This document shows, piece by piece, positions 1 to 64,000 of a stretch of 64,000 nt of DNA. The DNA comes from Phoenix dactylifera. Its lineage: Eukaryota > Streptophyta > Magnoliopsida > Arecales > Arecaceae. The position numbers and the translations under genes are program-made. Positions within the stretch are counted from its first letter, which is position 1, and every line of letters starts with the position of its first letter. Location: assembly GCF_009389715.1 (NCBI RefSeq), contig NW_024067823.1, positions 62,001 through 126,000 of the forward strand. Direction: 5' to 3'. The notes under the pieces are model-generated. The model was not told the origin of the DNA. It saw only the letters and a program-made list of their open reading frames with translations, and searched no databases.

Positions 1-34
1 TTTGTGTTCATCAAAATCCATTAGGGGGTCAACA
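1..34 (-). repeat. Inner end of the Sirevirus 3' LTR
   Basis: These bases repeat the right end of the LTR at 9080-9113, including the terminal GGGGTCAACA (TGTTGACCCC on the element strand). They are followed at once by a polypurine tract, as expected for the start of a 3' LTR. Confidence 0.85.
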
Positions 35-2640
35 ATCTCCCCCTTTTTGATGATGACAAAACACTGAGTATATGCAAAATTCGAAATTTAAGCATATACA
101 CAGTATTTGATCAGATGTTCAAGTATTGTGTTTGGTTAGAGCTAGATACAGTGTGCATAATTCAAAATAGTCAACTTTCAGTTCTATCCTTATGCATAAG
201 TATTGATCTTAGTAGCTCTTGAGCAATTTTAGCATATCAACTGAATTTGAATCAAGTTAAGATGTAAATTAATGAAATATTGATGCTAACAACAATTAAA
301 AACCAAATACTTTTGACTCCCCCTTTCTTTTCCAGAAGGACAATTGTCTTAAAGCCAATATTCTTCAATTTTATCTTTTCATTTTGTTGATTCTAATTAA
401 AATTTCAAGTATGAGTTTAAATTTTGCATTTTGCATTCCATATTGGTTCTACTCCCCCTTTTTGACAAAACTTGGAGTAAATGCAACACATAAAGCATTA
501 TGAGCATATACTCAGATATTTCTCCCCCTTTTTGACAACATCAAAAAGATAGTGAAACATTAAGCACAAAGATAAGAATGCTCAAGGCAATAATGTTAGA
601 AAAAGATAAATAAGCATAGATCAGAGCCATTTCGGATAATTTCAGAGCAAATTATGATGAGAGCACATCTAACGTGATTCCAAGGATAGTTTTCAACTCA
701 AGTGTAGATGGAATCTTTCTTAAGTTAATTCAAGAAGTACCACAAATGATATTCAAAGAAAGCACGAATGGAAATCTAACCTCTCTTCAATAATAAGTAT
801 GAAAGCTTGTTCATTTAAGATCTTTTGCCCAATATATTAAGTATTTTATCAACATGAGAGCAATTTAATTAATTTTTAGAGTATAAGATCAAAACTTATA
901 TACTTGAAAAACATATCATCATGTTGGATCATTAATTCTTAATGACTTCAAAGTTCTTTTATGCATAAGATATATTATCCAATTAACAAGCCTCAAGGTG
1001 TATCATAAAGATTTTCAGATTTAAATTTCAGATGATACATATTGGAGAGTATTAGGATCACTTTTCATTTAGTATTCTTTCTCTCTCCTTTAGTTATGGA
1101 TTTATGCGATTAAGTTCCATAAGATCTCTCATTCTGAGATTTTCTTTCTCCCCCTCAATTTATCATTCCATTTAAGAGTTTAGAATTTGAAGATAATGTT
1201 CAATAAAATTGTCAATCTCAAAACAAATATATTTTCTATAAGTTTCAGCTTATTTTCATAAGACTCAATATTTGAGATAAGACAACCTTTATAGAACTCA
1301 TCTCAAGGTATAAACTTATTATATAATTAAAGCAAGTCTTGCAATATAAGGAGGTTCATCAAAATCAATCCATAAAAATCAAGGTATGAGATACTGAATA
1401 TCTAAAGCTCCCCCTCAAAAGATGCATTCTTCTTTAATCATTCTTTTTTTTTATTGTTGAATTTCAGATTTTAGTAATAAACGTGAATAAAACTGAAATT
1501 CTATGATATCGAGAATGTAGAGTAATCTAGTGTTATTCAAAATTTTGTAGCAATTACTCTTTCTAATCTTTCAAGAACAAGTTATGCTTTTTCTTAATCT
1601 TAGAAAAAATGTATAGAAATATTAATCAGAAAATGATTCATTTGAAGCTCAGTTTCTTTCAAAAGCATTTACATTTTCTTTCTTTTAGAATCATTTGAGT
1701 GAGCTGAAATATTTCTAGCTTTAAGATCATTCACTCTATATATATTCTGATGGAAGTCTTTAAGAGTGTAGGAGAGAAAAACATATAGATGATCATTGAG
1801 GTATATATATTTATAGAACTCAAATTCTTAATCATAGTTTTTCAGCAATGTATACATGAAGCACAATAAATCTTTTAATATCAAAATAAAATCATATATT
1901 TAGAAATTTTTTGTTTGCAATCAAGATCATCGAAAGACACATCATTTGGACCAATATTAGTATACTTTAAAGATAAGAAATGATATATTTTAGATGCGTA
2001 TCGGGGCAAACAATCAAGGCATCAGAATTTCTCTATTTTTCTTAAACTGTAGTTTTTATCTAGAAATCATATTGAGTTTAAGCTTTTATACAAAATCAGA
2101 TTCTGAATTTCATAAAGATTTTCAATAGAGGCTTTCAAAATCATAATTTGAGATATGTATCTTCCACATTGTAGCTCATCTTAAATCATTACTATTGAAA
2201 ACACATATTTCAAACATATAAGAGCATATTCAGAATATTTGTATTTATGTTGAGTTTTGGTATGAATTAGAACATTATATACCAAGGTTAGGCAAGTTGA
2301 AAGATAAAACAAAATCAATTCATTTTGCCTAATTAGAGATATACTTCTCTTCTTCTTTTTACAAATTTATTCAACTTTCAGATTTTGACGATGATTGTGT
2401 ATGACAAATCTGGAATTTCTTTTCAATATTATCAAACAAAAATTTTATGTAGTATTCCAAACATTCAATCAAATTGTCCAAGCATGGAGCATTACAAAAT
2501 ATTGAGAACTCATAATTCAAGACATCATGCCACATGCAAAATATATCATGTGTTAAGTCATGCATTAAAATATTAAGAAAAAGCATGTCAAGGATCAAAA
2601 TCAATTCTTTTCAAATAAACTCCCCCTATTTAAATATAAT
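35..2640 (-). other. Non-coding 3' interior of the Sirevirus with several polypurine tracts
   Basis: No coding pattern is visible. The true polypurine tract (35-48, element-strand AAAAAGGGGGAGAT) touches the LTR. Further CTCCCCCT cores, each a purine run on the element strand, lie near 317-329, 462-472, 521-533, 1148-1155, 1408-1415 and 2620-2627. Multiple tracts upstream of the 3' LTR are a described feature of Sireviruses. The rest is AT-rich. Confidence 0.7.
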
Positions 2641-3899
2641 TTTACACTGATTTCATCCTTAAAATGTGTTTTCAAGTGATTAAAAATTTGACTTGATTCT
2701 TCTTATATACTTTCATTTACTTTGTCTTTCATTTTTACTTTCTTATGCTCTATACTCTATTTGCTCCCTATCCGGTGGAGTTGGAAGGGGCACGAGGTAC
2801 TACCACTAGCCTCCCTCTTGTGCCGTCCCTAATATACCCTACACCGAATAGTTGGGTCAAATAGTGCCGGGTACTACCACTAACCTCCCCATTGGCACCA
2901 TCCCTATGATGAGCAATATAGAAAGGTTAAAATATTTACTTCAAATTCTCTCTATTTAAGTGTAATTCATTATGGATTTTATCCTTCCAAAAGAATACTC
3001 ACACAAGTCTCACAAATGTGCCGAATATATTATGCTTGTTTTGTTTTTCCTTAAGATTGGAGTATTTGCCTTTACTTAGATTTTACTTCTCTTGAATAAT
3101 GTCCAATTTCTTTTCTTTATCTCTCTCTCTTTTTGTTATTCTCAAGTAATTTACATGAAAGAGCAGAATAAAGAAATAATCTTATGTATCATATAGATGT
3201 ATATCATGCAAACAACATTTTCATTATGCTCAAGGATTCATAGCTTCTCACAAGTTATTTTAAATCAAAATTTTAAGCATAAACTTGTGTAATTCATGGT
3301 TATGATATAGGCAAAGATATATTTTAGTTTGGGCAAACCATGAACCAATTTCTAAAAACATAAGTCAATCAATACATATATAGACATGATATCAAGAAAT
3401 TAATAATTAAAGACTTTAATCATGCCATAGTAAGATTTAAGTTAATGACTTTGCTCAGCTAATTTATGAGAGAGGTATCTAAAATTAGCGAATCATTCTG
3501 CATTCTTCAAGTTAAATACCTACTAGATTTCTTATGTATAAACTTTTGGCTGAAGAAAGTCCTCTCTCTTGTTTGCATGCGAATGTTTGTCGTATCTTAC
3601 ATGGAGATATCCTTCAAGTTGAAATCTCTCATTTTCTTGCTCAAGGATCCTGCATTATTAGCAAAATTCTTTTCTTTCTAGAAGAAAAGTCATTAGTTTC
3701 TTCAAGATACAAAACATTCTTCCAACATATTTTTAACTAGATGACTCAATAGTTGAATATTGACAATAGTTGAATATTGAGTCACTTTACTCAAGAGATT
3801 GCCTAAATATAAGCAAGCACATATCACTTGAACTAAAGAGATAGTTTCATTAACCAAGATGGTTCAAGGACAAGCATGTGAGGCAATAGGAAGATTTAT
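2641..3899 (-). other. Sirevirus interior after pol, no gene seen
   Basis: AT-rich, with no convincing reading frame. A GC-richer patch at about 2765-2920 holds two copies, 74 bp apart, of a segment containing GGTACTACCACTA flanked by GGCAC and GTGCC, so each could fold as a hairpin. Some Sireviruses carry an envelope-like frame here, but I see no trace of one. Confidence 0.5.
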
Positions 3900-6100
3900 C
3901 AAGGTCAAATCAATTTCTTATTTTTAAAAATAATTTAGTTTAGATTTTATTTGCTTAAGATAATTATCACTAAGACACGCTAGCTAAGTTTTAATCAACT
4001 TATCTTAAACAGTTGTTTCTATCAAAATTCAGATTATGATTTATTTGTTATCAATAAATTATGATTCATTAGAGTTAGATTGAGATCTTGCACATAATGA
4101 GCATACAATCTGGTCTACTAACTGTATGATAAAATAAGTATTCTATCATGCTTCAATACAGCCTTTTAAAAACAATAGATCTACCTTGCTCATCCTTCTC
4201 TAATTCTACAAGATGAGGTCATAGAATACCTTCTTCATGCCAATCTTCTATAAGAGTTTTCTTGTGGACTAACTTTAGTCAATGAAGATCCTCTTCCTTG
4301 TTTCTCTTAATTTGGAGTTTGAGAGAAGATGTTAATTCATTTATCATACATTTTTCAAACTCACCTTGCATGAGCTTAGTAAAATCTTCATATAAATCCT
4401 CGTTTGTAGAGCCAAAAAGTGATATCATCAATGTATACTTTGAGCAAATAAGATATCACAAATTCTTCTTTTTGATACATAGATTTATCACTATTACTTT
4501 CTATCAAAAAGTTACTCAAGCTTTTATGTCATGTATATTGGTGCATGTTCCAAATCACATATTGCTTTATCATATTTGTAATGAGTGTTTTCTACACATT
4601 CATTTGACAGACTATAAAGCTCATGAAGCAAGCAAATGATAATGGTGATCTTTACTTCTAATCATGCAAGAATTTCATCAAGATCTAATTCATCTTTTCT
4701 TGATTGAATCTTTTAGTAGTCACCAATTTTTCTTCATTAAGTGCATTTCTGAAAACTCAATTTGGTTCTAATTATTAACAAGTTTTCAGATTTTATCGAC
4801 AAGATTTCAAATTCTCTTTCTTTTAAAAATGATTTAGTTTAACTTGACCAATTCTAATCTTGTTCATTCATCTTAAGGTGTTTTAGTTTTAGATTGTTAT
4901 ATGTAAGAAAAAAGATTAACATATACATATATAATCTGATTTTAGTAACTTGATGAAAGATCATTAGTCTCATAAAATGAATTGATATTTTTACAACTAG
5001 GATCTTTTCATTGAATATTCTATATGCATTGCTTGATGAATGATACCCAAAGATAGAAGTATCTTTATCAGATTTGGCATTATTTTCATAAGAACATATC
5101 AAGCATAATATGTACGACTGAAAAATATGAAAGATATGCAATAGTTCATTTTCTATTTTTCAGAAGATCAAATGGAGTTTTCATCAAAAATACACCTAAT
5201 AGAAACCATATATATGACAAGCAATGATGATAGCTTTTAACAAAAAAAAAAGTAGATGACTATCATACAACATTGCCTTTTTCATTTCTTCAAGGATTCT
5301 ATTAATCCTATTTTACTTATGGTGTTCTTGGTGCAGAAACAATTGTATTCTATTATTTTCTATGCACAACTTAATACAAAATTGGTTTTCAAAACTATCC
5401 CATGATACTTCGTTATTTTCATAGTTTGCAAACCTTTTTCATTTGAACCCTTTTTGCGAGTTTGTGCCAATGTAGAAAATATTTCAATTTGAGTGCCAAG
5501 AACAAAGCCAATGTAAGCTTTTTGAAAAACTTAGTGTTGGAAACAACATTTTTAGATTTAGAGATTGGTTTTTGTTTGTTTCCTTAGTTAATGTGCATAG
5601 CAAACTTTGACCTTGCAGAAGATAATCTAAGTAAACCAATGACAAGATCTTTTGAGATTAAGTACATACTAGCATGAGTTGATTTTATATCCCAAGGATG
5701 GTTTCTTTAATCTTGGTATTCATAGTGCATATATTCAAAGGCATACCAAGTGCACATTTTCATATCTATGATCGATAAACAATAATGCCATGGATAAAAA
5801 CTCTCAATCAAGCATATAGAGAATTCATAGAGTTATTCTTAGCAACTTATCCAATAATGAGTAAATCATACTATAAAATGAAGTGATTTGATTATATTTC
5901 CAAAAGTATTTTCCATATCACAAAATTGATCAATACTTGCAATTCATATCTTAATCAAATACTAAAGCAAAAATAATGATGAGATGCAAAGGTTACTGAT
6001 TTCATTATTATTATTTTTTAATCACTTTTCATGAGTATATTTTAAGTTTCATTTTTTTTTTGACGTGTGTCTAGAACACCCATTTGTATGAGAGTTCTAT
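3900..6100 (-). mobile_element. Weathered pol region of the Sirevirus (integrase and reverse transcriptase traces)
   Basis: Copia-type pol survives only as traces. The minus-strand frame at 4854-5141 contains FGYHSSSNAYRIFN and LVVKISIH, which match the copia integrase C-terminal block (FLGYS..SKAYRV..LVVEESIHV). A Tyr-Ile-Asp-Asp reverse-transcriptase motif reads on the minus strand at 4421-4435. The order integrase then RT along the minus strand is the copia order. The region is a fossil with many breaks; it is not annotated as a protein. Confidence 0.65.
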
Positions 6101-6139
6101 TTGTTCCATGGGTATCTTGTCACACCTACATCTATATCC

Positions 6140-7468
6140 TCATATTTTCATTTTGGGTACCCAAGCTTGCTTGGGCCCTTGAGAGTTAGGACATATGGTT
6201 CCTTTTGGAACCCAAATTTGTTTAATTGTAATAACTTTACCATTTGATTTAATTATGTTAGAACGATAGGTAAAGTTGTTATGTTCATTTTTTTCATGTT
6301 TGAAATAAGTTATCTTATTTAATGGTTTGCTTGATGCATTGATAACCTTTTTCTCGAGAGATTTATTGTTAAGTAAAGGAGTCAAGCCAAGTTTTAGTTT
6401 ATCATAAGCAACATATTGGCTTTCAAACATCATTTTTAATCGTTCTGAACTTACAGTAAATTTGTTAATAAAAGATTTTAATTGATTAATTTCTTTACTT
6501 AAGTTTTGATTTGTTTTGATTAAGCTATGATTTTTCTGAATCAATTCTTTTGAAATTAACCCTAAGCTTTTATATTCAGAATTTAGTTTGTCATGTATTT
6601 CAGCAATAGAATTTCTTTCTTTTGAAATTTCCAAATTAAGCTTTTTAAGATTTTTATTTTTCATAGCTAATTCTTTACCTTCACCATACAAATCATGAAA
6701 AGCATTTAAAAGTTCATCATAAGAAAATTCTTCTTGAAAATCATTTGATGTAAAAGTAGATTCAGATTTTACCTTATCTTCTTGTGCCATAAAGCAAAAG
6801 TTAGTTACCTCTTGTAGTTTTTTGGAGCTAAAATCATCGTTGTTGCTCCTAGCTTTCATTTTCTTGCTTGACTCTTCCTTGGTCAAAACTTTCTTCCTTT
6901 TTATCTCTTTCTTTCTTTCTTCTTGCTTCCTCTTCTTCTTTGTCTTTAGGAAGCTTTTGAATCTTTCGGTGTTTGGGAATGGATCCTTGTTTCCATTACC
7001 GAACTCTTTGTTTTTTGAACTGATCTGCCTTTCAGACTGTTCTTCTTTAGGAGTCGACTCGTACAAATTGGGAGTCGACTCGGCTAATGTGGAAGATTCT
7101 ACAATCTCATTGTTAGTACGCAATTGAAGCACATGTGAGCTAATCTGAGATTTATTATAAATAATTGTTAAAGTATCTCAGATTTTTTTAGCAGATAAGC
7201 ATGCAGAAATCTTATGAAATATAGATTCATGGATAGCACAATATAGAAAGTTCATAGCGTTAGCATTCAATTGTGCTAACTCCTTTTCTTTGACATTTTG
7301 AGAGAGTGTGTGAGGTCCATCTATAATGATATTCCATATTCTATAGTTTTGTGATTGAACAAAAATTTTCATTCTAGTTTTCCATTGAATATAATATGTT
7401 CCATCAAACAGTGGAGGTCTGTTTATGGAAAGTCCCTCGGCAAATAATATGTTATGTGGGGTTGTCAT
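6140..7468 (-). mobile_element. gag remnant of the Sirevirus
   Basis: The N-terminal part begins near 7468 with MTTPHNILFAEG and includes PPLFDGTYYIQWKTRMKIF, the standard start of plant copia gag. A second long stretch (7132-6140, 330 residues) is lysine-rich, coiled-coil-like in the middle (about residues 140-230), and ends with KQIWVPKGT and GPKQAWVPK, the spacer typical of this copia group near the zinc knuckle. The two stretches do not form one frame. Two ESTP peptides in the second stretch are encoded by GAGTCGACTC palindromes of the kind found in the element's LTR. Confidence 0.8.
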
Positions 7469-7516
7469 AATCTTTAGCTCTAGTCGGTTAAGACTATAAT
7501 TAATAGAAGAGCACCT

Positions 7517-7528
7517 GCTCTGATACCA
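7517..7528 (-). promoter_or_regulatory. Primer-binding site (tRNA-iMet type) of the Sirevirus
   Basis: On the element strand this reads TGGTATCAGAGC, complementary to the 3' end of initiator tRNA-Met. It lies two bases from the 5' LTR end at 7531. Confidence 0.9.
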
Positions 7529-7751
7529 CTTGTTGCCCAGTAGATACAACCCAAGAGGAGGGTGAATTGGGTGTTTTAAAAAATTTTGTCTGATTAAAAG
7601 AAAACACACAAGTGTATGTGCAAAAGTAAAACTAAAGTTGTAACCACAGTCAATTGCAAACACAAAAGTTTATAGTGGTTCAGAGCTTCCACTGCTCCTA
7701 CATCCACTCCCCAAACACCTTTGGGAATTTCCACTATAATCAGCGATTACA

Positions 7752-7958
7752 GTCCGGTAGTTTTGCGAGTGCACTACCCAACTCGTTGTTTTACCCCGGG
7801 CTAACAACGAACCCTACAATCCGGTAGTTTTTCGAGTGAACTACCCAACTCGTTGTTTTACCCCGGACTAACAACGAACCCTACAATCCGGTAGTTTTTC
7901 GAGTGAACTACCCAACTCGTTGTTTTACCCCGGGCTAACAACGAACCCTACAATCCCC
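7752..7958. repeat. Three tandem 67-68-bp repeats in the Sirevirus LTR
   Basis: CCGGTAGTTTT starts recur at 7754, 7821 and 7889. Each unit ends with CAACTCGTTGTTTTACCCCG followed by ACAACGA, so AACGAGTTG/CAACTCGTT-type inverted sequences recur through the array. Confidence 0.85.
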
Positions 7959-8325
7959 AATTTTAACTTAGGCTTGGGACGCCTTTCCCTTGTTCCAAGT
8001 CCCTTGACTGGAACAAGCACCACAATGAAATGTTTTACAAAGGATTAAAAAGCTCTAAATAAGCAAATATGACAATGATAAACAATAGAACCCGGAAGAA
8101 TCCTTTAGCCGTTGGAAGCGTGGGAATGGTGATTCTTCCAATGTGGATCGCGTAGGTTTGAGTGTGAGCTTTGAATGCACGAGCGGAAGAGAGTAGTTGA
8201 GCTTGAAAGCACTTGATTTCTTCACTTGAATGCACTAACTCCCTTGAACCTCTTTTTCTTTCTTCTCTCTTGAATGATTTTGCTTTGGGTTGGTTAGAAG
8301 TTGTTGAGAAGCACTTAAGAGCTCC

Positions 8326-8334
8326 CTTTTATAG
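8326..8334 (-). promoter_or_regulatory. TATA-like box of the Sirevirus 5' LTR
   Basis: The element strand reads TATAAAAGG. It lies downstream of the palindrome cluster in transcription order, as expected for a U3 promoter. Confidence 0.55.
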
Positions 8335-8408
8335 CCCAAAAAGCAAATATAGCCGTTAGAGATAAAGTAAAGGAGATTTGAAATTCAAACCAAACTTGAA
8401 AAGTTGTC

Positions 8409-8935
8409 AGTCGCGTCCCAGGCGCTCCGGGGGACGTCTCCGCTTCAACGCGAGACGTCTCGGCTACAAGATTTTACTTTTTACGTTGTCTGGGGTCGAC
8501 TCGGCACTTTACGGGGCGTCTCGGCTTGTTTGCACTTTTTGAATGGGGACGACTCCGCTGCCTCGGGGACGTCTCCGCTTCTTTATCTCAGAAAAACATG
8601 TCTTCTGGAATTCCCTGAGAGAGTCGACTCCGCTCTTTCAGGGGACGTCTCCGCTGCCTTATCACCGAAAAAATCATTCTCTGGAAAATTCTGAGAGAGC
8701 CGTCTCCGCTATCTAGGGGACGACTCCACGTATGGTGGGGACGTCTCGCGCATATCTCTTGAAAACTGCCTTTCTGCCGCCACTGAGAGAGTCGACTCCG
8801 CTACTGAGAGAGTCGACTCCGCTATCGTGGGGACGACTCGGCAGGTGCCGGGGACGTCTCCAGACGTGCCAGTTCTTCCTGTTTGTGCCAGAGACGTCTC
8901 TGAGACTATCAGGAGACGTCTCGGCTGTCCCTGAT
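8409..8935. repeat. CpG-rich palindrome cluster in the Sirevirus LTR
   Basis: A degenerate unit such as GGGGACGTCTCCGCT or GAGAGTCGACTCCGCT recurs at irregular spacing. By my count there are eight GACGTC, four GTCGAC and three GACGAC cores. Palindromic CpG motifs in this LTR region are known in Sireviruses and are thought to be cis-regulatory. Confidence 0.75.
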
Positions 8936-9113
8936 CTGTTTTCTTCATCTCAAAAATTCTTCAATAAATCCTTGAAAAATATGGGAACTTGCCTAGACAT
9001 TTCTTAACAATATTCTTAATTAAACACCTGAAATCCTCAAATAAATTGTTAAGATAAAGGGAATTATACTCTAGTGTTTTGTGTTCATCAAAATCCATTA
9101 GGGGGTCAACACT

Positions 9114-10127
9114 CTGTGAAGTCGATACCCAGGCATCACGTTGGGGGGGGGGGATTGTTGGCGGAGGCCTGAGGGGCCGAGTCAATGTTGGCGGAGGCCT
9201 GGAGGGCCGAGTCAGTCCCGCCGCCTGCCAACGTGGATGCGCTGGAGGAGTAGGGTGGGTTATACCACTAGGGAGTCTCTGAACCCACTGGCGAGGCCCT
9301 GTCGGAGTCCGGAGTTGGGCGAGGCTTGGTCAGAGTCGACTCGTGGCGCTATGGGCCCTTGCGCTAGTTTAAGGAAATAAAGTTGCGCCTTCACTAACAC
9401 CTGCGGGTTTTGGTGTAATGGTAGCGCTTGATCCTGACAATTGGTATCAAAGCCATAGGTCTCGAGTTCGAAACCCAGGCATCACGTTGGGGGGGGGATT
9501 GTTGGCGGAGGACTGAGGGGCCGAGTCAACGTTGGCGGAGGCCTGGAGGGCCGAGTCAGTCCCGCCGCCTGCCAACGTGGATGCGCTGGAGGAGTAGGGT
9601 GGGTTATACCACTAGGGAGTCTCTGAACCCACTGGCGAGGCCCTGTCGGAGTTCGGAGTTGGGCGAGGCTTGGTCGGAGTCGACTCGTGGCGCTATGGGC
9701 CCTTGCGCTAGTTTAAGGAAATAAAGTTGCGCCTTCACTAACACCTGCGGGTTTTGGTGTAATGGTAGCGCTTGATCCTGACAATTGGTATCAAAGCCAT
9801 AGGTCTCGAGTTCGAAACCCAGGCATCACGTTGGGGGGGGGATTGTTGGCGGAGGCCTGAGGGGCCGAGTCAACGTTGGCGGAGGCCTGGAGGGCCGAGT
9901 CAGTCCCGCCGCCTGCCAACGTGGATGCGCTGGAGGAGTAGGGTGGGTTATACCACTAGGGAGTCTCTGAACCCACTGGCGAGGCCCTGTCGGAGTCCGG
10001 AGTTGGGCGAGGCTTGGTCGGAGTCGACTCGTGGCGCTATGGGCCCTTGCGCTAGTTTAAGGAAATAAAGTTGCGCCTTCACTAACACCTGCGGGTTTTG
10101 GTGTAATGGTAGCGCTTGATCCTGACA
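9114..10127 (+). mobile_element. Tandem array of a miniature LTR element (TRIM/SMART-like)
   Basis: Three near-identical 284-bp LTRs (9156-9439, 9500-9783, 9844-10127; TGTTGGCGG...CCTGACA) alternate with 60-bp interiors (9440-9499, 9784-9843) plus a diverged partial interior at 9114-9155. Each interior starts with TTGGTATCAAAGCC, a tRNA-Met primer site, and ends with a G-run (GGGGGGGGAT) serving as polypurine tract right before the next LTR. There is no room for a gene, so the element must borrow proteins. The 344-bp period gives the array the look of a satellite. The left end is cut by the Sirevirus; the right LTR joins copia pol directly, with no interior between. Confidence 0.85.
9411..9474 (+). 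promoter_or_regulatory. tRNA-like A box and B box across the mini-LTR/primer-site junction
   Basis: TGGTGTAATGG (9411-9421) fits the Pol III A box and GAGTTCGAAAC (9464-9474) fits the B box, 42 nt apart, which is tRNA-like spacing. The A box lies in the LTR tail and the B box just past the primer site. The pair recurs at 9755-9818. Pol III use is an inference. Confidence 0.45.
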
Positions 10128-12422
10128 CAGGCGATGGTAGAACTCGAGACAGGAAAGAGGTTGAAATGCCTGAGATCGGACAACGGTGGTGAGTATTGTA
10201 GCAGGGAGTTTGAGGACTACTGTGCAGATGCTGGGATCGTCAAGCAGAGGACAGTTCCAGAGACACCACAACAAAATGGAGTTGCTGAAAGGATGAACAG
10301 AACTATTAATGATCGTGCCAGGAGCATGAGGATACATGCTGGATTGCCACAGCAGTTTTGGGCGGAAGCAGTCAACACTGCTGCTTACTTGATCAACAGA
10401 GGGCCATCAAAGAAACTTGAATTTGGAATTCCTGAGGAAGCATGGACAGCGAAGAAGATTGATTTGGCGCACTTACGAGTATTCGGTTGTACCAGTTATG
10501 TCCATGTTGATTCCAGTCAAAGAAGCAAACTAGACGCCAAATCAAAGAAGTGCATTTTCGTTGGATACGGAGGTCAACTGTTTGGGTACCGGTTTTGGGA
10601 TCCCGAACACAGGAAGATCATTCGTAGTAATGATGTGGTATTCAATGAGAAAATACAGCAGAGCTATGAATCAGAAACAAAACCTGTTGAGCCGTGTTTT
10701 GTGGATCCTGAAGAGGAGTCTACAAATTCTGGTCAGAAGACTCAGTCAGAGCAAGAACCTGAAGCATTGGCACCCCCTCCACAACTAAGAAGGTCCACTC
10801 GTAGTACTCATGGGAAGCCTCCTCAAAGGTATGATGGGACTCTTAGTTATTTGTTGCTCACAGATAATGGCGAACCTGAATGCTTCATGGAGGCATTGGA
10901 GGTTGATACCAGGAAGGAGTGAGAGTTGGCCATGGATGATGAGATGAAGTCATTGGAGCAGAATCAAACGTGGGATTTGGTGGATCTGCCCAAGGGGAAG
11001 AAAGCACTGTCAAACAAATGGGTTTACAGGCTGAAGGAAGAGCAGGGTGGGAAGAAGCGGTACAAGGCCAGGCTGGTTGTAAAAGGATTTCAGCAGAGAG
11101 CAGGTATCGACTTCACAGAGATTTTTTCTCCTGTAGTCAAGATGAGTTCTATTCGAGCGGTGCTGAGCATGGTGGCAGTAGAGGATCTTCACTTAGAGCA
11201 GCTTGATGTGAAGACGGCCTTTCTCCACGGAGATCTCGATGAGGAGATATATATGCAGCAGCCGGAGGGATACATTGCAGCTGGCACGGGTGACTTAGTC
11301 TGCAAATTAAAGAAAAGCCTCTATGGTTTGAAACAGGCACCCAGACAATGGTATCTCAAGTTCGATAGTTACATGCTTGAGATAGGATACAGGAGATGTC
11401 AGGAGGATCACTGTTGCTACTTCCGGGACTTCGGTACATCTTACATTATCTTGCTATTGTATGTTGATGACATGTTAGTTGCAGGAGCTAGCATGCATGA
11501 GATTGCAAAATTGAAGCTGAAGCTATCAAGAAAATTTGCAATGAAGGATCTAGGAGCAGCGAAACAGATCCTTGGGATGCGGATCATCAGAGATAGGTCT
11601 AAACATATCCTCAGACTATCTCAGGCGGAGTACATCAGCCGAGTACTCAGGAGATTCTGCATGGAGGGTGCCAAACCTGTTGGCACACCGCTGGGTGCCC
11701 ATTTTAAGCTTTCAAAAGGGCAAAGTCCGAAGACGCGGGTGGAGGAACTCAATATGTCAAAAATCCCGTATGCATCGGCGGTGGGGAGCTTGATGTACGC
11801 TATGGTGTGTACGAGACCAGACATTGCTCAAGCAGTGGGAGTTGTGAGTCGCTTTATGAGCTGCCCAGGTTTGGAGCATTGGCGCGCGGTCAAATGGATA
11901 CTGAGGTATCTGAGAGGCACTGAGCACATGTCATTGTGCTATGGAGGTTCTGAGATCCGGTTACAGGGCTCTGTGGACTCAGACATGGCAGGGGACTTGG
12001 ACGACAGGAGGAGCACGACAGGGTACTTGTTCACCTTGGGCAGTGGAGCCGTCGGTTGGATTTCCAGGTTGCAACCAGTTGTTGCATTGTCGACTACGGA
12101 GGCGGAGTATGTGGCAGCCACAGAGGCGTGCAAGGAACTAATATGGCTTCAAGGCTTGATGAAGGAGTTTGGGAAGGAACAGAAGGATTGCATGTTATAT
12201 TCAGATAGTCAAAGTGCAATTCATCTGGCGAAGAATTCAGCTTTCCATTCAAGGACGAAGCATATTGACATACGGTACCACTTTGTGAGGTCATTGCTCG
12301 AGCAGGGACTTGTCAAGTTGGAGAAGATTCATACAAGTCAGAATCCTGCAGATATGTTGACGAAGGTCGTCACGGCGGAGAAGCTGAGGAGTTGTTCAGC
12401 TTCTGCTGGTCTTCATGCTTGA
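10128..12422 (+). mobile_element. pol remnant (integrase, reverse transcriptase, RNase H) of the Tork-like copia
   Basis: The first part shows the integrase core end (LRSDNGGEY, TPQQNGVAERMN) and C-terminal block (HLRVFGC, FVGYGGQLFGYRFWD). The second part (from about 10926) is copia RT: WVYRLKEEQGG, LDVKTAFLHGDL, YGLKQAPRQWY, and the catalytic LLLYVDDML near 11450. RNase H follows with VDSDMAGD, ALSTTEAEYVA and KHIDIRYHFVR, ending in NPADMLTK. The set and order place it in the Tork/Tnt1 group of Ty1-copia. It is a fossil lacking its N-terminal third, with about one break in the remainder. Confidence 0.9.
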
Positions 12423-12533
12423 AGACGTTGAGGAGGCATCGTACCGATCTCACTAGGATGATCCAGTTTTAGTGTGAGCACAGAGGAGAACCAAGTAACA
12501 AGAGGATATACCCAAGGTCTCCAAGTGGGAGAT

Positions 12534-13469
12534 TGTTGGGGTATGTGGAGACCATTGGTGATGAAGAGAATTGAAGGAGAATTAATTCTGCATAGTTCTG
12601 TCTGGCGGACTGTCAGAGTCGACTCGAGCAACAGTCGAGTCGACTCGGGAACAGTCGAGTCGACTCGAGACCCGTCGAGTCGACCCGAGAGGAGAAAAGC
12701 CGAAAAAAAACCATGTTTCTGTCTGAACTGTCAGAGTCGACTCGAGCTACAGTCGAGTCGACTCGAAGCATCGTCGAGTCGACTCGAGCCACAGTCGAGT
12801 CGACTCGAGATCGTGCCAGTTATACTGGAAGTTGTCCAGATGTGCCAGAGCCGACTCGAACTTCAGTCGAGTCGACTCGAGCTCGCGGGAAATCATATGG
12901 ATGAGTTTTCTTTTGGTGTTTTTTTGGCGTTTCGATGGCTATGATCATCTGAAGGTCTTGAGACTATATATAGGACTCATGAGAGCCCTAGGATATGAGA
13001 TTTTGCCGTATATTTGAGAGAGACTCTTGTTTGTGAGGCTAGGGTTCTAAAGAAGAATAGGATTGAGATCCTACTTCTTGTGCAAAGGGAATTCTGTGTG
13101 AATCCCTTGTAGATCGATCGCTTGTGATCGTTCGGGTGTGTGCTATCTCTGTAATCAGTTCATCCTAATTGAGATTTGGAGCGGTGGAGGACGTAGGCTA
13201 CTTGTAGCCGAACCTCGTTACATCTTTGTGTTTGCTTTGCTATTTTCTTCCTTCTTCTTCCTTTGGTTTGATAATCCGTTGCGGTGCTCAAGTGTTTTAC
13301 CCTACTGATACCAGGGGTATTCTTTTGCCCTTCGCAGCGGAAGCGAAGTGGTGATCCTTGAGTCCGATGTCGAGGGAGCGAGAGAGTGCTTATCCGTTCG
13401 TTTCTCTCTTTGCTTGTCCGACGTCGGTGGCGGCGCCGGTGTGAGTGGGTTCCGGCGCGGGCGCTGACA
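12534..13469 (+). repeat. 3' LTR of the Tork-like copia (936 bp)
   Basis: Starts TGTTGGGGTATG right after the polypurine tract and ends GCGCTGACA. It holds a GTCGAC palindrome array (12614-12884) and a TATA box (CTATATATAGGAC, about 12963-12975). Reading frames here are not genes. Confidence 0.85.
12614..12884. repeat. GAGTCGACTCGAG palindrome array in the Tork-like LTR
   Basis: Nine GTCGAC cores by my count, most as CAGTCGAGTCGACTCGAG at roughly 23-24-bp spacing, in two blocks separated by an A-rich stretch near 12691-12720. The array lies about 80-350 bp upstream of the TATA box, an enhancer-like position. Confidence 0.85.
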
Positions 13470-15776
13470 ACAACCGGCCGCATGAGCCCTAGAGCAGTGC
13501 CCTAAAGATCATGCAAGGCCTAAGATAAACAAAAATCCAATAAATCCACAACTAATTTAGTAATTCAAATAGACAAATCCGACATGCCCAAATAAACACA
13601 TTAGTTCAATTACAATATCTTCAAATGTTCATCGACATCAAAGAAGGATAAACAAACAAACTAACTAATGACTCTGGTACTCGCACTCTGCGCCCATCCC
13701 ATCCAAATCTATGTATCCTGCAACTCTGATAAAGAAAAAAAAGAAAAGGGGGTGATCTTTACAGCCCAGTAAGAATCCCTACACATCCACACCAACACAA
13801 TAATAATATAGATTTGAAAACCACGACAAATCGATGCACATTTCATGAAATCATAACGAGTTTCCAAAAGACTCAAAAATCAATATAAGTATGTATATCA
13901 ACATCAATGAAAGTCCAGTCACACAGGAATAATATAGCATATGATAGCTCATAAATCTTCATTACTGTTTTCAATGCTTTTTCTTTTCATTCTAAACTAA
14001 CTTGATCCGGATTAATTATCTTTCCGACTTTGGGTCAAATCTCAGTCACATTTCTCAGCCTGTGGTGGGGCAACCAAATTATCACATTTTGAGCCTGTGG
14101 CGGGGCCTGCACATTATAGTTCCACATTTCTAGCCTGTGATGGGGCTTGCCAAAGTATCACATTTTCAGCCTGTGGCGGAGCCTGCACATTATAGTTCCA
14201 CATTTCTAGCCTGTGAGGGGGCCTGCCAAAGTATCACATTTTCAGCCTGTGGCGGGGCCTGCACATTATAGTTCCACATTTCTAGCCTGTGAGGGGGCCT
14301 ACCAAAGTACCACATTTTTAGCCTGTGACGGGGCCTGCCATAATAACAAGATAAACCCAAAGTCTCTTTCATACAACCCAGTTTACATCCACACATCAAT
14401 TCCTTTTCCATCTTATATCCGGCCTAGACTAACCAAGGTCACGTTTCCGGCCCGTGACAGGGCAATCAATATAATAGGGTTAGTCCATCCACTAGTCCAA
14501 TTAAATAAATGTAAGTTATGCTCAGGATTATATCCATCATAATATCAAATATAACAAAATAATCAAACACGATTTATTACCATCATATCATAAGAACCAC
14601 ATTATAAATCCAGTTATGCAGGCGTAGGTTATGCACATGCATACATCCATCACAGTACCACTCATAAACCAACACAATCAAAATATAATTTAATATAAAA
14701 TTATTTTTGCTTTGTCTGGATCATAGCATATCAAACATATATGGTGTATAAAAATATTATATCATGCAGGATTGGCGTACAAGGATTCTTACCTTTTGTT
14801 GAAAACTCAAACAGACGAACCACCCACTCTCACGGCGATCTATGAATCGAGAGGTGCGCAGGACTCTGCTCAGCATCCTCTCGTCCAACAAATTGTTCCC
14901 CTTCAGAACCAAGTTATCATTAAGAATTATCCAAGATATATAAAAAAAATCCAAAACTCCCAATGGATCCTCTTAAGGGTCCACCAGTACCTAACACCCT
15001 AGGATTAACCATCAATCCATGATTTTCCTATATTAAACTAGAGAAAAACAAAGCAATAAAAGAGAGCAATTAGAGAGGGAGAAAAACAAAGAATTGTTCT
15101 CTCTCTCTCTCTCTCTCTCTCTTCCTTCTTCCCGTCAACAAAATATCAAGAGGAGAGAGTTGGCTCTCTCTCCCTCTCTCTTTCTTCCTTCCTTCCTGAC
15201 GGCAAGGGGAAAGGGTGCTCGGCAGTAGGCGGCCCACGGCCGGCGACGCTCTCTGGTCGTCGGCCTGTGTGGTGGTGCCGGCGGTGCCACGCCTGGCGGC
15301 GGTCGGCCGGAATGGAAGAGGAAAAGCAACCGGAACAGGGGAGTTCGGTTCACATTGATCCGGCGGCTTGCCGGCCGGATTCCCAGGAAAAACAGTGGCC
15401 TAAAGACGAGGAGAAGGAGGAGGGACGACTCACCTTGCTTCCGGCGAGATCCTCCCGACCGGATTGACGGCGATGGCCCGATCCCTTCCGCGGCAAGCTA
15501 GAACCCCAATCTTCCCTCTTCTTTTTTTTTTTTTTTTTTTGGTTTGTGGGAGGCTCTCGGTTGATGCCCTAGGAAGGGAGGGAGGAGATCCTTGGCCTGA
15601 TTTGGTAGGGTTTTATCACCCTATAACCTCCCCTCCGGTGGATTCGGGAGGAGGGGGAGGAGGAATTCCGAAAAACAGGGGAGGGAGGGTGTTTCAATCG
15701 GGAGACTCCCTCCCCCTTGCACTCGTTGGGCCGCCCTTGCTCAAGGGCCGGCCCAACTCAAATATGGGCCTTCACA
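13470..15776 (-). repeat. Long minus-strand LTR (Tekay-like), left end masked by the copia
   Basis: The right end, read on the minus strand, is TGTGAAGGCCCATA and falls exactly inside resistance-gene sequence (next bases ATCAAAATTC). Reverse-strand TTACTGGGCTGTAAAGATCAC (about 13756-13775) resembles the TTACTGGGCTTTATAGCTCAC block in the LTRs at 33424 and 42737, and tandem CCCCGCCACAGGC units take the place of CCCCGCCAGTGGG there. I take it as a member of the same broad LTR family, probably a solo or truncated LTR. No coding sequence is visible. The copia seems to have inserted near its inner end. Confidence 0.6.
14057..14345. repeat. 76-bp higher-order tandem repeat (36 + 40 bp halves)
   Basis: GCCTGTG occurs at 14058, 14093, 14133, 14169, 14209, 14245, 14285 and 14321, so the spacing alternates about 36 and 40 bp. 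One half ends in GCCAAAGTATCACATTTT, the other in GCACATTATAGTTCCACATT. Roughly four 76-bp units are present, inside the minus-strand LTR. Confidence 0.85.
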
Positions 15777-15934
15777 ATCAAAATTCTACTATCCGACGAA
15801 CCACTCTGCAAGGGCTTTCTCAGTAGCTCATCCCATACTTGCGCATCCCAAACATCATCCAAGACTAGGAAGAATTTCTTGTTCATGATGACTTGGCTAA
15901 GCAGGGGTTCAAGTACCTCCTTCCCCTTAGCTTC
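15777..15934 (-). pseudogene. NB-ARC fragment of a broken CNL resistance gene (distal part)
   Basis: This stretch aligns by eye with 48515-48670 in the better copy of the gene (46384-49444). On the minus strand it covers the segment before kinase-2, kinase-2 itself (the ILDDVWDA region, near 15850) and the start of RNBS-B. It joins the 25843-26612 part once the CACTA element is ignored: flanking TTAGCTTC and TTCCCTAGG share the 3-bp target duplication. On its other side a long LTR begins at 15776. The downstream LRR portion is not in the window. Confidence 0.85.
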
Positions 15935-15965
15935 CACTACCAGAAAACACGCGTATAGTGACGGA
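15935..15965 (+). repeat. Left terminal inverted repeat of the CACTA element
   Basis: 31 bp, starting CACTACCAGAAAACACG, a perfect inverse of 25809-25839. It includes the palindrome ACGCGT. Confidence 0.95.
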
Positions 15966-16210
15966 AAATTAGTGACGGACCGTTATCAGTTACTATTTGT
16001 GACGGATTAGTGACCGACAGAAATTTGGTCACCGTGGTGTAAACTTAGTGACCGTTTAGTGACAGACCGGTCACAGAATGCGCGGGTAGGATGGGCGCCA
16101 AACCTTAGTGACCATCATAGTGACGGGGTATCTGTCAGCAATATGATAACCAAAATTGCAACCAGACAGTGACAAATGCAGCCGTCACAAATATAGTAAC
16201 CCTAGTATTT
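15966..16210. repeat. Left subterminal repeat region of the CACTA element
   Basis: Short motifs of the type TAGTGAC(C/G) and GTGACAGA recur on both strands roughly every 10-25 bp. Such arrays bind the TNPA-type protein in En/Spm elements. Confidence 0.75.
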
Positions 16211-16714
16211 ATAAATTTTTAAAAGATTATTTTTGGCAGTAATAGATTATTGACAAAAATTTCTGTCACCAAATTTAATTTTTAATTCCAAAAATATTAA
16301 AAATATTATTTTTGAGTAAACCTAAATTAAAAGAAAAAATAAAAGGAGGAATATCCAAAATGAAACTAAGTGTGCCCGCCGTTCCGCCCAAATTTCTTCG
16401 ATAATCCAAATTCCAATCGCTCTCTATAAAACTCAAATTTCTTCTTCTCATTTTAAAATCTCATGGTGTCGGCCATGACCCATTTGCACCCCTATTGCAA
16501 GTTTCCTGCTTTATAGAATTTTTTTACCATACTTTATAGTTCAAAAATATTTTTGCCTTGCAAGTCCCATCCAATCAGCCTTATAAATAAAAAAAAAATT
16601 GATATGAAATTTGGCTTGCAAATCGATTTAGCCCAAATCACGATTTAGCCCAAATCAGCTTGCAAACCGACTTAAATAAAAAACCCTAACCTTTCTTTCC
16701 CTTCCCTTCCCGTC

Positions 16715-17015
16715 CCGTCCCTCGCTGAGAGCAGCCGCCGCCCCCCCCCCCCACTCCCTCGCCCCCCCTCCCTCGCTGAGAGCCGCCGCCGCACCCCCCC
16801 TCCCTCGCTGAGAGCCGCCGCTGCCTCCCCTCCCTCGCTGAGAGCCGTCGCCGCACCCCCTCGCTGAGAGCCGCCGCCGCACCCCCCCTCCCTCGCTGAG
16901 AGCCGCGCTGCGTCCGCTCCCTCGCTGAGAGCCGCTGCCGCCGGCCCCCCTCCTTCGCTGAGAGCCGCTGCCGCCGCCGCCCCCGCCCCCCCTTTTCCCT
17001 CGCTGAGAGCCTGAT
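16715..17015. repeat. GC-rich tandem repeats in the CACTA leader
   Basis: CTCGCTGAGAGCCGCCGCCG recurs about nine times with variable C-rich spacers of roughly 15-25 bp. Long minus-strand frames here (SARERGG-like) are compositional, since every frame lacks AT. Confidence 0.8.
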
Positions 17016-18423
17016 AGCCGCCTCCTCTCGGTGTCGTCGCCTCTTCAACGACCGGCCGGCGGCTCTTCGCGTCCTTCTCCCCCGGACGGCAACCTCCGCG
17101 GCTCCGGTCACCGACTCACAACCTCCCCGGACGGTAAGAGTTTTCTCCTCCTCCTCCTCCTCTTCAAGCTCGATCCCGGTAGATTTTGCCCAAGCCCGGA
17201 GAGAGAAAGAGAGAGAGAGAGGGAGAGGTGTGGAGAAACTTCTAATCTTAACCACACATTGAATTGAAAAGGATGCAATGCCAATTATATTCTAGGCAAA
17301 ACGTCACAGATGAATGCTTTCTAATCTTATCCCCATCTAATGATTCCTGCAGATCATGCTGTTCTAGGGAGGACATAATGTGATTATTCTGCTTCTCTTA
17401 TGAACTTGCAGGATCTTTACTTAGCGGGTCCAATTCTGTAGCAAAATTTGTATTCTTCTTAGAACATAATGAGATGCACCATTCATCCTAACATGGTTAC
17501 ATAGATGCCATGAAGCTAGGGGCTCAGTTGCATATTAGATCTCAAGTTGATTGGACAAGGCATTCCATTTGTAAGAGGAAGCCATTTTACTTCTGGGACA
17601 ATTTTCAGAAACAAGATCCCATTTTTGAAGGACATAGATTTAGCAAGACTTATACAACGTAGATGGACAAGAGATAAGAGAAACAACTTATTTCCCTTGT
17701 ATCCATTTCATAATTTTTGCTTCAGCTTGACCTTTTAATAAATTATATAATAGAACCTAACGCATCAAGCGCTGCTAATTTTTTCCTAGGCAATTGAGCA
17801 CTACTAAATTCTTTTAAGTATTGGCTCAAACTACTCTATTTTTGGCTTTAGAAGCCAACCCAAATCTTTTATAGTAGCTGTAGCTGAGACACAAGATGTG
17901 ATCACAAAAACTTATTTTGATAATATAAAGATCCAGTTTCTCATATATTCTATGATGTTTAAGCAGAACAATGAACCAGCAAACTCCAGAAATAAAGATA
18001 AGAGGATATAAACATGTGGTCAAATAAAAGGTTCTATATATAGCCAACTGATTTAGCTAAGTGGCTGTTTGATATATCATGGTTTCAATTTTTGGTTACC
18101 CATATATTAGATACAGTCACTACAAAATAGATCATATTTGATCAGGAGGGTCATAACCAAAATATGACATGATGCTTCATGTCCTATACCACAGGACAAA
18201 GAGCCAAAGGAAATAAGATGAGCATCTCTTATGGAAAAAATGTGAAATGGATGGATGTTAAATTGTAGAATAACATGAACTGTGTGCAGTGTTGGGTATA
18301 TAATTTAAGAGAAACATTGTTAGAGTTTCTGCATAAGCAATGCAAAGGAGCATTAAAAAAATTTGAGGATAGCATGGTAAGAAGAAGAGCTGACACAAGT
18401 TTGAAGGATCGATTACTAAACAA

Positions 18424-18592
18424 TCGTACTGCCGAGTAGTTACTCGGATAGCATCATCTCTTGCCATTTGCGCAAGAAGTCGGTAGTTCGGTTCTGGTTA
18501 GAGTGAGCCCCTAAGGTTGTATAGAGTAGAAAAGGTGGGGTGTTAGCCCCTACTTGTCTTGGGGGAAAATAATAAATAAATAAACATGCCAT
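18424..18592 (+). mobile_element. Probable tRNA-derived SINE inside the CACTA 5' intron
   Basis: GGTAGTTCGGTTCTGG (18482-18497) resembles a Pol III B box, and the unit ends in an AATAATAAATAAATAAA tail. CTAAACAA occurs just before the unit (about 18416-18423) and just after it (18593-18600), a candidate target duplication. The A box is weak. This is a moderate call. Confidence 0.4.
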
Positions 18593-19525
18593 CTAAACAA
18601 AAATAGACAGAGAAAGAGAGGAGGGATTTTTTTTTTTTGCTAAAATAGACGAAAGCAACTATGATATATCTGAGTAGCTGCTTTTATTATGATACTTGGA
18701 CACATCACTTGGTTGGATAAATCATGATACGGGCACTGTGTCGAATTTACTGTTGCTAAAATAGACAAAAATAATGTTGTACTTGAGGAGCTCCTTAATA
18801 TTATGCATTTTTATTCTGACACATTTGTTAGTCCTACCAATGGTTTGCATATATTTAGACTGCTTCACTGATTATTGTTGTAATTTTGAGGGTTGATGGG
18901 TTGGGATTATGTAAAGTTCATGGATTTTAATTTTTTCGTCATGTTATTCATTTTTACAATCATTGTTCATCTGCAAGGAATAATGGAAAGTGGTGGAAAG
19001 TGGTGTTGCTTCATGGTTGTGAGTTATTTCCAGTGTGCAATCAAGAAGCTGGTCAAAAAGCTTGCTAAGAAGTACCATGCTTTCCTAGCATCAGAGGCGA
19101 TCATGTATATTCACATTTGTTCTATGTGAAGCAGATAGTATTCCATATGTAAATTTGGATGATTTGACTTGTATTCCTTGTCTTTGTAAAGATTAAATGC
19201 TTTTTGAATATTGCTGGTATTAGATGAATGAACAGATAACTTGTAAAGGTTAATTCCTTATGTTCAGTTTTTTGTAAAGATTGAATGCCTTCTTAATGTC
19301 AATGATGCTGGGACAAGATTGAATGACTTATTTTTGTCATGCTTATGATAACTTCTCATCTTCATAAATATCATACCAGTTTTTGTTTCTTTTACATTTT
19401 TTACGATCTTGCCTTTCGTGTTTTTAATGGTTCGGTTTTTCTTATGTTGTTTTCTTTTTTATCATCTCTCTAATATTTTCTAGGCTTTCTTATGTTGTTT
19501 TATTTTTTTGATTTTTAGAGGAACT

Positions 19526-22500
19526 ATGTCAGTTGATCGTAATTGGATGTACCACCGACTTAGTGAAAATGGTTATATAAGAGCTGAGTTCTGTGATGGA
19601 GTTAAAGGGTTCCTTGAGTTTGCATTTACTCAGTTAGAGTATTGTAGTGGTGATAAGATTAGATGCCTTTGTATAAGATGTGACAACCAGAAATTTCTTA
19701 ACCGTGATACGGTCAATGTTCATCTGTTGAGAAAGGGGTTTACACCGGGATATTCAACATGGTTTGCACATGGGGAGTTACTTGGTGCAGTTGCTCCTGT
19801 AAGTACAAGTGCAGTAGAAGCATCCACATCAATGGATGTTGGTTGTGAACATGGTCAGCAATATAGAACCATGGTGATGGAAGCTATGGGTCCAGAAGAG
19901 GAACTTCATTTGAGAAGTGCATTTGAAGTTAATCATGAGGAAGAGCCAAATAAGGATGCTGCAGATTTTTATTCTTTGTTGAAAGATGCAGAAGTACCTT
20001 TGTGGGAAGGGTGTAAAAAACACTCTAAGTTATCTGCTATTAGTCAATTATTAAATTGCAAGTCTGAATTTAATATGAGTATATCTTGCTATGATCGAAT
20101 CATGAAAATAGTGAAGAATATGTTGCCGGAAAGTGAGAAGCTGCCCTCTGATTTCTATCAATCAAAGAAGATGCTTCGGAAGTTGGGGTTGGAGTATACA
20201 AGTATTGATGTTTGTGAGAATAATTGTATGCTATTCTATAAGGAAACAGAGAATTTGATTGAGTGTACTATTTGTGGTCATCCTCGTTATAAACTCAGAA
20301 GAAATGATGGTGGTGGTAGAAGAAAAGATGTTCCTTATAGAAGGTTGCGATATCTTCCAATAACACCAAGACTTCAGAGGCTTTTTATGTCAAGCAGAAC
20401 GGCTGAACTCATGTCATGGCATGTGAAGGGAGGTGATTCAGATGAGATGGTGCATCCTGCTTGTGGGGAGGCTTGGAAGCACTTTGACCGCATTCATCCA
20501 TCCTTTTCTACCGAGCCTCGTAATGTTAGACTTGGGTTATGTACGGATGGATTTAACCCCTTTAGCCAATCAGCTCGTCCTTATTCTTGTTGGCCAGTTT
20601 TCGTAACAGTTTACAATCTTCCACCATCAATATGTATGAAACGACCCTACATTTTTCTAAGTTTAGTCATTTCTGGACCTAAGAGCCCTGGCAAAAGTAT
20701 TGATGTCTTGCTTAGGCCTTTGATTGATGAACTTAAAATATTATGGGAAGTAGGGGTCACCACTTATGACATCTTTAGAAAAGAGAATTTTCAAATGAAG
20801 GCAGTTTTATTATGGACTATCAATGATTTTCCTGCATATGGCATGCTTTCAGGATGGAGTACGCATGGAAAGTTGGCCTGCCCGTATTGTATGGAGAACT
20901 CAAAAACATTTACACTACAACATGGTGGGAAGACTTCTTTTTTTGACTGCCATCGTCAATTCTTGCCCATGGACCATGCATACAGATACCAAGTTGATAG
21001 TTTCTTCAACGGTAGAATAGAGACAGACCCCCCACCTCGTCGACTGTCTGGTGAGGAGTTGAAAAATAGGATCTCTGCTTTGCCTAATATAACTTTTGGT
21101 TTGAAAGCTCCTAAGCACACCATTCCTGGATTCGGTAAAGATCATAATTGGGTGAAAAGGAGCATATTTTGGGAGTTGCCCTATTGGCATACACTACTTA
21201 TTCGACATAATTTAGATGTCATGCATATTGTTCGGAATGTGTTTCTCAATATATTTTACACTTGTATGGATGTAAAAGGGAAGACTAAAGATAATGTGAA
21301 AGCAAGGCAAGATTTGGAGTTGTATTGCAAGCGTCCTAAGTTGAGGATTCAATTTGTTAATAGAAAGCTAGTTAAGCCTCCAGCTTCCTATGTATTGTCC
21401 AAAGACCAAGCAATGGAGGTCTGCGAGTGGGTGAAAGGGTTAAGACTGCCTGATGGATATGCTTCAAACATATCGAAGTGTGTTAACCTGGATGATTATA
21501 AGTTTTACGGGTTAAAAAGTCACGATTGTCATGTTTTCATGCTGAGATTGCTTCCAATTGCATTCCGTGAAGTATTGCCAGCACCAGTGTGGGATGCATT
21601 GACAGAATTAAGCTGTTACTTTAGAGATTTATGCAGCACAACTTTGCGTGTCCAAGATATGGAGGTTCTTGAGAAAAATATTGTGGTAACTCTCTGCAAA
21701 CTTGAGAAGATATTCCCTCCTGCATTTTTTGACTCAATGGAGCACTTACCTGTTCATCTAGCTTATGAAGCTAAGGTTGGGGGGCCCGTGCAGTACAGAT
21801 GGATGTACCCCTTTGAAAGGTAACAATTTCTGTAAATCCATTAATATAGTTTCTTTGTATCCATTAAATTTGAGAAATTAACATATTAATCTTATTTATA
21901 GGCTTATGCATGATATAAAGCAGAAGGTAAAGAATCGAGCATCGATTGAAGGTTCTATTGTCGAGGCTTACATTATAGAAGAAATATCAACTTTCTGTTC
22001 GCATTATTTTGAGCCTTCTATACAAACGAGGTTAAATCAAGTTCCCCGTAATGAAAATGAAGGGGAGTTTGATCTCGTGGATCGTCTATCCATTTTTACT
22101 CATCAAGGTCGACCTTTTGGAAAACCTTCTGCAAGGCATTTGACTACTCAGGAGTTTAATGCTGCTGAGTTATATGTTCTTCTTAATTGTGTAGAGGTTC
22201 AACCTTTTGGAAAGTAAGTTACACAAGTACTTAATTATAATCATGCTTAAAAATGCATATGGAGTACAATATATGTGATTATAGCTTTTGTCTTGTAGGT
22301 ATTTTGATGATTATATCCGTCAATCTTGTCCAAATATAAGCCAAATTGATTTGGAAAGACGACGCGAAATGGAGTTTCCGGCTTGGTTTAGATCATATGT
22401 GAGCTGTAAATTCATAAATATAATAATAAATTAGACTTTCACTTGATTTATTCTTACGATATTATTTTTATCATGCTAGGTTAATGACAGTAAAAATCAT

Positions 22501-23208
22501 GTTGATGGGCGCTTAAAGGACCTATCATATGGCCTTGGGAATAAAGTTAAATGTTATAAAGGCTACTTTGTGAATGGGTACAGATTTCACACCAAAGAAT
22601 ATGGAAAGGATAAAAGAACCTTCAACAGTGGTGTGTGCATTAAGGGAAGCAGTTACAATGACTTTGAGAGTGACTATTATGGGATGTTGGTTGACATTAT
22701 CGAGTTAGACTATTTTGGGATCGGTAATAAAGTAGTGTTATTCAAATGTGACTGGTATGACAGAGATAAGGGTATGAAAGTGCATCCTCAACATGGCCTC
22801 GTTGAGATCAATTACAAACTAAGACTTCCAACCAATGATCCGTTTGTATTAGCTCAACAAGCACATCAGGTGTTCTATACTGGTTACCCAGGTAAGAAGA
22901 AGAATCGAAGATTGTGGTGGGCAGTAATTAAGACAAAAGCTAGAGGTAGGTTCCTTCCTAGTGGGACAGAAGAAAATTTTTCTGATTTTTATCAAGAAGA
23001 AAACTACAGGATTCCTACCCCAATCTCGATGACAGATGAGCTTGATGACCCAGACATTTTGGTTGGTGTTAATAGAGATGCAGAAGATATTGATGCAGCA
23101 GAAATTGAGTTGACAACTAACCAAATGGAAGAGGATCTTGAGGATGAAGAAGAAGATTTTGAAGATGAACAAACTGAGGAAGAGGAGCATGAGGCTGAGG
23201 AAGATTAA
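19526..23208 (+). CDS. CACTA TNP2-type transposase (tnp2 + DUF4218 + DUF4216), 1,144 aa
   Basis: Catalyses excision and insertion of the element at its CACTA ends. Exons 19526-21819, 21902-22213, 22299-22398 and 22480-23208 all have GT-AG borders, keep phase, and total 3,435 nt ending in TAA. The start MSVDRNWMYHRL sits 8 nt after an intron acceptor and matches the usual transposase-associated N-terminus, which continues with a C.C..C block (CLCIRCDNQKF). The TNP2 core follows: LCTDGFNPF (about residue 336), WTINDFPAYGMLSGW (about 430) with CPYC (about 452), and HNLDVMHIVRNVF (about 560). DUF4218 spans the exon 1/2 junction (MYPFER then LMHDIKQKVKNRASIEGSI). DUF4216 includes YNDFESDYYGMLVDIIELDY (about 960). 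An acidic Glu/Asp tail closes the protein. Length is typical for plant CACTA transposases. No break is seen. Confidence 0.9.
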
Positions 23209-23419
23209 AATACAACATGCATATTTATGAATGCTAATATAACTAATTTTAGACTTATAAATTATAGTTGTGCAGACATGAGAAAGAGCAAAGGGAAAGC
23301 AACAGGTCCACTGATTGTTCTTTATTTTGATTGAATTTGTTGACATTTACATTGTGAAATAACTATAACTTTTTATTGTTGTGCAGTTATGGCCAAGAAA
23401 AAAGGGAAAGCAATAGGTA

Positions 23420-25058
23420 ATGGAAAAAGCAGCTTTAATACTGGCTGCTACTCAAGTTCCTCCTCAACCTCCTAGGTTGCCTGAGCGTGTCGAGGAATGT
23501 CATGATGATGATGATTACATTCCTGATGGGGACATGATTGAAGAGTTGGATGCAAATGAAGAAATAAATGATGAAGAAATGAATGGTGCAGTGCAAAATC
23601 ATGAGGATACAATGAATGAGGATCAGATGAATGATGAACTTGGAATTGATCCAAGACAGAGCAATGGCCCAGAACCAACCCTTAAAGCCCCTGTTGATGC
23701 AAATGGAAAAGTGATTGTTAGGTGCAAAAGAGGAATGTATGAAAATATCACTTTCTTATATCACTAATTTGAATTTATGTGTTTGTTGCATTTAAAGTAT
23801 TTAATTTATTTTCTAATGAATATTTTTTAAATTGCAGGTTTCTTGATTATGAGGTCAGTCACAAAGCTGTTGCTATCATGCGCCAATTTTTTAATGGTCC
23901 GTGGTTGTCATGGAGGGAGGTCCCTACACATGCTAAAGTTGGAATGTGGAACAAATTTGAGGTGATGTAATTAATTTATATTTCTTATCATTAACTTTTG
24001 CCCTTAACAAATAGTAAGTCTGATTACTTGCGATCTATATATTGTTAGGAGATACACACAATTCTTCCAGGACAATTGCATCATGTGCATGAAGTTTGGA
24101 ACAAGCATTGTCAGCGACGATTGACAACCTCATTAGGGAAGGTCAGAAGCCAAAAGCTTCTGGAAGCAAAAGGAGATTTAAACAAAGCCCGTGATAAACC
24201 CCCTAATTGGATCTCTAGAGAAAATTGGAATAAGCTAATTGATATTTGGATCTCCCCAAAATGGAAGAAGAAATCAGAAGCCAACAAAAATAATAGAAAC
24301 ACCATGAAGAACGGTAGCATCTCTAAACACTGTGGAGGATCAATCACATTTGTCAATCATGACGAACGATTGGTACATATCTTTATTCAATTAGATTTCT
24401 ATAATAATTTTTATATTATTGTTCAGTCATTTTAAATTAGCCCATTATATGTTAATGAATTTTTTCTTTTCTCTTTTGTAGAAATTAAAGTTAGGCAGGG
24501 AGCCAACAATAGTTGAATCTTTTAATCGGACGCATAAGACAAAGCAAGGCATGGGAGGATATGTAGATAAGAGAAGTGAAGCTGTCATGGTAAGTATAAT
24601 TTTTTTATGATTCATAAATATTATTGAGCTTGCTCATGTTTATCTCTTGTTTGATCCACCATAATGTTTTTCTCTTCTTTTAAATCAACTGGCAGGCAAA
24701 GTATTCAGCTGAATACTCCAAAAAATATGGTGATGCCTCCACCTCAGATGCTCCTCCATGTGATTATGACTTGTGGTTTGAGGCAACTGGTGTCCCAACT
24801 CATGGCCATGTCTATGGCTTTAGTCCCCTAGAGGATCTCACTGGAATTATTGGGCAATCATCATCTGCTTCCACCTCTACAAGTCAAGCTCCAGAGCTGT
24901 ACACTAATGAAGACCTTCTACGTATTCTTGAGCAGGAAAAGAAAAAATGGCAAGAGGAGGTTCTTCAAAAGATGAGAGAAGAGATTGGCTTTGGACCAAG
25001 GCATGCAGATCGGGGGAGTAATGGTGATTCTGGTTTTGCTGATCATGCTTCATTATAA
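23420..25058 (+). CDS. CACTA second gene: Transposase_24 (Ptta/En/Spm) TNPA-like protein, 406 aa
   Basis: Likely binds the subterminal repeats and assists the TNP2 protein. Exons 23420-23721, 23838-23961, 24049-24372, 24482-24589 and 24696-25058 have GT-AG borders and sum to 1,221 nt in one frame. The N-terminus is acidic (ECHDDDDYIPDG...). The Transposase_24 region covers about residues 100-285, with WNKFE, HHVHEVWNKHCQ, KPPNWISRENWNKLIDIW and FNRTHKTKQG. The C-terminal exon has a likely coiled coil (LLRILEQEKKKWQEEVLQK, about 360-380). The gene lies 211 bp after the transposase stop, and the two may share a promoter through alternative splicing, as in En/Spm. The start is uncertain: an ATG at 23391 opens another short frame, and 23281 holds a similar ATG-lysine segment followed by GT. 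Confidence 0.8.
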
Positions 25059-25264
25059 TTGTTTTTCCCTTAGATGATAGGTCTTTGCATTCCTAGGAGG
25101 AATAAAATCTCTATTGATCTTTATGACATATTTTTAGACTTTGATTTTGATGGATTCAGGACATGTTGATGCCAATTTTGAATGACATTTAAAATGACTT
25201 TTGCGTAATGTTGAATGCCTTTGCTATTAATGATTATTATTATTATGTGCCAATCAATGTACCA
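25059..25264 (+). other. 3' untranslated part of the CACTA genes
   Basis: AT-rich with no gene. An AATAAA-type signal (GGAATAAAATC, about 25099-25109) could end the transcripts. Confidence 0.45.
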
Positions 25265-25808
25265 AATGTACCAGGTTATTAGATTGTGATCGGTGACCAA
25301 ATTTTGGTTACTAAATTGTTTACCAACTATTATGACGAGCAGTCATAAACTTAGTGACAGGATTTTGGTCAATAAAAATTGATTTTGCTCAGCGCGTTTG
25401 TAACCAATTAGTGACCGTAAACTTATCACTAGGTCAGTGACGGGATTAATGACAAATGTAGTGACAAAATGTGTGACCATGTCTGTGACGACTAAATCTG
25501 TCACTAAAGGTCGTGACAGATTAGTGACCAAACTTGTGACCGCATTCTGTGACAAAATCAGTGACCAAGTTGCCTTCGTCACTAACTCCGCAACTCGATA
25601 GTGACTGGAAATACATAATTTCTTAAATATTTAATTCTTGAATTTGTAACGGCTTAGTGACGGCGGTTCTGTCACGGAGGTTAGTGACGGGAATCGCCGC
25701 CGTCACGGAGAATTTAGCGACGCGTGTTTTTGCAACGAAGTCAGTGACGGGAGCTCCGGTCACAAATTCCATATTAGTAACCGGAAACACGGTATAGTGA
25801 CGGGAATC
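25265..25808. repeat. Right subterminal repeat region of the CACTA element
   Basis: Dense GTGAC, GTCAC and CACTA-like motifs on both strands, for example CAGTGACGGG and TCGTGACAGATTAGTGACC. The array is longer than its left partner (about 540 versus 245 bp), which is usual for CACTA elements. Confidence 0.8.
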
Positions 25809-25839
25809 TCCGTCACTATACGCGTGTTTTCTGGTAGTG
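25809..25839 (-). repeat. Right terminal inverted repeat of the CACTA element
   Basis: 31 bp ending GTTTTCTGGTAGTG, a perfect inverse of the left end, followed by the target copy TTC. Confidence 0.95.
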
Positions 25840-25842
25840 TTC

Positions 25843-26612
25843 CCTAGGATCACCTCCAGCTTGCTTTATTATCGATCTCAGTAAATCAAACTCGGAGAAA
25901 TCTTGAGACACGCACAACCAAATCCGTGACTTTGGGTTGAAGTTATCCTGAAGCTTCTCATCATTATAAATCTTCTGAGCAAGAGTAGTTTTGCCTATCC
26001 CCCCATGCCAACAATGGTAAACACTTGGATTTTTTTGTTATCTTCCTTTATCAGCAAATCCGCCAACCTCCTTGTATCATCCCCAATTTTCTCTCCCACA
26101 AGATCAGGTTCAACAATAGGAGATGTTTTGCGGGTTATTCTACATTTGTAACGGTCATCACGAGGAGCAGGTGTAAGATGAAGACTATCTTTGCGCTTGG
26201 CAAGTTGTTCAAGCTCACGGTTGAGATCTCTAATTTTTTTGCCAATCTCATGACGAAATCTAACTTTGTGCAAGCAAGCAATAGGAGGATAGCAACAACA
26301 TACCGATTCAGCATGACGAGATGTGGATGAGTTTGGGTTGAGAAGCTTCTCGCCCTCGATCCGGCATTCATCGAGGATGTCATCTGCATCGTACATGAGA
26401 TTTCGTAGCTCGTTCAGCCAACGATTGATGGGCTGGTTGTCCTCGAGGCGTCTATTCTCTGCATCAGCGAGAACGTCCTGTATCATCTCTAGCCACTTGT
26501 GGACCTTCTTGATTTCCTCGGGCATACCCAAGATCTTGGCAGCCTCTTCCTTTGCATAGATTGATAGCATCCAACACAAACGAGCGGCGAAGGCATCCAG
26601 GACCATCGCCAT
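25843..26612 (-). pseudogene. 5' part of a broken CNL resistance gene (Rx_N to P-loop and beyond)
   Basis: The frame starts MAMVLDAFAARLC at 26612. An Rx-type coiled-coil domain follows (about residues 1-120, with EDNQPINRWLNELRNLMYDA), then TSPIVEPDLVGE and the start of the P-loop (VGMGG). The P-loop has lost one base relative to the copy at 48823-48845, so GMGG is followed by a stop instead of IGKTT. Beyond it, sequence like FSEFDLLRSIIKQAGGDP continues to 25843, where the CACTA element interrupts. It is a close duplicate of the gene at 46384-49444, which has MALNLDAFVSSFC at the same place. The CACTA insertion, the LTR insertion and the P-loop frameshift make it a pseudogene. Confidence 0.9.
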
Positions 26613-26715
26613 TTTTTCGATTCAACTTGTACAAAGACGAGACACTAGCTGAAGGTTGGTGGGAAGGAGTAGACGAAATATTGCCCATCCAACTGGTAGA
26701 GACTTGCCCATGAAT

Positions 26716-26895
26716 TAAGGACCACTGTTGTTGTAGAAGAATCATGCGGACACTAAAGCAACATGTATCTTGAAAATATTCCAATGACCACTGTTGTTGT
26801 AGAAGAATCATGTGGATTCTAAAGCAACACGTATCTTGAAAATATTCCAATGAGCACTGTTGTTGTAGAAGAATCATGTGGACTCGAAAGCAACT
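26716..26895. repeat. 66-bp minisatellite upstream of the CNL pseudogene
   Basis: CACTGTTGTTGTAGAAGAATC recurs at about 26723, 26789 and 26855. The linking sequence is ACTAAAGCAACATGTATCTTG and AAAATATTCCAATGA-like. Nearly three copies, in the presumed promoter or 5' UTR. Confidence 0.9.
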
Positions 26896-28704
26896 TTATG
26901 CAGCTTTCAAAGCACTCCACTATTTTTTTTACTCCATGCGGATTGATGTCCAACAAATCATGCATGCTGAGGTTATCGGTAAGCACATGGCAGATCAACC
27001 ATTCAAAGTGCGCCATGCATCAGACCCTAATGTGGATGAACGTAGCAATCCTCAAGCATACTCATCTCCAACGCCATTCTTAGAAATAGCTCGGGTAGAA
27101 CAGGTCCGTATTTATTATTTGTGTCTATCATCAAAGGAAAAAAAAAAAGAAGCAGGTTCACTACAGCTGGGAGGAGGAGGAGCAAAAAATGAAGCAAAGA
27201 TGAGAGCAGGAAAACCTCATCCACTTCATTGCTTGTTTCCTTCCAAGACATGGGTAAATCTTGAAAGATAAAGTCATGATGCTCTGGTCTTTTCTTAGTT
27301 GGAGGGGAGACTTTGACTTGGAGAACCTCTGTTGGAAATATATGGCGAGCACTAACTTTTGAGGCAGAGGAGAATCTTGAAAGTTGAACAGCAATAACTT
27401 TTGGACGGGAACCGATTGGGTTGGGCCGCACTAACTTGGTAAACCCTTTTTCTTGGTTCACACGGCGCTAGTGCTCAAACAAGGAAAAATTAAACATTTC
27501 ACCATTGGTGAGCACATGGCAGATAAACCATTCAAAGTGCGCCATGCATCAGACCCTTGTCTTGGTGTAAACGAAGACTTCAACTGCACCAAAAGTGAAA
27601 CAATACATCCATAAAAATGTTCATATATCTGTAATTATTTCATGCCCTTTCATCCCTATCCACTCCAATTCGATATTATGTATTGGAGTTTATACGTACA
27701 TCAAACTGTATGTGTTAGAGTCTATCATGCATTCTTTGAGCATTCAGGTGGCTGAGAAAATATGTGTCTGAAAATGGCATGAGAGGGTCACTAAAATATG
27801 CATCCATGGTCTACAAAATCGATCAGAGGTAAGGCATTAGAAAACAAGTCTCATAGGTAATAATGTCAATAAAATCAAACATCATCACTTATTCTATTCC
27901 TTCTTTTGGATTGTTTCAAGAGGAATGAGTAAATCTCACATTATTAAAAAAAAAAAATTGATGCACCCATAAAGCGCACACTAAAAGGTCATTAGATCTA
28001 TAATTGCTGACTTGGCAACTCCAGAATCTAACAAACCACCATGTTTGGAAACAAATTCATGAGTTACTCCAATCCCCTCTTGCCACCAAGCCAAAGAATT
28101 GTTGAGCCGCATATCATTACTCTTGTATTAGTGTTGTTGGGATACACAAGACAGAACATGGACTGATCCTACAACTGACGAAAGATATCATTTTTTTCCC
28201 AATTAGCTGATGCAAAAAATCTTTAATAGATTTTTCCATTTTCCCTATCTACTCAACTTATTTCCTTGAAATATCTAGTTTTCTGTTTTTGTGTTTCATT
28301 AGAAAATTAACAAATTCAGAAAACTTGTAAATAGTTTGCTGGAAAACTTTTTCTTTTCTATGAAATGTCTGTTCAAATCTAACAAACAAATAATATGAAA
28401 TGAAGTTGTTTCCCTCTCCTTCCCCTTTACATCCCACTATGGATCATACTATTTCTCAACAATACCTTGTAGAGCGCCTTCATTTGAAATCAAGTCACGG
28501 ATGCTATGATATATTTTATCGTATGGTAACAGTTCATCTATCAGCAAATTACTGAAGCAGAACCAAAGGAGCCTGCAATGTTTTACACAACAAAGACCAT
28601 AAAGCATCAAAACAAATAAATTCTGAGTACAAGCTCTGGACAAGCCCCAGGTAGATGCCTTCACAAGGACTTCAGCGCAAAGAAGGGGAACCCATATTCT
28701 GTCA
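26896..28704. other. Intergenic region, no gene recognised
   Basis: Open frames near 27027-27461 (minus) and 26876-27271 (plus) resemble no family I know and overlap each other. A direct repeat of about 50 bp (GAGCACATGGCAGAT...CCATGCATCAGACCC) lies at 26978-27028 and 27507-27557. The left edge of the HS1-like exon lies at 28705, and 28440-28704 is probably its 3' UTR. Confidence 0.5.
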
Positions 28705-28892
28705 TCATTGATGGACTATGGTCGGCTTGTAGTCGACAACGAGAACCCTCTCTAGTGCAGGCGAACTCCTTTGTAAATTCTACATGGGCCGGGTGTGGAA
28801 GGTACTCAGCTATGCCTTCCACACTTTCGAAAGTTGATTCAAAGACATGGGTAAACCCTTGATGCCTGTTCTCTATGCCTGCATTCTTTCCC
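28705..28892 (-). pseudogene. Last exon of a stress-responsive A/B-barrel (Dabb, HS1-like) gene, frameshifted
   Basis: The exon follows an acceptor (GGTACAG at about 28893-28899) and reads GKNAGIENRHQGFTHVFEST, then ESVEGIAEYLPHPAHVEF, the strongly conserved second half of plant Dabb proteins such as Arabidopsis HS1 (small dimeric defence/stress proteins). Near 28760 the frame shifts by one: the expected ALERVLVVDYKPTIV and stop (28705-28707) lie in the next frame. The exon encoding the first half is not found in 28893-29230 or in the first kilobases past the LTR nest at 43616, so the gene is likely dead, split by the LTR insertions or partly lost. A sequencing indel could also explain the shift. 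Confidence 0.75.
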
Positions 28893-29230
28893 CTGTACCC
28901 AGAAAACAGCAATATCAAAAAACAGAAGTGAGTTTATTTGTTGCTACGAGCAAAGAGAGTGGCCATAACCTTCATCATCAGGCATGTCAGCTTCATGCGC
29001 TTCATATCTAATTTCTGACATCTCATGGTAACATGAATTGAAATCATACAAAGTCTACTTGCATATTTAATTTCAGACAGTTGACAAATATCCCATATAT
29101 TCCAGAGTTCAATGCAGCAGAGGATGCTAAAATAAAAATATTCGAAGTTAGAGGTAAGGATAAAGGGCTTGGGATTAACTCAAACCATTGTAAGTGGACT
29201 TCATAACACTGTTAATTGCTGCACGACTCA
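28893..29230. other. Intron remnant or spacer next to the HS1-like exon
   Basis: No coding signal. It is probably part of the intron that preceded the HS1-like exon, ending where the LTR nest begins. That border is not sharp. Confidence 0.35.
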
Positions 29231-31003
29231 AATTGACCAAGCCAATTAAGGCTGGAAATAGGCTCAGGCCAGGCTTCGGGCTAGGCTCAAAAAAATCCGG
29301 AACGGATTTGGGCTTAAATATAGAGCCCATTTATTTTTCAGGCCGAGCTCGGGTATGTGATCGGCCCGAGCCCGAGCCCGAGCAGGAACAAGGAGGAGCC
29401 CGAATTAATTTGTCGTTATATGTTGTTATTTAGAGAGAATATTGAGGAAGTAAAGGACAAATGAAAATGAATTTAGTTGAGAATAATTTCATGTATTATT
29501 TACTTATATTATAGAAGAAAACCTAATTTTTAATTAGTTCATTTACTTATGAAGCAATATTATAAAATATTAAACTTCAATTGTATCCGAACCGGAGTTA
29601 CAAGCTGGGTACTGCCCGAGTACCGGAGCGGTTCGGAATTTCCAAATTGGGTCAACTTGGATTCGAGTTACAAGAAGGATAGAGCTTACATTAGGATCCC
29701 CGAGCTGGTCTAGAGAGAGAAAAAGGAGAGAGAATCTTAGCTTGGGCCTGGATTTGGTCTAATTCTGGTCTTGGGCTTGGTTCGAATGGTTCGGATCGAC
29801 CATCGGAGGAAAAGTCTAGATCTAGACAGAATGTGGGCTTGCTTAGAGAGAGAAAAAGATATACAATCTAAGGCTAATTGAATTTTTCGATTTGATCCAC
29901 TTAGGTGCAATCAGAGGCTTGGTCTATTCGGTCCGGTTTGACTAAAATCGAAAAAGAGATATTTGGCCTGGGTCGACTGGATCAATCAATGTTTTTAGTC
30001 CATCATGAGCGGACTTGGCCCACAATAGATGAACAGAGCCCAAAATGAATACGACACATAATAGATGAGCAGGGCCCGAAATGAATGAACACGGCCCAAA
30101 ATGAATATGGCCCATAATGGATGAACCAAAATAAACAAGGCCCACAATGGACATGACCCACAATGGATGAACAGGGCCCAAAATGAATACGACCCACGAC
30201 GGATGAATAGGCCCATAACAGATGAACAGGCCCACAATGGATGAACAGGCCCGAACATGGCCCACAATGGGCACGATCCAACAAGGTGAACAGGGCCCAA
30301 ACTTAGCCCATAATGGGCATGGCTCAACAGGGCCCGAACTTGGCCTATAATCGACACGGCCTAATAGGGCCCAAATTTGGCCCACAAAGGGATGACCCAA
30401 TAATATCCAAACTGACTGAACTGGGTCCAAATTTAAACTACAATGGGTACGGTCCAACAGGGTCTAAATTTACTAAACTTGGTCCAAATTTAGCCTACAA
30501 TGGGCACGGCCCAATAAGGCCCAAAATAACTGGACTGGGCCCAAATTTTAACAGGGCCCAAACCTGGCCCAGTTCGGCCCAACAGGGGGGTTCTCTATCC
30601 CAAAAAATAAGAAACAGGGGGGAAAGGAGAAGAGAAAGAAGAGAGGAAGAAGAGGAGGAAAGGGAGGCTGATGGCCTGGTGGTGGCTCGGCCAGTGGCTC
30701 ATGGAGGCATGACCGGCAGCGAGGTGGCTACGGCCTGCGACACAGTGCTGCGGTGGCACGGCCATGAAGAGGAAAATCGAGGACACCCTCAGTTTAGATC
30801 CGAAATCGGGGAAAGGAAAAGCTTGATTCAGTTTAACCAGAAATGGAACAAAGGGAAGATGGCTTACCGGCATGTCGATGGAGGGGAGGATCTCAGCCGT
30901 TGGCGGCTCTGTCTGGCGGCTAGCAGCAGCAGAGCTCCAAAATAAGGAGCAGGAGCCTCGGAATAGAGTATGCGGAGGAAATGGAGAGAGAGAAGGGAAA
31001 GAG
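29231..31003 (-). repeat. Left part of an older minus-strand LTR holding the LTR element at 31004
   Basis: Rich in GGCC/GGGCCC phrases, with a degenerate tandem array (30008-30590) and a mixed-purine segment. It is separated from its partner segment 43018-43616 by a younger element whose TSD AAGAG flanks both sides, so the two were once contiguous. The left boundary is not visible. Confidence 0.5.
30008..30590. repeat. Degenerate GGCCCA-rich tandem array
   Basis: Units of about 25-38 bp such as GGCCCACAATGGATGAACAG and GGGCCCAAATTTGGCCC recur about 18 times. Three overlapping minus-strand frames (for example at 29942-30457) arise from the period and are not genes. Confidence 0.8.
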
Positions 31004-31422
31004 TGTGAGGACCAGCCCACATACAGTGAGCTAATGGGCCAAGCCCAACCTGGCTGGCCCATCCGGAGACCTAGAGGCGGTGATCGCCAGCCGAGACGGT
31101 TACAACCGCCTGACAGCCACGATCACTACCACTCTCCTCCTCTAGCTGAGGGCTATTAAGGCTCATGGATCCCTCACAGAGGAACTCCATCACTCTCTCA
31201 TTTCTTCTCATTCCCCTCTTTTTCTGCTACAAGGAACTGAAGCAGGGGCAATATCATCGGAGTAGGGATCCGAGCCGCCGGAGGGAACATCACATAGTTG
31301 TCCCGGAGCTAGGTGAGTCGTCCATCCCTTCCATTTCATATTCCGATCTATCCGGATAAGTGATCAAAACAAAAGAAAAATAAAGAACGAAAACAAAAGA
31401 AGAAGAATAGGTAGAATAAGAA

Positions 31423-31453
<31 letters not shown>

Positions 31454-33700
31454 AAGAAAGGAAGGGGTTACCGGTATGCTTAGCCGCAGTGGTCGATGGC
31501 CAGAGGCCTTTTCTCTCCTCCTTTGGTCGCAACGAGCTCGGCCGCAGCCGTGCCCGCATCCATGGCTGCAGCCGTGCCTGCATCCATGGCCGCAGCCGTG
31601 GGTTATTTCCCTACCCTAATGGGAACGAGGGAGGAGCCGCCGGCTCGGGCCACCATGGAGGCCATCGGGCCGACCGCAGGTGTCGGCCGTGCGTTACGCG
31701 TGCACCACTGGCTTCGGCCTATTCTGCCGCCCCTCGACGGGTGGCCGTGCCCCATCTCCTCCACCGGAGGTGGAGTAGGAGAGCTCCCAGTCGGGTCGTG
31801 GGTGCTGCGGGTGGAATCACGATCGCCGCAGGTGCCGCCGGTTGGTCGCAGCACCGCCAGCTTCGGGCTGGTCTCCTCCCGGGCACCCCTCCGAGCTCGC
31901 TTCTTAGTTCATGGGAGACGAGGAGAAAAGGAGGAGTGGATCGGGAAGAGAAGAAGAATGGAGAAAAAAGGAAGGTTCGGGAAGGGAGGAGAAGAAAGAA
32001 AAGAAAAAGAAGAAAGAAAAGAAAAAGAAAGAAAAGAAAAGGAAAAGAAGAAAAGAAGGAAAAGGAAAAAGAAAAATAAAATGAAGAGTTCGGTGGGCCG
32101 AAATGGGCCTAATTTCGGGGTGGGCTTCAAATGGATTTGGATTTAGAAGTCTGAAGCCGGGCTGGGCCCTGGTCCGAGCTAGATAATTTTTAACTCAGAA
32201 TTTAATGAACCAATATACAATTGACCCAAGCCTGAACCATTAACCGAACCAGAAGGTGAACCAGACCTGAACCAGAAATTAAATCAAATCTGAACTAGGA
32301 AGTAAATTAGACCAGAACCAGAAATTGAATTGGGCCATGGGCCTGAACCAAAAATTGAATTAGGCTATGAACCCGAAAATAAAATTGAGTCCTAAGGATG
32401 GGCTGTAAATGACTTTAAGATTATAAATAAATAAAAATTAAATGTGCAAGTGACATGTAATTTGATAATCTTGCTAGGTATTGGAGAATTGGCATGTGGT
32501 GAGCAAATTAATGTAAGTAACCCTGATATAATCTTATGTTTGATTTAAAAAGTTGTAACTTCTCGATTATGAAATTGTATATGGTTATTTATGTTTTCAT
32601 AAAATTAGGATCAAGCATGTGTTAGCAAATGATTACATGGTTTTGGACAAATAGCATCCATCATGATTATTATTATATTATGTACACATGATTATGATGT
32701 TGTAGAAAGATGCATAGAAAAATAATGTTTTCAGCATGATCATGAGTTTTATTCAGCATGATGCTATTATTCACTTTTCAATGTATCGATGAAAAAAGAT
32801 TTATGAAAAGCATGATATGTTTTAAAGAACTCTCAGATTGCTATATACGACCCCCGCCAGTGGGTAACAGTAACTAGGCATACGATCCCAGCCAGTGGGT
32901 AAAAATAACTTGGCTTTACGACCCCCGCCAGTGGATAATAGTAACTGGAAGATGACCCTGCAGTGGTAAAGGCCTTGCCGTGGGAATAAGAGCGGCCATA
33001 GCTACACTACAATCTAAAAGTATGGATTTCAAAGTATGGAATAATGGCAAAAGTTTTATAATGCACAAATAGCAAAAATTTTATGATGCATAAATGGCAA
33101 AAGTTTTATGATGCATAAATGACAAAAGTTTTATGATGCATAAATGGCAAAAGTTTTATGATGCATAAATGACAAAAATTTTATGATGCATAAATGGCAA
33201 AAGTTTTATGATGCATAAATGGCAAAAGTTTTATGATGCATAAATGGCAAAAGTATTATGATGCATAACCATGTTTATGAAATTGCATAAATGGACATGC
33301 ATAGTTTGATTACTGGTCTGATTATAGAAAATGCTTTTTTTATTAAAACTATTTGTTCTTCAAATATTGCATTAGCATACAAAATATTATGCTTGATCCG
33401 ATAAGATTATGCTTGTTTACTTACTGGGCTTTATAGCTCACACCATTTTATTTATGTCTTTACAGATGAATAGGAAATGTTAGGGACAAGGAGCGTAACG
33501 TGCTCCGGGGTTATGGGAATGACGAATGTTAAATGTTGATATTGTTTTTAGAAGCTTGTATGGATTTTAATACATGAACATTTAATGACTTTCATGAATA
33601 TAATTGTTTACAATTTGAAGTTTTAAAGTAGCTGCATGTTATTGTATACTTTACTTGGCAATAACATGGCCGTGTCATAAACCGGATTCGGGGCGTGACA
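31004..33700 (+). repeat. 5' LTR of the LARD element (2,697 bp)
   Basis: Contains, in order: GC-rich U3, a (GAA)n microsatellite (about 31424-31458, absent from the other LTR), a Gly/Ala-like GC stretch, an AAAAGAAAAAG-type purine tract (31990-32080), three 35-bp repeats with CCCCCGCCAGTGGG (32847-32951), a 25-bp array (33047-33268), and the end CGGGGCGTGACA. Frames of 196 and 216 codons (31489-32146) recur in the other LTR but overlap each other and are compositional. Confidence 0.9.
33047..33268. repeat. 25-bp tandem array in the 5' LTR
   Basis: About nine units of ATGGCAAAAGTTTTATGATGCATAA type. The same array in the 3' LTR (37898-37996 and 42407-42575) is the target of the inverted-LTR insertion. 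Confidence 0.9.
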
Positions 33701-33705
33701 TAAAG

Positions 33706-33717
33706 TGGTATCAGAGT
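33706..33717 (+). promoter_or_regulatory. Primer-binding site of the LARD element
   Basis: TGGTATCAGAGT begins five bases after the LTR end, complementary to initiator tRNA-Met. Confidence 0.85.
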
Positions 33718-35831
33718 AATAATTTTAACCATGATTAAAAACTTTAAGACTAATCATGGGAATGGGTAGTTAAGTTAGCTTTCACATAATTGGAATAACA
33801 ATAATAATAATAATAAAATATATATATTAATAAAATAATAATTTTGGGTTATATTGTCTTAGGTGACAATGAGCAACAAAAAGAAGAAATGTGGAGCTAA
33901 TACAAGCCATTCTAGAGACGTGATTGTGATAGAAAAACTATCAAAGCCTTGGGTAAGATCATTGTGAATTGTGATTGGAAAACTACCAGAGCTTAGGTTA
34001 AGATCACATAGGATTGTGACAAAATTAGAATTAGAGATTAAGTTTAAGATCACTAGGGTTTGCAACAGAAATGTATCATAGCTTAAGGTTATGATCACTT
34101 AGGACGTGACAAAAGTAGTAAAATTATATTCAGTGCTTAAGTGAAAGATCACTAAGCATTGTAAGTACCGGGTTTGGTATTCGATGAGTACGAAAGTATT
34201 GGATAAGATGTTTTTGATCATGATGAGAAATGTTTGACCTAAGATAAGTGTTTGACCTAAGATAAGTGTAGAAAGGTTAAATATGGCATAGCGGTTATAC
34301 TATGTGCGGATATTGTTTAACTGACTTGAAAGTTTAAAATTGATATAGATTTGGATGTGATTATTAGAGTGTGATTTGTACATGGATTGGTCATAGAATT
34401 GGAATGAGTCAGGAAAGATTTTATTTTATATAGTATTATAAAGGATTGTTTTTTAAGGTTAAATCCGTATGTGGATTATAATTGGTGTTGGCATACTTGG
34501 ATATTGCAAATAATTGTATTCTACTGGTGGATTAAATTCTTAAGTGCATATTGATTGGGGAATTCTAGTTATTGAGTTTTTATGTTTGCATTGGGCTATT
34601 AAATCTTTCTCATAATTATTGGACACTATTGGGTGTGTTAGTTTAACCTCAAGTCTAGGTTTATGATTTGACAAAGGATCTTTGATATTGAGTGGAGACT
34701 TTGATTTTGGAGATACTTATTAAAATCGGAATGCTTGCTAACTGGGCTCGTAACCAAAGTGTGAATAAGCTATGTTGGGAGTCCTCTTGGTGAATATTTT
34801 AAGTTATGATTAATTGGATTTTGACCAAAATTTAGTGAAAGAGAATTGATCATGGAATATTATCATGCAATGTAATTTTTTGTTTATTAGTCAATTTGGA
34901 AGTTCATTTTGATATGGGGGTATATTGTAATATTACTTCTAGCTTGGAGTTAATCATTTTGTGGCAAGTTAGGATCTCTTTATAAGAAATTGTTTAAGAT
35001 TTAAGCTATAAAATATTTTTATGCTACCTAATTAAAATACTCTTCGAGGTTTGAACATGTTTGGGGAGTATGAATGAAACTCTTATATTGAAGAAAAATA
35101 TATTGCGAGTTATTGCAAATAGGTCTATTTTTGATTTTATTGTATTCATCTTGGTGAAATTATTAATAGACTTAATCATCGTCTTTGGATCCAAATAATA
35201 AATTTTATTTTTATCTATCGTAGACTATGTGATGTATATGAAATTTCAATTGAAAATTCGGGTATATAAGTTGATCTAGGGTCATTTGTCAATATTGTTG
35301 AGGTTATTGTGGAAACCTAAATTTGTAAGAAGAATTTAAATTTTAGAGACTTAGATGGTTAAGATGGAAGATCTTTGAGGTTTGACTCATTTGTGTTGAA
35401 TTAAAGTCTTGTAATTTAGTGGAGCATTAAAAAAAAATTATGGTTATAAGAGTTTGACTTGGAATCGTCCAGTTGAATTGATAAGAGAATTAAGATTCAA
35501 TACATTTTGGGAATTATAGTAACGAGCCCATATGATGATTTTGAATGGAACAATTGACTTGAGAGTTAATCTAGATTAGATGTATTTAAGAATCAAATAT
35601 TCTTTCTTTTAGGCTTTACTTGGAAAATTGAAAATATGGATCTCTTTAGTTCATAAAACAAGTAGTATTTTGATCAAAAGTTATTAGTGAATCCAAGAAT
35701 TTTAGTATTTTCAATCAGAGTGCGCAGCAGAAACATGGTAGAATGTTGGATAAAAGACTAAGTAACTTCATTTGTTTAAGAATTAAGGTATGTAAATTTC
35801 GAGGACGAAATTACTTTTAAGGGGAGAAGAA
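33718..35831 (+). other. Non-coding interior of the LARD element
   Basis: About 2.1 kb of AT-rich sequence with no gag, protease, RT or integrase motif in any frame. Near 33900-34170 a loose repeat of GATCACTAGGATTGTGAC phrases occurs four times. It ends in the polypurine tract AAGGGGAGAAGAA (35819-35831). Confidence 0.75.
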
Positions 35832-37996
35832 TGTGAGGACAAGCCCACATACAGTGAGCTAATGGGCCAAGCCCAACCTGGCTGGCCCATCTGGAGACCT
35901 AGAGGCGGTGATTGCCAGCCGAGACGGTTACAACCGCCTGACAGCCACGATCACTACCACTCTCCTCCTCCAGCTGAGGGCTATTAAGGCTCATGGATCC
36001 CTCACAGAGGAACTCCATTACTCTCTCATTTCTTCTCGTTCCCCTCTTTTTCTGCTACAAGGAACTGAAGCAGGGGCAATATCATCAGAGTAGGGATCCG
36101 AGCCGCCGGAGGGAACATCACATAGTTGTCCCGGAGCTAGGTGAGTCGTCCATCCCTTCCATTTCATATTCCGATCTATCCGGATAAGTGATCAAGAAAG
36201 GAAGGGGTTACCGGTATGCTTAGCCGTAGTGGTCGATGGCCGGAGGCCTTTTCTCTCCTCCTTTGGTCGCAGCGAGCTCGGTCGCAGCCGTGCCCGCATC
36301 CATGGCCGTAGCCGTGCCCGCATCCATGGCCACAGCCATGGGTTATTTTCCTACCCTAATGGGAACGAGGGAGGAGCCGCCGGCTCGGGCCACCATGGAG
36401 GCCATCGGGCCGACCGCGGGTGTCGGCCATGCGTTACGCATGCACCACCAGCTTCGACCGGTTCTGCCGCCCCTCGATGGGTGGCCGTGCCCCATCTCCT
36501 CCACCGGAGGTGGAGGAGGAGAGCTCCCAGTCGGGCCGTGGGTGCTGCGGGTGGAATCACGATCGCCGCAGGTGCCGCCGGTTGGTCGCAGCACCGCCAG
36601 CTTCGGGCTGGTCTCCTCCCGGGCACCCCTCCGAGCTCGCTTCTTAGTTCATGGGAGACGAGGAGAAAAGGAGGAGTGGATCGGGAAGAGAAGAAGAAAG
36701 GAGAAAAAAAGAAGGTTCGGGAAGGGAGGAGAAGAAAGAAAAGAAAAAGAAGAAAGAAAAGGAAAAAAAAAGAAAAGAAAAGGAAAAGAAGAAAAGAAGG
36801 AAAAGGAAAAAGAAAAATAAAATGAAGAGTTCGGTGGGCCGAAATGGGCCTAATTCCGGGGTGGGCTTCAAATGGATTTGGATTTAGAAGTCTGAAGCCG
36901 GGCTGGGCCCTGGTCCGAGCTAGATAATTTTTAACTCAGAATTTACTGAACCAGTATACAATTGATCCAAGCCTGAACCATTAATTGGGTCAGATCTGAG
37001 CCAGTATGCAATTGATCCAGACCTGAACCGAAAATTGGGTCAGATCTGAGCCAGTATGCAATTGATCCAGACCTGAACCAGAAATTGGGTCATATCTGAA
37101 CCAGAAGGTGAATCAGACCTGAACCAGAAATTAAATCAAATCCGAACTAGGAAGTAAATTAGACCAGAACCAGAAATTGAATTGGGCCATGAGCCTGAAC
37201 CAGAAATTGAATTAGGCTATGAGCCCGAAAATGAAATTGAGTCCTAAGGATGGGCTGTAAATGACTTTAAGATTATAAATAAATAAAAATTAAATATGCA
37301 AGTGACATGTAATTTAATGATCTTGCTAGGTATTGGAGAATTGGCATGTGGTGAGCAAATTAATATAAGTAACCCTGATACAATCTTATGTTTGATTCAA
37401 ATACTTGTAACTTCTCGATTATGAAATTGTATATGGTTATTTATGTTTTTATAAAATTAGGATCAAGCATGTGTTAGCAAATGATTACATGGTTTTGGAC
37501 AAATAGCATCAATCATGATTATTATTATATTATGTATACGTGATTATGATGTTGTAGAAAGATGCATAGAAAAATAAAGTTTTCAGCATGATCATGAATT
37601 TTATTCAGCATGATGCCATTATTCACTTTTCAATGTATTGATGAGAAAAGATTTATGAAAAGTATGATATGTTTTAAAGAACTCTCAGATTGCTATGTAT
37701 GACCCCCGCCAGTGGGTAACAGTAACTAGGCATACGACCCCAGCCAGTGGGTAAAAATAACTTGGCTTTACGACCCCCGCCAGTGGATAATAGTAACTGG
37801 AAGATGATCCTGCAGTGGTAAAGGCCTTGCCGTGGGAATAAGAGCGGCCATAGCTACACTACCATCTGAGAGTATGGATTTCAAAGTATGGAATAATGAC
37901 AAAAATTTTATGATGCATAAATGGCAAAAATTTTATGATGCATAAATGGCAAAAGTTTTATGATGCATAAATGGCAAAAGTTTTATAATGCATAAA

Positions 37997-40900
37997 TGAT
38001 AAGTGCTAAATAATGCATAAATTAATATCTTATTCATAGCACTTAACATTATTTTAATATATATATTTTGTAAAGTTAACCATAAAAGATGTGTTACCCT
38101 CATCATTGTATTTTAATAAATTAATTTGAGTTTGATTTAATTATTTATTAATTGAGCCTAATGTTTGCAGGTCAAGTCAAATTCACTCTGAACCCAAATC
38201 GCATGCAGCTCCGAAAATCAACCAGTGCCTTTCATCCCACGTGTCTCCTCCTTTTTCCCACGCTTTCAAAACAAAGCCATCGTCACAGACATCATCCCAA
38301 ACCTCCCAGCTATCAGCCGTTCATCCCATTCCCTTCCAAATTCAAGGAACAGAAACGTCCATCGTCCAAGATCTTTATTCCATTCTCTTTCCAGCCGATT
38401 CTAGCTCTCTCTTCCATCCTTATCCAATCGCAAGATAAACTTCCAGCAAACCTCTCAGCATCAAAGGATCACGTCCACGAATCAAACCAAGTTTCCTTCC
38501 GTATCCAACGAGCAAAACCAATCCTTCATCCACGGATTTCCCCCAGCATCCTCATCCTCTTCCTCCGAAATCTTCTCAAACGCCCACAGGATGAACTCAA
38601 ATCCCAGCAATCTCAGTGAACTTCCTTCATCCCATTCCATTCTCAACACCCCACCATTCGCAAGGAACTTCAAAACCCCTCAACCCGAGCTGATTGCGTC
38701 CCAAACAACATCATCCCGAATGCCACGGAATTCTCAGCATCACCATGAACACATCGGTTCTTTCTTCCAGGCAAACAACAGCAAATTAAACTCTCAAACG
38801 ACATTATCTTAACTGATTAAACATCTCAACCAGCAATCTCCTGAGTTTCATGGATTCCCAGCTTCGAACTTCATCTGTTTCCCGATGGATTATCACCTAC
38901 TCCATGCGTATGGGTTCCTTTTACTCATCGAAACCGAATCCCCTGTTTCAGCCGCGAAGAGCAAAATTACCCAACAGATTGCAACAAAACAACTGATTCA
39001 TTCACATCCCCTACTCCTAAATCATCTCCTCTTCATCACAAATCAAAACAACCGCTTCCCCCTCCACGGATAAGCTCCCAGCAATCAAATTTCCTTCCGG
39101 ATTCCCCTGCTTCAGAACAGAATGTTAACAGTCCACCCAACCGAGATGAATCCAATGAGTTCCAGCTTTCCTCCCAACGTTTCTAGATTTATTCCATAGA
39201 TTATCTTCTGGATATCCTCTTCTGATTCAATCCAACTATCCTACCGTTCGCAGCTTCCAACATCCATGGGATAAAATTCAATCAAAGCACACCGAGCTTC
39301 ACGGCATCCCCTGCATCCAATAGATTCAACTCTCATCCCATCGTAATCTGTCTTTGTCCACGTCTTCAACCGAACCCAACATCCGCATCTCTCAGCTTCT
39401 TCTAAATCCACTGCATCTCAGAAGTTTATCTTTCCGAAAATCAAGCATCTCTTCCTAACGCTCGAATCAAATCTTCTACATGTCGCCCGCTGCCGTGAAA
39501 CAGAAGCCGTTCCTCCATCCTCATCCTTTCACTCGGGAAGTTTATCCTCCGGATGCCAACAGAAGATAGAGAAGGCTATAAAAGGGAGTCGATGATGAAG
39601 GCTAGAGGCATTCTCTTCCATTCCTCCTTCCCCATCGGGCCGGGGGGGGGGGGGGGGGCATCCCTCTTCCCCCACCGGGGGCTGTTCCCAACTCCTCTTC
39701 GGCAAGCTCTTCGGAGGCCAAAATCCCGCAGAAGACAGAGGAGGGAGAAGAGTTTCTGGGCATTTTGGGAATGATTTCCCAAAGAAAGGAATCGATCTCA
39801 GGGGAATCACAAGAGGAAGAGAAGAAAGTGACAGGAGCCCGCTGCTGTGCTGCTACTGCCGTCCTCCACTGCATGGAAGCTTAAATTCCTTCTAGGGCCG
39901 GATGCAGCCCTAACAAAGGGACACGGGTTTTATATTTTATTTTATATTCTTGGGGTTGTATGAACTTATTGTTTTTAATGGATATCTTCTTTTGAATCAT
40001 ATTTAATTTCTGTGATTTTAAGTATGATGTTCGTACAACTGTTCTTCATGATCACTAGGTAAATATAAGATAGTCCATGCTTAGGGAAGATGCGATGTGC
40101 TGCCACCTTAGATTAGGGTAGACATTTCATGCCAATTGAAGATGGATTATGCCCAAATTACTTTTGTGAAATTTTATTCAAATGCTTATTAGGCTTGTAG
40201 CCAATTTGCATGTTTATCCAAGAATAAATTAAAATATAAATAACCCTTGTTTCGATGTTAGTGGTGGATTCCTTGCCCTAGGTTCTCCCAAACTGATATC
40301 CTTTTAATTGCATTTTGCTTTATTAAAATTCCTTAGTTTAATTTTCTTCACCAACTCTTTCTTTTTAAATATTTTATTTTTTTTAAAGAAAAACAACTAT
40401 ACCCCAATCCCTGTGGATCGATACCCGTAATCACTATCCTACTAGATACGTGCTATTGCATGGACTATCTTATATTTACCTAGTGATCATGAAGAACAGT
40501 TGTACGAACATCATACTTAAAATCACAGAAATTAAATATGATTCAAAAGAAGATATCCATTAAAAACAATAAGTTCATACAACCCCAAGAATATAAAATA
40601 AAATATAAAACCCGTGTCCCTTTGTTAGGGCTGCATCCGGCCCTAGAAGGAATTTAAGCTTCCATGCAGTGGAGGACGGCAGTAGCAGCACAGCAGCAGG
40701 CTCCCGTCACTTTCTTCTCTTCCTCTTGTGATTCTCCTGAGATCGATTCCTTTCTTTGGGAAATCATTCCCAAAATGCCCAGAAACTCTTCTCCCTCCTC
40801 TGTCTTCTGCGGGATTTTGGCCTCCGAAGAGCTTGCCGAAGAGGAGTTGGGAACAGCCCCCGGTGGGGGAAGAGGGATGCCCCCCCCCCCCCCCCCCGAT

Positions 40901-42406
40901 GGGGAAGGAGGAATGGAAGAGAATGCCTCTAGCCTTCATCATCGACTCCCTTTTATAGCCTTCTCTATCTTCTGTTGGCATCCGGAGGATAAACTTCCCG
41001 AGTGAAAGGATGAGGATGGAGGAACGGCTTCTGTTTCATGGCAGCGGGCGACGTGTAGAAGATTTGATTCGAGCGTTAGGAAGAGATGCTTGATTTTCGG
41101 AAAGATAAACTTCTGAGATGCAGTGGATTTAGAAGAAGCTGAGAGATGCGGATGTTGGGTTCGGTTGAAGACGTGGACAAAGACAGATTACGATGGGATG
41201 AGAGTTGAATCTATTGGATGCAGGGGATGCCGTGAAGCTCGGTGTGCTTTGATTGAATTTTATCCCATGGATGTTGGAAGCTGCGAACGGAAGCAGGGGA
41301 ATCCGGAAGGAAATTTGATTGCTGGGAGCTTATCCGTGGAGGGGGAAGCGGTTGTTTTGATTTGTGATGAAGAGGAGATGATTTAGGAGTAGGGGATGTG
41401 AATGAATCAGTTGTTTTGTTGCAATCTGTTGGGTAATTTTGCTCTTCACGGCTGAAACAGGGGATTCGGTTTGAATGAGTAAAAGGAACCCGTACGCATG
41501 GAGTAGGTGATAATCCATCGGGAAACAAATGAAGTTCGAAGCTGGGAATCCATGAAACTCAGGAGATTGCTGGTTGAGATGTTTAATCAGTTAAGATAAT
41601 GTCGTTTGAGAGTTTAATTTGCTGTTGTTTGCCTGGAAGAAAGAACCGATGTGTTCATGGTGATGCTGAGAATTCCGTGGCATTCGGGATGATGTTGTTT
41701 GGGACGCAATCAGCTCGGGTTGAGGGGTTTTGAAGTTCCTTGCGAATGGTGGGGTGTTGAGAATGGAATGGGATGAAGGAAGTTCACTGAGATTGCTGGG
41801 ATTTGAGTTCATCCTGTGGGCGTTTGAGAAGATTTCGGAGGAAGAGGATGAGGATGCTGGGAGAAATCCGTGGATGAAGGATTGGTTTTGCTCGTTGGAT
41901 ACGGAAGGAAACTTGGTTTGATTCGTGGACGTGATCCTTTGATGCTGAGAGGTTTGCTGGAAGTTTATCTTGCGATTGGATAAGGATGGAAGAGAGAGCT
42001 AGAATCGGCTGGAAAGAGAATGGAATAAAGATCTTGGACGATGGACGTTTCTGTTCCTTGAATTTGGAAGGGAATGGGATGAACGGCTGATAGCTGGGAG
42101 GTTTGGGATGATGTCTGTGACGATGGCTTTGTTTTGAAAGCGTGGGAAAAAGGAGGAGACACGTGGGATGAAAGGCACTGGTTGATTTTCGGGGCTGCAT
42201 GCGATTTGGGTTCAGAGTGAATTTGACTTGACCTGCAAACATTAGGCTCAATTAATAAATAATTAAATCAAACTCAAATTAATTTATTAAAATGCAATGA
42301 TGAGGGTAACACATCTTTTATGGTTAACTTTACAAAATATATATATTAAAATAATGTTAAGTGCTATGAATAAGATATTAATTTATGCATTATTTAGCAC
42401 TTATCA
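37997..42406. mobile_element. 4,410-bp inverted-LTR insertion (near-palindrome) with 5-bp TSD
   Basis: Begins TGATAAGTGCT and ends AGCACTTATCA, flanked by ATAAA (37992-37996 and 42407-42411). The left arm (37997-40080) and right arm (40458-42406) are inverted copies: from the ends to about 39113/41290 positions pair exactly (sum 80403), then the left arm has 131 extra bp (about 39113-39243), then pairing resumes (sum about 80534). Only scattered base differences are seen. The 377-bp middle contains CAATCCCTGTGGATCGATA, typical of the tail of Tat/Athila-type LTRs, and ends CTATTGCA at 40460. So 37997-40460 may be a full LTR (TG...CA) with its first about 2 kb repeated in reverse. No transposase or pol is present. 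Mirror-image frames in the two arms are not genes. Confidence 0.85.
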
Positions 42407-42575
42407 ATAAATGGCAAAAGTTTTATGATACATAAATGGCAAAAGTTTTATGATGCATGAATGGCAAAAGTTTTATGATGCATGAATGGCAAAAGTTTTA
42501 TGATGCATGAATGGCAAAAGTTTTATGATGCATAAATGGCAAAAGTTTTATAATGCATAAATGGCAAAAGTATTA
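42407..42575. repeat. Continuation of the 25-bp array after the insertion
   Basis: About six units of AATGGCAAAAGTTTTATGATGCAT resume right after the target copy ATAAA, showing the insertion split this array. Confidence 0.85.
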
Positions 42576-43017
42576 TGATGCATAACCATGTTTATGAAAT
42601 TGCATGAATGGACATGCATAGTTTGATGACTGGTTTGATTATTAGAAATGCTTTCTTTATTAAAACTGTTTGTTCTTCAAATATTGCATTAGCATACAAA
42701 ACATTATGCTTGATCCGATAAGATTATGCTTGTTTACTTACTGGGCTTTATAGCTCACACCATTTTATTTATATCTTTACAGATGAATAGGAAATGCTAA
42801 GGACAAGGAGCGTAACATGCTTCGGGGTTATGGGAATGACGAATGTTAAATGTTGATATTTTTTTTAGAAGCTTGTATGAATTTTAATACATGAACATTT
42901 AATGACTTTCATGAATATAATTGTTTACAATTTGAAGTTTTAAAGTGGCTGCGTGTTATTGTATACTTTACTTGGCAATAACATGGCCGTGTCATGAACC
43001 GGATTTGGGTCGTGACA

Positions 43018-43616
43018 AAGAGAGCTCGATGGAGCTCAAGGATGGTGGTGCGCCGGTCGCCAGAGGCACGGGAGAAGAGATGGGAGCTCCGTGGTGTATC
43101 ACAGGTGGGTTGATCGCTGGGGAGGAGGGGGTTTATAGAGAGGCTTCCGAACGGTTATGGCAGTTGCGTTGCCCGCAACGATCGTGGGCAACGGCACCAT
43201 GGGACGGCCGACGGCCTTTCTTAACTCCCCGTGGATTCAAGGAGTTCAAATGTCATGGAGTGGCCACGACTCCGTGGCAGCTCCGCTCCGAGGAAGACGG
43301 AGCGGAAGCTCCCCTGCTCTGTTTTGGGAAAGGAAGGGAGGGAGAGGAGGAGGGAGGAAGGAGGAGGAGAAAGAAGGGCTCAGTGATCTTGGCAAACGGG
43401 GAGGGGAAGAAGTGGAGGGAGGAGATTTCCGCGATCTCCACGCGCTATCTTTCCAAAAATCAGAGGCTCGCCAGCAAGAAGAATCCACCGAGAGGGAAAG
43501 AAGAGGGGCAGGGCTCCGACGATATTGCATGGCCCTGCCCTCCCTCGCAAGGACGATCACGGCCAGCTAGGTTGATTTCCACCCAGCTAGCCCATGCCCA
43601 AAAATAGGGTGTCACA
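43018..43616 (-). repeat. Start (U3) of the older minus-strand LTR
   Basis: Read on the minus strand it starts TGTGACACCCTATTTTTGGG at 43616 and has a TATA-like box (CTATAAACCCCC, about 43127-43138). Its GC-rich frames overlap in several phases and are not genes. It continues at 31003 across the younger element. Confidence 0.55.
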
Positions 43617-46383
43617 TATACTTTAAAAAATATTTCATGTACTATTTTGGGCCCCAGCTGAATGTTGCATCAACCCAAACCATCTGCATCCAAATGTTAA
43701 TTACTGGGAAAACAAATGTACAGACATTCAATAATCCACAAAGAAGCTTAGTCAAAAAAAAAAAAATCGAAAGTGGCAGAGCTTAAGATCAGGCTGAAAG
43801 ACATTGCTACAAAACAATCCCAGACATATTTCATACTCTATTCAGATACAGTACAATTTATGCCACTGGCAGACAATGAAGCCAGCTCAACACAATAATA
43901 TGATGGCCATACAGGGAGCGTAGGAGTTTGCCACATGCACTGATACCTGAATAATATTGATAAAGACATCTTCCAAAACTCTACATTTCATGAGCAAAAT
44001 AATTTTGATATGCAATACATCGCAACTTCAGAAAGAACATCTAAAAAGTAGTGACAAGATTTTCAGTGCAGGAAGTGCAAAGAAACACTATAATGAGAAG
44101 AACCATCTTAAGAATTCCATGGAGCTTGGTGGGAGACCAGCAGAAGCCAATGCTTCCAAACTTGTTGATCAAGACAGCAGACATGTTGAATATGTTGTTC
44201 ATGAAAGAGGCACATTTAGTATCTGCGAGGCTTCTGCATCCTGCAACCACGAGTCCAGTGAGAAACAGCAGCTTTCATGCAATTTCATAAATCGAAAAGA
44301 AGTTCATTGGCATCTCACAATTGCTTTTAAGTTGTTGTCTGTCGAACATCGAAGGGTTTTGTAATTGTGCGAAGGCGAATTCCAGTCTTACTACCTCTAG
44401 TGCAATATCCTTTAGCGAAAAGGGAAATATAATGATTGATCAGGCTCATACACCTGATTTACTATACAAAAATACAAAAACAAAAGAAATGATTAAGACA
44501 AAAAAGAGAAAAAAGCATATCTACTAGTCCGCCATGCTTAAATTACATATGTATAAATTTCACCTGCTGGGACATTTTATTTTCCAAGGAAAAATCAGTA
44601 ATTCAAGCGATTTGTTGCATGTACATTGCTTTACAACCAATCCAGCTTTTGATACCTGCTCCATTAAAAGATTATGCAGTGTGATGCATCAATTTTATGC
44701 AGCCCATAAAATTTGCAGCATCTTATGCACAGAATAAAATTTCTGAAATAATTTCAAGCCTTATAACCCTATAAACTACAATTAAAGATACTTGCATGAA
44801 GAAGAAAAATCCATCTCATTAATTCTGCGCGGTGGGCTGCAAGCAGAAAGCAACATGTTAAATTCTGCTGCCCATGCCTGTGAAATACTTGAAATCTCAA
44901 AGAGAGCCATGTGCTGGGTGATCATGTACACGCAGCATATGCACTAGTGGTAACAAGAAGTATAGATTCAGCTTTCTTGGTTAAGAACATTAGAGACTCA
45001 AAACTTGAGATCATGCTTGTTCATGATTAGGGTTATTAAAAATAATATCACAGATGGACTATATACCTGTGCTTGTTCTTCCAATCTCATTGCTTCTAGC
45101 AAAAACTTTGAGGTTGGATCGTACACTTTCAATAGCAAAAGAACCAAAGAAAAGGTATGAAAACAAAGATGATAATAGATAAATAGAACTCAGAAATCAA
45201 ATACATACGAACTTTCACCTGCAAAGACATCATCGGTTCCAACAAAGTTGACGAAAAAAGTTCTCCAGTATGACATGATCCAACTGCATGCCTGGATGGA
45301 AGTTGTTACTGAGGTCCTGTTCAAATGCTTGTCAATGGTGATCTTAGTGGGACGCTAATAGAAGCAAAAAATGCTAAATTCTTCTGCTTAAGCTTGTGAA
45401 ACAACGAGAACTGGAACAGCGGTATCTTGCTGTTATCAATCCTTTGTCTGCGTGACAACCAGAGAGACTTAGTCTTGGCTTTTCCTATTTAGTCTCCGAA
45501 CTCATAATTGTATATTAATGCATGTTTCCAACAAGTGGTTTTTAGAATTCATACCGTAGCTGGGTAATTTCTTGTGCTATATATGACTCTGCTGGAACCA
45601 CAGCTACGAATACAGTTGGACGGAAGCCTTCAGAAGCAAGGACTCAAAGCTGGTTTTTTGGGCCTGCTAGATCATACAGAAGCAAAAGGAAGGATATACG
45701 AACAAATAAGATGATAGATCAGAAAAATCAAAAGGTGGAAGGATGTTCTTCACCAAGCAACCTTTTACTTTTGAGAATAAATTATCACCAAATTTCCCCC
45801 CTCCCAAGCAACTAGTAAAGCTATTTTTTCCCCTTAGATTTCACTAATTGCGGGTCTGATAACAAATTACCTCTCAAACTTCTTTCTGCATGTCATTATA
45901 CTGTTGCTTGATGTTGTTGAAGACGAGACATACTGGTGTTGAAGGAGAATGTGCCAATTCTGTACCGAGATATCAATCTGCTCGTGAAAGAAAAGAAGAA
46001 AATTAAGACCACATAGATATCAGACCACATCATGAAATAATGTCTTATTGGGTTCGGTAAAATTAAGAAATTCGTCCTAATGATGGTACGATACACACTT
46101 CTATTTGAGCAATTTTAAGACACCAACTGCTATCAGATTTCCTCTCTGGAAGATAAGGTCATGAGAATATATACCTGAAGGCATGAGAATGATGCAGAGT
46201 ATCAAATAGTTGCCAAGCAGTATAACATCTCTTGCTTGCTAAAGCAGCTAAAATATGAAGAATAAATTAATGGGCCTATTTACCAATTATATTCCGTTCC
46301 TAACGACAGAAAGAGGAAAGAAAGGAGAAACAAAGGTGGAAACCATTTCTGACCTTTTTCTTGTACAATTGATTGGTGTTGTG
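43617..46383. other. Intergenic region downstream of the CNL gene, no gene recognised
   Basis: Unique-looking, moderately AT-rich sequence. A plus-strand frame at 43957-44364 (135 codons) has ordinary amino-acid composition, but I recognise no family. Part may be 3' UTR or 3' introns of the CNL gene (minus strand). An HS1-like first exon was looked for and not found. Confidence 0.45.
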
Positions 46384-49300
46384 TTATCGGATCAGAGGCC
46401 AATCAGGCAGCTCTCGGTGACAAATTTTGTTTTTGAGAGTCAACTTGTGGAGGGAAGGCAAGCGCGGTTGTTCTTCACCAGCACCCGTTAACCACTCTGG
46501 AAGAGACTCTACTTCTCGATCATCGAGCTGTATGTGCTCCACGGCATCCACACCCTCCACAACCTTCAATCCCTCACAAGCATAAACACCTAAGTGTTTG
46601 AGTACAGGAAAGTTGGACACACTCACCAACCTTGAGCTGTGGACCAAGATCAATTCTGTAAGAGAGGGAAGGTTTTGTATTTCTCTCAAGCTGTGGGCAC
46701 TTCTAATTCGTAACTCCTTCAGTGCGGTGGCATAGCAGAGGAGGCTCTCCGGAAGAGACCTCAACTTTGGACACATATCAATGATCAATTTGTTAAGAGA
46801 AGGTAGCAACGATGTCGTCTGGTTGTCCTCATCCTCCCACCGCCACCACCATTTTTCCCAATTAGTCATGTTTCTAAATCCAAGTGTCTCTAGTTTGGGG
46901 AAGCAGGGAGAGAAGCAAGAGTCCGCCAGCAACAAGAATTCAGGCCCGATGCTCGTGACTTCAGAAGCACCTGAAATCCAGAGGCAATCTAGTTGTGGCA
47001 GCATACCCAAGCGTGGAAGTTGCCGGCATAGAGCACAATTCGTCAGATCTAGCCTTCGCAGGTTGCGGAACGATGACGAGGAGGGTGTCATCATCCAGTT
47101 GGGAAACTCAAGGCCAAAGTAGCCATCGATTAGAAGCACTTCAATGCATGGCGGTGGGCGGAGCTCCTCGAATACCTCCCTAATTCTGTTGATATCTTCC
47201 TCCTCATAATCATTGGCATGAGGCAGCTGCACATCAGAAGAGCTGCTCGGTAGCGTGCAATACAAATATAGGTAGACAAGATGGGGCTTGGCTTGAAGTG
47301 CAGCGGCTTTTGCTTTAGCCCTGTCTGATACCCTCTCCAATTTGACCATGCTAATATACCTGAGCTGGGAGAGGGATTTCAACTCTTCCAAGGTGCAACC
47401 ATTTGCTACAAATCCCCGAAGTGAACGTAGTTGTTTTAGTCTCCCTATTCCCACAGGCAGACCATCAAGTGGTGCACCCCAGACGTCTAGAATCCTTAGA
47501 TTGATTAACCCCATGACACCATTAGGAAGGTTGCGCAAATATTTGCAATCCTCGAGCATCAGGAATAGAAGGTTTCTAAGATTCTCTATACTCTCCGGTA
47601 TCTCTCTTATTTTTGTATGAGAGAGATCAAGACGTCTAAGGTGCACAAGATCTCCCAAGGAAGTTGGGAGATTGGCAATGGTTGTTTCACTTAAATTCAG
47701 CCCCCTTAAACTCCTCAGCTTTCTAAAGAGATCTTCTGGAAGATTGTGAATAAGTGGGGTATGGAAGAATGATAGAGTCCTCAAGGATGTCTGTTTCATT
47801 ATCAAGTCGGGTATGGTTTCTAAGTTTCCATCTACAATTGATAAATGGCGTAGTTTTATCGATGAAGAGGAGGACTTGATCTTGTTTTCAAATGCTCGTG
47901 CATCGCCGACAAAGCACTCATCCCCTGCTACATGCTGAGCTAGAGATCGCAGGAGGTCATGCATCTACAACCTTGCTCATCATAATATCGAGGATCTGGC
48001 TGTAGAAGGTTCCTTTGCACCAACTCCTTCCAATATCCTTTTACCACATCTTCCAAGGGCGTATCGTCTTCGGATGTTACAAAGCCATCTGCAATACAAC
48101 TAAAGCCAAAAGTTCTCTCCAAAATTAGGTAGTCCTCAGGAAATAATGAAAGGAAGGTGAAGCATTGCTTCAGAGGAGGCGGTAAATCTTGATAGCTCAA
48201 GTACAATGGGCCCATCTCCTCTTTTGGAAGTTTTGTAAAGACCATGCTGGGCTAGAGAGGACTTTTTCCCATTCTGAATGCCTTTTCTCCTTTGTTCGAA
48301 GAACCCCACCAACAGTCCGAAGAGCAAGCGGAAGGCCATCACATTTCTCTACAATTCTCATTCCGACACCACTTAACACATGCATGTCTCCTTCCTCACA
48401 TTCCTTAAATACCATCCTGCATATTAATGACCAACCATCCTTTTGAGACAACTGCTCCACCTTATGGATGTATACTGCTCTCATCTGTCTCGCAATGGCT
48501 TCATGTCTACTTGTTATCAAAATTCTACTATTTGCCAAACCACTTTGCAAGGGCTTTCTCAGTAGCTCATCCCATACTTGAGCATCCCAAACATCATCAA
48601 GGATTAAGAAGAACTTCTTGTTTGTGATGACTTGGCTAAGCATGGGTTCAAGTACCTCCTTCTCCTTAGCTTCTCCAGGATCACCTCCAGCTTGCTTTAT
48701 GATAGATCTCAGTAAATTGGACTCGGAGAAATCTTGGGACACGCACAACCAAATTTGTGGCATTTGGTTGAAGTTGTTCCGAAGCTTCTCATCATTATAA
48801 ATCTTCTGAGCAAGAGTAGTTTTGCCTATTCCCCCCATACCAACAATGGCAAAGACTTGGATTTTTTCGTCATCTTTCTTTATCAGCAAATCCGCCAACC
48901 TTCTTGTATCATCCTTAATTTTCTCTCCCACGAGATTAGGTTCAACAATAGGAGATGTCTTGCGGCTTATTCTACTCTTGTAGCGGTCATCACGAGGAGC
49001 AGGTATAAGATGGAGATTATCTTTGCGCTTGGCAAGTTGTTCAAGCTCACGGTTGAGATCTTTAATTCTTTTGCCAATCTCATGACGGAATCTGACTTTA
49101 TGCAAGCAAGCAATAGGAGGATAGCAACAACGTACCGACTCAGCACGACGAGATATGGATGAGTTTGGGCTGAGAAGCTTCTCGCCCTCAATCCGGCATT
49201 CGTCGATAATGTCGTCTGCATCGTACATGAGATCTCGTAGCTCATTCAACCAACGATTGATGGGCTGGTTGTCCTCGAGGCATCTATTCTCTGCATCAGC

Positions 49301-49444
49301 GAGAACGTCTTGTATCATCTCCAGCCATTTGTGGAGCTTCTTGATTTCGTTGGGCACACCCAGGATCTTGACCACCTCTTCCTTTGCAGAGGTTAACAGC
49401 ATCTTACAAAAACTAGAGACGAAGGCATCCAAGTTCAGCGCCAT
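46384..49444 (-). CDS. CNL disease-resistance protein (RGA-like), reading frame shifted twice
   Basis: Intracellular immune receptor of the coiled-coil NB-ARC-LRR class. The start is taken as MALNLDAFVSSFCKMLL (49444), the start also used by the duplicate at 26612; an in-frame ATG lies 11 codons upstream. Rx_N covers about residues 1-120. NB-ARC shows P-loop VGMGGIGKTTLAQ (about 200), RNBS-A PQIWLCVSQDF, kinase-2 KKFFLILDDVWDA (about 277), RNBS-B SRILITSR and GLPLAL (about 366). One frame change lies at 48200-48245, after which RNBS-D-like LKQCFTFLSLFPEDYLI follows. A second lies near 47960, just before MHDLLRSLAQHV. The LRR part (47964-46384, about 526 residues) has at least ten repeats, including LRGLNLSETTIANLPTSLG. 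Total about 1,020 residues, normal for the family. Each change is compatible with one missing base, so it is either a young pseudogene or a good gene with two assembly errors. Confidence 0.9.
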
Positions 49445-51046
49445 TTTTTCGCTTGAACTTCTACAAAGAGGAGACACTCAGTTGGAGGAAGAGAAGAAAA
49501 ACAAGCTGGCCAGGCAGGTGATAATGCTGAGAAGATTCATGGGGGTAGCGCTTTCAAGTGAATAAGTAATATTTTTCCTCTGTCATTGTCATGTAGGAAG
49601 CCAGCCTGGGTCCACACCTTCTGGGACCATTTAATGGCGTCGTTAACCTTCTTTTAATATTTTCTATTCGTTGGAACAGGGACTTAGCAAGCATTTCTTT
49701 TTATTATTATTATTATTATATTCTGAAACCATTGTTTATTTTTATTTATAAAGAAAGTGTCATTTATCTTCTCTCTATGTATTTGATTTGCTGGAATAGA
49801 GCTTTCAATGGAACAAGTATTTCTCATTCTATTTTTCAAAACAATATTGTTTTATTCTTCCATTCTCATCTTGCATCGAGGAAGCGAGCTGGGTCCACCA
49901 TTTACTCGGACCATTTAATGGTGGTGTTACGCTTCTTTTTATTTTTTTTGGAACAGTTCTATCAACTGAGCAAGCATTTTTTATTTTATTTTGAAACATA
50001 TTTGTTTTTATTTTTTTTATTTATAAGGAAAGTGTCGTTTACCTTGTTTCTATAGTTTTATAAAAAATCTATTTGAGATATAGAAAAATCCAATTCCTAT
50101 CAATTGGAAATTAAGATAATCTGACATGAAAAAATAAATCTAAAATCATATTTTCATGTTTAGTATGAAAAATGGATGAAACAAATATGAAAAAATAAAT
50201 GGTAGGTTTTATATCTATTTTTCTAAAAGAGAGAGAGTAAAACAAATTTATTTATTTATCGTAAGGGATATATTTCCTAATATATGTCTAATTAATTTAA
50301 AAATATTTATTTACTCGTGTAAATATATTTTAATATTTGAAATAATCAATATTGATAGTGTTTATCTTATTGGGCCGTAAATGGCCAATAAATGAGAAAA
50401 TGGTATTACCTAAATTTTAAGAGTATTATGGAAAATTTGGCAATATTGCCATATAAGATTCCCACTAACCAAGCATAGTAATTTTTTCTATTTTTTCAAA
50501 TAATTTTTTCATCAACTAAATATGATAAATTTTATTTTTTTTATAATTAGTTTTTAGAATAAATAATTTCTAAGAATTGCCAAATTATCTAATTCACTTG
50601 AAACGGGGCTCGTGATAAAAGAAAAATGGTACAGATCTTTTTGAAACAACATAGCAAGACCCCTAATATTTTGGGTTGTGGATTCGAAAGTGATGATATA
50701 GCAATTAACAAGGAGCCGTTTACATCTTATATAAGTTAAGAGTTTACATTATATACGTAAAGATTTTGGAGTTATTAAATCTTTATGTGGCATTAACCTT
50801 TTCAAGGTTATAAAATGGGAAAAAAACCATGCATTTGGAAAGTAAATGCTCTGAAGGTTTTCATTTATAGATTTTTTTGAAATAATTTTGTGAAAGGGCA
50901 TCCAATTCTGCATATTATAAATAGTAAGCTATACTCAAATCCAATTTGAGCCATTATTTATGGTGGAAGGTCATTACTGAAAAGTTTGAAAAGTTTGCAG
51001 TCAGCATGAAGGGTGCTAAATCACCTCGTGTCCCCATCCATAAGTG
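49445..51046. other. Upstream region of the CNL gene
   Basis: AT-rich, no gene. It contains a diverged tandem duplication (about 49575-49857 and 49858-50060). Likely holds the CNL promoter, but no clear TATA box position can be assigned. Confidence 0.5.
49575..50060. repeat. Diverged tandem duplication of about 284 bp upstream of the CNL gene
   Basis: AGGAAGC...GCTGGGTCCAC, GGACCATTTAATGG and AAGGAAAGTGTC-type blocks occur in the same order from 49595 and again from 49879, an offset of about 284 bp. Confidence 0.8.
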
Positions 51047-51054
51047 CGCTCACT

Positions 51055-52052
51055 CAGTGCCGGCCCGAGCGTTAGGCGACCGAGGCGGTCGCCTAAGGCC
51101 TCAGGCCAATGGAGGGCCTCTGGGAGGCGTGACCAAAAGGAAGCAAAGGCCCCATGTGAAAACAGGAACAGGAGCTTCCCCCTTGATGGAAGGCTACGAG
51201 TCTTCCCCCTTGATGGAAGGGAGGTGGAGAGTTTCCTGGCCTGCAGAGAGGCAATTTGGGAAGTTGGGGACAGTAGTTTTGTTTTGGGTGGAGAGAGAGA
51301 GAGGAGGAGGAGGGATTTGGTTGGCTTGATACACGCCTGAAGCCACTCTTATCTTTCATCCCTTCTCTTTTTTGGTTTTAGTCTTGGTTTTCCTTCCCCC
51401 ACATTACTCCTGATCCGGCTGGGCCATCGGGAAGAAAGATAGAGGGATTGGAGATGGACTTCTTGAGTTCTTGGAGGGTGGAGATTCTTTTAATTTTCTC
51501 CTCTGGGTTTCTTCTCCCCTCTTGGGTGGTAGAGAGAGAAAAGGAGGGAGGGGGTTGAATGGCTGCGGTGCTGTGATGTTGCAGTTGCTGCTTGGGTACT
51601 CACTTGAAGGGGAGATGGTGGGACGGGACTTTTATTAATTAGATGGAGTGAATTTCCCATAATGCCCCTACTTTCTCTTATAGAGAGGCTTCTTTCTGGA
51701 CAAATTCTTTTTTTTACCTTGACCATGAAGTGCCACGGGATGACCTTTTCTTATCCTGCTCTTGCTTGACATGGTAAACAGTATTGCCCAGCATTATCTC
51801 AATTATTTAATCAATTTTATGGCCCGGCAATTACATTTCTGTGTTTTCATTCAAAAATTATATTAAACTGAAAAAACTTTTTGTCTACTTTTGTTAGATT
51901 CATGTATCTTTGTTGAAATAGTGTACTTGATAGCTATCTATTTTCATATTATTTTTAAATATTTTATATTTATTAAAAAAATTTATTATTAAAAAAAAAG
52001 GCCTCATTCATTGGATTCGCCTTAGGCCCCCAAATGTATCGGGCCGCCCCTG
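51055..52052. mobile_element. Non-autonomous hAT element (998 bp)
   Basis: Left end CAGTGCCGGCCCGA and right end TCGGGCCGCCCCTG are inverted repeats with two mismatches in 14. An exact 8-bp target copy CGCTCACT lies at 51047-51054 and 52053-52060. Both are hAT hallmarks. A perfect 10-bp hairpin (TTAGGCGACC / GGTCGCCTAA) lies at about 51072-51096. No transposase is present; small frames inside are not genes. Confidence 0.9.
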
Positions 52053-52060
52053 CGCTCACT

Positions 52061-52434
52061 GCATTCCATAAAAAAATAAAAAAGTTATTTAACAAAAAAA
52101 TAAAAAGTTAAAATTTTTTTAAAGTCACCGCCACGTTAAGGATGGCTTGAACAAATTTTTCTGGCACCCACCTCGCTCTCAAGTAAAAAAGAAAATAAAT
52201 TTATCGTGGTGATCACAGGGAGCAGAAATCATGCACGACGGGCGCTATAGAATATTTTATGCAACATAACTCTGATTTTGTCATATTTTTTGGTATTTAT
52301 TTAAGAAAATTTAAAAGTCCATCAATTTTATAATTTTAAAAAAATAAATACGAAATGATTAATTATTTTACGTTTATCATCTGGCCAAAAGTATATACTG
52401 ATAAAAAATATATTTTAAAGTGTGTGTTGGATTA
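52061..52434. other. AT-rich spacer, nothing recognised
   Basis: No gene or clear repeat beyond A/T runs. Confidence 0.4.
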
Positions 52435-54352
52435 CTAGGTAACTAATTCGCTAAATATGTATCGTCCGATTATATACTATGTACCGGCGCATACAATATT
52501 GTAGAAATTGTATAAACATTTATTTAAATATATATATTGATTTATTAAATAACTAATTTATTTAGTATGTATTATTTAACTATGTAATATATACTATAAT
52601 TTTTGAATTTTTTAAAATGCATACTAAAAAATATTATAAAATAAAAAATTTGTCTTATACTTTTTTATGGTCGCCCTATATGATTTTTGTCCGATCACAT
52701 GCTGCTATTGTTCCAATAAATGCTGCTATTTTTTTTCAAAAAAGAAAAAAAAGTAAATCCAATGATAGTTTTCTAAGCTTAAGATCACATCGCTTAAATG
52801 AAGGAACACCAGCATATGTAACCAGTTTCAGAAGAACACGGCCACCACAGAAAAGGAAAAACCCGTGATCGATAAACTCCACTGACGGCCTTGAAAAAGT
52901 GGCAACAATGGGCTGCGTTAGATGGACGGAAGCGTGCCTGGGGGAAGAGATTTTCAACCGGGCAGACAAAAGGTATATTTTGGGAGTGATGAGTAAGTAT
53001 ATTAACGACGAGGGACTGCAAAAAAAATTCGACAATTGGATGGCCTTAAGATGAGGGAGTGATGGCCGGCTGGAGCTGTCAGTGGCTGATAGCCCTAAAC
53101 ATTAAAGTTGGCTCGGTGCGGTGTTTCTTTCTATGCAAGCTAATGGCGGACTGGCTCTGGCAACAATGTCTTAATGTTTAAATAAATTAAACCTCAAGCC
53201 ACATGAGAGTGTCTGAATATTGGAATATATTAAACCTCAAGTCACATGGTAAGAAAAGTTGCTAAAGTAATCGAACTTCCTATATTAATTTTCATGCAGA
53301 GAGTCCAATCAAAAAAAAAAAAATCTTAATGACTAATTCGCTAAATATATATCATCTAACCGTATACCATATATGGTTGAACATAATAATTTAAAAATTA
53401 TATATAAATTTATTTAAATATATGTATTGACTTGATGAATAACTAATTTGTTTGGTATGTATTACTTAGCTACATAATATATACTGTATTTTTAATTTTT
53501 AATAAAAAATTTATAATCTTTGGATTTTTTTAAGCTGCACACTAAATAAAAATATGACAAAATAAAAAAATTATCCTATATTCTTTTTTTGTGGTGCCCA
53601 CCCTACATGATTTTGTTCGAACACATGCTCCTACGCGGGCTGGCATTCAAACACTACATCTTTGTTCCAAAAAAATGCTGCTATTTTTTTTTTTTAAAAA
53701 AAAGTGAATCAAAGGATAGTTTTCCTAGCTTAAAACCACAGCACCAACGTATATAACCAGTCTCGGGAGAACACAGCAACCACACAAAAGTGAAAACCCA
53801 ATGACCGATGAACTCCACCGATGGGAACAATTGGAAGCGTTAGATGGAAGGAATGAGTGTTTCGTGGGGAGAGATTTTCCACTGGGCGGACAAAAGGTAT
53901 ATTTTGGGAGTGAGGAGGAATATATTTAAGATGATGGAGAGAAAAATATTTTGACAACTGGAGAAGGGCGATGGCTGGGTCCATAGAGCTGTCAATGGCT
54001 GATAGTCTTAAAAATTTAAGCCTGCTCGGTGCTGCGGTGTTTCTTTCTATACCGGCTAATGACTGTCTGGTTCTGGCAGCAATGTCTTAATGTGGAATAA
54101 AGTAAACCTCAAGTCACATGAAAGTGTCTGAATGTCGGAATAAATTAATCCTCGGGTCGAAATTGTCTGCATGTCGGAATAAATTAATCCTCGGGTCGAA
54201 ATTGTCTGAATATCGGAATAAATTAATCCTCAAGTCACATGGTAATAAGAGTGGCTAAAGCACTTAAGCTTTTTATATTAATTTTTATGTAGATAGCCTA
54301 ATTTATTTAAATATAAATATTAACTTGCTAAATAACTAATTTATTTGGTAAA

Positions 54353-55221
54353 AAGGTTTTATTTGGAGAAGTTGCTTGTAATAGGGCTTGTGGAAATAAA
54401 GCTTTTATAAAAAAATTATTTGCCGTTGGGTAACTACATTTCTAAAGTAATATATAACTTTAACATATGTTTAGTAAACAAACTAAGAAAATATTTTTGA
54501 TATGACAAAATGACCATAAAGAACATTAAAAAATATTATACAACAAAATATAATAATATATAAGATATATTAATATATAAATATATGATATAATATAATA
54601 TTAATGTAATATAATATAATATTATTATAATATAGTAATATACTATTGTATACTATAGTATAATAATTTAATATAAGATTAAATTATTTAATATAATATA
54701 TCAATATATTATGATATAATAATATAAAATTATATTTATAGTATAACATAATAATAAAGGTATAAAATGTTATAATTATTAGCATAAATTAATTTTTCAT
54801 CCTCTCAATAACCGTGGTATAATATAATATAATATTAAATTATTTAACATAACATATTAATATATTATGATATAATATAATATTATATTATATTTATAGT
54901 ATAATATAATAATAAAGGTATAAAATATTATAATTATTAGCATAAATTAATTTTTCACCATCACGATGACTATTTATCTCTCTATGTAATTATTATATTT
55001 TATTATGAATATGTTGGTCCAAAAAAAAATATTATAATTCAAAATAGCTTTTCGATAATTTCTAAAAGTGTTTTTTCGAAGATCTCAAAAGCTGAGCTTT
55101 CTGGAAAAGCTAAAACAACTTTTCAAAAATTTTACCAAATATCCTTATTTTATCTAAAAATGCTTTTAGAAGGTCAGAAAGTGCTTTTTGACATTTTAAA
55201 AGTGTTTCCAAATGGAGCCTT
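54353..55221. mobile_element. Possible MITE-like insertion in the third unit (869 bp)
   Basis: The block is absent from units 1 and 2. Its ends AAGGTTTTATTTGGAGA and TTCCAAATGGAGCCTT form an imperfect inverted repeat. I cannot define a target duplication, so the superfamily is open. Its middle is an AT microsatellite. Confidence 0.5.
54540..54960. repeat. TAATA-rich low-complexity block with an internal duplication
   Basis: AATATAATAT runs, with a segment of about 150 bp (AATAATAAAGGTATAAAAT to AGCATAAATTAATTTTTCA) present twice at about 54690-54810 and 54838-54955. Confidence 0.8.
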
Positions 55222-55355
55222 AGCTATGTAATATGTACTGCAATTTTTTTAAAAAAATTATGGAGCTTACAATTTCGTTAGTAGAAAAATTTGTAACTTC
55301 TAAATTTTTTTAAAGATGTACACTAGAAAAGAATGTTGCAAAATAAAAAATCCAT

Positions 55356-55357
<2 letters not shown>

Positions 55358-55402
<45 letters not shown>
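55358..55402. repeat. (AT)n microsatellite
   Basis: About 22 AT dinucleotides in a row. Confidence 0.95.
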
Positions 55403-55405
<3 letters not shown>

Positions 55406-56050
55406 TGATACCTGCCCTATATGTTTTTTGTTCGATCACATGCTCCTAGGCAGGCCAGCTGGCATTAAAACACTATATCTATTGTTCTAGTAAATGTTGC
55501 TATTTTTTTTTAAAAAAAAGTGAATCAAAGAAAAGTTTTCTAAGCTTAAAACCACATCGCTTAAATGGAGGAACACCAACGCATGTAACCAGTCTCAGGA
55601 GAACACGGCACCACCCAAAAGTGGCAGCCCATGGTCGATAAACTCCACTGACGGCCTTGGAAAACTGGAACAATTGGAAGCGTTAGATGGACGAAAGAGT
55701 GCTTGGGGGAAGAGATTTTGAACTGGCCGGACAAAAGTTATATTTTGGGAGTGATGAATAAGTATATTTAAGACGAGGGAGTGACAAAAAATTCGACAAT
55801 TGGAATATTGGGTACAGGTGATGGCTGGGATAGAGCTGTCAGCAGCCGACGGTCTTAAAAATTTAAGTTGGCTCGGTGCGGTGTTCCTTAATTTCAATGC
55901 AAGCTAATGGCAGTCTGGCTCCGGCAACAATGTCTTAACGTTGGAATAAATTAAACCTCAATTCACACGAAAGTGTCTGAATATTGGAATAGATTAAACC
56001 TCAAGTCACATGGTAAGAACAGTTGCAAAAGTAATTGAACTTTTATAAGC

Positions 56051-57174
56051 ATCGATATAGACTTTAAAAAATATCTAAAAAAATAAATATTTTTGTAATG
56101 ATGTCTCTAATTAAAATAATTGTACGAAATTTATAATTTTTTATTTTTATTTGTGAATTTGATCTTTGTATGCATAAAGGCATAAAAATCTGGAATAAAA
56201 ATTAATCAACATGTTTTCCAAAAAACAAAAGGATTCAAAACGGCATCATATTTTAAGTACTTGGTATATATTTATAAGCTTTATACAACCATCTATTGGA
56301 TGCTATGTACCTATTAAAGGGGTTGTATGTATGCTTCATGATACAAGCACTAAGGATTATTGTATAAGGTTAAAAAGAATCCTGCTGTTAAGCATTAACC
56401 ATGTAGATGTACCAAAAAGAATTCAAAATACAACCATGTAATATTATTCTTCATATAGTCATGTGTAAAATTGGTCTTGTATGAGCATGTGAAAATGTTA
56501 TATCACTATGAATTTTGAAAGGATAATAATTATGTGAAGCAATTTGTATAACTGTTATGTATCACATGCAATTAGTAATCTTACAATACAATAAAATGAC
56601 ACCTGTTTTTTTTGAAGGGGACACAACACCGTCCTATTTATTAAAGGGAAAGAATGTGCAAGAAAATATGAATACCAAGAGACAAAATCAAGAAAAAGAA
56701 AAAGACTGAGCTCTCATTGACAAACTATATTTCGGATAATATTCCACAACTTAGCAATGTTGGCCAACTGTTTTTGAGGGCAAAACATGGACTATTAATT
56801 GTATGGTTTGAGTCCTATAGATCTTGAACACTTCGGTTTCCAGTAGTTCTAGCTGTTAAAAATATGAAAGTTTTTCTCTCTAACAAGCCCATAAGATAGC
56901 CGCCGATCCAACTAGAAAACTATAAAAAGACATATGTAATAAATAATATACAAGTATTCAGAAGTTTATTGTAAAGATAAAAGCCTTGAACATGCTTTAA
57001 AGTGTATCTGCAACAACACGTAATGGTTGCACAAAGGTTTCACCGACTTGGGACAAATTCTTTACACACATGGCATTGTCATTGACTCATTGGTATTATG
57101 GTACCATATAGATAGTGGTTTTCCTGATGTATTTTCAAATGTCAACTGTCCAAATAAAAGCCTTGAACTGCATG
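56051..57174. other. Spacer; possible LINE tail on the minus strand
   Basis: No gene recognised. At 56608-56660 the minus strand reads CCTTTAATAAATAGGACGG, then TGTTGTGTCCCCTTC followed by A-run, which resembles the 3' end of a plant LINE; the call is weak. A 112-codon plus frame at 57027 crosses into the LTR at 57175 and is not a gene. The five bases before the LTR are CTGCA. Confidence 0.35.
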
Positions 57175-57641
57175 TTAGAATAATTTCAAAATATGGGCAT
57201 ACACTGATTGCGTATTTTTGTTTTATAAAACGGGTTAGACGTATGGCTCAGAATGGTACTATGATTAAGCCCAATATGATGTGTGATCATTTTGTTTTAT
57301 GGGCTTTGGTGCACCTTGGATGTATAGGATTGAGTCCTATTTATTGTGGTACTTTTGGTATGTAGGCCAGGAAACCCAATTAGGGTTTTGGAGCCTTTAA
57401 TGGGAAGGCTCCTCTATGTTTCCTATATATAGGCTAGGTCCCCCTCTCCTCTCCATATGGTTGATAGCTTGCCCCATTGACGGCTATCTTTTGTGAGGAG
57501 CAAGGAAGGGAAGATCCAGCCGCTATTATTCCAGGTGATTGAAGAACGTATTCAATATGTCTTCCGCAGGTATATCTCTCAAACTTGAATACGGCATTAT
57601 TGTGATTCTAAATCTTAGCATGTTATTATTTATGACTAACA
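57175..57641 (+). repeat. 5' LTR of the TAR-like copia (467 bp)
   Basis: TGTTAGAATAATTTC at the start and GACTAACA at the end. A TATA box (CCTATATATAGGCTAG) lies at about 57421-57436. Positions 57175-57385 repeat at 63790-64000. Confidence 0.9.
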
Positions 57642-57643
57642 AT

Positions 57644-57656
57644 TGGTATCAGAGCC
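57644..57656 (+). promoter_or_regulatory. Primer-binding site of the TAR-like copia
   Basis: TGGTATCAGAGCC, two bases after the LTR end; tRNA-iMet type. Confidence 0.9.
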
Positions 57657-59402
57657 TCCATGCTAAGATTAGAGTCCTTCATACACAATTATGATTTCAT
57701 CTGGACTTACAGATTAATTTTATGCATTGGTGAATGGATCTTCTGCATAGATCTGCATACACAGATTTTTTATTGATAATCAAATATCAGATTTGATTTT
57801 AATTTAAATCTGCCATTGTATATTATTTTCGGATTAAAAAAAAAAAAAACTTAATTTTTCCTTCTCCCGCATACATCCTTCATCTTCTTCCCGTTCTACA
57901 ACTCCTCTCTTCATGGGCTAAAAGAAGAAGAAGATGAAGGATGGCAAGGGGCCTTCCTCGCCGCTGGCCGGCGCCTCTGTGCCGTGCGACGGCCGGCGGA
58001 AGGAGGCCGAGGCGGCTCGCCCGCCACCACCGCGGGCGGACGGCCGCCCTACGGCGCCACAGCAGGCGGACGCCGCCGCCGCTGCGGGCCGCGGGCGCGT
58101 CCCAAGCCACCCCACGGCCGGCCGCAGGCCGTGGGGCCTCGCGGCGACGCCGTCAGGTCCCCGGGAGGCGGACGGCATGGTCCCGCGGCTGGGAAGCCGG
58201 GGGCGCGTCCCAAGCCACCCCACGGCCGGCCGCAGGCCGTGGGGCCTCGCCGGGACGCCGCCAGGCTCGGCCGTGGGGGCCCTCTCCCGGCCACCCCACG
58301 GCCGGCCGCGCGTCTCAGGGCGTCGCGGCGGCCCGGCGGGTGGCTGCCATGGGAGGCAGCCACGGGTTGCTTCCATCCCCCCCCCCCCCCCCCAAAAAAA
58401 AAAGGGGCGGCGGCCGTGAAGACTGAAGAGGAAGAAGGTGGAGAGGGAGAGAATAGCTTAGGTTTTTTTTTTTTTCTTTTGCTTGGGCTTAAGCTTGGGT
58501 TTTGGTTTTGGGCTTGCAAAGCCCAATCTGAATAAGTCCATGATTGCAGGTGGGCCTTTTATTTAGTCAGCCCATGTTTATTTCATTTGCATTTTATCTT
58601 AATGGATCAGAATGGGCTTCGGCCTGGGGCAAAGAGTTAGTAACCCATTTAATTATTATTTAAATACTGAATAATTTGAATTAGGCCCTCATGCATATTG
58701 ATTATTGAAGTGTTAAATTTTGGGCATATATTTTGGACATATCTTGCTACCATATATGCCTTGAATTTTGTGATTAATATTTTTTGTTTAAATCACATAT
58801 GATTTTGATTATGACTATAGCATGTTTAATGGTTATGATTTTGTCACATAACTATCATTTTGTGATTAAAATTTGTTGGGCATAAAGACTATCCTTATTT
58901 TTCCATTAAGAGAATATTTTGAAATTGAAGTGGGTGGTAGCCACCAAAGTGGCACACTCACTGATATTTATCTAATTTTCTCAAAAAAAAAAGGGGTAGC
59001 ATTGCATTTTTTTTAGATTATTGCATGCAATATCTTGCCCGAAGGTGTTATTGTGTATGATGATTTAGAAAAATGACATGAAGTGATTAATGGGATTGCA
59101 TTAGCTTAGAATCATTCTTCTGCCCAAAGGCGATGGTGTTTCGAAAGCTGATATGACTTTGTTAATTGGCTTCATGATATGTTTTAAGAGTACCTTATAG
59201 CGTGTTGTATTGTTAGCCCAAAGGTGACTTTACAATGATGCACCAAGGCTCTTACCGTAATTAGACTTATATGTTTTTCAAGTTGATTACGGACTATCTA
59301 ATTAATAGCCCAAGTTGATTAGATAGATATGTTATCATCCATTGATTGCATGCATCATATTTGGATGATATTAAATAAAATATGTTGTTTCCGCAGTTTT
59401 GA
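57657..59402 (+). other. Long leader of the TAR-like copia with a GC-rich hairpin block
   Basis: No gene. A GC-rich island (57940-58372) contains two near-identical 108-bp units (from 58093 and 58201) and a partial third (about 58288). Each holds CCCCACGGCC, a 7-nt gap and GGCCGTGGGG, a 10-bp hairpin. Long frames in several phases over the island are compositional. The remainder is AT-rich with GGGCTT-type phrases. Confidence 0.7.
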
Positions 59403-59480
59403 ATGCCTCTTCTCTTTTCAAGCCAATTGTCTGCTATTGAAACCTTGACTGAAAATAATTATGTGAGATGGAAGATAGCA
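59403..59480 (+). mobile_element. gag start of the TAR-like copia (only the first codons remain)
   Basis: The plus frame from ATG at 59403 includes LSAIETLTENNYVRWK, a standard copia gag opening. The similarity stops at about 59480, where unrelated sequence begins. Confidence 0.7.
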
Positions 59481-60505
59481 CCATCCTAACCTGTGAAACC
59501 AAATCGTCGTGAGATAAGATATTGAATTATGCTCTATTAGCTTAGCATAACTATAGCTCACCGATCTCCAATTGAAACTAGCTACATCATATGCATCAAA
59601 CTTAAAATGCCTTGTAGTGCCTGCTGGAAGCCCTGGCAACATTAAGAAAATGCTGAAGGCAAGAAGAAAAGTTTCCATGCAGAATGCTGGATGAGGAAGA
59701 ACGGCACCCATCCCTTTGCTACTCGTTTAAGACTCGCTAGTGGATAGATTGAGTAGGTGACATACGTTGAACATTGAATACTGGATACTGCACACTGGTG
59801 TCCTATTTCCTCAAGCATGGGCCTTACTCGGTTGTCCCTAGCGTTGGGTCAGTAGAACTTTAGAGTGCTCACAAAGAAAGAATGCTTTTTAATGTGCCCA
59901 ACGTTAGATTACCAAAACAACCTTCACCAGTCCGGAGTCTCTCTAGTTCATGACATGAACTGAAGGGTGCAGCTCAATGACCCACCATCTGCTGTGAGTA
60001 AGAATGGCGTGGATGTACTATATGAGTCCTACAACCTATACCTCTTCTATATTTGTGTCATCTTATTATAACCGAGGCATAAATGGTAATGAATGGATGA
60101 ACAAGACCCTTCAGCTAGTAATATGTACATCATAAGGAGAGAATTAAGACTGATATGATTACTACTACTGCATGGTAAAAGGGCCTTTTTTGTAATCCTT
60201 TGGATACCCTTTTGTTTTGGGATTTTAGCTTAGAAGGGTGCGGTTGTTGCAATGAAACCTCTGCAGTCACCAACTTCTAGAGGGAATTTGATTAGTCTTG
60301 GTAATCAAAGGGAGACCGCCCAACCCTAATAATTACAAGAACTAATAGTGGTAACAACCCTAGCATCTAATCATTAGAAACAAAAAAAAAAAAAACTTAA
60401 TTGCTTATATTATACAATGCCATTCTGCTGGCTTCCCATATTGGCTGGTAAGAAGTTCCTCTATATTATGGCATAAGCATTTAGGGCACATTTCAAAAAA
60501 AAAAA
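59481..60505 (-). pseudogene. Host gene fragment resembling laccase promoter and first exon, inside the copia
   Basis: On the minus strand, ATG at 59678 opens METFLLAFSIFLMLPGLP, a signal peptide, followed by AGTTRHFKF, matching the mature N-terminus of plant laccases (secreted multicopper oxidases; TTRHYKFNV), where their first intron usually lies. Similarity ends near 59595, and an acceptor-like TTTCACAG lies at 59491-59498. The rest up to 60505 would be promoter and 5' UTR; it carries no copia motif. No copper-binding His motif is present because only exon 1 is covered. The match is short (about 28 residues), so the family call is moderate. The fragment replaces most of gag and protease. 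Confidence 0.5.
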
Positions 60506-60506
60506 A

Positions 60507-63193
60507 AAAAAACGAATAGAGAGATTGATGAAAGTTGAGATTCTACCCTCTTTGAATTTTTCGGACTTTGACACTTGCATAGATTGCATAAGGGGAAGCT
60601 GACTAAAACTACAAGAAAGGGATCCAGTAGAAGCGATGGTCTTTTGGATCTAATTCACACCGATATTAGTGGACCGTTACTTTCTACTATATGTGGGAAC
60701 AAATATTTCATAACCTTCATTGATGATTTTCCGCATTATAGTTATGTTTACTTGAGTAATGATAAATCTTTCACTCTTGAGAAATTCAAGATATTTAAAA
60801 TGGAAATAGAAAAGCAATGTGGGAAGAGTATTAAAATTGTGAAATCTGACCGTTGTGGTGAATACTATGGTAAGTATGATGAGTCCGATCAAAACATGGG
60901 TGATTTTGCGAGATTTTTACAAGAATGTGGGATAGTTCCGTAATACACAATACCAGGAATAGCTGAGCAAAATGGTATTTCTGAAAAGCATGATCGGACT
61001 CTGAAGGATAAGGTTAGCAGTATGATTAGTAAAACAAATTTTCCATAATTCTTATGTGGTGAAGCATTGAAATCTGTCGTATACATTCTGAAAAAGGTTT
61101 CTAGTAAAGCTGTTGAGAAAACTTCTTTTGAATTGTAGACAAGACGTGAACCCAATTTAGCCCATTTTAGAGTTTGGGGCTGCCTAGTTGAAGTTAGGAT
61201 TTATAATCCTACTGAAAAGAAATTAGATCCCAAATCTACACCAGAATTTATAGATCAAAGGGCTATAAGTTCTATAGTCCTAATCATGGCACCAAAATTA
61301 TTGAGTCCATTATGGAGAAATTTCTTTCTTGTACTTGGTACTAGTGGGAGTTCTGTATTAAAGAAAACATTTACAGAACCGAGTCAAGTTGTGGTTTCAA
61401 TTTTCGTTGTACAAGAAAGAGTTATTTTTCAGCTGATTGCCACGGTTCATGAAGAACGTGGGCATCAAGAAGAGCCTCACGTTCCTCCTTCAACAGTGGT
61501 TGAGTTAGTTTTTTGAACCACAGGTTAGGAGACCACAAAAAGAAAGAAGGTCTGCCTTGCCTAATGACTATAATGTCTACTTACTCGAGAGTGATTTTAA
61601 TATTGGGCATAATATTGATCTTGTCTCTTTTAATGAACATTAACAAGACTTGATTTAGATAAATGGCTGAATGCCATGGAAAATGAAATGCTTTCTATAA
61701 AGAGAAATGGAGTTTGGGAACTTGTTGAACTTCCACCACATGTTAAGGCCATAGGTTGCAAATAGGTTTACAAATTCAAGTAAGACTCAAAAGGGAATAT
61801 TGAACCACAAAAAGCTAGATTGGTTGCAGGGTTCACTCGTCGAGAGGGCATCGACCATAATGAGACTTTTTCACCGGTTTCATCCAAGGATTTCTTTAGA
61901 ATTATCATGGCACTTGTAGCACACTATAATTTGGAGTTTCATTAAATGGATGTTAAGACAATGTTTTTAAATGGAGATCTCTATGAAGAAGTTTACATGA
62001 GGCAACCTGAAGGTTTTGTCGTAGAAGAAAAGAAAAATTTGGTGTGTAAGTTGAACAAATCCATATATGGGCTCAAGCAAGCATCCCGATAATGGTATTT
62101 GAAATTTGATGAAGTTGTGCTTCTCTTGTTTTTGTTGAAAATACAGTGGACCAATGCATTTATCTCAAGATCAATGGGAGAAAATTCATTTTTCTTATTT
62201 TGTACGTGGATGATATTTTACTTGCCAGTAGTGACTAAGGTTACTTCATGAGACAAAGAAAATATTATCTGCTAATTTTGAAATGAAAGATCTTGGGGAA
62301 GCTTATTTTGTACTTGGAATTGAAATACAGTGTGATAGAGACCGTAGCTTGTTTGGTTTTCACAGAAGACATACATACGACGTATCCTAGAGAGTTCCAA
62401 TATGCAAAAGTGTGCACTTAGTGATGTACCTATTGTAAAAGGGGATAAGTTTAGCAAATCCCAATGTCCAAAGAATAAACTTGAAAGGAAATCTTTGAAG
62501 AACATACCGTATGCAAGTGTTGTAGGGAGCCTGATGTATGCTCAAGTTTGCACTAGAGCAGACATAGCCTATGCAGTGAGTGTCTTTTGTAGATTTTAAT
62601 CGAATCCAGGACAAGAGCATTAGAAAGCAACTAAGAAAGTTTTGAGATTATCGAAAACGACTGAAGGTTATATGCTTACCTTTCAGCGTACAGATCATCT
62701 TGAGGTGGTAGGCTACTCAGATTTTGATTTTGTAGGATGTCAAGATAATCTGAAGTCAACTTCAGGTTATATTTTTATAATGACTGGTGGTGCTATTTTT
62801 GGGAAAGGTATTAAGCAAACTCTAGTGGCTTCTTCTAACATGCAGGCTGAATTTGAGGCATGTTATGGAGCTACAGTCCAAGCCATTTGGTTGAGGAATT
62901 TTATTTCAGGACGGAAAGTTGTTGATTCCATCTCGAGACCAATTACCATCTATTGTGATAATAGTGTAGCGGTATTCTTTTCAAAGAATAACAAGAGTTC
63001 TGGTGGCTCTAAGCATATAGACATCAAGTACTTAGTGGTCAAAGATAAAGTTAAAGAAGGGCAGAAAAAAATAGAACATATAAATACAGAGGCAATGATT
63101 GTAGACCCATTGACTAAAGGACTCGCACCAAAAGTCTTTAAGACACATATTGCAAATATGGGCATTGTGGAAACTTTTGATATTTTTGGTTAG
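60507..63193 (+). mobile_element. pol remnant of the TAR-like copia
   Basis: Begins in the pre-integrase segment (RIERLMKVEILPSL, DFDTCIDCIRGKL), then integrase core (LDLIHTDISGPL, FITFIDDF), RT around 61660-62390 (a WMPWKMKC-like start region and a FLILYVDDILL-type active site near 62200), and RNase H (SDFDFVGCQDNLKSTSGY, YCDNSVAVF, KHIDIKYLVVKDKV, DPLTKGLAPKVF) ending at 63193. Lineage signals in RNase H fit TAR/Tork. Fossil, with several breaks. Confidence 0.85.
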
Positions 63194-63789
63194 TGGGAGT
63201 TATTTATGTAAAAGAATTATGTTTTAGCTTGATCCCCTTTACAGGGTACGTAAGCAACCCATATGCTTCGGGTACAGCCTCTTCCAATAATAATAATATT
63301 TATTTTTCTATTTATAATTCTGTATTTTGTGCACAGAAATTATAATTATGTTTGAGCATGCATTTCACATATGTCTTTTATTATGATATCATTTTGATCT
63401 CGAGATATAATGCATAAAGACATGATGTGAGTCTCTTTTGAGATATGTAGCTTCTTTTGAAGCATTTATGAGGACCAATATGAATTAGCACACCTTTGAT
63501 CACATTTTGGTGCTAAGTTCATACTACATACTACCACATTGGTTGGAGGATGGGGATCCATGTCGATAAGGATGTTAGCATTTGTAGCTGTGGAGTGGTC
63601 TTACATCGATTAAATGGTGTAACGACTTCCATGTTCAATGTTGATGTTCTTGTTGGACCGGATCATGTATCCAAGGTGATTATCATTTGAGCTATATGTG
63701 TGGCCACTTTTGTAGTCTAACCCGAGAGTCGTTTTCAAAACAAAGTTTTTAAATTAATATGACAATCCGTGTTCGCCCAAGTGGGAGAA
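63194..63789 (+). other. 3' untranslated region and polypurine tract of the TAR-like copia
   Basis: No gene. AAGTGGGAGAA at 63779-63789 directly precedes the 3' LTR. Confidence 0.7.
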
Positions 63790-64000
63790 TGTTAGAATAA
63801 TTTCAAAATATGGGCATACACTGATTGCGTATTTTTGTTTTATAAAACGGGTTAGACGTATGGCTCAGAATGGTACTATGATTAAGCCCAATATGATGTG
63901 TGATCATTTTGTTTTATGGGCTTTGGTGCACCTTGGATGTATAGGATTGAGTCCTATTTATTGTGGTACTTTTGGTATGTAGGCCAGGAAACCCAATTAG
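63790..64000 (+). repeat. 3' LTR of the TAR-like copia (first 211 bp)
   Basis: TGTTAGAATAATTTC onward; I see no differences from 57175-57385. Confidence 0.95.

Follow-up and report, generated by a model that had tools for sequence, protein, structure and literature searches.

A palindromic insertion composed of an LTR and its mirror-image copy in a minisatellite of Phoenix dactylifera

Anatomy of the insertion and its host site

The window analysed here is a 64,000-nucleotide stretch of the Phoenix dactylifera genome (contig NW_024067823.1; C176:62001-126000), and genome-wide searches were performed in the 773-Mb assembly, comprising 2391 contigs. Its most conspicuous feature is a 4.4-kb palindromic insertion (37997-42406), made up of one LTR and a mirror-image copy of this LTR, with a U3 terminus at both outer ends. 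The coordinates and the description as an inverted LTR dimer, proposed in an earlier note on this DNA, proved to be right. The following features were distinguished:

33043..33294, + strand: insert-free paralogue of the minisatellite array, shorter by two units (serves as an empty-site comparison and is not an allele)
37992..37996, no strand: left copy of the target duplication, ATAAA (from the sequence; removal of the insert and one ATAAA restores a 25-bp unit)
37997..40459, + strand: left LTR, complete from the U3 terminus except for the last 23 bp of U5 (comparison with the LTRs of ordinary members)
39113..39243, + strand: 131-bp segment absent from the right arm (gapped arm alignment; present in relatives)
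39577..39583, + strand: TATAAAA, left-LTR core promoter as predicted from the motif only
40081..40457, + strand: 377-nt loop, the part of the left LTR without a mirror copy (inverted-repeat search)
40458..40463, no strand: joint GCATGG (comparison with family LTRs)
40458..42406, - strand: right arm, an inverted LTR copy that spans the LTR from position 2084 to its U3 terminus
40951..40957, - strand: TATAAAA of the right arm, facing that of the left LTR (predicted, from the motif only)
42407..42411, no strand: right copy of the target duplication, ATAAA (from the sequence)

The left outer end reads TGATAAGTGCT from 37997 and the right outer end AGCACTTATCA up to 42406, while the GC at 40458-40459 is common to the left LTR and the right arm. 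An inverted-repeat search paired 37997-39113 with 41290-42406, 39241-39654 with 40880-41293 and 39642-40080 with 40458-40896, each at 99% identity; neither this search nor the comparison with ordinary members revealed any internal or primer-binding-site sequence between the arms. The window copy does not have a direct LTR pair placed around a primer-binding site, an internal part and a polypurine tract. Because it consists of LTR sequence alone, in inverted arrangement, it is a derivative of an LTR family and not an intact member.

The sequence also agrees with the earlier claim that the same terminus stands on both sides and that ATAAA is duplicated: both joints with the flanking DNA are formed by the U3 terminus, and the duplication is perfect, 5 bp long and found solely at the outer ends of the dimer. 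In these respects the insertion resembles a solo LTR, i.e. LTR sequence alone with a 5-bp duplication. However, a solo LTR is bounded by U3 on one side and by U5 on the other, whereas the dimer is bounded by U3 on both sides and has lost the U5 end. One might suppose that an ordinary solo LTR had been inserted at this site and later became palindromic through chromosomal fold-back or template-switch repair, as yeast chromosomes show fold-back inversions through hairpins (PMC7467729). Copying of this kind would nevertheless overrun U3 into the left flank, or end at random, whereas the second arm ends precisely with the U3 terminus, and a perfect copy of the 5-bp duplication follows directly. 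We therefore consider such a rearrangement improbable.

The host site is a 25-bp minisatellite. When the two flanks were joined by a script, minus one ATAAA, an uninterrupted array of the 25-bp repeat was obtained, which resembles the paralogous array at about 33.04-33.29 kb of the window. The right flank (42407-43017) keeps the orientation of the array and is 95% like the paralogue at 33090-33700. This has a bearing on a technical origin of the palindrome, such as an assembly or read artefact produced by read-through of a missed hairpin adaptor. Palindromes are typical of missed-adaptor products and the sequence is known here from the assembly alone, but an artefact would have mirrored the left flank too, while the actual right flank continues the array in the same orientation. 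Moreover, the arms are separated by 13 substitutions and a 131-bp deletion, mostly readable as one-arm changes (see below), which makes an artefact a very improbable source of the structure.

The parent LTR family

The 48-base U3 terminus TGATAAGTGCTAAATAATG was found at 1459 places in the genome (745 forward and 714 reverse, with at most 3 mismatches), the reversed control giving 0 matches; its presence at both outer ends of the window dimer places the latter in this family. Ordinary members have direct LTRs, which start with TGATAAGTGCT and end with GACTATCA; the 5' LTR is followed by ATTTTTGGCGCCGTTGCCGGGGA, the 3' LTR is preceded by GTAGGTTGGGGGGTG, and either sequence may be replaced by a close variant. 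A parent with directly repeated LTRs and the same terminus, as envisaged in the earlier note, is thus represented by this family of 1459 U3 termini. The same note had the parent LTR ending in TATTGCA, and here it was mistaken, as the family LTRs continue with GTGGTCTTTAAAGTTGACTATCA or a close variant before ending in GACTATCA. The appearance of TATTGCA as an LTR end is a coincidence of the joint.

Exact 5-bp duplications border ordinary members on contigs C1 (ACCAT) and C654 (GTACT), whose flanks are also present on C1637 and C568, respectively, and duplications with one mismatch were found on C705 (GTGAC/GTGGC) and C1260 (ACAAG/AAAAG). The ATAAA of the window dimer has the same length as the duplication of ordinary members, such as the copies on C1 and C654. 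In two members inspected (L009 and L013), the internal parts contain no sense-strand ORF of at least 80 aa, and these copies therefore look non-autonomous, as judged from their sequence. In its LTR ends and 5-bp duplication, as well as in the presence of TGGCGCCGTTGCCGGGGA after the 5' LTR and AGGTTGGGGGGTG before the 3' LTR, the family is similar to plant non-autonomous Ty3-type LTR elements with an Asp-tRNA-type primer-binding site. We take it to be Athila/Tat-like Ty3-type, a guess made solely from the Asp-tRNA-type primer-binding site. The window copy differs from plant Ty3-type elements in that it is devoid of an internal part and its two LTRs are inverted.

Long inverted repeats and a short target duplication would also be expected of a conventional foldback DNA transposon. 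However, the termini belong to an LTR-retrotransposon family with direct LTRs, a primer-binding site and a polypurine tract, and the window dimer does not present the combination of several copies with the same arms and a transposase by which foldback transposons are recognised. In addition, the 33-base joint of the two arms is present at one place in the genome only, the window itself (at most 3 mismatches; reversed control 0). Membership in a foldback transposon family is therefore extremely improbable.

The suggestion that palindromes of this kind might form a distinct, recurring class is not supported by the single occurrence of the joint. Among the 40 LTR matches that were scored, out of 1520 first-look candidates, the window pair was the only opposite-strand pair within 10 kb, and among 100 listed of the 1459 U3 termini there were 29 same-strand neighbour pairs within 12 kb and no convergent U3-U3 pair within this distance. 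The only opposite-strand neighbours among these 100 termini form a divergent pair, C12:10042110(-)/10044912(+), which was rejected as a dimer of the window's kind: its inverted matches are 85% and 93%, the U3 ends point inward and the polypurine motif occurs exactly once. The pair represents two different neighbours. There is no evidence for a distinct element class in these small samples (40 LTR matches and 100 of 1459 termini), and the window dimer is a rare, real event. Two further matches of the LTR search turned out to be minisatellite sequence.

The two arms and their joint

The left arm (37997-40080; 2084 bases) and the reverse complement of the right arm (40458-42406; 1949 bases) are 99.3% identical in gapped alignment, a likeness far beyond chance. 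They differ by 13 substitutions in 1949 aligned bases (12 transitions and 1 transversion) and by two gaps, one of 131 bp (39113-39243) and one of 4 bases beside a G-run. Compared with the relatives that were fetched, 10 of the 13 substitutions can best be attributed to a change in a single arm (the left in 7 cases and the right in 3), with the insertion on C11 as the sole outside reference for 4 of these readings; at 38109 and 39481 the changed base is also found in one relative copy. At two other positions, 39803 and 39840, both states occur in relatives, and the difference at 38541 lies at a position that the fetched relatives do not cover. A 251-bp query across the 131-bp segment (39080-39330) matched 12 places outside the window at 98-99% (bases 1-251 at 11 places and 3-251 at one), 40 of 52 first-look candidates being scored and some places being one insertion on two contigs. 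Since the segment is present in relatives, the 131-bp gap is most simply interpreted as a deletion in the right arm. Taking into account that this gap is read as a right-arm deletion and most of the differences as one-arm changes, the arms were close to identical when they were made.

Both arms also share the same mosaic structure, in which (i) positions 1-479 are like C1 and C1637 (92-93%), (ii) positions 567-1126 are like C11 and C705 (93-94%), and (iii) a stretch around 1084-1334 resembles C654, among others (98-99%). A further copy combining the three pieces was not seen among the 40 candidates scored per search. In addition, three bases are common to both arms at positions where the relatives agree on another base (814 positions, each covered by at least 3 insertions). 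A mosaic and private bases held in common by the two arms are what one source copy would be expected to give. Two independent neighbouring insertions were rejected as an explanation, as both arms carry one mosaic and the target duplication is found at the outer ends only.

Across the joint region, the family LTRs read CGTGCTATTGC followed by GTGGTCTTTAAAGTTGACTATCA, with small variants, while in the window CGTGCTATTGC is followed by ATGGACTATCTTATATTTACC, the right part of which is the inverted arm. The last 23 bp of U5 are missing from the left LTR, so that there is no intact U5 end at the centre of the palindrome. The arms meet at GC, inside GC(A/G)TGG, and the six-base contexts are one base apart: GCGTGG is present at this place in most family LTRs seen, and GCATGG in the template of the inverted arm and, among the matches listed, in one other LTR (on C5). 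According to our calculation, an overlap of at least 2 bp is expected at 16% of random joints within this LTR. The 2-bp overlap therefore carries little weight, and does not favour strand switching over end joining.

Autointegration was thought of first, because TATTGCA resembled an LTR end. This process joins an intact U5 or U3 end to an internal site, and circles with an inverted segment are said to have been obtained in this way by Lee and Coffin in 1990 and by Shoemaker et al. in 1980. Such circles are similar to the window dimer in being aberrant cDNA products with inverted sequence. However, autointegration with an intact U5 end was rejected, as the LTR of ordinary members continues for a further 23 bp and the window joint is situated 23 bp inside U5. 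A breakpoint hotspot after TATTGC was likewise discarded: three places with a continuation other than G were found, each explicable by a one-base change, using an exact pattern, which misses the window's own joint (by its last letter) and those LTRs that differ upstream.

Formation of the dimer and fold-back products of the family

The locus is best interpreted as an inverted LTR dimer that was integrated through two U3 ends, the use of two U3 ends being suggested by the sequence of the joints and by the target duplication. We give a probability of about 0.5 to the dimer having arisen through a template switch of plus-strand strong-stop DNA, followed by the action of integrase on two U3 ends. 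The synthesis of plus-strand strong-stop DNA starts beside the polypurine tract, with the first base of U3. Such DNA would switch, 23 nt before the U5 end, onto itself or onto a sister plus strand, where CCATGC could serve as a pairing site for its growing end GCGTGG if one G.T pair is allowed. The switched strand would then copy back to its own 5' end and, because this strand begins at U3, a second U3 terminus would be generated with no internal sequence. The second strand might be completed by a switch between two plus strands and fill-in, or by pairing of two fold-back strands, and integrase would insert the dimer as if it were a normal element.

In favour of the strong-stop template switch, both joints with the chromosome coincide exactly with the U3 terminus of the parent family, and another copy of the same family (on C11; see below) contains a palindrome as expected from self-primed minus-strand DNA. 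Strong-stop DNA transfer between two co-packaged genomes has been proposed for asymmetric HIV-1 LTRs (PMC9278108). Against it stands the fact that this is a single case, with one joint in the genome. The completion of the second strand is the weak step: since a fold-back strand has one duplex end and integration needs two, an extra step must be assumed for a simple fold-back strand. The differences at 39803 and 39840, with both states in relatives, leave room for two slightly different templates.

The main rival is the joining of two family cDNAs or cDNA fragments, tail to tail near U5, by host end joining, after which integrase would insert the product by its two U3 ends. This would directly produce a double-stranded molecule with two U3 ends, avoiding the problem of second-strand completion; a 2-bp overlap, such as GC, is usual for end joining, and the two arm differences with both states in relatives are in agreement with two separate molecules. 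On the other hand, the arms have one mosaic LTR in common and 10 of the 12 covered differences are best read as later one-arm changes, so that the two cDNAs would have to share the same, or nearly the same, source copy. In addition, each cDNA would need a break or an unfinished end within its first LTR. Joining by host repair is accordingly a possible origin of the dimer, though not one that we consider likely.

The palindrome on C11 is of a different kind. The copies on C11 (28214-28224 kb) and C705 are a single insertion represented on two contigs, and their left flanks are almost the same. Between the first primer-binding site and the internal part they contain an inverted U5-R arm, which is separated by a loop of 81-85 bases from a forward R-U5 arm with a second primer-binding site; the two arms are 97.7-98.3% identical. 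This structure resembles what self-priming of minus-strand DNA at the RNA 5' end would produce. A 45-mer spanning the C11 junction was found at two places in the genome, on C11 and C705 (at most 3 mismatches), and a replicating palindrome was rejected, as both places are one insertion on two contigs. On C11 the divergence between the palindrome arms exceeds that of the LTR pair (17/752 versus 19/2598, p 0.001), and therefore the palindrome may be older than the insertion; the corresponding values for C705 are 12/753 and 20/2613 (p 0.05). The excess on the two contigs does not fit one single reverse transcription.

LTR-containing inverted duplications were reportedly observed by Olsen and Swanstrom in 1985 as defective DNA made during retroviral DNA synthesis; the window product differs from such defective DNA in being chromosomal and having a target duplication. 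A strong-stop strand that folds back and copies itself is also mentioned for HIV-1 in PMC4668388, which refers to earlier work for the self-priming of minus-strand strong-stop DNA. The HIV-1 case, as presented there, concerns the minus strand, whereas a plus strand has to be assumed for the window dimer, whose product was integrated. By title and start of abstract, we recognised no U3-U3 inverted LTR dimer with a target duplication among the open-licence papers listed in literature searches. A broader proposal, that reverse transcription in this family yields fold-back cDNAs from both strands, with the U3-ended window dimer and the U5-R palindrome of the C11 copy as examples, that its integrase accepts two U3 ends and that palindromic LTR insertions are recurrent, seems to us rather unlikely.

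If the strong-stop template switch is true, the locus documents, in nature and within a chromosome, that a cDNA bearing U3 at either end was integrated with a correct target duplication, and a U3/U5 pair would then not be strictly required by this integrase. It would also show how an LTR retrotransposon can be converted in one step into a multi-kilobase foldback with facing (predicted) promoters, which could give rise to double-stranded RNA directed against the parent family. The maize Mu killer is a hairpin-forming inverted duplication of a transposon, and the window dimer is similar to it as an inverted duplicate whose predicted promoters could yield hairpin RNA. If such events were recurrent, each palindromic LTR insertion would be a putative ready-made hairpin-RNA locus against its own family.

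The K2P distance between the arms of the dimer is 0.0067, a value near the lower limit of the range for the LTR pairs that were measured: 0.7% for C11, 0.8% for C705 and C1, 1.2% for C1260, 1.3% for C69, 1.7% for C654 and 2.0% for C568. At a substitution rate of 1.3e-8 per site per year, the age of the dimer would be about 0.26 million years.

LTR structure and LTR ends near TATTGC

Within the family of LTR retrotransposons to which the palindrome (the inverted LTR dimer) belongs, both ends of the LTR are conserved, while its middle part diverges strongly among subfamilies; the LTR in the window combines pieces of three or more of these in a mosaic. In one family copy, a U5-R palindrome lies inside the element and the primer-binding site occurs twice; this copy is found on two contigs, where its left flanks are nearly alike:

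C11:28213950-28223900, minus strand, family copy L030
C705:130850-140800, minus strand, family copy L031

In L030, the 3' LTR breaks off at TATTGC (position ~9379 of the reverse complement) and is followed by other sequence, whereas in L031 the LTR end is complete. The L030 LTR stops at the same point as the left LTR at the window joint, which is perhaps a coincidence. In another family member (L013 on contig C1259, 744-1336), the 3' part of an LTR, ending 9 bp past TATTGC, directly abuts the U3 start of another LTR, a junction possibly created by nested insertion.

Surroundings of the palindrome

The window contains a tandem duplication of approximately 2.7 kb (30995-33700 versus 35822-38022 plus 42407-43017), whose copies share 91-98% piecewise identity within the window. 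The palindrome resides in the second copy and is absent from the first.

Other gene pieces and elements in the window include:

46384-49477 and 25995-26621, (-), pieces of disease-resistance-type genes with Rx_N, NB-ARC and LRR domains, in separate frames
19484-21823, (+), CACTA-type transposase (Transposase_21, tnp2)
10113-12422, (+), Copia-type polymerase frames (RVT_2 within 10923-12422)

Two identical direct repeats of 212 bases (57172-57383 and 63789-64000), the second of which is clipped by the window end, are likely the LTRs of a further element.
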